A DNA stretch of 64,000 nucleotides from Tupaia tana (taxonomy: Eukaryota; Chordata; Mammalia; Scandentia; Tupaiidae). The first letter of the stretch is position 1, and each line of letters opens with the position of its first letter. A model generated the notes under the pieces. The model was not told the origin of the DNA, ran no database searches, and saw only the letters and a program-made list of their open reading frames with translations. The stretch spans positions 14,056,997 to 14,120,996 of the forward strand of contig JAKSZU010000031.1 in NCBI GenBank assembly GCA_026018925.1. The letters are read 5' to 3'. The translations under genes were made by a program, and so were the position numbers. Below are positions 1 to 64,000 of this stretch, piece after piece.

Positions 1-118
1 AAGGGATTGCAGCTTGGTTGTCTCCCTTGTGGGGTAATTTCTTCCTTTTATCTGTCTCTCTGGTGAGGCCTTGTGCCTATCGGAAAAAATTTCTCTCAAA
101 AACAAGCAAAAAACAAAT
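1..118 (+). mobile_element. SINE-A, 3' part, cut by window edge
   Basis: Matches the distal body of the complete SINE-A copies here (compare 52,187-52,463): the AAGGGATTGCAGC word, the GGGG/TGATTTCT block, a CT-rich run (TCTGTCTCTCTGG) and an A-rich end. The tRNA-like head lies outside the window. Non-autonomous; SINEs of this type are copied by L1 enzymes. Confidence 0.8.
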
Positions 119-159
119 CAACTTATGATTAGTATGAGGCATTACCCTGTCACATCATA

Positions 160-163
<4 letters not shown>

Positions 164-193
<30 letters not shown>
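164..193. repeat. (TG)n microsatellite
   Basis: Pure TG dinucleotide run of about 15 units. Confidence 0.95.
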
Positions 194-196
<3 letters not shown>

Positions 197-332
197 CCCC
201 TCAGTGCATAATATCTACACACAGGACTAGTTGTACAGCACAGGGTATCTGAAGATGCTCAATCCAAGTAAGGCTGTTTAATGGAATGAAATCTATTACT
301 ATATATTATATATTCTATAAGAAAACAGGTTG

Positions 333-485
333 AGGGGCCTGTGGTGGTTAAGGGTGCTGGACTCCCACATGGCCTACTGCAGTTTGAGTCCCAGACCTGG
401 TGGCTTGCTTTCTCATGTTCCTCCTCTCTTTCTCTCTGTTCACATTAAAATAAATGAATAAAATGAAAGTAATTCTTAAAAAAGA
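333..485 (+). mobile_element. SINE-B
   Basis: Short tRNA-headed SINE. Head has an A-box-like GTGGTGGTTAAGGG and a B-box-like TTTGAGTCCC, then ACCTGGTGGCTTGC, a CT-rich stretch and an A-rich tail. The head resembles that of SINE-A but the body is shorter and different, so the two families probably share a tRNA-derived promoter. Confidence 0.8.
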
Positions 486-491
486 AAACAG

Positions 492-757
492 ATTTTTTTT
501 TTAAGAGAGAAGGATTTTTGCTACAGGAACAAGTGCTCACCAGAAAGACTGGGAAAAGCAGAAAAACAGAAAGCGAGAAACCACACCCTGGGAGCATGAC
601 CATAATGCAATTCCTTCTCCTCCATTCTCCTATTGGCATTTAGGCACACACACACATTCTGGGCTCACACCCAGTATGAGTTTCAAGGTCTGGGACTCAA
701 ATCACACGAGACCACATGGGAGTCCAGTAATGTAACCATTACACCATCTGCTGGTCC
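492..757 (-). mobile_element. SINE-A, nearly full length
   Basis: Reads on the minus strand from the GGGACCAGCAGATGG-type head at 757 to a T-run (poly-A on the minus strand) near 492. The central CTCCTCCATTCTCC word and the CCACATGGGAGTCCAG anticodon-region word are present. Diverged by scattered substitutions. Confidence 0.85.
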
Positions 758-1660
758 CAAAATGTTGAAATTTTAAACTGGAAAGAAGACGACAACTCTG
801 TCAAACACTAGAGTTAAAGCACCCACTTTAGTGCACAGTTCCACCCCTTCTACCTTCATGCATTACATGTTAACAGTACTTAAAGGTAAATGAGATACTT
901 GTGACAACCACATTGCCATGAACATATCGCACACATTTTCTTGTTATAAACATGTAACTTGTATCTTACTTTTATTTTTTAAAGCTGAAAAATTTGATAC
1001 TGTTGGTAAACTGCACTCGTTCATAACCTGTGCCACAGGAAGAATAGTGAAGTTCTTTATTAAATTATCTTTTTATAATTATGACAGAAATGTTCAAAAG
1101 ATACAGAAGACTTGGGATGGCATAGGGCCCACTCATAAGCCTTTAAGTAACTTCAGACATGTTAGCTGCTGCACTTCAAAAAAGTCTAAGGAAACCGTCT
1201 AGAAACTCAGAATGCATTTCAGGCTAATTATAAATGCTTCCATAAATAAAATTTTAATTAGGACTCAAAAACATTTTATTCATAGCAATTCTTGTCATAT
1301 TCTATAGGAATGGTAATTGAAATAAAGGAGGTATGCATAATGTGTATTTATATTATATTACACACATATATTTATATATATTTATATAAAATGCCATTTT
1401 TCCATTTCCAATGAAAATACCATAAAATACAAGCAAAGTGTCTCAGAAACACTGAAACATTGAAAATTAAAACCCTCATTCAGTCCTTCACATTCCAAAA
1501 TAAAAGCAGTACAAAAGCCCACTATATATATTGTCATTATTTATTGCCTTGCCCTCCACGTTATATATTATAACAATGTAAGTTCTATTTTAATATACTG
1601 TGCCCAAAACTGTCACAAAAATATTAATAACTACCTTCAAAACGTGAATAGCTGATTTTC
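758..1660. other. AT-rich DNA, nothing recognised
   Basis: About 900 bases of AT-rich sequence with a TATA-rich stretch near 1,340-1,390. A 94-codon open frame at 918-1,202 has no recognisable domain and reads like chance AT-rich frame. No splice or promoter pattern I can support. Confidence 0.6.
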
Positions 1661-1699
1661 ATTTTTTAAGAGAGATTTTTCTTTAGAGAGTGTGTATGG

Positions 1700-2850
1700 G
1701 AATATTAGGCTGTCGTGCCTGGGAGTATGTGGCTGAAGAAAAAGGAGAGATGGCAGAGACTGGTGGTCGTGGGGCTTTTTCTGGAGGATGGAAATGGCTC
1801 TGAACTTTGTGGTAGCTGATGCCCCTTCCTCTGCTGCCACTTGTGTCTGGACTGCAATGAGGTAATGGCTGCTGTGATGGCTCCTGGATTGTTCAATGAC
1901 TGGGGCTGCTTTTCAGCAGCCAGAAGCCTGCCAAAGGTGGCAGGAGAATGGGGAGAAGAATCATCCGCAGAAAGGCTGTCCCATCTATTTCCTCCTGAGC
2001 TTGAGCCAGGCGGGGTGCAGCAGCAGCAGATGGGAGGTTCAAAACTGGACATGTCCCCATTGCTGCACTGTTGGAGGACCAGCTCTATGGGAGTCTCAGC
2101 CCTGGAAATACTGACTCCCTCTCTGGAGCTGTCCCTTGACATATGCTCTTCTTCTTATTCTCTCCCTGCCCCCACTCCAGGTGTGGGAGGTGCCACCACT
2201 GTGCATAGACCGACTTTCAAGCCAGCTGCTTCTGTCCAAGCATGCCGCTCATGCTAGAAACAATGGCTTTCCTCAAGGCCACCACTTCTGCCTGAACACA
2301 CAACTTCCACCAGAAACAACCATTCCCGCCCGGGTGTGCGGGTTCGGTTCCCGCCTGTGTAAGCGGGCTCCCTGCCCACGCCCCTTCCCTTCAAATCCAC
2401 CACTTCCGCCCAAACATGTCACTTCCTTGTCTCAGCCCAAATCCTCCGCTTCCACCATAACTTGCTGCCCTCCTTTGCATGACACTTATGTCTGAAATAA
2501 CTCCTTCCGCCGGAAACCGCTGCTTCTGTTTCAGCCTGCTGCTTCCGTGTTCACTATGAGGAGGTGAGGACATGGTGCAAGGTTAAAAGAAAAGATGAAG
2601 AGGAGGCAAGAAACCGGCCACTCCCGCCAACTCCAGCGAGCCGGCTCTCCAACAGCACCTCCCCCACTTCCCCGCTTCTCACGAGGTCGGAGAGCATCTC
2701 TGGGCAGGGGCTGCCAATGCATGTCACCTGAGCCCGGCCTGACCTTATAACAGCTGAACTCACTAACTCCCAACGTGGCTGCAGCTTCTAAGAGGCGAGA
2801 ACTGAGAGCCCTTGCATCCAGACACCGAAGTGTGTATTCCTGGTAATATT
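1700..2850. other. GC-rich block of unknown origin, weak CpG island
   Basis: GC content and CpG count rise sharply against both AT-rich flanks, most strongly at 2,280-2,420 and 2,610-2,720. Overlapping open frames occur on both strands (138 codons at 1,841-2,257 plus; 145 codons at 1,705-2,142 minus) but neither shows a domain, and both are compatible with GC-rich chance frames. It could be a promoter-like island, an old LTR or a decayed first exon. I do not recognise it. Confidence 0.45.
2270..2560. repeat. Degenerate tandem repeat with ETS-like sites
   Basis: Words of the form CACTTCCGCC, CTTCCACC, CTTCCGCCGGAA and GCTTCCGTG recur about every 20-50 bases. CACTTCCGCC is the complement of GGCGGAAGTG, close to the ETS-family (GABPA/ELF class) consensus known from promoters. 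Repetition is visible by eye; factor binding is inference. Confidence 0.5.
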
Positions 2851-2862
2851 TTATTTTTCTTC

Positions 2863-3043
2863 TAGAGATATTTTTGCTATAGAGCATCTGTGCTGAAGTA
2901 ATTATTATGTAATCTGCTGGTCCCCTCTCAGGACTTTGAGTAGGTATGCCTAGTGTTTTTTAAGCAGTGTGATCCAGGATTAGAATCATAGCCAAATACT
3001 TGGAAGTCCAGCGATGGAACTAATACGCCATATGCTGTTCCCA
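2863..3043 (-). mobile_element. SINE-A relic with internal deletion
   Basis: The tail side (AGAGATATTTTTGCTATAG) and the head side (TTGGAAGTCCAGCGATGG, ending TGCTGTTCCC) are present, with most of the body lost or scrambled. More diverged than neighbouring copies. Confidence 0.6.
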
Positions 3044-3532
3044 AGGTTAACTGTGTTTATTGTATGATGCTTACATCCATTTAAGAAGAAATTTGTACAG
3101 GACGTAAAACATTAGAATATGTAAGAACGAACAGTGGCTTCTTTTTGTAAATCAGATCTATTTACTGAAATTACATTTTCTGTTAAAGAGACAAAATATG
3201 AAGGCTCATTAGTTTTCATTTCATTGCTTAAAATAACACGACTATTTTTATGGCTTTGATGATAGTAGTTGAAACTTTAATCTGATGATTTCTAACTTTC
3301 CAATTTCTAGTAAATTATTTCAAAATTTTGAAAGTATATTCATGTTATGTTAATGTCTTACATCCATCACGAAGTTTCTTTATTTAATGGAAATAAGGGG
3401 GAATGGACCTTCTATTACAAATAAGTGTGCTTCTTTTTATAGTGCCAGGATTTTGGGTGAGTCTTTAAATGTCTACTTATAATTTTTTCAAAATAATATT
3501 TTAAAAATACCAAATGCATTGGATTTCAGCAT
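3044..3532. other. AT-rich DNA, nothing recognised
   Basis: No open frame, repeat match or RNA gene that I can support. Confidence 0.6.
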
Positions 3533-3547
3533 TGTATAATTTTTTTA

Positions 3548-3710
3548 AAAAATTATTTTATTTAACTTTATTTATGTAATTTGAAAAAAGAGGGATAGAG
3601 CAAGAGTAGAGGGCAGAGAGTGGGAAAGCAAGCCACCATTTCTGGAACTCAAAGTGCAGTTGGCTATGTGGGAGTCCAGCATCCTTAACCACCACACCAC
3701 CTGCTGGCCC
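3548..3710 (-). mobile_element. SINE-B with target duplication
   Basis: Minus-strand SINE-B: T-run, then GAGGGATAGAGCAAGAG, GGGAGTCCAGCATCC and the CACCTGCTGGCCC head end. Flanked by TGTATAATTTTTTTA at 3,533-3,547 and again at 3,711-3,724, a target-site duplication showing L1-type insertion. Confidence 0.88.
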
Positions 3711-3724
3711 TGTATAATTTTTTT

Positions 3725-3991
3725 AAAATTTTCTTTTTATTGTCATAGGATGCTTACACTCACCAAAGAGAAGGAGAGAGAGAGAGAATGAGAAGGAGGG
3801 AGAGAAAATGAGAATCACCCCCAGGGGGTATGGCCACTCCATAATCCCATGTCCTCCATTCTCATCTTGAGATTTTGACCACATACACACATGTGCCTGT
3901 CATGATTTTTGACCCACCAGGACCAGGGCTCAAACCGTGGTCAGCCATTTGAGAGTCCAGTGTCTTAACTTTGATACCACCTGCTTGTTCC
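3725..3991 (-). mobile_element. SINE-A inserted at the same target as its neighbour
   Basis: Minus-strand SINE-A with the GAGAGAGAGAGAATGAGAAG body, CCTCCATTCTC word and a decayed head ending GCTTGTTCC. The sequence AGCATTGTATAATT stands left of the adjacent SINE-B (from 3,529) and again right of this copy (3,993-4,006), so this insertion probably came first and SINE-B then landed in its left duplication. Confidence 0.8.
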
Positions 3992-4249
3992 TAGCATTGT
4001 ATAATTCTTATTTTTGGACAATATACTTCTACATTATATTTGGTAAGTCTTTTTTAAGTGTCCTGGTTGCATTTTATCCTTGTCTTCCTTTATGTTCATA
4101 AGGTGGGTTTTAGGACAGAGGTGCTTGTTGTTTTACAAAGAATGTATGTAACATTTTTATCATATATAAAATGGTTATTAAGTTTGAATCACTAGATGCG
4201 GAAGTTCACCGTAACTTATGATTGAGCTGAATAAAGTATAGATTCAGTT

Positions 4250-4428
4250 TAATTAAAAAATTATTTTCAGAGCTTGGTGGTGCTCTTGAGAAAGAGAGAG
4301 GGAGAGAGAGGGAAAGTGGGAAAACACAGGTGTTTTGTGTCTCTCAATCTGATGGGTCCACTACTCAAACCCTGTATTTGGCCATATTGGATCCAGCCAG
4401 TTTAACCACAAGGCTATAGCCTGGCCCC
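4250..4428 (-). mobile_element. SINE-B, diverged
   Basis: GAGA-rich body and a decayed head ending AGCCTGGCCCC on the minus strand. AGATTCAGTTTAAT at 4,229 and AGATTCAGTGTAAT at 4,429 form an imperfect target duplication. Confidence 0.75.
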
Positions 4429-4443
4429 AGATTCAGTGTAATC

Positions 4444-4872
4444 TTTTGGGTGCAGGGACATAGGATTTTTTTCTTTTCTACAACTGCCATAGTTGTTCAT
4501 GAGTAGCCGTGTGTTTAGAAGCCTTTTTATGCCAGTGCCATATGTTTTCTATTTGATAGTTTCCCAAGCTAGACTATTTCTATTTTCAAGTGATCTGATA
4601 CATTTATTCACGAAGAGCTATGTCTGTAATACAATCAAGTATATTTGGTTCCTGGTATTCTCAATAATATTGTAGATCTAATATGGTTTTCTGGGTGAAT
4701 AAATAACTCAGTTTGTTTTATCACACAAATAAAGCACAGATCCCTTGTATTATTAGCTTTGAGACCAGCTACATTAACATAATTAATGCACCTAAAAATT
4801 CAACTTAATTTGGAAACATTGTAGAGTTTATGTGCCCAATCATCTTTAAAAATCTTCTAAAAGTTAATTTTT
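4444..4872. other. AT-rich DNA, nothing recognised
   Basis: A 60-codon frame at 4,493-4,675 is hydrophobic and AT-driven with no support as a gene. Otherwise featureless. Confidence 0.6.
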
Positions 4873-5098
4873 AAAGGTTTTTTACCATAAGGCATGTGCC
4901 CTTGTGGATAGATAGAAAGACAGTGAGAGCAAAAGTGAGAAATCACTCTCCAGGGTGGAGGCAATGCTGCAATCACTTCTTCTCAAAAATTTTTGGAAAC
5001 ACATGCACATATATCCAGTGTGAGTTTCTTGTCAACAGGTCTAGGACTCCAAACATGGTTGGGAATCCAGCATCTTAACCTCTATACCACCTTCCAAA
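4873..5098 (-). mobile_element. SINE-A
   Basis: Minus-strand copy: GGTTTTTTACCATAAGGC tail side, GTGAGAAATCACTCTCC block, and head side GGGAATCCAGCATC. Similar AAAGTTAA words flank it (4,860 and 5,103), a likely target duplication. Confidence 0.8.
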
Positions 5099-5265
5099 CT
5101 CGAAAGTTAAATTATTTTTTTCTACAAAGCATAGGAATATCTAAAATCATTCTTAGACGATCCTGACATTTTTGTTTCTTCATCACTTTTTGTCAAGCTT
5201 TACTGTGATAATCATCTTTGTCACAGATTCTGTTCTCATTCTTATTTTCTTTAATATTTTTTCTT

Positions 5266-5425
5266 CCTTTTAAAAAAATAATTATTTATTTATTAGCTTT
5301 ATTTTTCTATTTTGAAAAGAGAGAGAGAGAGAGAGAGAAAACAAGCGTCTAGGTCTGGGACTAGAACTGTGGTCTGCCATGTGGGAATCCAGCACCCTTA
5401 TCTACCATGCTACCTGCCAGCCCCC
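5266..5425 (-). mobile_element. SINE-B with target duplication
   Basis: (GA)n body, TCTGGGACTAGAACTGTGG and TGCCATGTGGGAATCCAGC head, ending CTGCCAGCCCC. AATATTTTTTCTT occurs at 5,253-5,265 and 5,427-5,439 as target duplication. Confidence 0.88.
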
Positions 5426-5636
5426 GAATATTTTTTCTTAATGACAAATATTTAATCATACTACTACTACTAAAAGATATGTCTGGAAACAAAAGAATTC
5501 TTTGGAATGATTGATTCAGTCACAATTAATCAGTTTGTATTTTTCCCCCCCCAAGGCACTGTTTTGAAGATGTTCATCAAGTAATTGAAATAGAGTCGCT
5601 AAAATGTGAGTTTCTCCCCTGCTCTAAGGTTACCAT

Positions 5637-5823
5637 TTTTTTTGAGAATTATTTTATTCAACTTATATTGATTAATTTATTTTAATTTGACCAGAGAGGG
5701 ACAGAGTGAGAGAGAGAAAGAGACAGGAAAAGTGAGAAAGTAAGCTGCCATGTCTGGGACATGAACTGTGGTCAGCCATGTGGGAGCCCAGCATCCTTAA
5801 CCACTACACCACCTGTTGGCTCC
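5637..5823 (-). mobile_element. SINE-B
   Basis: T-rich tail, GAGAGAGAAAGAGACAGG body and a well kept head (GCCATGTGGGAGCCCAGC, CACCTGTTGGCTCC). AGGTTACCATTTTTTT on the left and AGGTACTACCTTTTTG on the right look like a diverged target duplication. Confidence 0.85.
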
Positions 5824-6012
5824 AGGTACTACCTTTTTGTAGAGTGAATCCAGGATGCAATTTTAGCTTGAGAAAAAAAATAAGTTTACACATGGGTTAT
5901 TACTTGACCATGAAACATGTAAAAGACATTTATCTAAAATTAAGTATTAGTCTTAATTATTTATTTTTTATTTTTATTTTATTTAAATGCTCTTATTAAA
6001 AATCAGGTCTCA

Positions 6013-6273
6013 GGACCAGAAGATGGCATAGTGGTTATGTTATTGGACTCCAACATGGGCAACCATGATTCAAGTCTTGGACCCAGAGGCTTGTAAGTTA
6101 AGCCGGGAATGTCTGTGTGCATGCCCAAGATCCCAGGAGGAGAATGGAGTAGAAGGGATTGATGTGTGGCTATCTCCCATGGCGGGGGGGGGGGTGCTTT
6201 TTTTACTTTTTCTCTCATTGTCTTTGTCTCTCTCTCTCTTACAAGTACATGGGCCCTAAGGCAAAAACCTCTA
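6013..6273 (+). mobile_element. SINE-A with 15-bp target duplication
   Basis: Plus-strand SINE-A from GACCAGAAGATGGCATAGTGG through GCATGCCCAAGATCCCAGG to a CT-rich run and CAAAAACCTCTAAAA. Flanked by AAAAATCAGGTCTCA at 5,998-6,012 and 6,274-6,288, identical over 15 bp. A G-run at 6,184-6,195 lies in the body. Confidence 0.92.
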
Positions 6274-6707
6274 AAAAATCAGGTCTCACTAATACAGTCA
6301 GTTATTAGTAATTAATATAATAAATAAGTAGCTGTTTTGAAAGTATATTTTAAAATAAAAGCTTTTTTTTCAGGTGGCTTGGGTTTACACAGATAATGCA
6401 GAAATTTTGTAGCTCCTAGTTTTCTCTCATTTTAAATCTTAGTATGTGTCAGATGTCTTATTAACACCTGATATAATTTGTGACAGGTAATGATTCAGTA
6501 CCAATGTGTCTTTATTAACTAAAGTCTGTATTTCATTTGGTTTACCTTAGTGGTACCTTTTCCTGTTCAAAGATCCCACATGACATCTAGTTATCATGTC
6601 TCCTTAGGTTCTTCTTGGCTGTGACAGTGTCTTAGAAATTTCTGGTTCTCATGACATTGACAGAGTTGAGCATAGCCTGTCAACTGTTTTAAATAATGTG
6701 TTTCATT

Positions 6708-6962
6708 GGACCAGCATGTGGTGTAATGGTTACATCGCTAGACTCCCATACAGTCAACCATGGTTTGAGTCCTGGACTCTGTGACATAAAACTCATGCTG
6801 GGCCTGTGTGTATGCATGCCCAAGATCCTGAGAGGAGAATGGAGGGGAAGGGATTTTAGTGTTTTTATCCCCAGCTGTGGGGGGGTGGTGATTTCTTACT
6901 TTCTGTCTTGCTGTTTCTCTGGTGAGCACATGTTCCCACTAGCAAAAATCTCTCTTATAAAA
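6708..6962 (+). mobile_element. SINE-A
   Basis: Complete plus-strand copy: GGACCAGCATGTGGTGTAAT head with A box, GGTTTGAGTCC B box, CATGCCCAAGATCCTGAG body, GTGAGCACATGTTCC and A-rich end. It directly abuts SINE-B at 6,972. Confidence 0.9.
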
Positions 6963-6971
6963 TACTGTTCT

Positions 6972-7140
6972 GGGGCCAGTGGATGTGGTGATTAATGGTG
7001 CTGGACTTCCATATGACTGGCCATGGTTCAAATCCCAGACCTGGTGGCTTGCTTACTCACTTTCCCTCTCACTGTCACTGTCACTCTCACTCTCACTGTC
7101 TCTCTCCAGAAAAATGAAAAATCAACATAAATTTTAAAAA
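6972..7140 (+). mobile_element. SINE-B
   Basis: GGGGCCAGTGGATGTGG head, ATGGTTCAAATCCCAGACC B-box region, a (CACTGT/CACTCT)n expansion at 7,070-7,105 and an A-rich tail. Confidence 0.9.
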
Positions 7141-7620
7141 TGTCCTTTACTAGGATTTACTTTGTATTTTTTATCATAATTGAACTGTGTTATCATTTGG
7201 AAAGTACATCACAGAGAAGAATGTCCTTGTCACTCATGCTCTCAGGTGAATCACCACTGTCATTAGTGACTCAGATTACTAGGTAAGGTGGTTTTTTCCA
7301 TGCTTCTTTGCAGTGGTTACTTCCTTTTGCATCCATATCATGTGAGTTCTTTGTAGGATGTCAGTGTTCAGAGTCGCCACTTATGGAGAGTAAGTGCCAC
7401 TGCCTGATGGCTGAATGACTACATCAGCTATTCTGTGTTGATTTCTATCCAAGTCCATTACTTATTCTTTTTTATAAAAGCACAGACACCCAGACAATTA
7501 CTTTCAGCTTTGGTTATAGTTGATACTACAGTACGTATTGCTCAATTGAGTTCCATTGTGCTCACTGGAAACTCTTTCCATTGGCTCCTGTGACTTTATT
7601 CTATTTTATGTTTTGAACAG

Positions 7621-8335
7621 TTTCTTACTTTCTGATTACTCAGGAGTGTTCTGGCTCAAATATTTACTGTCCCAGTCCTAGTATCAGCCATTTTTTCAAA
7701 GAGCCCTGCTTCTTTTATTAGAAAATTATACTAAAATTATATTTTGGTCCACCCATGGTGAAGGAGGCAGTAGTAGGGGTGTTGCTGTGGGATGCTGGAT
7801 ATCATGTGGGATGGCTCTGGGTTTGTGCCTTAGGTCTGCCTAAATGTGCTAAGCATTCCCATGGCATCCAAGTGAACTTGGCTGCCTGCAGGGTTGGCCA
7901 GAGGATTACAGTGAGGAGACTCCTGGACAGAGGATTATAGCGTTAAGGGTGCCCCTTTCTCCCCCTTCCCTTATGCTTATTCTCATGAAGGAAATAAATT
8001 CTCTAATTATAGAAACATCCTACCTAGTATCTTAATGTGCTGGTGGTATCTTGTCCCTTGTAGTTGAGAATGTGAGAAAATAGATGTATGTTCTAACCTG
8101 TATATCACTCTTAATCATATAAGTTTCTGTATGGAGCTATCTATAATTATATAAAGCTTGTAGGAGTATATGCTAATTTTTCCAACTCTGTTCACAGGGA
8201 TTATTGTAGTCTTCTCCCTTTGCTTATCTGTAACCTCCCACTTCAAAAATATGCCATTTATTTAATTCCCATTTTCATTACAGATAACAGACATAGAGGT
8301 TGTAGAATCGATAATTATTGCTCTCACGGCAAAGA
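7621..8335. other. No gene or clear repeat recognised
   Basis: Mixed-composition sequence. A 61-codon frame at 7,755-7,940 has no domain. May hold further decayed ancient repeat. Confidence 0.5.
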
Positions 8336-8339
8336 ACCT

Positions 8340-8600
8340 TATACAACTTTTAGGATGGACCAGACACTGAACTCAGGCTTCCCATGTGATCTCTGCCTGC
8401 AACTAACACTGTTCAGTGTGTGTTTCCATACTTGGTGCTAAACTTTATTTTTAGATGAGACAGATGAGAGAGAAGGAAAGGGTGTGACATAGATAGGTAT
8501 TTTTGACATGGTCTCTCTGTGTTGTAATTAGCTGCCCCAGACTTCCAATTACCTGGGATTACAGGTGCACACTGCTGTACTTGGTGTATTCATGTTGGCC
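8340..8600 (-). mobile_element. SINE with 7SL-like segment
   Basis: CTGGGATTACAGGTGCACAC at 8,552 followed by TGCTGTACTTGG is the minus-strand form of the 7SL-derived core found in Alu/B1/Tu-type SINEs. The left part (CAGGCTTCCCATGTGATC, a GA-rich stretch and GGTATTTTTGACATG) recurs at 50,858-51,170 with the same order, so both are copies of one composite family. Confidence 0.6.
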
Positions 8601-9060
8601 CAGTACTTGAATCTCCATCTCCTTCCATCCTCTATTTTTCCAAGTGGTGGAACTATCTGTGTGCTAGCACAGCTTGTGATAGACCATTTCTCTTTTTTAA
8701 TAAAGAAATTGAATGTTTATTACTTGTTTTGTATTTTGCTGCAGAACTGTTGCTTCAACTGTATAAAATTGCCCCAGCAAATGCAGTATACGGCAAAAGT
8801 AAAATAATAATATTCCTTCACATTATACAAAACACCAAAACTCTTTTCTACTCTCAGTTATTTGCAGTGGAGATTATTATGTATTTTTACTTAGACCCAG
8901 GGGTGGATATAATCAAGAGCATTTTTTTTTTTAGACCTGGACCATTTTAAATATAATAAGAATTTATTAAAGGTCAGTTCACATTTATGGCCCTGAGATC
9001 TTCTTCAAAGGAAGATTCCTTCTTCAAAGGGAGATCTCAGGTATCATTTCAAGCTTTTCT
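8601..9060. other. AT-rich DNA, nothing recognised
   Basis: Contains only a small local duplication near 8,998-9,040 (AGATCTTCTTCAAAGGAAGA and TTCTTCAAAGGGAGATCT). No supported gene. Confidence 0.55.
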
Positions 9061-9200
9061 ATGCTGTGCCCAAAATTCCAAGAGAAGAAGGAATTGTGGT
9101 GTGACTATCCCCTTGGGTATGCTTTCTCACTGTAACTCTCTGCCTATCTCTCTCCAGTGAGTGCACATACTCTAAGTGAAAAACCTATAAAATGAAAAAT
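9061..9200 (+). mobile_element. SINE-A, 5'-truncated
   Basis: Begins in the body (GCCCAAAATTCCAAGAGAAG) and runs through GTGACTATCCCCTTGGG, a CT-rich run, GTGAGTGCACATACTC and an A-rich end. The tRNA head is missing. Confidence 0.75.
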
Positions 9201-9224
9201 GCATGTTTTTTCTATCATTGGTTT

Positions 9225-9400
9225 CAGTGACTCTTTAGATTTCAGCCTTGTTTTCTTTAGTGTTTACAGTCATTCAGGAGTAGGTTATTTCATTTCCATG
9301 TGTTTGTGTATTTTTGAGGGTTCTTTCTGCAGTTAATTTCAAGTTTAATTCCATTGTGGTAAGAGAAGATGTTGGCTAAAGTATCTATACATAGGAATTT
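9225..9400 (-). pseudogene. L1 ORF2 fragment (endonuclease/linker region)
   Basis: CATTCAGGAGTAGGTTATTT and TCAAGTTTAATTCCATTGTG match the minus-strand L1 at 46,020-46,110, which encodes the ORF2 segment between endonuclease and reverse transcriptase. Short, diverged, no open frame. Confidence 0.75.
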
Positions 9401-10039
9401 TTTCACCAGGGCTCTAGGGCTTTATTAGAAATGTAGTTGACTGCTACAGAGGCCCTGTATTACATTTCTTTGAGCCCTCTTCCCTCTCTTTACATCCCTC
9501 TCTAGGGGAGGTCTGGAGACCATTCTAAAAGATAAATCTGGGGACAGTAACAAATGTCAATACTTTCTCCAAAGTTCTCTTCATCAGCTGATGTGTTCTT
9601 CTCACTCTAATTATGAATTTTCTTATGGAAAAAGTAATACTTTTAGCTCTCATCTTCAGGGTCCTCCATGTCTACATCCTAGGAGGGTGGCTTTTGCATT
9701 TTTTTTTTTTTTAACCTTTGGGCTATGGTTCACTAGTCCTTGCTGACTTTGAGGGGATTTCCACCTCCAGGTCTGCCTCCTCTCTCTGGACATGCCGGAT
9801 CTGCTGGAGGAATTTTTTGCACTTTTTTGTGCATAATGTTGGCACATGCACTATCCACTTCTTGAAATGGTGCTGCGTGATCAGTCCTTGGTCCACCACA
9901 GCCCCTACCTCTGGGTGCCTTAGTCACTGCTCCCAGCTTGAGCACCTACCTATAGTTTAACAGCTTCTTCAGCTCTGTTTAGGATTGTTGATCTTTCCCC
10001 TCCAAGGACCATGTATATGATACATTGGAAAATTTTTAG
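9401..10039. other. Unassigned, possible minus-strand retrocopy at 9,640-9,960
   Basis: On the minus strand one frame across about 9,730-9,920 reads as a lysine/glutamate-rich peptide (contains [21 protein letters not shown]) without strong stops, followed by an A-run near 9,700. That could be part of a processed pseudogene, but I do not recognise the parent. Two alternative overlapping frames (63 and 70 codons) are equally open, so coding is not established. Confidence 0.3.
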
Positions 10040-10194
10040 TAGTGGAGTTTGGGTCAAAGTGACACGGCATGTGCTGGAAGGCTCCAGGTACCAAGGTAGA
10101 CCTGGGGGAAGCTGTGGTGTGCATCCTGGTCAAGACCGGTGCAACACCCTGTCTCCTTTGGTGGCAGCATCAGGTGGATGTGACTGAGAAAGGA
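10040..10194 (+). repeat. Module a, first partial array
   Basis: About 1.3 units of the ~122-bp repeat (GGTCAAAGTGACACGGC, GGCTCCAGGTACCAAGG, GTGCATCCTGGTCAAGACC). Marks the left edge of the satellite. Confidence 0.75.
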
Positions 10195-10395
10195 GTTTAT
10201 TTCTAAAAACAGCATAGAGCCAAGGTATTATATGAGTCATGACTCATGCTACTTGTGAAACCCAAAATCCATAATTTCTCCATTTAGGCACCTCAATTAT
10301 CACAGGAGCATCTCAGTTCCCACCAAAAAGCACTTCTGGGCATGGAAAAGCAATCTGTCCCCCAATTTAGTGTTCAGCTATAGCTTGCGTGGTGT
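10195..10395 (+). repeat. Module b, deleted copy
   Basis: Starts with GAGAAAGGAGTTTATTTC, then jumps to the distal part (CTTGTGAAACCCAAAATCC, TTTAGTGTTCAGCTATAGC), so about 500 bp of the module is missing. Confidence 0.65.
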
Positions 10396-10520
10396 CAGAT
10401 ATGGTAGGTAATGGGGTTGTGTTATAGAGTTAGAGTTTGGTTAGTGGTAGGGTTATGGTTAGTGCTTAGGAGTTAGGGCTTGGTGTTTCAGGTCTGATGA
10501 TGGGGTTAGGTGGTTAGGTT
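10396..10520 (+). repeat. Module c (degenerate telomere-like words)
   Basis: GGTAGGGTTATGGTTAG, GGAGTTAGGGCTTGG, GGGGTTAGGTGGTTAGG. Similar blocks close the other units at 11,736-11,868, 13,426-13,570, 15,280-15,445, 16,970-17,090, 19,125-19,280, 20,823-20,965, 22,045-22,192 and 25,145-25,300. Confidence 0.7.
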
Positions 10521-10756
10521 TTAGTAGTGGGTGGCTGGGGTATATGTAGTCAGGTGTGTGTCCTGAGGCAGACCTGGGGGAATTTAGGGTGCATGCTCAG
10601 TCAAGACTGTCTTGGCACTAAGGCTCCGTCATTTCCTTCCCTGCCGGGTCTAGCTCGGCATGAGCATGTTTCTGTGAGTGTGAAAGGCTGTGGGTTAGGA
10701 ATGGACGCAATAACAAACACACAAATTATTTTCTTATTTTCTTATTTTACACTGAT

Positions 10757-10862
10757 ATTTCATTACTCTGGTATTTCTTTTTTCTACTCTGGTATTTCTT
10801 TTACTCTGGTATTTCTTTTACTTTGGTATTTGTTTTACTCTGGTATTTCTTTTACTCTAGCC
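10757..10862. repeat. 16-17-bp minisatellite
   Basis: About six units of the type TACTCTGGTATTTCTTT with small variations, located in the ERV leader/internal remnant. Confidence 0.9.
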
Positions 10863-10973
10863 TGTCTTTATCTTTTACTCTTACTTTATGTTGTAGGATC
10901 CTTACCTTAATAATATCTGGCTGGATGCAAGGAGTGTCTACTTGCCTGACTCTTTCCTCATACTCAGGCCAGA

Positions 10974-10991
10974 CGTTGGGCGCCACTTCTC
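10974..10991 (-). other. Retroviral primer-binding site, tRNA-Lys type
   Basis: The minus strand reads TGGCGCCCAACGTCTGG, matching the Lys-1,2 tRNA 3'-end complement used by betaretroviruses and ERVK elements in its first 13 bases. A splice-donor-like AAGGTAAG follows about 75 bases downstream (10,905-10,915), as in a retroviral leader. Confidence 0.75.
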
Positions 10992-11515
10992 CAGGACCAG
11001 CTCGGCATGAAAACGTTTCTCTCAGTTGGGAAGGACGCAGATTAGAAATAGATTCAATAACAAACACACAAACACACAAGTATAGAAAAGCGAGGGTTGG
11101 GTGGGCACAGCTTCTCTGATGGAGAAGTTGCGACCTGCATTACCCTCAGGTTTATTCTTTTAAAGGGCAGAAAATAGGGGAAGGGGAAAATAGGGTGCAA
11201 AAGGAATGGTGAAGAAAGAAGTTGAATGCAAAGAAAATAAGGGAGGAGAAATTATAATGCAAAGCCAGTTGGTTTTGGATGTAAATTGTCTGAAGATGTG
11301 AAAATCACTGGTACCATATAATTTCTCTGATTTTTTGGGGGGACAATCTTATAAACGTATGTGACTTTCTTCAGCCTCATACTGGGCAGTATGGGGTATT
11401 GGGTATCAACAATAGGAAGCCAACCATTGACAACAGGCACATACTGCTTTCATATGTAAATACTTTTCAATAGCCCTGCTACAGTAGTGCATATTTGCAT
11501 GTGTCTATAGGCCAC
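10992..11515 (-). mobile_element. ERV LTR
   Basis: Minus-strand order: TGTGGCC start near 11,515, an octamer ATGCAAAT near 11,495, TATA-like TTTATAAG near 11,353, poly-A signal GAATAAAC near 11,152, then U5 ending at the primer-binding site. Boundaries are by eye. Confidence 0.6.
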
Positions 11516-11524
11516 ACGTTTTAA

Positions 11525-11735
11525 TCACATGTTTTCAGATTGGCTGCTCTCCACACTGCCCTGCTCCTGAAGACAGCAGTGTGGGTTGACCCTCTTACAA
11601 CTTATGAAACCCCACATTGGTAATTCTTCCTCGTAGGTATTTCTGCAAAGACAGGAGCTTCTCCTCAGTGTCCACCAGAGAGCACTGCTTGATATTGGGT
11701 GACTCTCCTCATCCAAAGTGCTTACCCATTGTAAG
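11525..11735 (+). repeat. Module b, T1-type distal fragment
   Basis: GCCCTGCTCCTGAAGACAGC, GTGTGGGTTGACCCTC and CACCAGAGAGCACTGCTTG are T1 hallmarks (compare 16,760-16,890). The proximal half is absent next to the ERV. Confidence 0.75.
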
Positions 11736-11868
11736 TAAGGTTTGAGATTGTGTTTTGGAGTTATGGTTGGTTTAGTAGCAAGGTTATGGTTATGGATGTT
11801 TTGAGGTTTGATGATTGTGTTTAGGGTTAGGAATTAGGTTTTAGTGTTTAGGATTTAGTGGGTAAGGC

Positions 11869-12690
11869 TTTTAGGCTCCAGATCCTCAGGTAGACCTTGC
11901 GGGGAGCTGAGGTGTATGTCCTCAGTGAAAGACTGGCTATACACAAGTGCTCCATCATGGCAGATGTTGTACTATAGTCATCTGGTGCAGGATGGAAGGA
12001 TCTGGGTCACAAGTAGGAACTGGAAGAAGGTAGGGTGCATGCCCTTGTCAAGGCTGGTGTTACATCCTCACTCCTTTGTCAGCAGTGGTTAGGTTGAAGC
12101 AGCCTGGTATAGGCTAGAGGACTCCTAGTCTGCAGGCATTCCAGAGGGAGCTACAGTGTGCACCTCGGTCAAGACTGTCGTGGTACCCCAGTGCTGTCAC
12201 TGGACGTGGTCAGGTTGAAGTGAAATCTCTGGTACTCAAGGCAGACTTGGGAAAAGCTGGGATGTGTACTTCTGTCAAGGCCGACATAACACCCCAGCTC
12301 TGTCCCCAGTCGAGGTTAAGTTAAAATGGTTTACGATAGGCTTGAAGACTATGAGTTACCAGGAGGACCTGGGAGGAGGTAGGGCATACATCCTAGACAA
12401 GGCTAGCATGCCAGTGTGGCTCCATTGGTAGTGAAGGTAGAGTCAAAGTGGCACGGCACAGGTTGAAATTCTCCAGATACAAGGTGGACCTGGAGGAAGC
12501 TTAGGAACTCACCCTGGTCGAGGTTGGCACAGCAGCTGGCACCATCAGTAGTGGAGGTTGGGTCAAAGTGACACAGCACGGATGGGAATGCTCCAGGTTC
12601 CAAGAGGACTGGAGGGGAAATTGAGCACACACTGCAGGCAAGGCTGTTTCTACAATGGCTCCGCAAGTGGTGGGGTTAGGGGGATGGAGC
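11869..12690 (+). repeat. Module a array
   Basis: About 6-7 tandem units. Successive units start with GGTGGACCTGGAGGAAGC at 12,483 and AGGACTGGAGGGG at 12,604, giving a period near 121 bp. Confidence 0.8.
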
Positions 12691-12697
12691 TGAGGAA

Positions 12698-13425
12698 GGA
12701 GTCTCCTAATCTCGAAAGTACAATTGTTTAGGGAATAAGTAATTATTCACTCAAAAATCCTTACGTGTATAATCAGTTATGATTTCATTCAGTTCTGTGT
12801 ACATATAATGAATTTCACTTGACATTATTTAGCAGTGTCTTGAATCCATATTATACTCACCTAGAGTTCTGAGGACACTTCCTTAGTCCTGTGATGTGAC
12901 CTCACAGTTATTTCTGTAAAAACATCAGACACTATACTCAGAACACCCATCATACTTCTCCCCTAGGTTTTAAGAGTTGATACAATTACAGACAAGTGTC
13001 CAGATGTGAACCCTGAAGTCAGTTGATCCCACTAAAAATCCAGGAGGGTTTTTAGGCTATAATAATGTGATCTGGTCCTACATTACTGCCTATGGTCAGT
13101 AGGGGAGCTTAGTGGCATCTGACTAGTCACCTTGTCCAGCACCACCCCTAAGATCTAGCAGCGTGGGCTTTGGTGCAGCCAGTGAGTGAGCATAGCCTAC
13201 CTCAGCCATGAGGACAGCAGTGTGGGCAGACACCCTTATAATTTATGAAACCTTCCGTTGATAACTCTTCCCAGTTGGCCCCTCAGTAAACACAGTAGCT
13301 TCCCTTCAGTGCCCATCAGAGAGCACTGCTGGACATTGGGGTGATTGGTCACATCTACAGTGTGAACTCTACCTTAAATCTTGGCCACTACTTAGTGCAG
13401 AGCCACAGTCTGTGGGTTGCTGGAT
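12698..13425 (+). repeat. Module b, type T1 (copy 1)
   Basis: Contains the AT-rich start (AATTATTCACTCAAAAATCC), GTCAGTAGGGGAGC and CATGAGGACAGCAGTGTGGG. The internal pair of CAGNAGGGGGAGC-like sites is weak in this copy. Confidence 0.8.
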
Positions 13426-13570
13426 GTGGTAGGTAAGTGTTGGGATTGTGTTATGTAGCTGTGGTTTGTTTAGTCTTGAGGTTGTGGTTACGGCTTTGGA
13501 GATATAGATTGGTTTTTAAAGTCTTGTGATGCGTTTTAGGTCACGTTTAGTGTTTGGGGGTTAGTTAAGG

Positions 13571-14577
13571 CTGGTAGACTTTGTGTTCTTGGGAAGAGTT
13601 TGGGGGAGCTTGGATGCACCCTGACTCCTTAGTGGCAAGGGTTGAGTCAAAGCAGCCTGGCGTGGGAAGACTATTCCAGAGGCATATCTGTGTGCTGCAG
13701 TATATAACTTGGTCAAAGCCAGCATGGTGGCATTGGTCAGGGTGAGGCTGCTTGGCAGTGGATGTAGGCTTTGGCTCTCATGGAGGAACTTGGGAAAAGT
13801 CAAGGGCTGTGCCAAGGCCAAGAATGGCATGACACCCCAAGTTTGTCATTGGCATTGGTCAGGATAGTGGGTCTGGTGATGTCTGGAAATGCTCTGGGTC
13901 CCTTGGAGGACTCAGGGAAGTCTGGGTATGCATTCCCAGTCAAGATTGACATGACATCCTGACTCCATCAATGTTGCTGTTTGGGAAAAGGTGTCCTGGC
14001 AGTGACTAGAAGTGCTACGTCCAAAGAAAGCCTGGCGGAAGGGAATGTGTGCGCTAGTCAAGACTGATAAAGCACCCTTGCTTTGTGAACAGAATTAGTT
14101 GGTACAGGGTAAGCTGGTGGTGGCTGAAAGGCACAGGGATTTCTGGTAGGTCCTGGGGGCAGCCAGGGTATGTGCCCCAGTCATGACTCAAATGATTTGC
14201 TGGCTCCATTGGTGGCATTGTTAGGGGCAAGGCAGCTCCATGTTGGTTTGAAGGCTTTGGGTTCAGCTGAGGGCCTGAGGTGAGCCAGAATGCATATCCT
14301 AGTCAAGACCAGCATGCTACTCTGTCTCTGTTGGTGGCATTTGTCAGGTCAATGTGTTCTGGCAGGAACTGCAAGGCTTTTGGTCATGAGGAGGAGCTGG
14401 GGATAGCTGTGGTGCACACCCCAAAGTCACCATGACACCAGGTCTGTTGCTGACAGAGGTTGGATTGAAGTAGGGTGGCATAATTTGGAATGCTTTGGGT
14501 CATGAGGCAGAACAAGGGGAAGCTAGAGTACACATGCCTGTCGAGACCAGTGTCACACTCCAGCTGCATCGGTTCTT
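13571..14577 (+). repeat. Module a array
   Basis: About eight ~122-bp units; GGAGGACTCAGGGAAG at 13,905 and AAGAAAGCCTGGCGGAAG at 14,023 mark neighbouring units. Confidence 0.8.
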
Positions 14578-15275
14578 AGAAAGGAGCGTCTTTATCCCAA
14601 AAACGTAATGTAAGTGAATAAGGAAACTTTCACTCAACATATTGTAATTTGATCGTCACTTATGAATCCGTTCCATTCCATGTAATCATCAGTATTGTCT
14701 GACCTTATTTAGCCATGTTATGAATACATCGTTTTCTCATCTATAGTCCTAGAGAACTTCTTTTAGTCCAGTAATGCAACTTCCCAGTTATTTCCATAAT
14801 GACCTCAGATACCACACTCAGGACAACCATTATAGTGCATCCTTAGGTCTTAAGAGTCCATCTGATTACAGAGAAGTCACCAAATATTAACCCTAAATTT
14901 GATGGATTCCAACATACATACAGCAGGGTGTTTTAAGTTCTGTTAGTGTGATTTTATCTTCTACCACCTCCTCTGGCCAGCAGGCAGAGGTCAGTCTCAG
15001 CTAATCCCACATCTTGTCCTGTATTACCCATGATAACCTCCAGGGGGAGCTTTGTATCACCTGACCGGAGAGGTTTGTCTTCCCATCTCTAATGAATGTC
15101 ATGTGGGTGGACCCCCTTCTCACTTGTGAAACTTTGTGTCTATCATTCTTCCCAGTAGGTACCTCAGTGACCACAGGACATTCTCACTGTGCACTAGAGA
15201 GCACTGCTGGGTATTGGGTGCTGAACATCTGCATAGTGATATCCGGTAATGAGCCACAGCCTGAAGGCTACCAGA
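14578..15275 (+). repeat. Module b, type T2 (copy 1)
   Basis: T2 marks: GGCCAGCAGGCAGAGGTC, AACCTCCAGGGGGAGCTTTG, AGAGGTTTGTCTTCCCATC and GTGAAACTTTGTG. Two CTCF-like words about 85 bp apart. Confidence 0.8.
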
Positions 15276-15445
15276 GATGGTAGGTAAGGATTGTGGTTGG
15301 GTTTTGGTTTAGGGTTGTCGTATAGTTAGGATTACAGTTAGGAGTTAAGAGTTAGGGATTGGGGTCTGATGTTTGGAATTATGGTTTGGGGTTGGCATTA
15401 GACATTTCAAGTAAGATTTTAGGATTAGGTGATTATAGGGTCAGG

Positions 15446-16283
15446 ATGGAAGGCTCTGGGTTTACAGGCAGACCTGAGGGGAGCTGTGGTGCACAATACA
15501 GTGCACAACACCCTAGCTATGTAGGCAGTGGAGGTCAGTCCCATCATCCTGGCATGGGCCAGAAGGCTCCAGGTCTCAAGTCATACCTTGTGGGAACTGA
15601 GGTGCACAACACAGTGATGTCTGGTGGAACTCACTGCCTCTGTTGCCGGCATTGGTCAGGTAATAGAAACCTGGTTTGGGGTGGAAAGACTTGGGTGATT
15701 AGGCAGAACTGGGTGTCGCTGGGTGGCACACTTTAGTCAAGGACATTGTAATACCCTGACTCTTTCTGCATTAGAGGTCTAGTTGTAGCAGCTTGATGTG
15801 AACTGGAAGGCTTTGGATCTTGAAGCAGACCTGAGGCAAGTTAGTGTATATGCCCAGATCAAGGCCACCACATTCCAGTTCTTTTGGGGACAGAGGTAGG
15901 GTTAAAGAAGCCTGACCTGGACTGGATGGCTCTGGGTTTTGAGGCATCCCTTGAGAAAAGTGCAGCACAAATCCTCTTCAAGGCCAGTATAACTCCCCAG
16001 TTCTGTTGGTATCAGATGTTGAGGCAAACCACAAATTATGAGCTGGAAGATTCTGGGTCCTAAGGTGGACCTAAGGGAAATGGGTGTGGGGCCTAGTCAT
16101 GGGCATCCTGATACCCTTGCTTGGTATGTGGTGGAATTCAGGGTGAAGCAACCCACTGTGTGCTAAAAGATCTCATTTGTAGAGGCATACCTGGGGTTAG
16201 CTGCTGTGTGCAGTGCATGATTTAGTCAAGGCTAACTCTGCACTCTGTTTTTATTGGCAGCAGGTCCTGAGTGATGAGGATGA
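15446..16283 (+). repeat. Module a array
   Basis: About seven units with the same GGACCT..GGCTGGAAG frame; more diverged at the right end. Confidence 0.78.
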
Positions 16284-16968
16284 GAAAGGAATGCCTTATC
16301 TCTAAAAACACAATGTTACTGAATAAGTATTCACTCGAAATTCCTATGTATATAATCAGTCATTAATTCATTCAGTCTTGTGTCTTTTTAGCAGTGTCTT
16401 GATTCCATATTCTTCTCATCTAGAGTCCTGGAGACCTTTCTTTTGTCCATTGATGTGGCTTTACAGATATGTCCATAATGAGCTCAGGCAACATACCCAG
16501 AGCACCCATTGTAGTTCTTCTGTAGGTTTCAAGTATTGATCTGGCTATAGACAGCTCACCAGATCTGGACTCTGAAGTCAATTCATCGCACAGGATGTCT
16601 GGGAGGGGTTTTATTTGGTTGTTAACCTGATGGTTATGCACCACCCCCTATGGTCATCAGGGGGAGATAGGCCACATCTAACCAGTCATGTTGTCCTACA
16701 TTTGCCTAAGAGCCACCATGGAGATCTCTTGCTCAGCTAACTAGAGAGCATTTCCTGCCCTGCCCCTGAAGACAGCAGTGTGGGTTGACCCCCTTACAAC
16801 TTGTGAAAACCCACATTGGTATTCCTCCCAGCAGGCACTTCAGTAAATGCAAGAGCTTCTCTTCAGTGCCCATCAGAGAGTAAGGCTGGGTGTTAGGTGA
16901 CTGGCCACATGCCCAGTGATTACCTATCTGTCCCAATATAGTGCTGATATGAGGGCTGTTAGATGTGG
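16284..16968 (+). repeat. Module b, type T1 (copy 2)
   Basis: T1 marks: GGTCATCAGGGGGAGATAG, CCTGCCCTGCCCCTGAAGAC, GGTTGACCCCCTTACAAC. 3,586 bp after the start of T1 copy 1. Confidence 0.82.
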
Positions 16969-17090
16969 TAGGTAAAGTTTGGGATTGTGTTATGAAGATA
17001 TGGTTCTTTTAAGTGGTATGGTGAGGTTTGGTGATGGGATTTGTAGTATAGGGTTGGGTTTTAATGTTTAGAGTTTAGCGGGTAAGGCTG

Positions 17091-18419
17091 GTAGGTTCTA
17101 GGTCCCAAGGTGAACGTAGGGGGAGTTAAAGTATATACCCTCAGTGAAAGGCTGGCTAGACACCAGTGGTGCTCCATCATGGTGGAGGTTGTGTTGAAGT
17201 GGTCTAACATGGGCTTGAAGGTTCTGTGTCATGAGTCGGACTGGGGGGAGAGTGCTTGTGACACCTCAATTTATTCAGTGGCAGAGTTTTGGTTGAAGTT
17301 GACTGGTGTGTGCTTTAAGTCTCTGGGTCTGCGGACACATCTGGGGGAAGCTGCAGTGCACAACCTGATCAAGGCTGGCAGGATGCCCTGACTCTACAAA
17401 TTGCATTGTTCAGGGCAAGGCAACCTAGCAGTGGCTGGAAGACTTCAGGTCTCAAGGAGGACCTAGTGAAATCCAGAGTGCATGCCTCAGTTATAACTGG
17501 AGGACATCCCAGCTGCATTTGTGTACCTGGTCAGGTCAAGGCATCCCTGCAGTTGCTGGATGGCTCCAGGTTGAGTAGGATTTGGGGTAACAGGATTTGG
17601 TCAAGGCTGATGTGACAGCCCTGTTTAGTTCATGGCATTGGCTGGAGCAAGGTGGTCCAGTGGTGGCTGAAGGGCTCCGAGTCACAAGGAGTACCAGGGG
17701 AAGCTGGACAAGACCAGCATGTCACCTGGGCTTTGTCAGGGACTTTGGACAGGGCAAGAGACCTAGTCATGGCTGGAAGTCTCAAGGTCCTTGGAAGGAC
17801 TTGGGGGACCTGTTGTACATGCCTCCATCCAGGTTGGCAGGACAGCCTGGCTACATCAATAGTATTTATGTTGAAGTGGACTGACAGTGGCTAGAAGGCT
17901 CCAGATACAAGGAAGGCCCTGGGGGGAAGCCAAGGGGCATGCCTTTGTCAAGATCAGTGTGACACTCCAGTTTCTTCAGTGGCATTGGTTGGGGTGATGC
18001 AGCCTGATAATGGCTGGAAGGCTTTGGGTCCTGGGAAGGACCTTGCGGGAGGTGGTGGGGGTGTTACCTGGTCAAGACTGTCAGAACATCCTGGTTCTGT
18101 CAGCAGCATTGGTTGGAACAAGGTGGCCCGTTGGTGATGGGAAGGGTGAACTGGGACTCATGCCTAGATCAAGACTAGCATGACACTCTACCTCTGCTAG
18201 TGTTAAGGTTTTGGGTCCTGGGAAGGACCTTTCAGGAGCCAGGGTGCATGCTTTGTCAAGACCATCATGAGAGCCTAGCTCTGTCAGTGTCACAGGTCAG
18301 GTTGAAGAGGTGTGTGGTGGAATGATCTAGTTTCCAAGGTGGACTGACAGGAAGATTGGGCATGTACCCCTGTCAAGGCCAATTTTGCACTTCATCTCTG
18401 TCAGTGACAAGACCAGGGG
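17091..18419 (+). repeat. Module a array, expanded
   Basis: About eleven units. Open frames on both strands here (up to 95 codons) come from the repeat and are not conserved between units. Confidence 0.78.
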
Positions 18420-19118
18420 CTTAGAAAGGAATGCCTTAATCTCCACAACACAATGTGATTGTATAAGGAATTTTTCACTCTATTTTCCTAATTCAGTAAT
18501 TAGTCATGAATCCCTTCAGTCACATATAATCATTGCCACTGTTGATTGACCTTGTTTATCAGTGTTCTGAATCTACTTTCTCAGGCAGAGACTTATCTTT
18601 AGTCCAGTAATGTGACTTCACAGTTATTTCAATAATGACCTTAGGCATCATAACCAGAACACCCGTCATAGTTGTTTGCTAGGTCATCTTGTTATAGACA
18701 ATTCACCAAATCTGAACCCTAAATTTGATCCCACCCAATAGTTGGGAGGAAGTTTTTATCTCTGTTTATGTTACTTTGTCTTGTACTACCTCCTATGGTC
18801 AGCAGACAGAGCTGAAACTCAGATAACTACATACCTTGTCCTACATCGCCGCAGATAGCCAGCAGGGGGAACTTTGGATCAGCTAACCAGAGAGGCTTGT
18901 CTTTCCCATCCCTGATGAGAGCAATGTGGGTGGATCCCCTTTTCACTAATGAAAATTTGTGTTTTTAATTTCTCCCAGTATGCATCTCAGCCACCATGAG
19001 GAGTTTCTCTTCATTGTGTACCAGGAAGCTCTGCTGGCCATTGCATACTGTCCTCTCCCACAGTGAGTATCACATTCATTCTTGAACATGGTGCTTAGGC
19101 ACAATCTGAGGGCAACCA
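18420..19118 (+). repeat. Module b, type T2 (copy 2)
   Basis: T2 marks: GGTCAGCAGACAGAGC, AGCCAGCAGGGGGAACTTTG, AGAGGCTTGTCTTTCCC. 3,842 bp after T2 copy 1. Confidence 0.82.
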
Positions 19119-19280
19119 GAGATGGTACATAGGGATTGTGTTTGGGTTATGGGGTTAGGGTCAGGTTCATGTTAGGGTTATGGTTATGGGCTAGGAGTTA
19201 CGGATTGGAGTTTGAGTTTAGGAAGTATGGTTTGTGTGTTGACATTAGCATTTGCTGTAAGATTTGTAGGTTAGACTACC

Positions 19281-20125
19281 AGTGGATCAGGGTGGAAGGC
19301 TCCAAGTTTAGAGGCAGACCTGAGGGGAACCTTTCATACACTCAGTGGTCAAGATTACCATAATATTCTGGCTCTGTAGGTAGTGCAGGTCAGTCACAAT
19401 GGCCCAGTGTAGCCTTGGAGGCTCCAGGTCCCATGTAGTATCTTGGGATAGCTGGGGTACACACCATAGTGAAGTCTGTCATGACTCCTTGACTCTGTTG
19501 CTGGCAGTGACTGGGTCAGTGCAGCTAAGTGTAGGCTGGAAAGCTCTGGGTAATGAGTCAGACCTGGGTGCATCTGGGTTGCACACTTCGGTAAAGGTTG
19601 GTGTGGCACTCTGACTCCTTTGGAGCAGAGATTGGGTTGAAGAGTTTTGACTACAGACTGGAAGGCTCTGATCCTGAGGTCAACCTGGGGAGAGCTAGTA
19701 TGCATGACCCAGTCTTGGACAACACCATACTACAGGTAATTTAGTGAAAGAGTTAGGTTTAAGAAGACAGGCATCGACTGGATGGCTCTGGGAGATCCCC
19801 CGAGGCAGGGATCTTCGATGTACACCCTGGTTAAGGCTAGCATGATGTCTGCTTTTGTCAGTTGTAGAAATCTGGCCAAAGGTCCAAGTAATAGCTAGAG
19901 GATTCTGGTTCCAAAGCTGTCCCTAAGGGAAGCTGGAGTGCAGGCTCTATTCAAAGCCAGCATGATATCCAAGCTACGTATGTGGTGGAAATCAGGATAA
20001 AGTAAGCTGGTGTGGGCTGGAAGAGCTCAAGTATTGAGGTACACCTGGGGGACGTGCAGTGCTTTGTGCAGTCACGTCTGGCTCTGCATTCTAGCTCCAT
20101 CAGCAGCAGGGTTGGGTGGATGGGG
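19281..20125 (+). repeat. Module a array
   Basis: About seven ~122-bp units. Confidence 0.78.
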
Positions 20126-20822
20126 ATTGGAATGGGTGCTTTAATACCAAAAACACAATGATACTGAGTAATTATTCACTCAAAAAATCCATAAGTGATT
20201 AATCAGTCCTGAACTCGTTCACCATGTAATCACCATGAGTATTGCTTCGCTTTGTTTAGCTGTGTTTTGAATCCATCTTCTCAGATATAGTCCTGGAGAC
20301 CCCTATTTAGTCCAGTTTTGTGAGTTATTTTCTTAATGACCTCAGAGAACACACATAGAACACATATCATAGTTCTCTGTAGGTCTCAAGAGTTGATCTG
20401 GTTATACACAAATCCTCACACCTGAACCTTGAAGTCAGTTTATCCCACAAAACACCCAGGTGTGGTGTTGTTTTTTTCTTTCTGTTTATGTGACTATGTT
20501 TTGTACCACCTGTCATGGTCAGCTTGGGGATATAGGCCACATCTAACCAGTCACATTGTCTTGCACTGCCCCCAAGAGCCAGCATAGAGAGCTCTGGCTC
20601 AGGGTCTTTCCTGCCCTGCCTCTGAGGACAGCAGTGTGTGGACCCCCTTACAACTTGTGAAAACTCGCATTGATAATTTTCCCAGCTTGCACCTCAGTAA
20701 ACACATTGTCTTCTCTCAGAGAGCATTGCTGGGCATCAGGTGACTGGCCCCATCTATGGCAGTACCCATATGTGCCCCAACCTAGTGTTGAGCCACAGCC
20801 TGTGGAATGCTGTATGTCATAG
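20126..20822 (+). repeat. Module b, type T1 (copy 3)
   Basis: T1 marks: CCTGCCCTGCCTCTGAGG, CAGCAGTGTGTGGACCCCC. 3,842 bp after T1 copy 2, the same spacing as the T2 pair. Confidence 0.82.
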
Positions 20823-20965
20823 GTAAAGGTTGGCATTTTTTTATGGAGTATGGTTAGGACTAGAGGTAGGGTTATGCTTACAGGTGTTTGAAGTTTGGTG
20901 ATTCGGTTACAAGTTACTGGTTAGATTTTATTGTTTTGTGGTTAGAGGATGAGGCTGATAGTATG

Positions 20966-22044
20966 CTTTTGAGGTGAACCTGGGGGTGACCTGGAGTGTA
21001 TGCCTCAGTCAGTGCCAGCTTGATATGAAGTTTTCGTTAAGGTGGAGGTTGTGTTAATGTGGGCTAGGGTTTGCTGGAAGGCTGTGGGTCATAAGGTGGA
21101 CCTGGGCAGAGTTTGGGTGCATGACCTGGTTAAGGTCACTGAGACACCACAATTCCTTCAATAGCATAGGTTTAGTCTAAGCAGTTCAGTGTGTACTGGA
21201 AGCCTTGGGATTTATAGGTATACTTGGGGGAAACTGCAGTTCTCACCCCAGTCAAGGCTGGCATGATACTCTGGATGTGTTAGTGGCACTGGTCAGGGAC
21301 ATGTGGATGGATGGTGGCTGGAGGGCTTTAGGTCATGAGGAGGACCTGGAAAAATCCATTTGTGCCTTGATCAATCCCAGCACAACACCCCGGCTCCATC
21401 AGTGTTGGTTGGGTTGAGGCATCCCTGTGGTTGCTGGAAGGCTTTAGATATAGAGTAGGATCTAGGGTAGCTGGGATGAACTCACTGGTTAAGACCTGTG
21501 TAACACGCTGGGTCTGTCAATGGCATCGGTTGGGGTCAGGCAGCCTGGCAGGAGCTGTATGCTCTGGGACAAGAAGAGGATTTGGGGGAGCTGAGGCTTG
21601 TGCCGTGGTCAAAAGCACTGTAATACCCTTGCTCTATTGGCTGGCTTGGTGAGGGTGAGGTGGCCCATCATTTGCTGAAAGGCTTCGGTTCTTGAAGAGG
21701 ACCTTGGACAGCTAGGGTGAATACCTTGGTCTGTAGAGGCATGACACCCATATGATGTTGATGGCTTTGGAAGTGGAGAAGTTACTTTGTGGTGACTGTA
21801 AGGCTCAGGGTCCTGAAAATGTTTGGGGGATCTAGAGTGCATGCCTTGGTCAAGACACACAGCACCTCAGCTCAATCCACAACATTGGTTTAAGTTTGCC
21901 TGGAGGTGGCTGGAAGGTTCCAGGTCTTGGGAAGGATCTTGGGTGATCCGGGGCATGCCCCAGGCAATAACAGTGTGACACTCCAGCTTTGTTGATGGCT
22001 TCGGTTGAGGTGAGGCTGCCTTGTGGTGACTGTATTGCTGGAGA
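20966..22044 (+). repeat. Module a array
   Basis: About nine units, closed by a module c block with no module b between, so one module b has been lost here. Confidence 0.78.
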
Positions 22045-22149
22045 TAGAAGGTAAGACTAGCAATTGGGTTATGAAGCTAAGATTGTGTTAGTGTTAAGAT
22101 AATGCTCATGGGATAGGTGTTAGAAAATTGGGATGCAGTTTATTTTATG

Positions 22150-22192
22150 GTTGGGGTTAAGATCAGGGTCAGGATCAGGATCAGGGTCAGTG
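22150..22192 (+). repeat. TCAGGG/TCAGGA hexamer run in module c
   Basis: GATCAGGGTCAGGATCAGG and its continuation form about six tandem 6-bp words. TCAGGG is a known telomere-variant hexamer. Confidence 0.75.
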
Positions 22193-23347
22193 TCCTGAGA
22201 AGGACCTGGGTGGAAATAGGGGCCATGCCTTGATCAAAACCAGTGTGATAACCTGGCTCTGTTGGTGGCATTGGTTGGGGCTAGGTGGTTGGAAGGCTTC
22301 AGGTCCTGAGGGTAGGTGGTGTTATTGCCTAGGTCAACACTGGCATGATCTCCTGACTCTGTCAATGGCAGTGGTTAGGCTGAGGGGATGGTAGTGGCTG
22401 GAAGGGGTTCTGATCCCAGGGAGGATTTGGGGAGAGCCTATGTGTGTGCTCTCAATAAGAGTAGCACAACATCCCAGCCACATTGGCAGCATTGTTCAGG
22501 CAACGCTGATCCTAACTCCAGATCCGAAAGAAAACTTGGTGAGGCAGGAGTGCATGCCCTGGCTAAGACTGTGTGAAATCCCATTCTCTCAGTGCTGTTT
22601 GTCAGGGTGAGGCAGCCTGATAGTGGCTTGAAGGCTCTGTATCCTGGCCAGCACCTGGGGCCAGTTGGGGTCCATGTCCCCATCAAGACCAGCTCAACAC
22701 CCTGGCTTTGTTGGAGGTATTGGTTATAGTGAGGCATTCTGGTGGGAGTTGGAATATTCTGGGTTCTGTGAGGACATAGAGTGAGCCAAGGCTGCATACC
22801 CTAGAGAAACCTGGCATAACACTGCAGTTTAATTGGTGGTGTTGGTTGGCTCAAAGTAGCCCTGTGGTGGCTGGAAGGCACCAAGTCCTGGTGAAGACTG
22901 GGGTGAACCAAGGTGTTTGCCCTAAGCAAGACTGGTGTGACACTTCAACTCTGTTGGTAGTGTTGGTGAGTGTTGGTAACCCATAGTGGCTGGATGTCTT
23001 TGGGTTTTGGGAGGGACTTGGTGTGTGTGTGTGTTGTGGGGCTGGTATACACTCCCTGGTCAAGGTCAGTGTGGTGCTCCAACTTCATTGGCAGTATTGT
23101 TTATGGTGAGGTGTCCTGGCAGTGACTGGAAGGCTTTGGGTCCTGGGGAGTACCTGGTGGTATCCAGGGCTCTTGCCCTGGCAAGGCCAGTGCAGCACTC
23201 TGGCATCATTTCTGACAGAGGTCGGTTTGAAGCAGCCTGGCATAGATTGGAATGCTCTGGGTCTCAAGGAGGACTGTGAGGAAACTCATATATGCACATG
23301 TCAAGTTCCGGCTTGCACTCCAGCTCCATTGGTGGCTGTACCAGTGG
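22193..23347 (+). repeat. Module a array
   Basis: About nine to ten units; a short GT run (23,023-23,036) interrupts one. Confidence 0.78.
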
Positions 23348-23790
23348 CTTAGAAAGGATTGCCTTAGAAATGACAACACTGTTAGTGAACAATGAAATTT
23401 TCTGTCAAATCCTTTCATTTGATAATGAGTCATGAATCCATTCTATCCTGTGTCATCATTGCCACTGTTGACTGACCTTGGTGATTCGTGTTCTGAATCC
23501 ATCTTCTCAGCTGGAGCCTTGGCAACCCTTTCTTAGTTCAATAATGTGCCTTTTCAGTTATGTCCAAAAGATTTCAGATACCACACCAAGAACACCTATC
23601 ATAGTTTTTCTTTACGATTCAAGAGTTGATCTGGTCGTAGATTATGAGGTGGACTGATCATACCCTGTAGCCAGGAGGGTGTTTTTAGGTCTGTAAATGT
23701 GACTTTGTCCTGCAAAAACTCCTGTGGCCAGCAGGCGGAGTTCAGCCTCAGAGAACCACAAACCTTGTCCTGCAGTGCTCATGAGAGCTG
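23348..23790 (+). repeat. Module b, type T2 (copy 3, truncated)
   Basis: Starts AGAAAGGATTGCCTTAG and carries GGCCAGCAGGCGGAGTTC, then breaks at TGCTCATGAGAGC straight into module a. About 300 bp of the distal part and module c are missing. Confidence 0.78.
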
Positions 23791-24436
23791 GGTATACACC
23801 ACAGTCAAGTCCAGTATGATGTCTTGGCTCTGTTGTTGGTGATGGTAAGGTCAAAGCAGCCCAGTGTTGACTGGAAAATTGTGAGTCAAGGCAGACTTGG
23901 GTGGAGCTGGGTTGCACACTTAGATCACAGCTGGTGCAATACCCTGAGTTCTTCAGCAGTGGAAGTTGGATAGAAGCTGCCTGATAAAGACTGGAAGGTT
24001 CCAGAGCCTAAGGTGGACCTGGGGAGAAATAGTATGCATATCTGGATTAAGATCAGCACCACACTTCTGGTCTTTTGGGGATGGAGGTAGTGTTAAAGCA
24101 TCCTGGCATGGACTGTATGGCTCTTGGTTATGAGGCATACCTTGGGGGAACTGTAATGTGCACCATGGTCAGTGTCCTTTGGGTTGAAGTGCCCATTATG
24201 AGCTGGAAGATTTTTGGTCAAAGAGTGGACCTAAGGGAAACTGGAGTGCATGCCGCATTTAAAGCCATCATGACACCCCAGCTATGTCTGTTTTGGAGGT
24301 TATGGTGAAGCAACCTGGTATGGGTTGGAAACCTTTAATTTCAGAGGCATACCTGGGAGGAGCTCCGGGACTTGTTCCACTCAAGGTTGTCTCTATATTC
24401 TGGTTACCTTGGCAGCAGAGGTGGAAGGACTGGGAT
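23791..24436 (+). repeat. Module a array
   Basis: About five units. Confidence 0.78.
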
Positions 24437-25144
24437 AAGAAAGGAGTGCTTTAATTTAAAAACCAAAATGTTATTGAGTAAGTACTTAATTACTCAAAAT
24501 ATCATAAATTCATTCAGTGTCATGTAATCATTATTAGTATTGCCTGACCATGGGTAGCAATGTCTTGACTTTGTCATCTCAGATGTAATCCTGGAGGCCC
24601 TTTTTTAGTTCAGTGATGTGACTTCACTGTTATTTCTATTTGTACTTCAGACACCATACCAAGGACACATTTTATAATTTTCCTCTAGGCCTCAGGAAGA
24701 TATCTGGTTTTAGACAACTTCTTAAATATGAACTGTATAGGAAATTGATCGCATAGGATACCTAAGTGGGGTTTTTTAGTCTGTTCATATGAATTTTTTT
24801 CTGTACCATCCACTAAGGTCAGCAGAGGACGTTGAGCATATCTGACTATTCACCTTGTCCTGCACCACCCCAAAGAGTCAGCGGAGGGCACCCTTGACTC
24901 AGATAACCAGTGATTCTTTCCTACCCTGCCCTTGAGGACAGCAGTGTGGTTGGGCCCCCTTAAAACGTGTGAAAATCCACATCAGTAATTCCTCCCAGTA
25001 GGTTCCTCAGTCAATATAGCAGTTTCTCCTCGGTGCCCCCCAGAGATCTCTGCTGGGCATTGGGTGACTGGCTACATCCACAGGGAGAATCCATTTATGC
25101 CCCAACCTAGTGCTGAGATGTATCCTGTGGACTGTCAGATACAG
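24437..25144 (+). repeat. Module b, type T1 (copy 4)
   Basis: T1 marks: CCTACCCTGCCCTTGAGG, CAGCAGTGTGGTTGGGCC. Also GAGTCAGCGGAGGGCACCC, a partial CTCF-like word. Confidence 0.82.
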
Positions 25145-25300
25145 TAGGTAGGGGTTGAGGTTGTGTAATGGGGTTAAAGTTCAGTTGGTGTTAGTATTGT
25201 GGTTAGAGATTAGAAGTTAGGGATTGGTTTTAGAGGATTACTGATGAGATTTTGGGTTTGGGGTGGTTTCTATTATTTAAGGGTAAAGGGGTAGGGATGT

Positions 25301-27045
25301 TGGGCCCCATGTCCTTATGTGGAGCTGAGGAGAGCTGAGGTATATGCCCTGATGAAGACTAGCTTGACACCAATGCTCCATCATGGTAGAGGTTGTGTTA
25401 AAGTGGTCCAGTGTGGGCTGGAAGACTCTTGTTTATAATTTGGAACTGGTGAGAATGTTTGGTGCATGATCCGGTCAAGGCTGGCATGAAAACACGATTC
25501 CTTTGTGGCAGATGTTGTGTAAAAGCATCAGAGTACATGCCGGAAGGCTATGGTTGCAGATACATATGAGTGGTGGAAGGAAGCGGAAGCTGCATTGTTC
25601 ACCCTGTTCAAGGCCGACATGATAACATTGGTTCTTTCAGTGGGGTTGATCATGGCAAGGCAGCCTGGTGCTGATTGGGTGTTCATAAGGATTTGGAGAA
25701 AGACTGTATGTCTCAGTCAAGGTTGGCATAACAGCCCAGCCTGGTCATTGGTGTTTGTTTGGTCGAGGCAACTCTGCAGTTGCTGGAGGATTTGGGATAG
25801 CTGAGGTAAATGGCCTGATCAAGTCTTCAGTGAGACCCTGGCTCTGACAAGTGTTGGTCAAGGCTAGGTGAGCTAGCGTTGGTTGGTATGCTCTTGGTGC
25901 CAGGGAGGATTAGGTGGAAGGTGGGACATGTGTGCCAGTCAAGACTGGTGTGGCATTCTTTTTCTCTTGGTGGCGTTTGTCAGGGCATGGTGGCCAGTGA
26001 TGGCTGCAGGGCTCTAGGTCATGAAGAATACATGGGGGAGTTAATTTGTACACTTTGTGGTCAAGACTGTCATGGCACCTGGACTTTGGACAGGGCAACG
26101 GGTACAGTTCTATGTAAAATGCTCAGGGTTTTGAAGTGTCTGGTGGGAGAGCCAGGACACATGCCTCAGTCAATCAAGCATGACTCTCTGGGTCCAATGG
26201 CATTTTTGTTCATGCAGGAAGGTCTGGTGGTGGCTGGAAGGCTGTGTATCTTAAAGAAAACCTTAGGGGAGCAGGGGCACATGCCCCAGTTTAGTCATGT
26301 TTGGTACCCTCTTGGTCAGTATGAGGTTGTCTTGCATTGGCCAGAAGATTCTGGGTCCTTTGGGAGTGCCTGGAGGTAATGGTTGCATCTGCCCCTGTCA
26401 AGACTGGCACAGCTCCTCTGCTTTGTTGGTGGCATTGTGCTGGGGTCAGACACTCTGGCAGTGGTTAGAAATAATCTTGTTCCAGGGTAGGACCTGGGTG
26501 TAGCTGGGGCACATACCTCAGTCTAGACCAGCGTGACATGCTGGTTTTATTGGTAGTGTTGGTTGGGGCAAGACAACCTGGTGGTGGCTGCAGGGTTCCA
26601 GGTTTCTGATGATGATCTGGGGTGAACTGAGGTGCATGTCTTAGCCAATACTGGTGCTCCATCAGCATTGTTGGCCAGGATGAGTTGGCCTCAGCAGAGG
26701 CTGTATCGGTTTGGGTTACAGCAAGGACCTTGGTGATCCAGAATGTGCTCTGTGGTCAAGATTGTGGTGACACTCTGATGTAATATAGAGCATTGTTTGG
26801 GATGAGGTGGCCCGCCAGTGGTTGGAAGGTTTTCAGTTCCACGGAGAAGCTGGCGGGAGCCTGGGTGTGCATTATGTGAAGGCTGGCCTGACACCCCAGT
26901 TCCGTCATTGACAGAGTTCAGGTTGAAGGAGCCTGGTGTAGGTTGAAATGCTCTGGGTCTTCAGGTAGACTAAGGGGAAGTTCGTGTATGTGTCCCCATG
27001 AAAGCCAGTTTCACATCCCATGTCCACTGTCAGCAGTATCAGAGG
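25301..27045 (+). repeat. Module a array, longest
   Basis: About fourteen units. The 166-codon frame at 25,879-26,379 spans four units and is not shared by other units, so it is not a gene. Confidence 0.78.
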
Positions 27046-27436
27046 CTTAAACAGGAGTGTCTTAATTCTGAAAACAGTGTCGGTGGACAAGGAATTTTTC
27101 TCTCTAACTGTAATTCAGTCATGAATGCAGTCAGTCCCTTGTAATCATCACAGGCATTACTTGACCTTGTTTAGCATTGTTTTTAGTTAATTTTCTCATC
27201 TTGAGTCCTTCGTATCTTCCTTTTAGTCCAGTAACATGAATTCATGGTTATTTTTCTAAAGTCCGTATACTTCACACCCATCCTTGCCACTATAGTTTTT
27301 CCCTAGGTCTCAATAATTATCTGGTTATAGACAGATTGCCATCTCTGAACTCGTAAAGTTAATTGCTACCACTATACCTCCTGGAAAGTGTTTTTAGCTC
27401 TGTTAATGTGGCTTTGTCATGCACTATCTCTTATGG
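27046..27436 (+). repeat. Module b, type T2 (copy 4), left part
   Basis: Begins like other T2 copies (GTCTTAATTCTGAAAACAG, AGTCCAGTAACATGAATTC, GAAAGTGTTTTTAGCTCTG) and at its CAGCAGAGGG site passes without a break into the tandem array at 27,437. Confidence 0.8.
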
Positions 27437-30400
27437 CCAGCAGAGGGAGCTCACGCATGCATTGTATTTCTAGATTTGTTATGTGACTTGTCCTGCATCT
27501 CTTTCTGTGGCTGGCAGTGGAATCTCAATTTCAACTAAGCACACACCGTATCGTGAACCACAGGCAAGAGCCAGCAGGGGGAGCATCGTCTCAGCTAACA
27601 ATGTTAGCAGACCAGATTAGAATTATGAAACACTGGCCTCTTTTTAGCAGAGACAGCTTAACCTCAGCAAACCATACACCTTTTCCTGCATCACACCCAA
27701 AGCCACCAGAAGGTGATTGGACTCACCTAACAGTTACATCAGATCACATTAGAACTTAGGAAAAACTGGCCTATGTCCAACAGAGGAAGTCAATCCTCAG
27801 CTTAACCACACACCTTATTCTGCACCATAGCCAAGAGCCAGAAGCTGGGAGCTTTGACCCAAGTATCAGTGTCAGCAGAGAACAGTAGATCTAATAAAAT
27901 ACTGTTGTATTGCCATGAGAGTGAACTCGATGTCAGCTATCCACACAACTTTTCATGCATCAATCCCAAGGGCCAGTAGGGAGATCTTTGTCTCAGTAAG
28001 CAGTGTCAGCAGACCATATTAGAAGTAATGAAACATCTGTCTATGGCCAGCAGAGGGAGCTTACGCTCAGGTAACTGCACACCTTATTCTGTACAGCAGC
28101 CAAGAGTCATTCGGGGGAGTTTTGACTCAGTTTATCATGTCATCTGACCACATTAGATCTAACAAAACAGTAGCCTCTTGCCAGCAGATGGAATTCAACA
28201 TCAGGTAACCACACACCTTATCTTGTACCGCAGACAAAAAACAGCAAGGTAAGCTTTGACTCAGCTAACAGTGTCCACAGACCACATTAAAACTCATGAA
28301 AGAGTGGGCTATGGCCTGTATAGGGAGCACAACCTCAGATAACCACACACCTTTCCTGCACCACATTGAAGAACCATCAGGGGGAGCTTTGACTCAGCTA
28401 ATTTTCATCAGACTACATTTGAACTAATGACACACTGTCCTAGGGCCCACAGAGGGGCCTTGAAATCAGGTAACCACACAGATTATCTGGCATAACAGAC
28501 AAGAGTCAGCACAGTGAGGTTTTCCTCAGTCAACAGGGTCAGCAAATCGTATTAGAATAGATGATTCACTGGACTATTGCCAGCAGAAGGAGGTCCACCT
28601 CGCCTAACCCACCTTTTCCTTCACCACGTTTAAGAGCCCGCAGGGAGAGATTTGACTCGGCTAACAGTTAGCGGACCACATTAGAACTAATCGAATACTG
28701 TTTTATTGCCAGAAGAGGGAGCAATCTCAAGCACATACCTTTTACTGCTTCATACCCAAGAGCCAGCTGGGGAACTGAGACTTAACTAATATGTCAGGCT
28801 ACCACATTAGAACTTATGAAACCCCGGTCTGTTGTCAGCAGAGGGAGCACAACCTCAGCTACCCACACTTTTTCCTGCACTACACCCAAGAGCAAGCAGG
28901 GGAAGTTTTGTCTCAGGTAACAGTATCAGCATGACCACATTAGAATTAATGAAACAGTGTTCTATTGGCGGGAAAGTGTGCTTGACCTCAGCTAACCACA
29001 CACCTTTTTCTGTATGACACCCAAGGGCCAGTAGAGGGAGCTCTGATTAAGTTAACGGTGTCAACAGACCACGTTATAACTAACGAAACTCTTGCCTAGG
29101 GTCTGCAGAGGGAGCTTAAGCTCAGGTAACCACACATCACATGTTATCCCACACCACAGCCAAGAGTCTTCAGGGGGAGTGTTGAGTCATTTAACAGTGT
29201 GAGTAGGCCACATTGGAACTAATGAAACACTGGCCTATTGCCAGGAGAGGGAGCTCAACACCAACTAATCACACATCTTTCCTGCACCACACCCCAGGGT
29301 CTGTAGCTGGAGCTTTCAGACAGTTAACTGTGTCAGCTGACCACATTAGAACTAATAAAACACTGGCCTTTTGCCAGCACATGGGGCTCAACATCATGTA
29401 ACCACACACCTTCTCCTGCATCACAGACAAGAGCCAGCAGGGTGACCTTTGACTCAGTTACCAGTGTCTGCAGACTACATTCAAACTCATGAAACAGTGG
29501 TCTGTGGTTTTCCTGCACCACACTTAAGATCCAGCAGGGGAAGCTTGGCTGAGTTAGCAGTGTCAGCAGAGGGATCTTGACCTCAGCCAACCACACACCT
29601 TTTTTTGCAACACAGCAAAGTTCCAAGAGGGAGAACTTTGACTCAAAACTTGGTCAGTAGACCACATTAGAAGTTATGAAACATTGGCCTATGGACAGCA
29701 GAGGGAGCTCAAACTCAGGTAACTGCACACCTTTTCCTGCACCTCAGCCAAGAGTCATTGTGGCAGATTAGACTCAACTAACAGTGTCAGCATACCATAA
29801 TATAATTTATGAAACCCTGGCCTATTGTGAGCTGTGGGACCGCATGTTCAGGTAACCACACACTTTATCCTGTACCACACCCAGTATGCAGCAGGCAGAG
29901 CACTCAGCTAACAGTGTCAGCAGACCACTTCAAAACTTAGGAAACCCTGGTCTGTTGTCAGTGGAGGGAGCTCAATCTCACCTAACCACAACCTTTTTCA
30001 TTACCACAGATAAGGACCTTCAGAGCGAGCTTTGATACCGTTAACAGTGTCAGCAGACCACATTACATGTAATGAAACACTTGCCTATGTCCAGCAGAGG
30101 GAGCTCAAGCTCAAGTAACCATACACCTTATCTTGCAGCCACAGCCAAGAGCCAGCCCGGTGAGGTTTGACTCAGCTTATAGTAAATGTAGACGACATTA
30201 AAAGTATGGCCTATGGTCTGCATAGAGAGCTCAACCCCAGCTAACTACACACTTTTTTTGCACCACACTCAAGAGCCACCAGGGGGAGCTTTGACTCAGC
30301 TAACAGTGTCCTCAAACCTCAGTCGAAGTTATGAATCACTGGCATGTGGTCAACAGAGGGAACTCCACCTCAGCTAATTACACAACTTTTCCTTCAAGAC

Positions 30401-32040
30401 CTGTAATAGAAAGCGGGTGGAGTGTTGACTCAGGTAACTGTGTCATCAGACCACATTAGAACTCATGAGCCCCTGGCCTGTTGCCATTAGAGGGAGCTCT
30501 ACCGCAAGTGACCATACAGCTTGTCCTGCACCAGAGGCAGTAGCAGCAGGGTGAGGTTGGACTTAGCTAACAGGGTCACTTGTATACATAAGAACATACA
30601 CCTCACTGGCCAATGCTGCCAGAAGGAAGTTGCCCTCAGCTAAGCACACACCTCTCACTGCACTACATCCAAGAGCAAGAGGAGTTTTAATTCAGTTAAC
30701 AGTGCCAGCAGACCACATTAGAACTAATTAAACACAGGTCTACTGTCAGCAGAGGGAGCTCCACCTCAGATAACCACATACCATGTCCTGCACAGAGCCA
30801 AGGGTTATTAGTAGGGGGAGCTTTGGCTCATCTAAGAGTGTCAGCTGATGACATTAGAACTAATGAAATACTGGGCTATGACCAGCAGAGGGAATGACCT
30901 CAGCTACCCACACACCTTTTCCTGAACCACAGCTAAGATCCAGCAGGGTGAGCTTTGACTGAGGTATCAGTGTCATCTGACCACATTAAAACCTATGACG
31001 TACTGGCTTATGGTCAGCAGAGGGAGTTCAACCTCAGTTAACTACTGACCTTTCCCAGCACCACATCCAAGAACCGGCAGGGGGAGCTTTGACTCAGCTA
31101 ATAGATTCACTAGACCACATTTGAACTTTTGAAATATTTGCCTATGAGTAGCAGAGGGAGCTAAACCTCAGCTAAACACACCTTATCCTTCAGCACAACC
31201 AAGAGCCAGAAGTGGAGACTTTGACTCAGCTAATCATGTCAGCAGACCACATTAGAACTTATGAAACTCTAGTCTATTGCCAGCAGAGGGAGCTTCACCT
31301 CAGATACCAACATATGGTTTTCTACACCACACCGAAGGGTAGTAGAGGGAGCTTTAACTCAGCTACCTGTCAGCGGAGCATATTAGCGCTAATGAATCTC
31401 TTGCTTTGGCCACTAGAGGGAGCTTAAGGGCAGGTACAAACACGCTTTATCCTGTACAACAACAAATAGAAAGGGAAGCTTTGACTCTCTTATCAGTGTT
31501 AGTTGATCACATTAGAACTACTGAAACACTGGACTATGGTCAGCAGAGGGAGCTTAACCTTAGCTAACCACACACCTTTCCTGTACCAAACCTAAGAGCC
31601 AGCAGTAGCAGGTTTAAATCAGCTAGCTGTGTCAGAAGACCACATTAGAATACTGAAATACTAGTTTATTGTCAGCAGAGGTAGCTCTACCTCAGCTAAC
31701 AACACACCTTATCTACCCCACAGCTAAGCGCCAGCAGAGGGAGCTTTGACTCAGTTAACATTGACAGTATACCACGTTAAAACCTATGAAACGGTGGCCT
31801 ATTGCCAGCAGACATAGCTCAAATGCAGGTAGGCACAGATTATAACTGCCCCATACTAGAGGGCCAGCAGAAGGAAATTTAGACTAAATAAAAAAGTGTC
31901 AACAGACCAAAATAGAGGAAATGAAACATTGACTAATTACCTGCAGAGAGAGTGCAATCTCAGCTAACCTTACAGATTTTCATGTGCAACTCAGAGGAAC
32001 CAGAAGAGAGCTTTGACACAGTTTACATGTTCAGTAAACC
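27437..32040 (+). repeat. ~132-bp tandem array with paired CTCF-like motifs
   Basis: About 34 diverged units. One unit reads CCAGCAGAGGGAGCTCAACC, then CTCAGCTAACCACACACC, CACCACACCCAAGAGCC, then a second motif CCAGCAGGGGGAGCTTTG, CAGCTAACAGTGTCAGCAG, ACCACATTAGAACTAATG and AAACACTGGCCTATTG. Well preserved motif copies: 27,437; 27,571; 28,047; 29,028; 30,276; 31,280; 31,410; 31,540; 31,731. Spacing of successive first motifs near the end is 130, 130 and 132 bp, with a second motif about 59 bp on. The motif matches the CTCF core (CCASYAGRKGGCRS) except that A often replaces the C after GGG. All copies point toward the telomere-like block. Binding is inference. Confidence 0.85.
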
Positions 32041-32265
32041 ACATTATATGTATGAATAAAAAATAAAGTTATTTCTTCCACGTCGAACGGTTAATAAAAA
32101 TGAGAGAATTTTTTTTAGTGTCCGACAGCAATGTTGGACATAGAGACACATCCAAGGTAAGTTAAATGTCTGTATCCCAGTATGGTGAAAACATGGAGCT
32201 TCTGAAGTGTTGGAGTTACACGGTAAGTCTCCAGGTGAGTACGATTGTTATAAGGTAGAGGTGAG
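32041..32265 (+). other. Junction sequence between CTCF-like and telomere-like arrays
   Basis: Low-copy within the window. Carries three GTAAGT/GTGAGT words (about 32,155, 32,222 and 32,235) resembling splice donors. At a chromosome end this would be the TERRA transcription start zone; here nothing beyond position supports that. Confidence 0.4.
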
Positions 32266-33330
32266 GGGTAGCAATAGGGTTTAGGGTTGGGAATTGGCGT
32301 TAGAGTTAGGGTTTGGTGTGAGGGTTGGGTATAGGGTTTAGGGTTAAGTGTAGGGGTTAAGGGTTGGGTTTGGATAGGGTTAAGGGGTTAGGGGTAGGGG
32401 TACGGTAAGGGGTTAGGGGTTAGGGTTTAGGGTTTACGTTAGGGTTAGGTGTTAGAGTTAGGGTACAGGTATAGTGTACGGTTTAGGGTACGGTTTTAGG
32501 GTACGGGTTAGGGTACAGGTTAGGGTACAGGTTAGGGTTAGGGTTAGGGCACGGGTTAGGGTACGGGTTAGGCTTCCAGTTAGGGCTAGGGTAGAGGTTA
32601 GGGTTAAAGTAAGGGTTAGGGTATGAGTAAGGGTACGGGTAAGAGTTAGGGTTAGGGTACGGGTTAGGGTTATGGTACGGGTTAGGGCATGGGTTAGGGT
32701 TAGGGTACGGATTAGGGTACAGGTTAGGGTTAGGGCATGGGTTAGGGTACGAGTTAGGCTTAGGGTTAGGGCTAGGGTATGGGTTAGGGTTAGAGTAAGG
32801 GTTAGGGTATGGGTTAGGTTAGAGTAAGGGTTAGGGTATGGGTTAGGGTACAAGTAAGGGTCCGGGTATGGGTTAGGGTACGGGTTTGGGTACGGGTTTG
32901 GGTATGGGTTAAGGTTAGGGAATGGGTTAGGGTATGGGTTAGGGTTTGGGTTCGGGTACGGGTAGGGTACGGGTTAGGGTTAGGGTACAGATTAGGGTTA
33001 GGTTACGGGTTAGGGTTAGGGTTTCGGTACGGGTTAGGGTTAGGGTACGGGTTAGGGTTAGGGTACAGATTAGGGTTAGGTTACGGGTTAGGGTTAGGGT
33101 TTCGGTACGGGTTAGGGTTAGGGTACGGGTTAGGGTTACAGTTAGGGTTAGGGTTAGGGTTTAGGCTTTAGGGTTTGGGGTTAGGGGTTAGGAGTTAGGG
33201 TTAGGGTTAGGGGTTAGGGTTAGGGGTTAGCGTTAGGGTTAGGGGTTACGGTTAGGGTTAGGGGTTAGGCTTAGGGGTTAGGGTTAGGGTTTAGGGTTTA
33301 GGGTTTGGGTTAGAGTTAGGGTTAAGGTCA
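32266..33330 (+). repeat. Degenerate interstitial telomeric array
   Basis: Hexamer array with TTAGGG on the plus strand. Much of it alternates GGGTTA with GGGTAC, GGGTAT, GGGCAC or GGGCAT. After about 33,150 the array shifts to TTAGGGG and TTTAGGG spacing variants. Long frames on both strands (72 codons plus, 131 codons minus, VRVRVR or TLTLTL) are artefacts of the hexamer. Confidence 0.93.
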
Positions 33331-35255
33331 GTTTGAGGGAGTAAGTTTAGGGCTACTGTTATTTTTCAGTTCAGTGTTACGGTTGGAGTTAGCGTCAGGG
33401 TCAGGTTAGGGTTGGGGTTGAGCTTAAGGTGTCCGCCTTGGGTTAGGGTTAGGTCTATGGTTTGAGTTAGGCTTCAGGTTAGGTTAGGTTTGAACTTAGT
33501 TTGAGGGAGTAAGTTTAGGGCTACTGTTAGTTATTGTTTCAGTGTTAAAGTTGGAGTTAACATCAGGGTAGGGTTAGGGTTTGGATTAAGCTTAAGGTGT
33601 CCGCCTAGGGTTAGGGTTAGGTCTATGGTATGAGTTAGGCTTCAGGTTATGTTAGGTTTGAACTTAGTTTGAGGGAGTAAGTTTAGGGCTACTGTTAGTT
33701 TTCGGTTCAGTGTTACGGTTGGAGTTAGCGTCAGGGTCAGGTTATGGTTGGGGTTGAGCTTAAGGTGTCAACCTAGGGTTAAGGTTAGGTCTATGGTTTG
33801 ACTTAGGCTTCAGGTTAGGTTAGGATTGAACTTAGTTTGCGGGAGTAAGTTTAGGGCTAATGTTAGTTTTTGTTTCAGTGTTAAAGTTGGAGTTAACATC
33901 AGGATACGGTTTGGGTTGGGATTAAGCTTAAGGTGTCCGCCTAGGGTTAGGGTTAGGTCTATGGTTTGATTTAGGTTTCAGGTTATTTTAGGTTTGAACT
34001 TAGTTTGAGTGAATAAGTTTAAGGCTACTTTTAGTTTTCGGTTCAGTGTTACGGTTGGAGTTAGTGTCAGGGTCAGGGTAGGGTTTGGGTTGAGCTTAAG
34101 GTGTCCGCCTAGGGTGAGGGTTAGGTCTATGGTTTGAGTTAGGCTTCAGGTTAGGTTAGGTTTGAACTTAGTTTGAGGGAGTAAGTTTAGGGCTACTGTT
34201 AGTTTTCGGTTCAGTGTTACGGTTGGGGTTAGCGTCAGGGTCAGGTTAGGGTTGGGGTTGAGCTTAAGGTGTCCGCCTAGGGTTAGGTTTAGGTCTATTG
34301 TTTGAGTTAGGCTTCAGGTTAGGTTAGGTTTGAACTTAGTTTGAGGGAGTAAGTTTAGGGCTACTGTTAATTTTCGGTTCACTGTTAAAGTTGGAGTTAA
34401 CGTCAGGCTAGGGTTAGGGTTGGGATTAAGCTTAAGGTGTCCGCCTAGGGTTAAGGTTAGGTCTATGGTTTGATTTAGGCTTCAGGTTATGTTAGGTTTG
34501 AACTTAGTTTGAGGGAGTAAGTTTAGTTCTACTGTTAGTTTTTGTTTCAGTGTTAAAGTTGGAGTTAACATCAGGGTAGAGTTAGGGTTCGGATTAAGCT
34601 TAAGGTGTCCGCCTAGTGTTAGGGTTAGGTCTATGGTTTGATTTAGGCTTCGGGTTAGGTTAGGTTTGCACTTAGTTTGAGTGAGTAAGTTTAGGGCTAC
34701 TGTTAGTTTACGGTTCAGTGTTACTGTTGGAGTTTGCGTCAGAGTCAGGTTAGGGTTGGGGTTAAGCTTAAGGTGTCCACCGAGGGTTAGGGTTAGGTCT
34801 ATGGTTTGAGTTAGGCTTCAGGTTAGGTTAGGTTTGAACTTAGTTTGAGGGAGTAAGTTTAGGGCTACTGTTAGTTTTCGGTTCACTGTTAAAGTTGGAG
34901 TTAACGTCAGGCTAGGGTTAGGGTTGGGATTAAGCTTAAGGTGTCCGCCTAGGGTTAGGGTTAGGTCTATGGTTTGATTTAGGCTTCAGGTTAGGTTAGG
35001 TTTGAACTTAGTTTGAGGGAGTAAGTTTAGGGCTATTGTTAGTTTTTGGTTCAGTGTTACTTTTGGAGTTAGCGTCAGGGTCAGGTTAGGGTTGGGGTTG
35101 AGCTTAAGGTGTCCGCCTAGGGTTAGGGTTAGTTCTATGGTTTGATTTAGGCTTCAGGTAACGTTAGGTTTGAACTTAGTTTGAGGGAGTAAGTTTAGGG
35201 CTACTGTTAGTTTTCGGTTCAGTGTTATGGTTGGAGTTAGCGTCAGGGTCAGGTT
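33331..35255 (+). repeat. 168-bp telomere-derived satellite, 11.5 copies
   Basis: GTTTGAGGGA (or its variants) recurs at 33,331, 33,499, 33,667, 33,835, 34,003, 34,171, 34,339, 34,507, 34,675, 34,843, 35,011 and 35,179: eleven successive intervals of exactly 168 bp with no net indel. Two sequence types alternate in part. Type A has TTCGGTTCAGTGTTACGG and GTTAGCGTCAGGGTCAGG. Type B has GTTAAAGTTGGAGTTAAC. Order is A B A B A A B' B A B' A A. 168 is 28 hexamers, and TTAGGG/TTAGGT words remain throughout. Confidence 0.95.
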
Positions 35256-35309
35256 GACTGTTAGTTTTCGGTTCCGTGTTACGGTTGGAGTTAGCGTCAG
35301 GGTCAGGTT
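35256..35309 (+). repeat. 54-bp terminal duplication of the 168-bp unit
   Basis: GACTGTTAGTTTTCGGTTCC to GTCAGGGTCAGGTT repeats the preceding part of copy 12, after which the sequence leaves the satellite abruptly at TGACAGACCACAGCC. Confidence 0.88.
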
Positions 35310-36655
35310 TGACAGACCACAGCCACAGAGGCCTGACAGGCCAGCTCACCACTGCAAAGGAAAAGCACTGTCTCCACAGTCACCAGGAGAGACAGTTCAT
35401 GTCAGAAATCCCAGGCAACACTAGCTAGAGGTCTTAAGGAGGGAGTCCACACTACCAGACTTCCGGATAGAGATTTAGACTACACTACTGAGAAGTCTCT
35501 GAGAGGTAATGTTCCGGCAGAGCGCTAGAATAAACTTGGCAGACTGGCTGGGGTTCTGGGCACAAACTCCAGAACACAGAGCATGACACAGAGCCATCTG
35601 GGGGGACTTCCAGCTGGAGCTTCAGGCTAGGGGAGAAATCTAGCCACCAAAAACCCAGAGTTCGCTTTACAGTCACCAGGAGGAAAAATTCATGGCAGAA
35701 ATGCCAGACTACAGTACCTAGAAGCCTCTGAGAGGAAGAACCCTGACAGGATGGTAGAAAACAATTCTAGAGTGGCTAGCAGAAAGCTTTCTGGGTAGAA
35801 ACACCAAATTACTCTCCCTGATGCCTCTGAAAAAATACTTTTCAATAGAACCACAACTGCACTCAGCAGAGGCATGCAAGGAATAACCTGACCAGAACGC
35901 TAGAGTTCCAGGAGTAATACTTTTGGGACAAAATGCCAGGCTCCAATACCCAGAGGTTTCTGAATTTCAGGAACAGTGCTCAGAGGACACTGGGATGGAG
36001 AATTCTGGGTAGAGCTTGAACTAATATACCTAGGAACCTGCGGGAAAAAAATTCACCTCCAAAAGCCAGAGTACATTTTCTGGAAAGATGAATTCTTGAG
36101 AGAAGTGCCAACTACACAACACAGTGACATTTGTGAAGAGAATTTCACCTGTTAGTAACAGACTCTGGGAGGTGGTCTTTGTTCCTCCAATGGACTCTGG
36201 GAGGCTGACTTTGATGTAAATCTTCGGACTACTCTACCGATGGGTGTAGGGTGGAAAACTTGCCACCAGGAAGCCAGAGGACACTTTCCAGAATAACCAG
36301 GAGGAATGATTCTGGGTATAAATGCCAAACCACACTAGTTAGTGTGCTCTCGTGGGCACACATCTGGGTAAAGATTTAGACTACACTACTCAGACATGTT
36401 TGAAAAGAAAACCTCCTGGGACCAGCAGTTAGCATAATGGCTATGTCGCTGGACTCCCACATAGCCGACCACATTTCGAGTCCCAGACGTGGTGGCGTAA
36501 ACTCACGCCAGGCGCGTGTGCGTGCATGCCCAAGATCCCGAGAGGAGAATGGAGGAGAGGGGATTGTGGTGTTGGCACCCCCCGGAGGGTGATTTCTTGC
36601 TTTCTGTCTCTCTGTCACTCTCTGTCTGTCTGGCGAGCACACACAAAAACCTCTC

Positions 36656-36696
<41 letters not shown>

Positions 36697-37784
36697 AAGA
36701 AAGAAAGAAAAAAGAAGGAAAAAAGAAAACCTCCTGAAGGAATGGCAGTATGGTTTTCCTGGATTCTCTGGGAGAAGAGTCCCTGACAGAAACACCAGAC
36801 TACATTACCCTTAGCGATCTCAGAGGGAGACTTTCAGGTAGAACTTTAGACTGAATTACCCAGAAGCCTAGGGAGGGAATCACTCTACCAGAAAGCTTTA
36901 GTGCACTTTCCAGAGGAGCCTGGAGGAAGACTTCTGTCTGAAATGCCAGATTATACTACATACAAGGCTTTGGGAGGAAGAATTCCTGACAAAACAACAA
37001 AATTTACTTTCTAGAGTGGCCAGGGGAAACTTCTAGGCAGAAATGCCAGACTACACCTCTTACTGCCTGTGAAAGAAAGATTTCCAGGTGGAATCTTTCT
37101 AAATCTACACTAAGCAGTGTTCTCCAGAAGGAATACCTCTGGCCAGAATGTCATAACACAATTCCCAGAGTCCCTGGGATTAATAATTCTGTGAGTGAGT
37201 GTTATACTTCAAAGTCCTGAGGGTTTGGGAGAATGACTTCAAGGTAGAGTAAAAATCATATGACCCAGAAGACACTGGGGAGGGAGAATTCCAGGTAGAG
37301 CAGCACTTAAAACATACAGAGGCCTGGAAAGAAATATTTTTACCACAAAGCCAGAGTACACTTTAAAGCTGCCAGGAGGAAGAATTCTGGTCAGAAACAC
37401 CAGACTACTAGCTAGAGGGCTCTAGGTTTCAGACTACACTACCCATAAATCTCTGGGAGGAAAACTTCTGGACACAATGACAGAATAAACTTTGTAGACT
37501 GGCCAGAGTAAGAGTTTTTGGCACAAACACCAGACTACATTATTGAAAGATATCTGAAACGAAAGGTTCCGGGCAGAGCTTTGACTACGTTACCCAGAAG
37601 TCTAGGAAGGAAATCTAGTCACCAGATAGCCATAGAGCTCTTCAGAGTGTTACTAGGAGGGAGAATTCAGGATGTAAATGCCAGATTGCCGTACCTACTA
37701 GCCTCTGACAGAAATAATTCTGACAGAATGACAGAATTCACTTTCTAGAGTGGCCAAGAGGAAGGTTTTTGGGCAGAAATGCCA
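35310..37784 (+). repeat. ACTACA/CCCAGA satellite, left block
   Basis: Diverged repeat of ~70-100-bp subunits with words such as GCCAGACTACACTACC, CTCTGGGAGGAAGAATTC, TTCTGGGCAGAAATGCC and AGAGTGCACTTTCCAG. A longer period of about 760-920 bp is visible when AGACTACACTACTGAG-type segments at 35,473, 36,378 and 37,435 are lined up. Some copies resemble the ZNF143/THAP11 element (ACTACAATTCCCAGAATGC). Frames inside are not conserved. Confidence 0.8.
36419..36720 (+). mobile_element. SINE-A, young, with 16-bp target duplication
   Basis: Complete copy with A box (AGCATAATGGC), CATGCCCAAGATCCCGAG body and a long A tail (about 36,656-36,695, then GAAA units). AAAAGAAAACCTCCTG occurs identically at 36,403-36,418 and 36,721-36,736. 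Confidence 0.95.
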
Positions 37785-38304
37785 ATTTGCTCTTCTCTAT
37801 CTTCTGTTGAGGTTCGATCTTCCCAATTAAATTCTGGGACATAATATTCAACTCCAGACTTGTCCCTATGATTAAGTTGGCCATTTTCTTAGTTTTTGTA
37901 CTCTTATTTCTGTGTGTCAATAATTTTCCTGGTATAGCACTCCCTTGAGAACTTCTTGGAGATCTGGTCTGGTGTTGGTAAATTCTTTCAAGTTTCGTTT
38001 ATCTAAGAATGTTCTTGTCTTTTCTTCCCATATGAAAGATAATCTTGCCAGGTACAGTATTCTTGGTTGAAATTGCTTTTCCCTTAACACTTTGAGTATA
38101 TTTCCCCATTCTTTCCTTGCTCACATTGTTTCCGATGAGAGGTCTCCTGTTAGCCTGATGGGATATCCTTTGTAGGTAAGTTGCCATTTTTCTCTTGCCA
38201 ATCTTAGTATCTTGTCTTTGTCTGTGGTTTTGGCTAATCTGACTATAATGTGTCTTGGAGAAAATCTTCTTGAGTTGATTCTATTTGGAGTCCTTTGTTT
38301 TTCT

Positions 38305-38572
38305 TTCTTTCTTTTTTCTTGGAGAGGTTTTTGCTATAGGGCGCGTGCGCTCGCCAGACAGAGTGACAGAGAGACAGAAAGTGAGAAATCACCCCCCCCC
38401 CCAGGGGGGATGGCCACGCTGCAATCCCTTCTCCTCCATTCTCCTCTCGGGATCTTGGGCACGCACGCACACACACCCGGTATGAGTTTTAAGCCACCGG
38501 GTCTGAGACGCGAACCGCAGTTGACTACGTGGGAGTCCAGCGACATAGCTATTACGCTAACTTCTGGTCCCC
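38305..38572 (-). mobile_element. SINE-A inside HAL1 ORF1
   Basis: Full-length, well conserved: GAGAGGTTTTTGCTATAGGG tail side, C-run CCCCCCCCCCAGG, head ending CTAACTTCTGGTCCC. Target duplication TCCTTTGTTTTTCTT at 38,290-38,304 and 38,573-38,587. Confidence 0.95.
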
Positions 38573-38808
38573 TCCTTTGTTTTTCTTGAAACTGGATTTT
38601 TGAGTGCCTCTCTAGGTTTGGAAAATTTTCTTGCAGGATTTCATGGAATAGATTATCAACGCCCTTATGAGTCTCTTTGCCTTCTGGAATACCAATTATA
38701 CGGATGTTTGGACATTTGATGGTATCTAGTATTTCTCATATATTATTCTCATTTTGGGGGGGCAATTTTCTCAGTCTTTGTGGTGGATTTTTCTAGGCCA
38801 GTAATTTT

Positions 38809-39066
38809 ATTTTTTGAGAGGTTTTTGCTATAGGGCGCATGTGCTGGCCAGAAAGACAGACAGAAACAGAGAGACAGAAAGTGAGAAATCACCCTCCCGG
38901 GGGGATGGCCACGCTGCAATCCCTTCTCCACCATTCTCCTCTCAGGATCTTGGGCATGCACGCACATGCGCCCAGCGTGAGTTTAAGCCACTGGGTCTGG
39001 GACTCGAAACGTGGTCGACTACATGGGAGTCCAGCGACATAGCCACTACACTAACTGCTGGTCCCC
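38809..39066 (-). mobile_element. SINE-A inside HAL1 ORF1 (second)
   Basis: Full length; head ends CTAACTGCTGGTCCCC. Target duplication AGGCCAGTAATTTT at 38,795-38,808 and AGGCCAGCAATTTT at 39,067-39,080. Confidence 0.95.
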
Positions 39067-40228
39067 AGGCCAGCAATTTTGTCCTCTACATCTGAGATTC
39101 TATTTTTTGTATTATCTAGTCTGCTTTTAATACTTTCAAGGGAGATTTTGACTTCCTGTATTATAGCCTTCATCTCTAATAGGTTCCTTTGATTATTTTT
39201 TAAAGTGTGTAATTTCTCTTTTAGATCTTGCAAAAATTTCCTCACCTCCTGGAACTGGTCAGCTCTTTTCTCCTTTCTCTTCTACAGTTCACTGTCTCTC
39301 TTCTCTTCCATCTCTGTTAGCTTTGTCATTATGAATATTCTAAATTCTTTATCAGACATTTCCATGATTTCCATTGAGCTGTCTGTGGATGAAGAGGAGT
39401 TATTCTTTTTTCTTGGAGGAGAGGTATTTTCTTGCTTTTCCATATTTCTTGTGGCCCTGTGGTGATTTCTAGTCATCTGATGGATGGTGTGTTTCTTCCT
39501 AAACTTGAAGTTTAATCTGAGCGTTCAGGAGCATGCAGAAGGAGGTGATCTGGAATCTCTTTGTCATTCCGTTTTTATCCCTTTGTGCAGCAGATTCAGT
39601 GGATATTGAGGAATATGTTAACCCTAATCTTATTTGGATGTTTGGCTATAGTTCCCTTATATCTGTCTAGAAACACAGTGAATGGAGATTGAGGAGCAGA
39701 GAGATGAGATAAAAGAAAAAGAAAAGAGAAGAGAGAAAAAACAACAATAACAACAACAAAGAAACAGAGAAAAAAAGAAGGGAAAAAAACAGATAAAAAA
39801 ACTTATTATTATTATTTTTTAAAAAGCAAAAAATTTAGCACAAGTGTGCCGCACAAAATCACTAGTTTTCAGGAGCCATGAGGAATCTTCTTCTGAAGGC
39901 CTGCCCCTTTCCTCTCTTGGGTGAGAGGGGGAGAGAGGATTATTATTTTTTTAATTTATTTTTTCATTTCATTTTCTTCCATACATTCAATCACATTATT
40001 ATTTGTCTTACAAAATGGATATTTCAACAGGTGAACACCTCTACCCAGCACCGTCAATAAAACCACGAAACATCTTCAACAGATAATACCACACCTCTTT
40101 GTGCCATTAATGCTTTTCCTCCCTGTCCCTCCCCCAAATGTCCTTCTTCAAACCCTCCTCTTTCACACACACTATATCTGGTATTTACATCTATATACTG
40201 CGTTTCTATATCCTTTAGACAATTAGTT

Positions 40229-42520
40229 TCAGTCATAGAGTGCAGGCACTCGGTATATATTAAGTGGGGACATACAATGCCTCTCCTTCATAGCATGGCT
40301 TGCTTCACTCAGCAGTAAGTCTTCCATCCACTTCCTGTCAAAAGCCAGGGTTTTTTTTTTTTTATGGATGAATAGTATTCTATTGAATATATGTGCCACA
40401 GTTTTTCTAACCATTCATCAGTTCGTGGGCATTTAGGTTGCTTCCATGACTTAGCAATCGTGAAAAGTGCCGCAATAAACATCGATGTGCAAACACTTTT
40501 CCGATAAAGTATTCTTCTGTCCTTTGGGTAGATACCAAGGAGCGGGACTGCTGGATTGTATGGTAGTTCTATTTGTAGAGTTTTGAGGAATCTCCAAATT
40601 GTTCTCCACAGTGGTTGGACCAATTTACATTCCCACCAGCAGTGTAAGAGAGTTCCCTTTTCACCACACCCTCGCTAGCACTTACCATTTTTTTTTTTTA
40701 ATCTTAGACATTCTGACTGGGGTTAGGTGATATCTCATTGTTGTTTTGATCTGCATTTCTCTTACAATGAGGGACGTTGAGCATTTTTTCATATGCCTTT
40801 TAGCTATTCGTATGTCATCTTTAGAGAGTGTTTTTTTCAACTCATTCTCCCATCTTTTAATAGGATTGTCTTTTTCAGGAACAGCTGCTTGAGTTCCTTG
40901 TGAATTTTGGTGATCAGTCCCTTATCTGACGCATAGTTTACAAAAATATTTTCCCATTCTGAGGTCTGTCTATTCACACTAAACACTGTGTCTTTTGCCA
41001 TGCAGAAATTTCTTAGTCTGATGTAATCCCACTTGTCTATTTTGGGGATTATTGACTGTGCTTTGGGAGTCTTATTTAAGAAGTCTTTCCCTACCCCAAT
41101 GTCTCCCAGAGTTTCCCTGGTGTTTTCCAGGAGCAGTTTTATAGTTCGAGGTCTTAGATTTAGATCTTTGATTCACCTTGACTTTATTTTTGTCAGAGGT
41201 GAAAGGTAGGGGTTCAGATTCATCTTTCTGCAAGTGGAGATCCAGTTTTGCCAGCACCATTTGCTGAAGAGGTTTTCTTTTTCCCACTGGATTGACTGGT
41301 ACCCCTTGTCAAAAATCAGTTGGCTATAAGTTTGAGCATTCATTTCTGGGGACTCTATTCTGTTCCATTGGTCCACCTGTCTGTTTCTGTGCCAGTACCA
41401 TGCTGTTTTGATTACCACAACTTTGTAGTATAGTTTTGTGTCAGGGAGTGAGATGCCGCCCACTCCACTCTTCTTGTTCAGAACTGCTTTGGCAATACGG
41501 GGTCTCTTATGATTCCAGACAAACTTTATGATTGTCTTTCCTAGATCTGTGAAGAATGTGTCTGGTACTTTGATTGGCATTGCATTAAATAGGTAGATTA
41601 ATTTGGGTAGAATTGCCATTTTGATTATATTAATTCTTCCAATCCAGGAACATGGGATGTCCTTCCACTTTTTTGTGTCATTTTCAATTTCTTTTTTTAG
41701 CTTCTCATAGTTTTCCTTGTGAAGGTCTTTAATTTCTTTGGTTAGATTTATCCCTAAGTATCTTACACTTTTTGTGGCTATGGTAAATGGAACAACTTTT
41801 TTCAGTTCTATCTCAGTCTGCCTGTTGTTCATATACAGAAATGCTATAGATTTCTGGATATTAAATTTGTATCCTGAAACTTTACTGTATTCATGTATTA
41901 CGTCCAGAAATTTTTTTATGGAAACCATTGGGTCTTCCATGTATATAATCATGTCATCTGAGAATAGAGAGAGTTTCACCTCTTCTTTTCCTATTCAAAT
42001 TCCTGTTATTTTTTCCTCCTTTCTGATTGCAATGGCCAGAACTTCCAGTACTATATTGAAGAGGAGTGGAGAAAGTGGACATCCTTGTCTTGTACCCGTT
42101 TTTAGTGGAAAAGCTTTCAGCTTTTCTCCATTGAGGATGATGTTCGCTAAGGGTTTTTCATAGATAGCTTTTATTGTGTTGAGAAATGACCCTTCTATGC
42201 CGATTTTGCTGAGAGTCTTGATCATGAAGGGATGTTGTATCTTATCAAATGCTTTTTCTGCATCAATTGATATGACCATATGGTTTTTATCTTTTTTCCT
42301 ATTAATATGGTGTATTACATTTATGGTTTTGCGTATGTTGAACCAACCTTGCATTCCTGGGATAAGGCCTACCTGATCATGATGTATAATATTTTTTATA
42401 AGCTGTTGTATACAATTTGCTAATATCTTGTTGAGAATCTTTGCGTCTATATTCATCAGATATATTGGTGTATAGTTTTCCTTCCTTGTCCTGTCCTTAT
42501 GTGTTTTAAGGATAAAGGTG
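40229..42520 (-). pseudogene. L1 ORF2, reverse transcriptase and C-terminal part
   Basis: ORF2p carries endonuclease and reverse transcriptase. This segment holds RT core ([40 protein letters not shown], then [15 protein letters not shown]), connection region ([35 protein letters not shown]) and the cysteine-rich C-terminus ([36 protein letters not shown]), ending PLNIYRVPALYD. The catalytic F-A-D-D box reads F-S-D-D. At least one stop near 41,990 and frameshifts near 40,620-41,170 break the frame. Confidence 0.9.
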
Positions 42521-42521
42521 G

Positions 42522-43540
42522 CCCAGAACAGCCCTTCTTCAAGAGACAGCCTGCTCCATGGCTCCTGAGATCTAGACATGCTGGGAGAAATGAAGATGTC
42601 CCACTCCTAACTGGGCCTCCAGCATACAAAACCCACGTGGTAGGAAAACCCCTTTCATATCTCCTGTCTCTGAATCAATCTTTGTCTCTCTCTACCTCTC
42701 TCTCTCTCTCTCTCTCTCTCTGTCTGTCTGTCGTCTTTTTTTTAAATTTTTGCTTTTTAGAATTTTTTAAGGTGAGGCGTCTTACAGGGCCCTTTGACCC
42801 CTCCCTCCTGGGCCCTTGTTTTGTTAATAATCCCCTCTGCTCCTCCCAGAACAGCCCTTCTTCAAGAGACAGCCTGCTCCATGGCTCCTGAGATGTAGAC
42901 ATGCTGGGAGAAATGAAGATGTCCCACTCCTAACTGGGCCTCCAGCATACAAAACCCACGTGGTAGGAAAACCCCTTTCATATCTCCTGTCTCTGAATCA
43001 ATCTTTGTCTCTCTCTACCTCTCTCTCTCTCTCTCTCTCTGTCTGTCTGTCTGTCGTCTTTTTTTTAAATTTTTGCTTTTTAGAATTTTTTAACGTGAGG
43101 CGTCTTACAGGGCCCTTTGGCCCCTCCCTCCTGGGCCCTTGTTTTGTTAATAATCCCCTCTGCTCCTCCCAGAACAGCCCTTCTTCAAGAGACAGCCTGC
43201 TCCATGGCTCCTGAGATGTAGACATGCTGGGAGAAATGAAGATGTCCCACTCCTAACTGGGCCTCCAGCATACAAAACCCACGTGGTAGGAAAACCCCTT
43301 TCATATCTCCTGTCTCTGAATCAATCTTTGTCTCTCTCTACCTCTCTCTCTCTCTCTCTCTCTGTCTGTCTGTCATCTTTTTTTTAAATTTTTGCTTTTT
43401 AGAATTTTTTAAGGTGAGGCGTCTTACAGGGCCCTTTGGCCCCTCCCTCCTGGGCCCTTGTTTTGTTAATAATCCCCTCTGCTCCTCCCAGAACAGCCCT
43501 TCTTCAAGAGACAGCCTGCTCCATGGCTCCTGAGATCTAG
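42522..43540 (+). promoter_or_regulatory. Tandem 323-bp L1 5'UTR monomers
   Basis: CCCAGAACAGCCCTTCTTC starts at 42,522, 42,845, 43,168 and 43,487 (periods 323, 323, 319; the shorter one reflects CT-run length). By eye copies differ at only a few bases plus (CT)n length. Each has CCACGTGG (E-box), a long (CT)n/(CTGT)n tract, TTTTTTTTAAATTTTTGC and CCTCCCTCCTGGGCCC. Homology with the single 5'UTR of the HAL1 (GGCTCCTGA.AACTAGTG at about 39,870) marks them as L1-type promoters. Mouse L1 is the known precedent for tandem monomer promoters. Confidence 0.85.
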
Positions 43541-43751
43541 ACATTTCTAATTTTTGATTTTTATTGAAATTTTTGAATATTAATTTTTGTTTTTTAGATT
43601 TATTCCAAAGTTTTTCTCTTCTTTTTCTCTGTTTCTTGTCTGTTTTTTGTTGTTGTTGGTATTGTTTCCCTCTCTCTGCTTCCTTTTCTGCACACTTCCC
43701 AACCCTCGTATTAATCTTCAAAAGTTCGGGAAGAAACCGACCATCCACCAG

Positions 43752-44242
43752 ATGACTAGAAATCGCTGCAGGACCACAAGAAATATGGAGAAGCAGGAAA
43801 ATGCCTCTCCTCCAATTGATACAGACAGCTCCTCTTCATCCACACACAGTTCAAGGGAATTCATGGAAATGTCTGATAAACAATTCAGATCACTCATAAT
43901 GGCAAAGCTAACAGAGAGCAAAAAGAAGAGAGATAAGGATCTGCTGAAGGGGAAGGAGAAAGGAGTTGAAGAGTTCTAGGAGGTGAGGAAATTCATGCAA
44001 GATCTAAAAGAGGAGTTTCACACTTTACAAAAGAATAAGATGGAGCTGTTAGAGATGAAGGCTATAATACAAGAAGTCAAAATCTTCCTTGAAAGTATTA
44101 AAAGCAGACTAGATCATTCAGAAAATGGAATCTCTAATGTAGAAGAGAAAATGGCTGGCCTAGAAAGGTCCACCATAAAGACTGAGATAATGGCCCAAAA
44201 CTTTGAGAATAATATGCAAGAAGTACTAGATACAATTAAACG
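43752..44242 (+). pseudogene. ORF1 N-terminus and coiled coil, RRM and CTD absent
   Basis: Starts MTRNRCRTTRNMEKQENASP, very like the HAL1 ORF1 at 39,476. Serine-rich segment, EFMEMSDKQFRSLIMAKL, then after one in-frame TAG (43,977) the coiled coil (EVRKFMQDLKEEFHTLQKNK; ELLEMKAIIQEVKIFLESIK; RLDHSENGISNVEEKMAGLE) to EVLDTIKRP. In the intact family the next residues begin the RRM (PNLRIIGIPEGEE, seen at 56,893); here the frame enters GC-rich DNA. So trimerisation could remain but RNA-binding domains are gone. The open frame runs on into the VNTR to 44,453. Confidence 0.85.
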
Positions 44243-44395
44243 TCCAGGGGCGGCAGTCAGGGGCTCCGCTCCGCGTGCCGGCGCATGGGGGTGGGGAGGC
44301 GGGCGCGGGGGCTCCACTCCATGTGCTGGGGCGTGGGGTCAGGGTGCGGGGGCCCCGCTCCACGTGCCCTTCTGGAGGTCCGGCCCTATTGGGGC

Positions 44396-44858
44396 TCTGC
44401 CCCGCGTGCCGTGGCCGGGGCTCTGCCCCCGCGTGCCGTGGCCGGGGCTCTGACCCCGCGTGCCGTGGCCGGGGTCTGCCCCGCGTGCCGTGGCCGGGGT
44501 TTGCCCCGCGAGCCGTGGCCGGGGTCTGCCCCGCGAGCCGTGGCCTGGGCCTGCCCCGCGTGCCGTGGCCCGGGCTATGCCCCCGCGTGCCGTGGCCGGG
44601 GCCTGCCCCCGCGTGCCGTGGCCGGGGCTCTGACCCTGCGTGCCGTGGCCGGGGTCTGCCCCGCGTGCCGTGGCCGGGGTCTGCCCCGCGAGCCGTGGCC
44701 GGGTCTCTGACCCCACGTGCCATGGCCGGGGATCTGCCCCGCGTGCCGTGGCCGGGGCTCTTACCCCGCGAGCCGTGGCCGGGGTCTGCCCCGCGAGCCG
44801 TGGCCGGTGCTCTGACCCCGCGTGCCGTGGCCGGGGTCTGCCCCGCGTGCCGCATCAG
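44396..44858 (+). repeat. CpG-dense ~25-bp VNTR
   Basis: About 17-19 units of the type GCGTGCCGTGGCCGGGGTC plus TGCCCC, with 25- to 28-bp variants (CTCTGACCCCGC, GCGAGCCGTGG). CpG dense, strong contrast with AT-rich flanks. Long frames on both strands (195 and 227 codons) are repeat artefacts. Placed like the VNTR of SVA. Confidence 0.93.
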
Positions 44859-45238
44859 CTGATGGCCATCTCTGCTTCCCTGAGCCGCGTTCCTGAAACT
44901 GTGTTCCATGGAGATTCACCTACATTTGCGGGGCTGCACGAGACCCACCCTTGGTCCAGCCCTGAGTGGAGTCTACGTTCCCTATTGTTGGGAACTTTAT
45001 GATATGATAATTGGAAAAAAAAAATCATGTTTATCATAAAAAATAATTAGAATAATAATAATAATGATTGGGGGATACATAGGAAAGATATTGAATGTTG
45101 AAGTGGGGAGATTAATGTCTCTGTACTGACTGACATGCATGGCATTCCCTTTTGAAAAAGCAATGTCATACACTGTAAAGTTATATGTAATTCAATGTAA
45201 CAAAAAAATGGATAATAATAAAAAAAAAGAAAAAAAAA
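44859..45238 (+). mobile_element. 3' domain of the composite element
   Basis: CCGCATCAGCTGATGGCC, CCATGGAGATTCACCTAC, TGTTGGGAACTTTATGAT, then AT-rich sequence and GCATGGCATTCCCTTTTG before the A-rich tail. It matches neither the L1 3'UTR (61,309-61,575) nor the HAL1 3'UTR (62,477-63,229) by eye. Origin unknown. Confidence 0.6.
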
Positions 45239-45252
45239 AAAGGATAAAGGTG

Positions 45253-46198
45253 ATAGAGACTTCATAGAATGAATTAGGGAGAGGGTCACCCTTTTGGATC
45301 TTTAGAAATAACTCGAGCAGAATGGGGGTTAACCGTTCTTTGAAAGTTTTGTAGAATTCAGAGGTGAAGCCATCAGGGCCAGGGCTTTTCTTTGTTGGGA
45401 GGTTATTTATAACTGATTCGATCTCCTGGCTTTTTATGGACCTAATCATACTTTCTCTATCCTCTTGGCTCAATCTAGGTAGATTATACGTGTCCAGGAA
45501 TTTGTCCATCTCATCCAGATTGTCTTGTTTCTTGGCATATAGTTGTTCATAGTATCCTCTAATGATGTTCTGTATTTCTACTTTGTCTGTTGTTATATTT
45601 CCTGCTTCATTGCAGATTTGATTCACCTGGTTCTTTTCTCGCTTCTTCTTAATAAGTCTCGCTAGTGGCGTATCAATTTTGTTTATCTTTTCAAAGAACC
45701 AGCTTTTACTTTCATTTATCTTCTGTATAGTTCGTTTATTTTCTATTTCATTTATTTCTGCTCATATCTTTATTATTTCCTTTCTCCTGGAGTTTTTTGG
45801 ATCTTTTTGCTGTTGCTTTTCCAATTCTGTGAGGCATAATGTTAAGTGATCCATTTGCCTTCATTCCATCTTCCTCTTATGTGCACTAATTGCTATGAAC
45901 TTCCCTCTTATGACTGCTTTAGCAGTGTCCCAAAGGTTATGGAAACTCATGTCCTCATTGTCATTGGTTTCCATGAACCTTTTTATTTCAGTCTTTATTT
46001 CTTCAGTAGTTGTGGAGTCATTCAGGAGTAGGTTGTTAAGTTTCCATGTATTTGAGTATTTTTGAGGATTTCTCTTGAAATTAAACTCAAGTTTAATTCC
46101 ATCATGGTCAGAGAAGATGCTGGGTATAGTTTCTATGCCTTTGAATCTGTAGAGGCTTGCTTTGTTCCCATTGATGTGGTCAATCTTCGAGAATGTTC
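45253..46198 (-). pseudogene. L1 ORF2, end of endonuclease to start of RT
   Basis: Minus-strand frame includes [40 protein letters not shown] and [18 protein letters not shown] (RT entry motif). Upstream it carries the [14 protein letters not shown] linker region and stops matching ORF2 at 46,198, where CCAGGGGTCGAAAGATGGG begins. Confidence 0.88.
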
Positions 46199-46690
46199 CA
46201 GGGGTCGAAAGATGGGAGTGGGGTGTCTGTAGGTCTAATGGCCTTCCTATGTGCTAGTGAGAAGAGAGAAATTTATAAATGAAAGAAGAGGAGAAGGAGA
46301 AAAAAAAAGTGTACCTGGCTGACAGAGGGGTTTCTGGCTTGGGGGTCCTGGGGCTGGAGCTTCAGGGGTCAGTCCTCCCTCACAATTCCTGGCCCAGGGG
46401 TCGAAAGATGGGAGTGGGGTGTCTCAGAGAAAGGATTATTAACAAGATAAAGGAGGGGCTGAAAGCTGAGAAAATACTTTACTTTAAAATTTTTTTAAAG
46501 GAAAAATTACTACAAAATGAGAAGACAGAGACAGAGGCAGAGAGAGACAGAGACAGAGAGAGACAGAGAGAAGGCTGAGGGGCTTCCTAGCACTCAAGTT
46601 TGTGGGCTGGAGGCTGAATTATCAGTAGAAAATCTTAATTTCTCTTTTCCCCCTGAAATCACTAGTTCTCAGGAGCCATAGAGGAGTCTG
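46199..46690 (-). promoter_or_regulatory. L1 5'UTR with a repeated 31-bp segment
   Basis: CTAGTTCTCAGGAGCCATAG near 46,660 is the same 5'UTR word as at 39,870. A purine-rich (GACAGA)n tract lies at 46,518-46,573. CCAGGGGTCGAAAGATGGG with its following bases occurs at 46,199 and 46,394, 195 bp apart, consistent with two partial monomers of another monomer type. Confidence 0.6.
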
Positions 46691-48580
46691 GAATTTTTTT
46701 TAAAGAAATGCTAGACTATACTACCTAGAGGGCTGTAGGAGGGAGACTTCTTGGTAAAAAGTTAGACTACATTATCCAGACTTTTCTGGGAAGAAAGTCT
46801 CCAGAAATAATAACTTTTCTAACTTTCCTGTATTCTCTGGGGGAAGACATCCTGGAAAAAACCAGACTACATTACCCAGAGCCATCTTAGAGGAGGAATT
46901 CTGGGTAGAGCTTTAGACTGCATTACCTAGAGCTTAGGAAGAAAATTTAGCTACTACCAGAAAGCTGGAGTGCACTTTCCAGAGGAAACAGGAGGAAGAC
47001 TTCCGGGCAGAAACACAACCACACTGCCAAGTAGGCTTTGGGGACAGGAATTCCAGACAGAATGATGGCATTCACTTCCCAGAGAGGACAGGGGAAGTTT
47101 TCTAGGCAGAAACACCAGACTACACCATTCATAGGCCTGTGAAAGAAAAATTTCTATGTGGACCACAGAATACACTAACAAGTGGCCTCAGAAGGAAAAC
47201 CTCTGGCCAGAATGCTATAATGCAATTCCCAGAGACCCCGAAGGCAGTAGCTCTGATGGGGAACCTCAGACTTCAAGACCCCAAGTCTGCCGGGAGTGTG
47301 ATCTCGGACAGCGCCACAACCACACTACCCAGAAGACACTGGGTAGACGACTGCTGGGGAGAACTTCAACTACAACACAAGGCCCTAGAGAGAAAAACAC
47401 GTCCCCAGAAAGCCAGGGTATGCTTTCCACAGCCACTGGGAGGAAGAATTCTGGTCAGAAAAACCAGACTACACTAGCTAGAGGCTTTAGGAGGAAAATC
47501 TGAGTAAAGATACAGACTACATTGCCCAGAATTCTCTGGGAAGAAAACATCCACAGAGAACAACAAAATAAATTTCCTGGACTGTCCAGAGGAACAGTTC
47601 CAGGCAGATTCACCAGATATATTACACAGAGACATCTGGGAGAAAGACTTTTTTTGGGTGGAGATTCATATTACCTTACTCAGAGGCACAGAGAGGAAAT
47701 CTACCACCAGAAACTCAGAGTGCACTTCACAGTGTCACTAGGAGGGGGAAATTGTGCTGAGTCACCAGACTCCACTACCGGGACTCTGAGGAAGGCTTCC
47801 TGGAGAATGGCAGAGTACCCTTCCTGGAGTGGTTCACATGGGGCTTTCTGGGCAGAAATGCCAAATTAAGCTACCCTGATGCCTTGGAAAAAATATTTCT
47901 GTGTAGAATTACAGACTATGCTAACCAGAGGCACCCAGAAGGAAAACTTCTGACCAGAATGCACTTTTCACAGTCCCTGGGAGAAATATTCCAGGGACAA
48001 AATACCAGACTCCAAAACTCAACGGCTCCTGGGAGCAAAAATTCCATGTACTGGCAAAAACTATAATACCCCAAAGATACTGGGAATGAAAATTCTGAGT
48101 AGAGCTTCAACTGAAATACCTAAAGGGCTCTGGCAAGAATTCGCCACCCTAACTCCAGAGTACATTTTTCTCAGTTGCCAGGTGGAGGAATTCTGAGCAG
48201 AAAGGCTGGACCTCACAGCACAGCGGTGTTTCTGAACAGAAGTTCCAACTAGTGACAAAGACTGCACTACCAAGTGAGCTCTGGGTGGTCAACATGGAGG
48301 TAAGGCTTTAGGGGACACCACTCACAGAGGTAGGGAGGAAAACCAGCCTCCAGAGAGCCAAAGGACAGTTTCCAGAATCACCAGGAAAAAGAATTCCTGG
48401 CTTAAACACCAGTCTACGCTAGCTAGTGGGCTCTCGGAGAACCCCTCAAGGGGAAGATCCAGATCACACTACCTCCCGAGATCGTCCCGGGAGGAAAACT
48501 TCTAGAGAGGATGAATGAATATACTCGCTAGACTGCCAGGCGAGAGATTCTGGTAGCAACACCAGACGACATCACCTTTA
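46691..48580 (+). repeat. ACTACA/CCCAGA satellite, right block
   Basis: Continuation of the left block. TTCCTGTATTCTCTGGGGG and the following ~1 kb (46,825-47,870) line up with 36,760-37,780; 47,510-48,480 line up with 35,470-36,400. ACTACATTGCCCAGAATTC at 47,516 is the best ZNF143-like word (16 of 19 positions). Confidence 0.8.
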
Positions 48581-48910
48581 ACTTCCTTTTTGAGGCTAGG
48601 AAGCTGAGCCAAGAACCCACCACCAGATTTCACCCTAGAACCTGTAGGTTTTGATGAATTTCTCTCTGCTTGAGGTCCTTGGAAACATTCAAAATATCTT
48701 GAGATTCCTAGGACTACCAGGAAGCGACCTTCTTTGCTGTTCTGTAATGCTGTACAGCAGGTATCAGGCCGTTTTCAGTTTTTGCTTTGTTTTGTTTTCC
48801 TCAGAGGCTGTGTGAGCAGTGGCTCTGTTAAGTCAACTTTATTTCTAGAAATTATCCTGTCATATCTGGTCCTATGTGCAACATAATCAATTATGACGTC
48901 ATAATCAAAC

Positions 48911-48964
<54 letters not shown>

Positions 48965-49172
48965 TGTGACCAATGTTCCCAGTTATGTTCTGTTATAAGG
49001 TAAACAGACTCTTATTAAACTCGTGCATGTGCAAATGACTTACCACCATGAGAATATTCAATGAGAGTTTCTCAGTTCTGGAGGGATCAGGGAAAGAATA
49101 AGGTAATTGCTTTGCTTCTGTTTACAGATGTAAAATCTACTAAATTGTTACAAATTATAGTTTAAGAGATTA
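48581..49172. other. Unassigned, with a TA/TG microsatellite
   Basis: Low-copy in this window. TATATATATATATGTGTGTG runs at 48,910-48,967. No gene supported. Confidence 0.6.
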
Positions 49173-49925
49173 GAGAAAGGAGTTTCTTAAATCCAAAAAA
49201 TAGAATGTTAGTTAGGGAAACAACAGTTTTTCAAGCCACAGTCCATATATCAACAATCATCATTGGTTCATGCATTCCCATGTAATCAACTCCAATCCAT
49301 CTTGGTTTTGGTTAGCAATGTTCCTCAGCTTCTCAGCTATAGTCATGAGACCCTTTCTAGGTCCAGTGGTGTGACCTCACAGTTCTTTCAGCAATGGCCT
49401 CAGACTCCTTTACATGGAGCACCCTAGTCTTTCCCTAGGTCTCAGGAGTCCTTCTGGTTATAGGGAAATAGCCAAAGATGAGATCTGAATTTGTCTGATC
49501 CCATTGGACAGCCTAGAGGAGACATCTGGTCTGCACTGGTGAGTGAGCCTCACCCTGCATCAACCCCATAGCCAGCAGGGAGTGCCCAACCTCAGCTCAT
49601 GGCGAGGCTCACCCTGAACTGCCCTGACGGCCAGCCGAGACTAAGTGGCCTCAGCTGGCAGTGAGCCTCCTCCCACATTGCTCTCACGGCCAGCAGGGAG
49701 CCTCGCCATGAATCAACCCAGATTGCCAACAGAGGGTGAGGACCCATCTTCTGCCCAGGAACCCCCTTCCTGCTTCCTCCCAGCCAGTGCCTTTGCCAGC
49801 ACAGGAGCTCCTCCTTAGCACCCGCCAGAGGGCACCACCTGGCCTCGGCTGACTGGGCACCACCCTAGGGAATAGCACCTTTCTGCCCCAGCCTGGTGAT
49901 CAGTGGCAGCCCATGGTAGAAAAAG
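49173..49925 (+). repeat. Module b, isolated diverged copy
   Basis: GAGAAAGGAGTTTCTTAAAT start, TTCATGCATTCCCATGTAATC, CTTTCCCTAGGTCTCAGGAG and TGCCCCAGCCTGGTGATCAG end all align with module b of the 10-27 kb domain, same orientation. GC-richer and more diverged. CGGCCAGCAGGGAGCCTC and CGCCAGAGGGCACCACC are CTCF-like words. Confidence 0.75.
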
Positions 49926-50489
49926 AGGGAAGACTCAGGGCAGCAAGACCAGACCGTGTGTCTGAGTGTGTGGGGCTCAGGGATGGGCATGGGCTGCCAG
50001 GACGATGTGGCCTCCCTCTTCCTCACAGCTGGGATGGGATGGTCTGTGGCTGCACTGCAGACACGCCAGGGGGCCCTCCCAGGCCCTGATCCGTGTCAGA
50101 GGTGGCGTAGGAATGACATCCTGGCAGGTGCTATACATGACACGAGGGTGCCTGTTGGTCTTGTTGACACACACACAGGTCAGAATGTGCTCTGCGGTGC
50201 TTGAATTTTGGTGCTTGCATGGAGGGTGGGCATCAGGCTCAAAGCCCAGTCTAGCTTTGGCCGTGATCGATAAGACCCACCTGCATATATTGGGCATGCT
50301 GCCGTCCACAACTGGAAAACACCAGCTTACTATAAAGCACTGATTTTCCCGAGGCCGTGGGTGGTGGCCCTGTGTCAGTGGAGTAACCACAGCTCCGGAA
50401 AACTGCAGCTTTCCTCCGTGTCCTCTGTGGAACAACTCCATTTAGTGGATTAAAATTCAGGTAAGAACTGAGGTTTTTCTTTATGAAAT
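49926..50489. other. GC-moderate sequence, nothing recognised
   Basis: Several overlapping frames of 80-154 codons on both strands without domains. No convincing exon. Confidence 0.5.
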
Positions 50490-50815
50490 TCATATGACAT
50501 AAGTGTCATCATGTTAGCCTTATGTAAGGACACAATTCCATGGAATTGACCACTTTGGCAGTATTGGACAACTCTCTCTGTGCTGTGGAGCATTTTAATG
50601 ACCTGAAAGGAAACTCAGAAACCTCGAGGAGTCTCTTGCCACCCCTCCCTGGCAGCTGTGAACCTGCTTTCTGTCTCTGGGTCTGCCTGTTCTGGAGGGT
50701 CCACATACATGGCTCACACATCGTGTGGACTTTTGCTTTCTGTCTCCTTTACTTCTGTCATTTCTGTGGCTCATCCCTGTCGTGACAAACACCAGCACTT
50801 TGTTCTTCTTATGTT
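50490..50815 (-). mobile_element. Ancient L1M 3' end
   Basis: ATTCCATGGAATTGACCAC, CCTGGCAGCTGTGAACC..CTTTCTGTCTCTGGG and CTGCCTGTTCTGGA follow the order of the well-known L1M-class 3' region (complement), with heavy substitution including CpG. Confidence 0.6.
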
Positions 50816-50857
50816 TGTGATAACACAGACATGAGATAGTTTTTACTGTTTAAATCT

Positions 50858-51170
50858 TTTTTTTTTTTTTTGGTCCTTTGGTGGTGCGTGTCTGTGGTGG
50901 CTTAAATAGGGTGTCACTGTGTGGTGCTCTCTCTACCTGAACGCCCCAAGCAGCTGAGACCACAGGCCTGTGCCATCACACCAGCCTTTCAGGGTGTGCT
51001 GCAGCCTAAACTCAGGAAGTCAGGCCTCCCATGTGACCTCAGTGAGCCAAGCAGCACATCTGGCATGTGCTACCACAGTTGGGGCTGAACCTTTTATTTT
51101 TTAATGAGAGAAGGATGAGAGAGAGAGAGACCGGGAAATGGAGAACAACAGAAAGGTGTTTTTGACATGA
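50858..51170 (-). mobile_element. SINE with 7SL-like segment (second copy)
   Basis: T-run at 50,858-50,871, GGTGTCACTGTGTGGTGC, then AGCTGAGACCACAGGCCTGT and CATCACACCAGCC, which is the 7SL core in complement. Right half TCAGGCCTCCCATGTGACC, a GA-rich stretch and GGTGTTTTTGACATG matches 8,360-8,510. Confidence 0.65.
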
Positions 51171-51218
51171 CCTAGTCTTCTTATTTTCCTCTTTCCTCAG
51201 CCTCTGGATTCACTACAG

Positions 51219-51520
51219 GTTGAGCATCCCATATCAGAAAACATGAAATGTGAAATGTTCCAAGGCAAACTTTGAGCACTGACAGGAAGTCAAAAGTGGA
51301 AAAGTCCACACAGAACTCATGCGGTAAGTGGCAGTCAAAATGCTGCAATACAAGCATTCACGAAGTCTCTGTCTGTGTACGCGAAGTGTAGGTCAGAAAT
51401 AAGATACCTCTGTGTGTACACGGGTGTCATCCCCAGGGTAGCTCATAATGCACGTGCAAATATTCCAAAACCAAAGGAGTGAGCGCAGCACTGGAAGGTC
51501 TCTGCTTCGGGATACGCAGC
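51219..51520. mobile_element. Tigger-type (pogo) DNA transposon relic
   Basis: ACAGGTTGAGCATCCCATAT at the left, AAAAGTGGAAAAGTCCACAC, GCAAATATTCCAAAACC near the right, with a decayed inverted end (TCTGCTTCGGGATACGC). The order matches non-autonomous Tigger-class elements of eutherians that start CAGGTTGAGCATCCC. Subfamily not certain. Confidence 0.65.
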
Positions 51521-51688
51521 CGTACTGCCCCCTTTCTTCTGTGAGCTGACTGTTGAGGAAACTCACACAGATCAATACAATCTCTGCCCTTCTCTGCCTG
51601 GATTATCTCACTACAGTGTCAGTGACTCCAGATTCATCTATTTGGTAGCATGTTTCAGACTTGCCTTCCTGACCCACTGTTTACAGTC

Positions 51689-51825
51689 GGGTTAGGGATT
51701 TGGGGCTAGTGGTTAGGAGTCAGGGGTTGAGGGTTTGGGGTTAGGGTTAGAGGGTTACAGTCAGGATTGGGGATATAGGGGAAGGGTTAGAGGGTAGGCT
51801 ATAGGTTTAGGGGTCAGAGGTGAGT
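51689..51825 (+). repeat. Module c-like block
   Basis: GGGTTAGGGATTTGGGGC, GGTTAGGAGTCAGGGG, GGGGTTAGGGTTAGAGGG. Same composition and strand as the module c blocks in 10-25 kb; probably belongs with module b at 49,173. Confidence 0.75.
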
Positions 51826-51849
51826 CCCCCTCTCCCAAGGAGAGTCTGT

Positions 51850-52152
51850 GAGGGAGCATGCCTGTGCCGAGTTGCACCAGCAGAGGCCTGGAAAAGCTGA
51901 GCCTGGCATGGTCAGAGGCAGCTGCCTTCTCAAGTCAGAATGCTTAGCCCCGCCCACTGTACAGTGACCCCTATCTGCCACCTACCTGACCACCTGTGCT
52001 GCTCACCTGCTGTGGACGAGGAATGGGTTTTGGGGAGTCAGGTTGGGTTGGTGCCCTCTCTGCTGTGGACTCTAATCTCAACAGTCAACTCTGCCAATCA
52101 GCAGACACCACTGGACTGGGGACATTGCCAGGCCCTGAGAGCATCTCGCTCA
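51850..52152. other. Unassigned GC-moderate sequence
   Basis: No domain or repeat recognised apart from the MIR piece that follows. Confidence 0.5.
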
Positions 52153-52186
52153 GACCTCAGTTTCTCTAACTGTAAAAATGGGATTG
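52153..52186 (+). mobile_element. MIR core fragment
   Basis: GACCTCAGTTTCTCTAACTG and TAAAAATGGGATT match the conserved MIR 3' core (CCTCAGTTTCC..TCTGTAAAATGGGG). Confidence 0.65.
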
Positions 52187-52463
52187 GGGGACCAGCAGAT
52201 GGTGTAGCAGTTATGTTGTTGGACTCCCACCTGGCTGACCATGGTTCGAGTCCCAGACCCAGTGGCTTCAAAGTCATGCCGGGCATGTGTGTGTGCATGC
52301 CCAAGATCCTGGGAGGAGAATGGGTGACAGATTGCAGCGTGGCTATCCCCTCTGGGGTGGGTGATTTCTCACTGTCTCTGTGTCTCTCTCTCTCCAGCAA
52401 GTGTACATGCTCAAAGGCAAAACCTCTCAAAGAAACAAATGAAAAAAAAAAAAAAAAAAAAAA
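52187..52463 (+). mobile_element. SINE-A, best preserved tRNA head
   Basis: Reference copy. A box TGGTGTAGCAGTTATG, exact B box GGTTCGAGTCCC (about 52,243), CATGCCCAAGATCCTGGG body, CT-rich run and an A tail of about 22. Pol III boxes mean it could be transcribed. Confidence 0.93.
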
Positions 52464-53178
52464 GGGACCATGGGCAGCACCATGCCAAGGCTGCTCACAA
52501 GGAGGAGCTGTGCCATTATGGAGTGGTCTTCACAGCTCAGGGATTCTGGCCCTGCACAGGTGATGAGATTCCATCCTTCAGAGTGGCCATCAGGATGATG
52601 GCAGACACAAGAGACCAGCTGACCTAGCCAAGGTACTCTAGCTCCTTCCCAGTACCTGGACAAGCCCAAGTCACCTATGCTCTGGTCTCCCTGCTCTGGC
52701 CATGTATGTGGTGTCCACTCCACCGTGCCCCATACAGAGCCTGTGTGGGGCTGGCTGGGACATGAGGGTGCCACATGGCATCCCACATACTGTGTGGCAT
52801 GTCCTGATGCACATACTGTGCAGTTTCTGGGGGGTCTTCACCAGCAGCCTCCAAGGTCTAGAGCTCACCCAGGGTCAGTCTTTGTCCACTGGTGGTCAGT
52901 GCTGCCCTTCCAGCAATTTTTCTAAAAAAGAGCCAAATGTTCCCAGTACACAACTTACTTTGGGAGAGCAGTATGGTGAAAAAGCAGGTGTCTATCCAAG
53001 GTTCTAGACTCTTGAGGAACATGATGTGTCCTTGGGCTTTGCTGTAATAGAAAGTCTACAAATTGAGCTTGATGGAATCAAGTTAAATACCTGCCCATCA
53101 AACACAGGATCCTTGGTCACTTAAGGATACCACAGGGTTGCCATCAGAAAAACATGAAGTACAAAATCCTAGACAAGA
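52464..53178. other. Low-copy sequence, nothing recognised
   Basis: Overlapping frames of 82-119 codons on both strands lack domains. Confidence 0.5.
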
Positions 53179-53410
53179 GGGATAGCCAGTGGCATAGTGG
53201 TGAGGTGGTTGAACCCCCTACAGCTGACTGAGTGGATCAAGTTCTGGACCACGTAGCATGAAAAACAAGCCAGGTTAATGTACATGTGTGTGTGCCCAGC
53301 ATCCTGAGAGGAGAATGTTTTGTGGTGTAGCCATTCCCCCTGGGGATGATTTCTCATTTATTCTGTCTCTCTGGAGAGTGTATTCACCCAGTAGCAAAAA
53401 AGAAAAAAAA
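53179..53410 (+). mobile_element. SINE-A, diverged
   Basis: CCAGTGGCATAGTGGTGAGG head, GCATCCTGAGAGGAGAATG body, ATTCTGTCTCTCTGG and an A-rich end. Confidence 0.8.
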
Positions 53411-54049
53411 GTCTACAGGCAAGTAGAATTTTATTTTGTTGACAAATCTGTGGCAAGAAAGGACTACTAGGAGGATCTAAGACATATTGACCAAATGTAA
53501 TGGATGCTCCTAATTGGTACGTGACTTTTTTAAGATCTATTAAATGTATTTGAAATAGTTGGAGAAATCTATTGCACTTAAGTTAGTCTCTCTTCCCACT
53601 TTCTCCACTCCTTTTCAACATAGTACTGGAAGTCCTCGCCAAAGCAATCAGAAAAGAGAATAAAATAAAAGAATTTCAAATAGGAGAAGAAGCATGAAAT
53701 TATCTCTATTTGCAGATGACATGATTGTATACATAGAAAACCCAATAGTATCCACAAAAAATTCCTAGATGTAATAAATGAATACAGTAAAGTTGCAGAA
53801 TACAAAATCAACATTCAGAAATCTATAGCATTTCTATATATGAACAGGAGCAGACTGAGATGGAACTGAAGAAAGTAATTCCATTTACCATAGCCACAAA
53901 AAGTACAAGATACCTAGGAATAAATCTAACCAAAGACGTTCAAGACCTCTACAAGGAAAACTATGAGAAACTATAAAAATAAATGGAAAATGACACAAAA
54001 AAGTGGAAAGACATCCCATGTTCCTGGATTGGAAGAATTAATATAAAAG

Positions 54050-54297
54050 TGGAGACCTGAGATAGTGTAAGAGGAGGGTGGGAAATGGCAGAGGGTGAGA
54101 AATAGGGGGAAAAAATATATATATAACTAGAAATGGAAAATTATTGACGATAACATGTGTGATTAAGCTACTATGCCGTATATTCTGGATGGGAAATCCC
54201 ATTTTGTATGCTGTGACAATGCTCAGTGAATGAATGGAAATTAATTAATTTAAAAATTTAAAAATAATTTAAAATAAATAAATAAAAAATTTAAAAA
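54050..54297 (+). mobile_element. HAL1-type 3' end, 5'-truncated
   Basis: GGAAATGGCAGAGGGTGAG, GATAACATGTGTGATTAAGC and CCCATTTTGTATGCTGTGAC match the minus-strand 3'UTR at 62,520-62,640; ends with an AT/A-rich tail. It splits ORF2 between AATTAATATAA and AAAATGTCAATTCTACCC. Confidence 0.75.
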
Positions 54298-55054
54298 ATG
54301 TCAATTCTACCCAAATTAATCTACACATTTAAAACAATCCCAATCAAAGTACCAGAGACATTCTTCACATATCTAGAAAAGACAATCATACAATTTGCCT
54401 GGGGTCATAAAAGACCCCCTATTGCCAAAGCAATACTGCACAAGAAGATTAGAGTGGGCAGCCTCTCACTCCCTGAGCCCAAAATATACCATAAAGCTGT
54501 GATAATCAAAACAGCATGGTATTGGCACAGAAACAGACAGGTAGAAAAATGGAAGAAGATAGAGATCCTAGAAATACTTCCAAACATAAAACCAGCTTAT
54601 TTTTTGACAAAGGGTGCCAGTCAATCCAGTGGGGAAGGAAATCTCTTTAGCAAATGGTGCTGGAAAAACTGGATAACCATCTGCAGAAAGATGAATCTGA
54701 AAACCTACTTCTCACTATTGACAGAAATCAACTCAAAGTGGATAAAAAATCTAAACCTAAAACCTCAAACTATAAAACTGCTGCTGGAAAGCACTGGGGA
54801 GTCATTAGGATAGGCGAAGACTTCTTAAATAAGTCCCCCAAAGCGCAGTCAAAAATCCCCAAAATAGACAAGTGGGATTAAATCAGATTAAGAAGTTATT
54901 GGATGGCAAAAGACACAGTAATTAGTGTGAATCAACAGCCCTCAGAATGGGAAAATATTTTTGTAAAATATGTGTCAGATAAGGAACTGATAACCAGAAT
55001 ACAAAAGGAACTCAAGCAGATCCCCCCCCCCAAAAGATGCTCATCCCTATTTTT

Positions 55055-55242
55055 TAAATTAATTAATTAATTAATTTTTATTTATTTTACATACTTTCAC
55101 TGGACATCACCTCAGCATACAAAATGTGATTGTCCAGCTGGAATATACTGTAAAGTATCTTAAGCATACATGTTATCATCAACAAATAATTTTCCATTTC
55201 TTGTTTCTTGTATATATATGTTTCTTGTAAATATATATATAC

Positions 55243-55289
<47 letters not shown>

Positions 55290-55775
55290 CACAAGCACAT
55301 ATATATTCCCCCTATTTCTCACCGTCTGCCATTTCCCATCCTCTTCCCACCCTGTCAATGGTTTCTGCAGTTGCTTCATTTCTTTATTCTTTCCCACATT
55401 GTATTGATTCACAAAACATCTTAATTAATCTAAATACTTTCAATAGTAAGTTCAGCTGATATATACATGTCTGTGAATAAAAGTTGACTTTAGGCGTGAA
55501 ACTCTGTGGATAGAATGAATATACTATAAAATAGCACATAGCTAAGGCTATATAGCTTACTGTGGTTACCAAATAGATAATTTTAAAAATACACTTTTTA
55601 ATTTCAAGAAAGGCAGTTTTAGCTTTGATACATCAAAATAAAAAAATGTTAAGAGAACTTTGCTTAATACTTAAAACCAGGAAACAGGTTAGAATTCTGT
55701 TTGAATAGTAGGTACATGGACCTGTCCACAACTTGAGAAAAGACAAAACTCCTTAACACTGGAAAACAAATCTCA
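55055..55775 (-). mobile_element. HAL1-type 3'UTR insertion
   Basis: Starts with an AT-rich tail, then CATACAAAATGTGATTGTCC, CCCTATTTCTCACCGTCTGCC, TTTCAATAGTAAGTTCAGC and CAGGTTAGAATTCTGTTTG, in the same order as 62,477-63,040. Target words CATCCCTATT (55,044) and CACCCCTATT (55,775) flank it and L1 ORF2 continues at AAAAGATGGAGGAATGAG. Confidence 0.82.
55214..55288. repeat. TA/TG microsatellite
   Basis: TATATATATATACATATATA followed by a (GT)n run inside the HAL1-type 3'UTR; the same site is pure (TA)n at 62,551-62,597. Confidence 0.92.
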
Positions 55776-55823
55776 CCCCTATTAAAAGATGGAGGAATGA
55801 GTTGAAAAAAAGCACTCTCTGAC

Positions 55824-56090
55824 AGACTGGCCCTTGCTCTCAAGAGACCTCCATCTCCATCTCCAGACCTCTGGCCAGCAAGGGAAACCGAGGCAGAGGC
55901 ACCACTGCCCCTGCTCCACTTCCAGGCTCCCAAGACCAGGACCTCAAGCCCTTTAGAGACTGGCCCTTGCTCTCAGGAACCCTCCATTTCCATCTCCAGA
56001 CCTCTGGCAAGCAAGGGAAACTGAGGCAGGGGCACCACTGCCCCTCCTCCACTTTCATGCTCCCAAGACTAGGACCCCAGGCCCTTTAGA
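55824..56090 (+). promoter_or_regulatory. Two 133-bp L1 5'UTR monomers
   Basis: AGACTGGCCCTTGCTCTCA begins at 55,824 and 55,957. Both contain TCCATCTCCAGACCTCTGGC, GCACCACTGCCCCT and GGACC..AGGCCCTTTAGAG. GC-rich against AT-rich flanks. Unlike the 323-bp monomers in sequence, so a second promoter type. Confidence 0.85.
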
Positions 56091-56486
56091 GGCACGCAAC
56101 TTTTTCTTCATTCTCTATAGTCTTTTTTTTCATCTTACATTATCCTGTCTTCCTCATCCTCCACCCTGCCAGAGGAATTAGACAGATCTAGAATCACAGT
56201 TCTGAAATTCCCTAGTATTGTAAGGTTCCCTGAGATCCTCCCCTATAATGAACAACCTGTGAATATGAAGATAGTACTCTTCAGACACTTGAGTAGAGTA
56301 CACCTCTTGAGACCACATTGCTAAAAAACAACAGAAGAGAAGACTTTTGCACACATCAATTCACAGCAAAAGGGAAACACACTTGCTCCTAGTTGAAGAA
56401 ACGTTCTCCTGAGAGGTATTCAAAAGTGAATACATCTTCCAATGGCTATAAGTAGAAGGGCCTCAGGTCTGAATAAGACAGGAAAT

Positions 56487-57403
56487 ATGTCTCCATCAAA
56501 GAAATAGACTAACTTCCCTCCATCTCTCCTAAAATCTGAGGACGTAACCAAAATGTCAGGAAAAGAATTTAGAACATTCATATTGAACAAATTCTATGAG
56601 TTGGAACAGAAAAGAGATAACAAAGTACAGGAGATTAGGAAGTACTTCCAGGATATGAAAGAAGAAATGGATACTCTGAAAAAGAATCAGATGGAGCTAT
56701 TAGAGATGAAGCCTGTAATACAGGAAATCAAAACTCTCTTGAAAGTATTAAAAATCGATTAGGCTATGAAGAAGATCAAATCTCTGATGTAGAAGATAAA
56801 ACCTCTGACCTAGAAAAAACCACCAAGAAGATAGAGAAAATAACAAAAAAGCATGAGGATAATATACAAGAAATATTAGATTCTATAAGACACCCAAACC
56901 TCAGAATAATTGGCATCCCAGAAGGTGAAGAAACTAATAACGGCATGGAAAATCTATTCCATGAAATCCTGGGAGAAAATTTTCCAAGTGTAGAGAGGCA
57001 CTCAAGTATCTAGACCCAAGAAATACAAAGGACCCCAAATAGACTCAACCCCAGAAGATCTTCCCCAAGGCAGATCTTAGCCAGACTGTCCAAGACCACA
57101 GATAAAGACATGATACTAAAACTGGCAAGAGAGAAATGAGAAGTGACTTACAAAGGTCATCCCATCAGGCTAACACCTGACCTCTCAATGGAAACAATGC
57201 AAGCAAGGAAAGAATGGGAAGATATATTGAAAGTGTTAAGAGAGAAACAGTTTCAACCAAGATTATTATATCCTGCAAGATTATCCTTTATATGGGAAAA
57301 AAAGATTAAAATCTTCTCAGACAAACAAAACCTGAAAGAATTTGCCAACACCAGACCAGCTCTTCAAGAAACCCTGAAGAAAGTACTGTTCCAGGAAAAC
57401 TAA
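56487..57403 (+). pseudogene. L1 ORF1, inactive
   Basis: ATG at 56,487 followed by a TAG at 56,505. In-frame KMSGKEFRTFILNKFYELEQ, coiled coil (EIRKYFQDMKEEMDTLKKNQ), a frameshift near 56,755, then RRM start PNLRIIGIPEGEETNNGMEN in another frame, and CTD (GHPIRLTPDLSMETMQARKE, PRLLYPARLSFIWEKKIKIF) ending KKVLFQEN. Stops at about 57,013 and 57,139. Usual family length. Confidence 0.9.
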
Positions 57404-57447
57404 AGAATTAACAGGCAGAAACAAAGGAATAAAAGGCAACTAAGGCA

Positions 57448-60400
57448 ATGGCCAACTTAAATGTCAGGACAGATCTGGTAACATCGATAATAACATTTAA
57501 TGTGAATGGATTAAATTCTCCAATCAAGAGACACAGACTGACTGAATGGATAAAAAAAAAGAAACCCTCTATCTGTTGCCTACAGGAAACCTACCTCATG
57601 GATAAAGACATACACAGACTGTAAGTGAAGGGTTGGAAAAAGGTTTTCCATGCAAATGGGAACCAAAAAAGAGCTGGAGATGCGATACTAATTTCTGACA
57701 AAATAGGCTTTAAAACAAAAACTGTTCGAAGAGACAAAGTAGGGCACTATATTGTAGTAAAAGGATCAATAGATCAAGAAGATATAACGCTTATAAGTAT
57801 CTATGCTCCTAACACAGGAGCACCAAATATGTGAAGGAAAGACTGTTAGATCTAAAAGGGAAGATAGACTGCAATACACTAATTGTTGGAGACCTCAACA
57901 CTGCACTAACTGCACTATCCCCTTGGGACAGATCATCTAGACAAAAAATAGATAAAGAGATAAAGGATCTGAATGATACCATAAATCAAATGGACTTAAC
58001 AGACATCTATAGAACTGTCCATCCAAAAACCACGAGATATACTTTTTTCTCACCCCCACATAGAACCTTTTCGAAAATTGACCACATAATAGGGCACAAA
58101 GCAAGCCTCTACAGATTCAAAGACATAGAATCTATATCTAGCATCTTCTCTAACCATGATGGCATTAAACTTGAGTTTAATTTCAAGAGAAATCCTCAAA
58201 AATACTCAAATACATGGAAACAAAATAACCTACTTCTGAATGACTCCACAACTACTGATGAAATAAAGACTGAAATCAAAAGATTCATGGAATCCAATGA
58301 CAATAAAGACACAAGTTTCCATAATCTTTGGGACACTGCTAAAACAGTCATAAGAGGGAAGTTCATAGCAATTAATGCACATAAGAGGAAGGCGGAAAGA
58401 AGGCAAATGGATCACCTAACATCATGCCTTAGAGAATTGGAAAAGCAACAGCAAAAAAATCCAAAAAAACTCCAGGAGAAAGGAAATAATAAAGATATGA
58501 GCAGAAATAAATGAAATAGAAAATAAGTGAACTACATGAAAAATAAATGAAAGTAAAACCAGTTCTTTGAAAAGATAAACAAAATCAATACACCACTAGT
58601 GAGAGTTATTAAGAAGAGAGAAAGGAACCAGGTGAATCAAATCTGCAATGAAGCAGGCAATATAACTACAAAGTAGAAATATAAAACATCATTAGAGGAT
58701 ACTATGAACAACTATATGCCAAGAAACAAGACAATCTGGATGAGAAGGACAATTTCCTGGACACATATAATCTACCAAGATTGAGCCAGGAGGATATAGA
58801 AAGTCTGAATAGGCCTATAACAAGTCAGGAGATTGAATCAGTAATAAATAACCTTCCCACAAAGAAAAACCTTGGCCCTGATAGCTTCACCTCTGAGTTC
58901 TAGAAAACTTTCAAAGTAGAGTTAACCCCCATTCTGCTCAAGTTATTTCTAAAGATCCAAAAGGGTGACTCTCTCCTTAAATCAGTCTATGAAGCCTCTA
59001 TCACCCTTATCCTTAAAACACATAAGGACAGGACAAGGAAGGAAAACTATACACCAATATATCTGATGAATATAGATGCAAAGATTCTCAACAAGATACT
59101 AGCCAATTGTATCCAACAGCTTATAAAAAAGATTATACATCATGATCAGGTAGGTTTTATTCCAGAAATGCAAGGTTGGTTGAACACATGCAAAACCATA
59201 AATGTAATACATCATATTAACAGAAAGAAAGATAAAAACCATATGGTCATATCGATTGATGCAGAAAAAGCATTTGATAAGTTACAACATCCCTTCATGA
59301 TCAAGACTCTCAGCAAAATCGGCATAGAAGGGTCATTTCTCAACACAATAAAAGCTATCTATGAAAAATCCATAGCAAACATCATCCTGAATGGAGAAAA
59401 GCTGAAAACTTTCCCACTAAAAACAGGTACAAAACAAGGACGCCCACTTCCTCCATTCCTTTTCAATATAGTACTGGAAGTCCTCACCAACGCAATCAGA
59501 AAAGAGGAAAAAATAAAAGGCATTCAAATAGGAAAAGAAGAGGTGAAACTCTCTCTATTCTCAAATGACATGATTGTATACATAGAAGACCCAATGGTTA
59601 CCATGAAAAAATTTCTGAAATTAATGCACTAATACAGTAAAGTTGCAGGATACAAAATCAATATACAGAAATCTATAGCATTTCTATATACAAACAATAG
59701 GCAGGCTGAGATAGAACTGAAAAAAGTTGCTCCATTTACCATAGCCACAAAAAGTATAAAATACTTAGGAATAAATCTAACCAAAGAAGTTAAAGACCTT
59801 CACAAGGAAAACTATGAGAAGCTAAAAAAAGAAATTGAAAATGACACAGAAAAGTGGAAGGACATCCCATGTTCCTGGATTGGAAGAATTAATATAATCA
59901 AAATGGCAATTCTACCCAAATTAATCTACGTATTTAATGCAGTGCCAATCAAAGTACCAGACACATTCTTCAAAGATCTAGAAAAGACAATCATAAAATT
60001 CGTCTGGAATTATAAAAGACCCTGTATTGCCAAAGCAATTCTACACAAGAAGAGTGGAGTGGGTGGCATCTCACTCCCTGACCGAAAAATATGCTACAAA
60101 GTTGTGGTAATCAAAACAGCATGGTACTGGCACAGAAACAGACATGTGTACCAATGGAACAGAATAGAGATCCCAGAAATAAATTCCCAAGCATTCAGTC
60201 AACTGATTTTTGACAAGGGGTACCAGTCAATCCAGTGGGAAAAGGAAAACCTCTTCAGCAAATGGTGCTGGAAAAACTGGATTTCCACCTACAGAAAGAT
60301 GAATCTGAACTCCTACCTCTAACCTTTGACAAAAATCAAGTCAAGGTGGATCAAAGATCTAAATCTAAGACTTCAAACTATAAAACTGCTCCTAGAAAAC

Positions 60401-61308
60401 ACTGGGAAAACTCTAGGAGACATTGGTGTAGGGAAAGACTTCTTAAATAAGGCCCCTAAGGCACAATCGATAATCTCCAAAATAGACAAGTGGGTTTATA
60501 TCAGACTAAGAAGTTTCTGCATGGCAAAAGACACAGTAATTTGTGTGAATCAACAGCCCTCAGAATGGGAAAATATTTTTGTAAATTATGCATCAGATGA
60601 GGGACTGATAACCAGAATACACAAGGAACTCAAGCAGCTGTTTGGAAAAAAGATGATCAGCCCTATTATAAAATGGGAGAATGAGTTGAAAAAACCACTC
60701 TCTAAAGATGACATACGAATAGCCAAAAGGCATATGAAAAAATGCTCAACACCCCTCATTGTAAGGGAAATGCAGATCAAAACAACAATGAGATATCACC
60801 TAACCCCAGTCAGAATGTCTACGATTAAAAAAAAAACAAAATGATAAGTGTTGGCAGGTGTGGTGAAAGGGGAACTCTCTTACACTGGTGGTGGGAATGT
60901 AAATTAGTCCAACCACTGTGGAGAACATTTTGGAGATTCCTCAAAAATCTACAAATAGAACTACCATATGATCCAGCAATCCCACTCCTCGGTATCTACC
61001 CAAAGGACAGAAGAATTCTTCATCGGAAAAGTGTTTGCATATCAATGTTTATCGTGGCACTATTCACGATTGCAAAGACATGGAACCAACCCAAATGCCC
61101 CCATACAGATGAACGGATTGGAAAACTGTGGCACATACTCTCTATGGAATACTATTCAGCCATAAAAAAACCCAACAAAACCCTGGCTTTTGACAGAAAA
61201 TGGAAGAATATGGAAGGTTTACTGCTGAGTGAAGCAAGCCAGGCTATGAAGGAGAGACATTTTATGTCCCCACTTAATATATACCGAGTGTCTGCACTCT
61301 ATGACTGA
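57448..61308 (+). pseudogene. L1 ORF2, inactive
   Basis: ATG at 57,448 (MANLNVRTDLVTSITITFNV) to TGA at 61,308, 3,861 nt, the normal ORF2 length. Domains: endonuclease 57,448-58,180 ([40 protein letters not shown]), RT about 58,850-59,900 ([38 protein letters not shown]), C-terminal part with [20 protein letters not shown]. Stops at 57,619, 57,832 and about 58,900, and frameshifts. RT catalytic box reads F-S-N-D in place of F-A-D-D, which would abolish activity. Confidence 0.93.
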
Positions 61309-61575
61309 AACTGACTGACTAAAGGATGTACAAACACAAGAGATTGGTGTGATTGCCAGATGTGGTGTGTGTGGAGGAGTGGGTCCTGGGGAAGGACATT
61401 TGGAGGAGGGATACAGAGACAGAGCATTGATGGGACAGGGAGGTAGTGGTGTTATCTGTTGAAGATATTTTGATCAACTAGATTGGGGAGAAAGGTTCAC
61501 ATATTAAAATGTTCACTTTGTAAGTTAAATAATGTGATTGAATGCATAAAAATACTAAATAAATTTTTAAAAAAG
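61309..61575 (+). mobile_element. L1 3'UTR and A-rich tail
   Basis: GACTGACTAAAGGATGTAC, GGGAAGGACATTTGGAGG, TTAAATAATGTGATTGAATG and AAATAAA near 61,557, followed by the tail. The same order closes the host L1 at 62,215-62,475. Confidence 0.85.
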
Positions 61576-61576
61576 A

Positions 61577-62475
61577 AAAAAAAAATCACTCTCCAAGGAA
61601 GACATATGAATAGTCAAAAGGCATATGAAAAAAAATGCTCAACATCCTTCATTGTAAGGGAGCTGCAGATCAGATCAAAATCACAATGAGATACCACCTA
61701 ACCCCAGTCAGAATGAGTAAGAGTAAAAAAAAAAGAATACAGAAAATGGTAAATGCTGGCTGTAGTGTGTTGAAAGGGAGACTCTCCTACACTACTGGTG
61801 AGAATGTAAATGAGTCCAGCCACTGTGGAGATCAATATGGAGATTCCTCAAAGATCTACAAATAGAACTACCATATGATACAGGAATCCCACTCATTGGT
61901 ATCTACCCAAAGGACACAAGAATGCTTAGTCAGAAAAGTGCTTGTACATCGATGTTTGTTTCGGGATTATTCACAATTGCTAAGACATGGAACCAACTCA
62001 AATGCCCATGAACAGATGAATGGATTGAAAATCTGTGGCACCTATGCTCTATGGAATACTACTCAGCCATAAAAAACAATAAGACCCTGGCTTTTGACAG
62101 AAAGTGGATGAATATGGAAGATTTACTGCTGAGTGAAGCAAGCCAGACTATGAAGGAGAGACATTTTATGTCGCCACTTAATATACATCTAGTGTCCACA
62201 CTCTGTGACTAAAAATGAATGACTAAAGGATATAGAAACACAGTAAATGGTTGAGAATACCAGATATAGTGTGGGAAGAGGATGGGTGGAGTAGAGTCTG
62301 AAGAAGGACATTAAGGAGAAAAACAGAGAGGCAAAGTATTAATGAGACAAAGAAATAGGGTATTATCTGTTGAAGATAACTTTATAGTATTATCAACTTG
62401 ATTGGGGAGAAATGCACACATGTTGGAATATTCACTTTGCAAGCTAAATAATGTGATTGAATGTATAAGACAATT
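61577..62475 (+). pseudogene. Host L1, ORF2 C-terminus and 3'UTR
   Basis: Resumes the element broken at 55,822: CCAGTCAGAATGAGTAAGAG, GGTATCTACCCAAAGGACAC and CCACTTAATATACATCTAG encode the C-terminal ORF2 region, with frameshifts, then a 3'UTR ending TAAGACAATTTGAAATAAA. Confidence 0.88.
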
Positions 62476-62548
62476 TGAAATAAAAAAGAATACACTATAC
62501 AGTGGCTTAGTCATACATGTTATCATCAACAAATAATTTTCATTTTCT

Positions 62549-62550
<2 letters not shown>

Positions 62551-62597
<47 letters not shown>
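62551..62597. repeat. (TA)n microsatellite
   Basis: About 23 TA units in the HAL1-type 3'UTR. Confidence 0.95.
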
Positions 62598-62599
<2 letters not shown>

Positions 62600-63216
62600 C
62601 CCCACCACCATTTTTCACCATATGCCATTTCCTGCCCTTCTCCCACCCTATCTCTGGTATCTACAGTTTCTTTCCATTCCTTCCCCCCACATTTTATTGG
62701 TTAACAAAATATATTAATTGATCTAACTACTTTCAATAGCAAGTTCAGCTGATATATAAATATCTGAGAACAAATGTTTGGCTTTAGGCATGAAACTGAG
62801 TAGAATGAATACACTATAAAAAAGCACCTAGATGAGGCTATATAGCTTACTGTGGTCATTAAATAGGTATTTTTTAAATATATTTTTTTAATTTCAAGAA
62901 AGGCAGTTTAAAAAATAAATCAAAATAAAAGAAGTTAAGAGAACTTTGTGTAAGTCTTAGAGCCAGAAAACAGGTTAGGATTCTGTTCAAATAGTAGGTA
63001 CATGAATCTGTCGATAATTCAAGAAAAGACAAAAATCCTTATCTTGGGAGTACAAAGCATAGAAAAAGATCAGTATTGTTTTATTCAAAAGTCATAAAAT
63101 TTTATTTCATCAGCTCAGTCTCATGTACTTAATGTAAGTTCTGTTGTAGTTTGAGCTTTCCATTTAAATTCTGGAAGATAATATTCAATTACAGATTTGT
63201 CCCTACCATTAAGCTG

Positions 63217-63219
<3 letters not shown>

Positions 63220-63254
<35 letters not shown>

Positions 63255-63262
63255 GGTTTTTA
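63220..63262 (-). mobile_element. SINE-A tail-only insertion
   Basis: About 30 T followed by AAGAGGTTTTT, which is the extreme 3' end of SINE-A (AAAAACCTCTT plus A tail) in complement, placed inside HAL1 sequence between GCTGGCC and AAAACTCTTATTTCTG. Confidence 0.55.
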
Positions 63263-63394
63263 AAACTCTTATTTCTGTGTGTCTGACTTTAATTTTCCTG
63301 ATATAGCACTCCCTTCAGAACTTCTTGGAGAAATGAACTGGTGTTGGTAAATTCTTCCAGGTTTTGTTTATCCTTTAAAGTTTCTTTTTGTTTA

Positions 63395-63875
63395 TTTATT
63401 TATTTTTTTAAATTATTTATTTATTTATTTACATTCATTCACTGTACATCATTATAGCATACAAAATGAGATTTTTCCATTCACAGTGCACTGTATATTG
63501 GCTCAATCAAGCACATCAAGATGTGTGTTATTGTCAGCACATAATTTTCCATTTCTTGTTTTCTGTATATTTTGCCTTTTTTCCCATTCTTGATTCCCTG
63601 TCTCACCCTCTGCCATCTCCCACTCACCTCCCACATTGTGTCTGGTATCTATTGTTGCTTTCTCTGCCTCCCCTATTTTATTGTTTCACTAAATATCTTA
63701 ATAAATCTAAATATTTTCAGTAGCAAGCACAGCTGAAATATACATATCCATGAACACAAGTCTGACGTTAGGCATAAACCTCAGTGAGTAGAAAGAACAT
63801 ACTATAAAGTAGCACCTACCTAGGGCTATATAGCTTACTGCAGTCATCAGATAGGTATTTTTAATGCCCTTTTTT
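63395..63875 (-). mobile_element. HAL1-type 3'UTR, further copy
   Basis: TACATTCATTCACTGTACATC, CATACAAAATGAGATTTTTCC, TAATTTTCCATTTCTTG, TTTCAGTAGCAAGCACAGC and GGGCTATATAGCTTACTGC follow the order seen at 62,510-62,870. Confidence 0.82.
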
Positions 63876-64000
63876 TTTCTGAAAAAATTTTTTTTTATTA
63901 ATTTACATTCATTCCCTGAGCATCATCACAACATACAAAATGTGATTTCCTATCTAGAATCAACTGGATAGTGGCTTAATCAACTGGATAGTGGCTTAAT
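63876..64000 (-). mobile_element. HAL1-type 3' end, cut by window edge
   Basis: Same start again (TTACATTCATTCCCTGAGC, CATACAAAATGTGATTTCC). Ends with CAACTGGATAGTGGCTTAAT twice in tandem at the window edge. Confidence 0.75.

Follow-up and report, generated by a model that had tools for sequence, protein, structure and literature searches.

A 64,000-nt stretch of the Tupaia tana genome (the window) contains an older L1 that is split by a 2.7-kb insertion, in which L1-derived promoter, 5′UTR and ORF1 sequences are followed by a GC-rich VNTR and a further 3′ domain. To our knowledge, such an architecture is otherwise described solely for the SVA-type elements of apes. Is this insertion a rearranged L1 or one copy of a composite family, and how does it relate to the elements of apes? 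Here, we describe its modules, its copies in the host genome and the traces left by their insertion. We consider it very probable that the window insertion belongs to a young family of composite retrotransposons that is dispersed, non-autonomous and mobilised in trans by L1 proteins.

Structure of the insertion

The insertion had been described as exactly bounded, with a 13-bp target duplication and an A-rich tail, and this holds: the duplication AAGGATAAAGGTG is exact over 13 bp at 42508-42520 and 45240-45252 (it stops short of 14 bp), and a poly(A) is present. Its position in an L1 ORF2 with an empty site elsewhere in the window is likewise borne out, as the flanks joined across the element match 59421-58562 on the minus strand (91.7% over 867 bp), where the ORF2 of a paralogous copy is continuous. 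The features are as follows:

39933..46198, minus strand: older host L1 (ORF2), split by the element; its joined flanks match a paralogous L1
59002..59014, minus strand: uninterrupted site in the paralogous L1 (a paralogous, not orthologous, empty site)
42508..42520, no strand: left target duplication, TTTT just before it; 13-bp exact match to 45240-45252
42521-45239, plus strand: the element (window copy), a 2.7-kb insertion
42521, plus strand: extra G between left duplication and first monomer; internal monomer joints have T here
42522..43486, plus strand: three L1-type promoter monomers (323, 323 and 319 bp), from TRF and alignment
42963..43172, plus strand: GT...AG stretch of 210 bp, one of three in the array, which short monomers elsewhere in the family lack
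43487..43544, plus strand: partial monomer of 58 bp, ending the array
43545..43751, plus strand: L1 5′UTR proper, resembling L1 5′ ends in the window and in copy L026
43752..44246, plus strand: ORF1 N-terminus and coiled-coil region, 495 bp, non-coding; TAG at 43977-43979
44247..44390, plus strand: GC-rich introductory segment with degenerate repeats, 76.5% GC
44391..44852, plus strand: VNTR of 462 bp with 25-27-bp units, seventeen full and a final partial one
44853..45215, plus strand: 3′ domain, 363 bp, 96.7-98.9% identity in 20/20 other copies read
45216..45239, plus strand: AATAAA (45217) and poly(A) tail, read from the sequence
45240..45252, no strand: right target duplication, exact copy of 42508-42520

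All of the modules named in the original prediction (tandem 323-bp monomers, 5′UTR, cut ORF1, CpG-dense VNTR and 3′ domain) are found, with the third monomer measuring 319 bp. Similarity to L1 ORF1 (82.6% over 476 bp, then 79.6% over 103 bp) stops at 44246/44247, the ORF1/GC junction. The VNTR has a GC content of 81.8% and a CpG observed/expected ratio of 0.87, versus 0.20 for the whole window. The original prediction did not mention the extra G at 42521, the TAG at ORF1 codon 76 or the AATAAA at 45217.

A dispersed family

The 2.948-Gb assembly, in which the window forms the end of contig C442, was searched with the sequence around the ORF1/GC junction (44190-44400). This query gave 1169 first-look candidates, of which 40, the window copy included, were scored; 40 copies is therefore a lower bound on family size. 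All 40 span the junction with 96-100% identity, 39 of them over 211 bp and one over 210 bp. Apart from the window copy, 39 scored copies were thus available, ranked by likeness to it; 20 of them were read (L009, L010 and so on), and the module order of GC lead-in, VNTR and 3′ domain is identical in all 20.

Their VNTRs range from 100 to 2006 bp. In most of the 21 copies (window copy included), the first and last VNTR units are near constant while the total length varies; the 3′ end of the VNTR deviates in the window copy, L009, L016, L023 and L027. The amount of monomer DNA is variable as well: L012 and L028 have next to none, and L027 has more than 4.1 kb. Between monomer array and 5′UTR sits a GC palindrome, CGCGCGGCGCGCTAGCGCGCCGCGCG, which follows the array in complete or altered form in 13 of the 20 other copies: L009, L012, L023 and L027 have all of it, nine copies (L010, L011, L013, L015, L016, L019, L021, L024 and L026) have a shortened or altered version, and L018, L025 and the window copy have none. 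This tally leaves out L014, L017, L020 and L022, in which the UTR is joined to a monomer, and the truncated L028.

Sources of the VNTR and the 3′ domain

The best-surviving alternative, which we consider unlikely, is an L1 with an internal deletion. Here, VNTR and 3′ domain would be the 3′UTR of an active L1 subfamily, brought next to ORF1 by an ORF1-to-3′UTR deletion, and the family would be non-autonomous but purely L1. The 5′ half of the element is indeed L1, and its tail ends in the L1-like AATAATAAAA, which we take to resemble human L1. Replacement of L1 UTRs by unrelated sequence is also known (PMC5753468). The three L1 3′UTRs in the window, in contrast, have a GC content of 34-38%, 0-4 CpG and no VNTR, and an L1 3′ end beside L026 is similar to them by eye; since the family is younger than all of these L1s, the comparison is not decisive. 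When the 3′ domain was aligned to three L1 tails, in six comparisons, the results were divided: five scored at shuffle level, while the sixth (score 35) beat 300/300 shuffles, an alignment that we judged to be A-rich. Elsewhere in the window, the 3′ domain has no match at E <0.001 save via its A-rich tail; the weaker matches are all short, and one of them is to an L1 3′ tail (E 0.002).

Splicing was considered as the source of the ORF1/GC junction and rejected, as two aligned L1 copies read CCAAAC there, with no GT donor. A protein search with the frame across ORF1 and GC-rich segment returned six short L1 ORF1 relatives, and among the five that reach or pass the coiled coil, none was seen to run on into the GC-rich frame. 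Protein searches with the VNTR/3′-domain frames and the VNTR frames found nothing, nor did searches of plasmids, viral contigs and prokaryote genome contigs, of Rfam at gathering scores, for tRNAs, or of Pfam with four element frames. The VNTR RNA was not predicted to fold better than its shuffles (z -0.35; 4/20 shuffles folded as well).

Traces of insertion through RNA

Target duplications could be tested in 19 of the 21 copies, leaving out L023 (an N gap) and L027 (array longer than the piece read). Exact matches of 13-19 bp stand beside both ends in 18 of these 19, and all of their sequences differ; the sole exception is L009, with an end match of 8 bp. The duplication of L012, the 13-bp AATAATTATTTTC, was spotted by eye and then located. 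For L013, L015, L017, L018, L024, L025 and L028, 2-6 matched bases are ambiguous with the start of the element, so their lengths are upper limits, with at least 10 bp remaining. When flanks of different copies were paired as a control, matches of at least 12 bp occurred in 8/342 pairs. These chance matches arise because the sequences are A-rich, and the duplications of L019 and L025 are therefore weak when taken singly. Fifteen of 17 duplications start with A (L012 lies outside this count), the initial base expected of L1 endonuclease sites.

Single copies carry further marks of retrotransposition. L028 is 5′ truncated inside ORF1. In L010, a 3′ transduction and a second poly(A) stand ahead of the duplication, and the first bases of this transduction are also present in L017. 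L010, L014 and L017 have diagnostic substitutions in common (L014 without the transduction), a sequence pattern that points to descent from one source copy. Of the 21 copies, 8 (counting the window copy) have a single additional G just ahead of the element, two have a T and one has GTG; such a base is typical of the cap-derived G of L1-type insertions. The 5′ ends that lie inside a monomer cluster, with 10 of 18 falling within ~7 bp at monomer positions of about 23-29, which we read as a putative transcription start rather than random truncation.

The RNA INTERMEDIATE evidence consists of 113/114-bp units standing among long monomers in many copies. In L009, the short unit equals the 323-bp unit minus exactly 210 bp, bounded by GTG/GTAGGA and CCCCTCTGCTCCTCCCAG/AACAGCC; outside L009, the long unit varies in length at a CT run and the joins are alike but with ATG/. 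A single donor (GTG or ATG/GTAGGA) is joined to four acceptor positions, with 31 joins at the main one, seven at 5 nt downstream, and three and one at two positions in the 5′UTR. The third acceptor (3/42 joins, in L014, L017 and L020) lacks an AG where readable. Unspliced, 57 donors and 57 acceptors remain. Judged by these sequences, the pattern of joins, the third acceptor aside, is that of RNA splicing, and the 210-bp GT...AG stretch may be read as an intron of the element RNA. Some short units may have been multiplied later by unequal exchange. Splice-like joins occur in 15 of 21 copies, which argues for an RNA intermediate; the window copy has no spliced unit and begins at monomer position 1.

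Could the copies have spread as DNA instead, by segmental or satellite duplication? No difference separates L014 from L017 across 989 aligned bases, and their VNTRs are equally long, as such duplication would leave them. Against it, these two sit in different target duplications, a duplication of its own marks each of 18 of the 19 testable copies, the flanks of the copies differ, and splice-like joins occur in 15 of 21, so that we regard this explanation as highly improbable. More remote still is a one-off chimera, a single rearranged L1, which is rejected by the 40/40 scored copies that span the junction and by their differing target duplications; the original prediction of a family rather than a single copy is thereby supported, with 18 of 19 testable copies in different target duplications.

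The state of ORF1 and the age of the family

The 'ORF1 coiled coil' of the original prediction is present as a segment, but it is non-coding in the copies read. An in-frame TAG at codon 76 is found in all 19 in-frame copies, a count that leaves out L013 (-1 frameshift) and L028 (region lost to truncation). The element's ORF1 stops, with the residues ...DTIKRP, at the edge of the RNA-binding domain, which Pfam places from residue 63 onwards in the relative P0003; it has neither this domain nor the C-terminal one. The stop common to 19/19 in-frame copies therefore makes the family non-autonomous. A 'half-L1' of the HAL1 type that provides its own ORF1p would explain the retained L1 5′UTR and ORF1 start, but we give it practically no credence, as the truncation at the domain edge and the TAG in 19/19 in-frame copies reject it for the copies read.

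From the window copy, ORF1 was inferred to have probably died before this insertion, which the common stop later bore out. Few substitutions separate the monomers of the window copy, which points towards early death of ORF1. Private residue differences number 15/149 in the element, versus 27/639 pooled in the six L1 ORF1 relatives (p 0.008), relatives that may belong to other species. The element-only ORF1 changes are spread over codon positions 1/2/3 as 14/7/11.

Non-CpG sites differ from the majority at 68/11699 positions in ORF1 and GC segment (20 copies) and at 33/7397 in the 3′ domain (21 copies); for CpG sites, the figures are 14/800 and 7/252. With a non-CpG divergence from the majority of 0.45-0.58%, the family is therefore young, an age and uniformity that are biased to the branch of the window copy, as older members may be absent from a sample ranked by likeness. 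The mean pairwise difference is 1.15% (20 copies, 190 pairs), falling to 0.71% for a subset of 17. A more divergent group, with four variants in common, is made up of the window copy, L009 and L016.

A model for mobilisation

A putative mobilisation by L1 in trans is consistent with the target duplications, the poly(A), the 5′ truncation and the splice-like joins. In such a cycle, RNA polymerase II would start within an L1-type monomer, with starts clustered at positions of about 23-29, and the element RNA would sometimes be spliced between monomers and be polyadenylated at its own 3′ AATAAA. The ORF2p of an L1 would then reverse transcribe it at an L1 endonuclease nick. Between copies, the length of the VNTR would shift while both of its ends stay nearly fixed. 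As to its origin, the family probably goes back to an L1 transcript that was cut within ORF1 and joined, by template switch or insertion, to the VNTR plus tail of another source; this is the least certain step of the model.

Comparison with known systems

The family has the general traits of L1-dependent retrotransposons: short target duplications, poly(A), dispersed copies and differing flanks. Like HAL1, it is a non-autonomous L1 derivative containing ORF1 sequence. Unlike HAL1, which encodes ORF1p (PMC5753468), its ORF1 is truncated and stopped at codon 76, and it has a VNTR and a new 3′ domain. The loss of introns from the 5′ region of integrated copies is shared with the SpIREs of human L1 (PMC5860796). 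SpIREs are described there as generally dead ends, whereas here the spliced copies sit in an amplified family, and splicing shortens the monomers (323 to 113 bp in L009), unlike in SpIREs. As a natural example, the family also speaks for the view that the 5′ end of a retrotransposon can be reshaped when promoter monomers are spliced to one another.

The closest likeness is to the composite elements of hominoids. PMC4432496 presents VNTR composites as hominoid-specific and states that its authors know of no other non-LTR retrotransposons containing complex internal tandem repeats; it also mentions a macaque SVA2. Like LAVA, SVA, PVA and FVA, the present family is non-autonomous, has the insertion hallmarks of L1 and carries a distinct 3′ domain (PMC4432496); as in LAVA and SVA, a central GC-rich VNTR has conserved end units and a variable middle (PMC4432496), a likeness at the level of description. 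Spliced forms (PMC6139936) and transduction (PMC12593883) are further traits in common with the hominoid composites. The label 'SVA-like' in the original prediction is thus apt as a statement of logic: L1-type insertions, non-autonomy, a central VNTR with conserved ends and a distinct 3′ domain.

The modules themselves are different. The CT-hexamer/Alu-like 5′ region that SVA, LAVA, PVA and FVA all share is absent, and L1 promoter monomers, a 5′UTR and a broken ORF1 stand in its place. VNTR units are 25-27 bp here versus 30-50 bp in the hominoid composites, whose 3′ domains are SINE-R, U1-AluSz-U2-L1ME, PTGR2 or FRAM. The genomic setting differs as well: an Alu 23-mer (up to three mismatches) and a B1 piece had no match within the window, which contains a 260-bp tRNA-like SINE family; these observations speak against an ape or a mouse-like rodent as host. 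The family works like SVA and LAVA but, as it lacks the CT-hexamer/Alu-like 5′ region, is not a member of their group.

Independent evolution, as originally proposed, is therefore likely from the missing Alu/CT-hexamer module and the window without an Alu match, on the level of described modules rather than of SVA sequence. No VNTR composite outside primates was named among the titles and abstract openings listed by our literature search; an uncharacterised consensus for the family may already exist in Repbase or Dfam. Apparently, the VNTR-composite architecture has had a second origin, independent of the hominoid one. On balance, we favour the fuller reading of a second, independent origin in a non-ape mammal that is recent and perhaps still active; the promoter array would be remodelled when the element's RNA is spliced between monomers, and the whole would be built on a leader from L1 in which ORF1 is dead. 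The same architecture built from other modules turns the question 'why a VNTR?' into a comparative one. Traits common to two separately arisen families (a GC-rich VNTR with fixed ends, L1-type mobilisation and non-autonomy) likely matter for mobilisation, and those they do not share, such as the Alu-like region and SINE-R, would not be required.

Variation among copies of the composite element

Two segments differ between genomic copies of the SVA-like composite retroelement fetched from the same assembly. Between the L1-type promoter monomer array and the L1 5′UTR lies a GC palindrome of 26 bp, which is complete in four copies (L009, L012, L023 and L027) and shortened, altered or lost in others; it is possibly a deletion hot spot. 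At the opposite end, copy L010 carries a 3′ transduction with a second poly(A) (approximately 6746–6902, coordinates on the element strand), the first bases of which are also found in copy L017, after its 3′ domain (the segment between VNTR and poly(A)). This transduction, with its shared beginning, provides a handle on the source locus.

Other repeats in the window

Adjoining the 5′ end of the older L1 that the element interrupts, a 31-bp direct repeat (46198–46228 and 46394–46424) encloses, as judged by eye, an insert of ~165 bp. Two 1-kb stretches (36755–37788 and 46824–47867) are 69% alike and contain further internal repeats. The window also holds a tRNA-like SINE family of 260 bp with a CT-rich 3′ part.

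Locations of the tRNA-like 260-bp SINE
38280–39080
36400–36740
52170–52480
6000–7140
480–780

A degenerate TTAGGG-type array grades into a 168-bp satellite at 32275–35309, which places both ~29 kb from the contig end, because the window ends at the final base of the contig (C442).

Diverged tandem copies (~64–68% identity) occupy 11500–27500, most frequently spaced at ~3.85 kb, with telomere-like GGGTTAG runs in both stretches read within this region and CTCF-like motifs in some copies. An array with a repeat unit of 130–134 bp follows at 27524–31812, and its repeats bear CC(A/G)GCAG(A/G)GGG(A/C) motifs. Over the window, this motif occurs nine times on the plus strand (eight within 27437–31731) and not once on the minus strand. 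The motifs of the array resemble CTCF sites.
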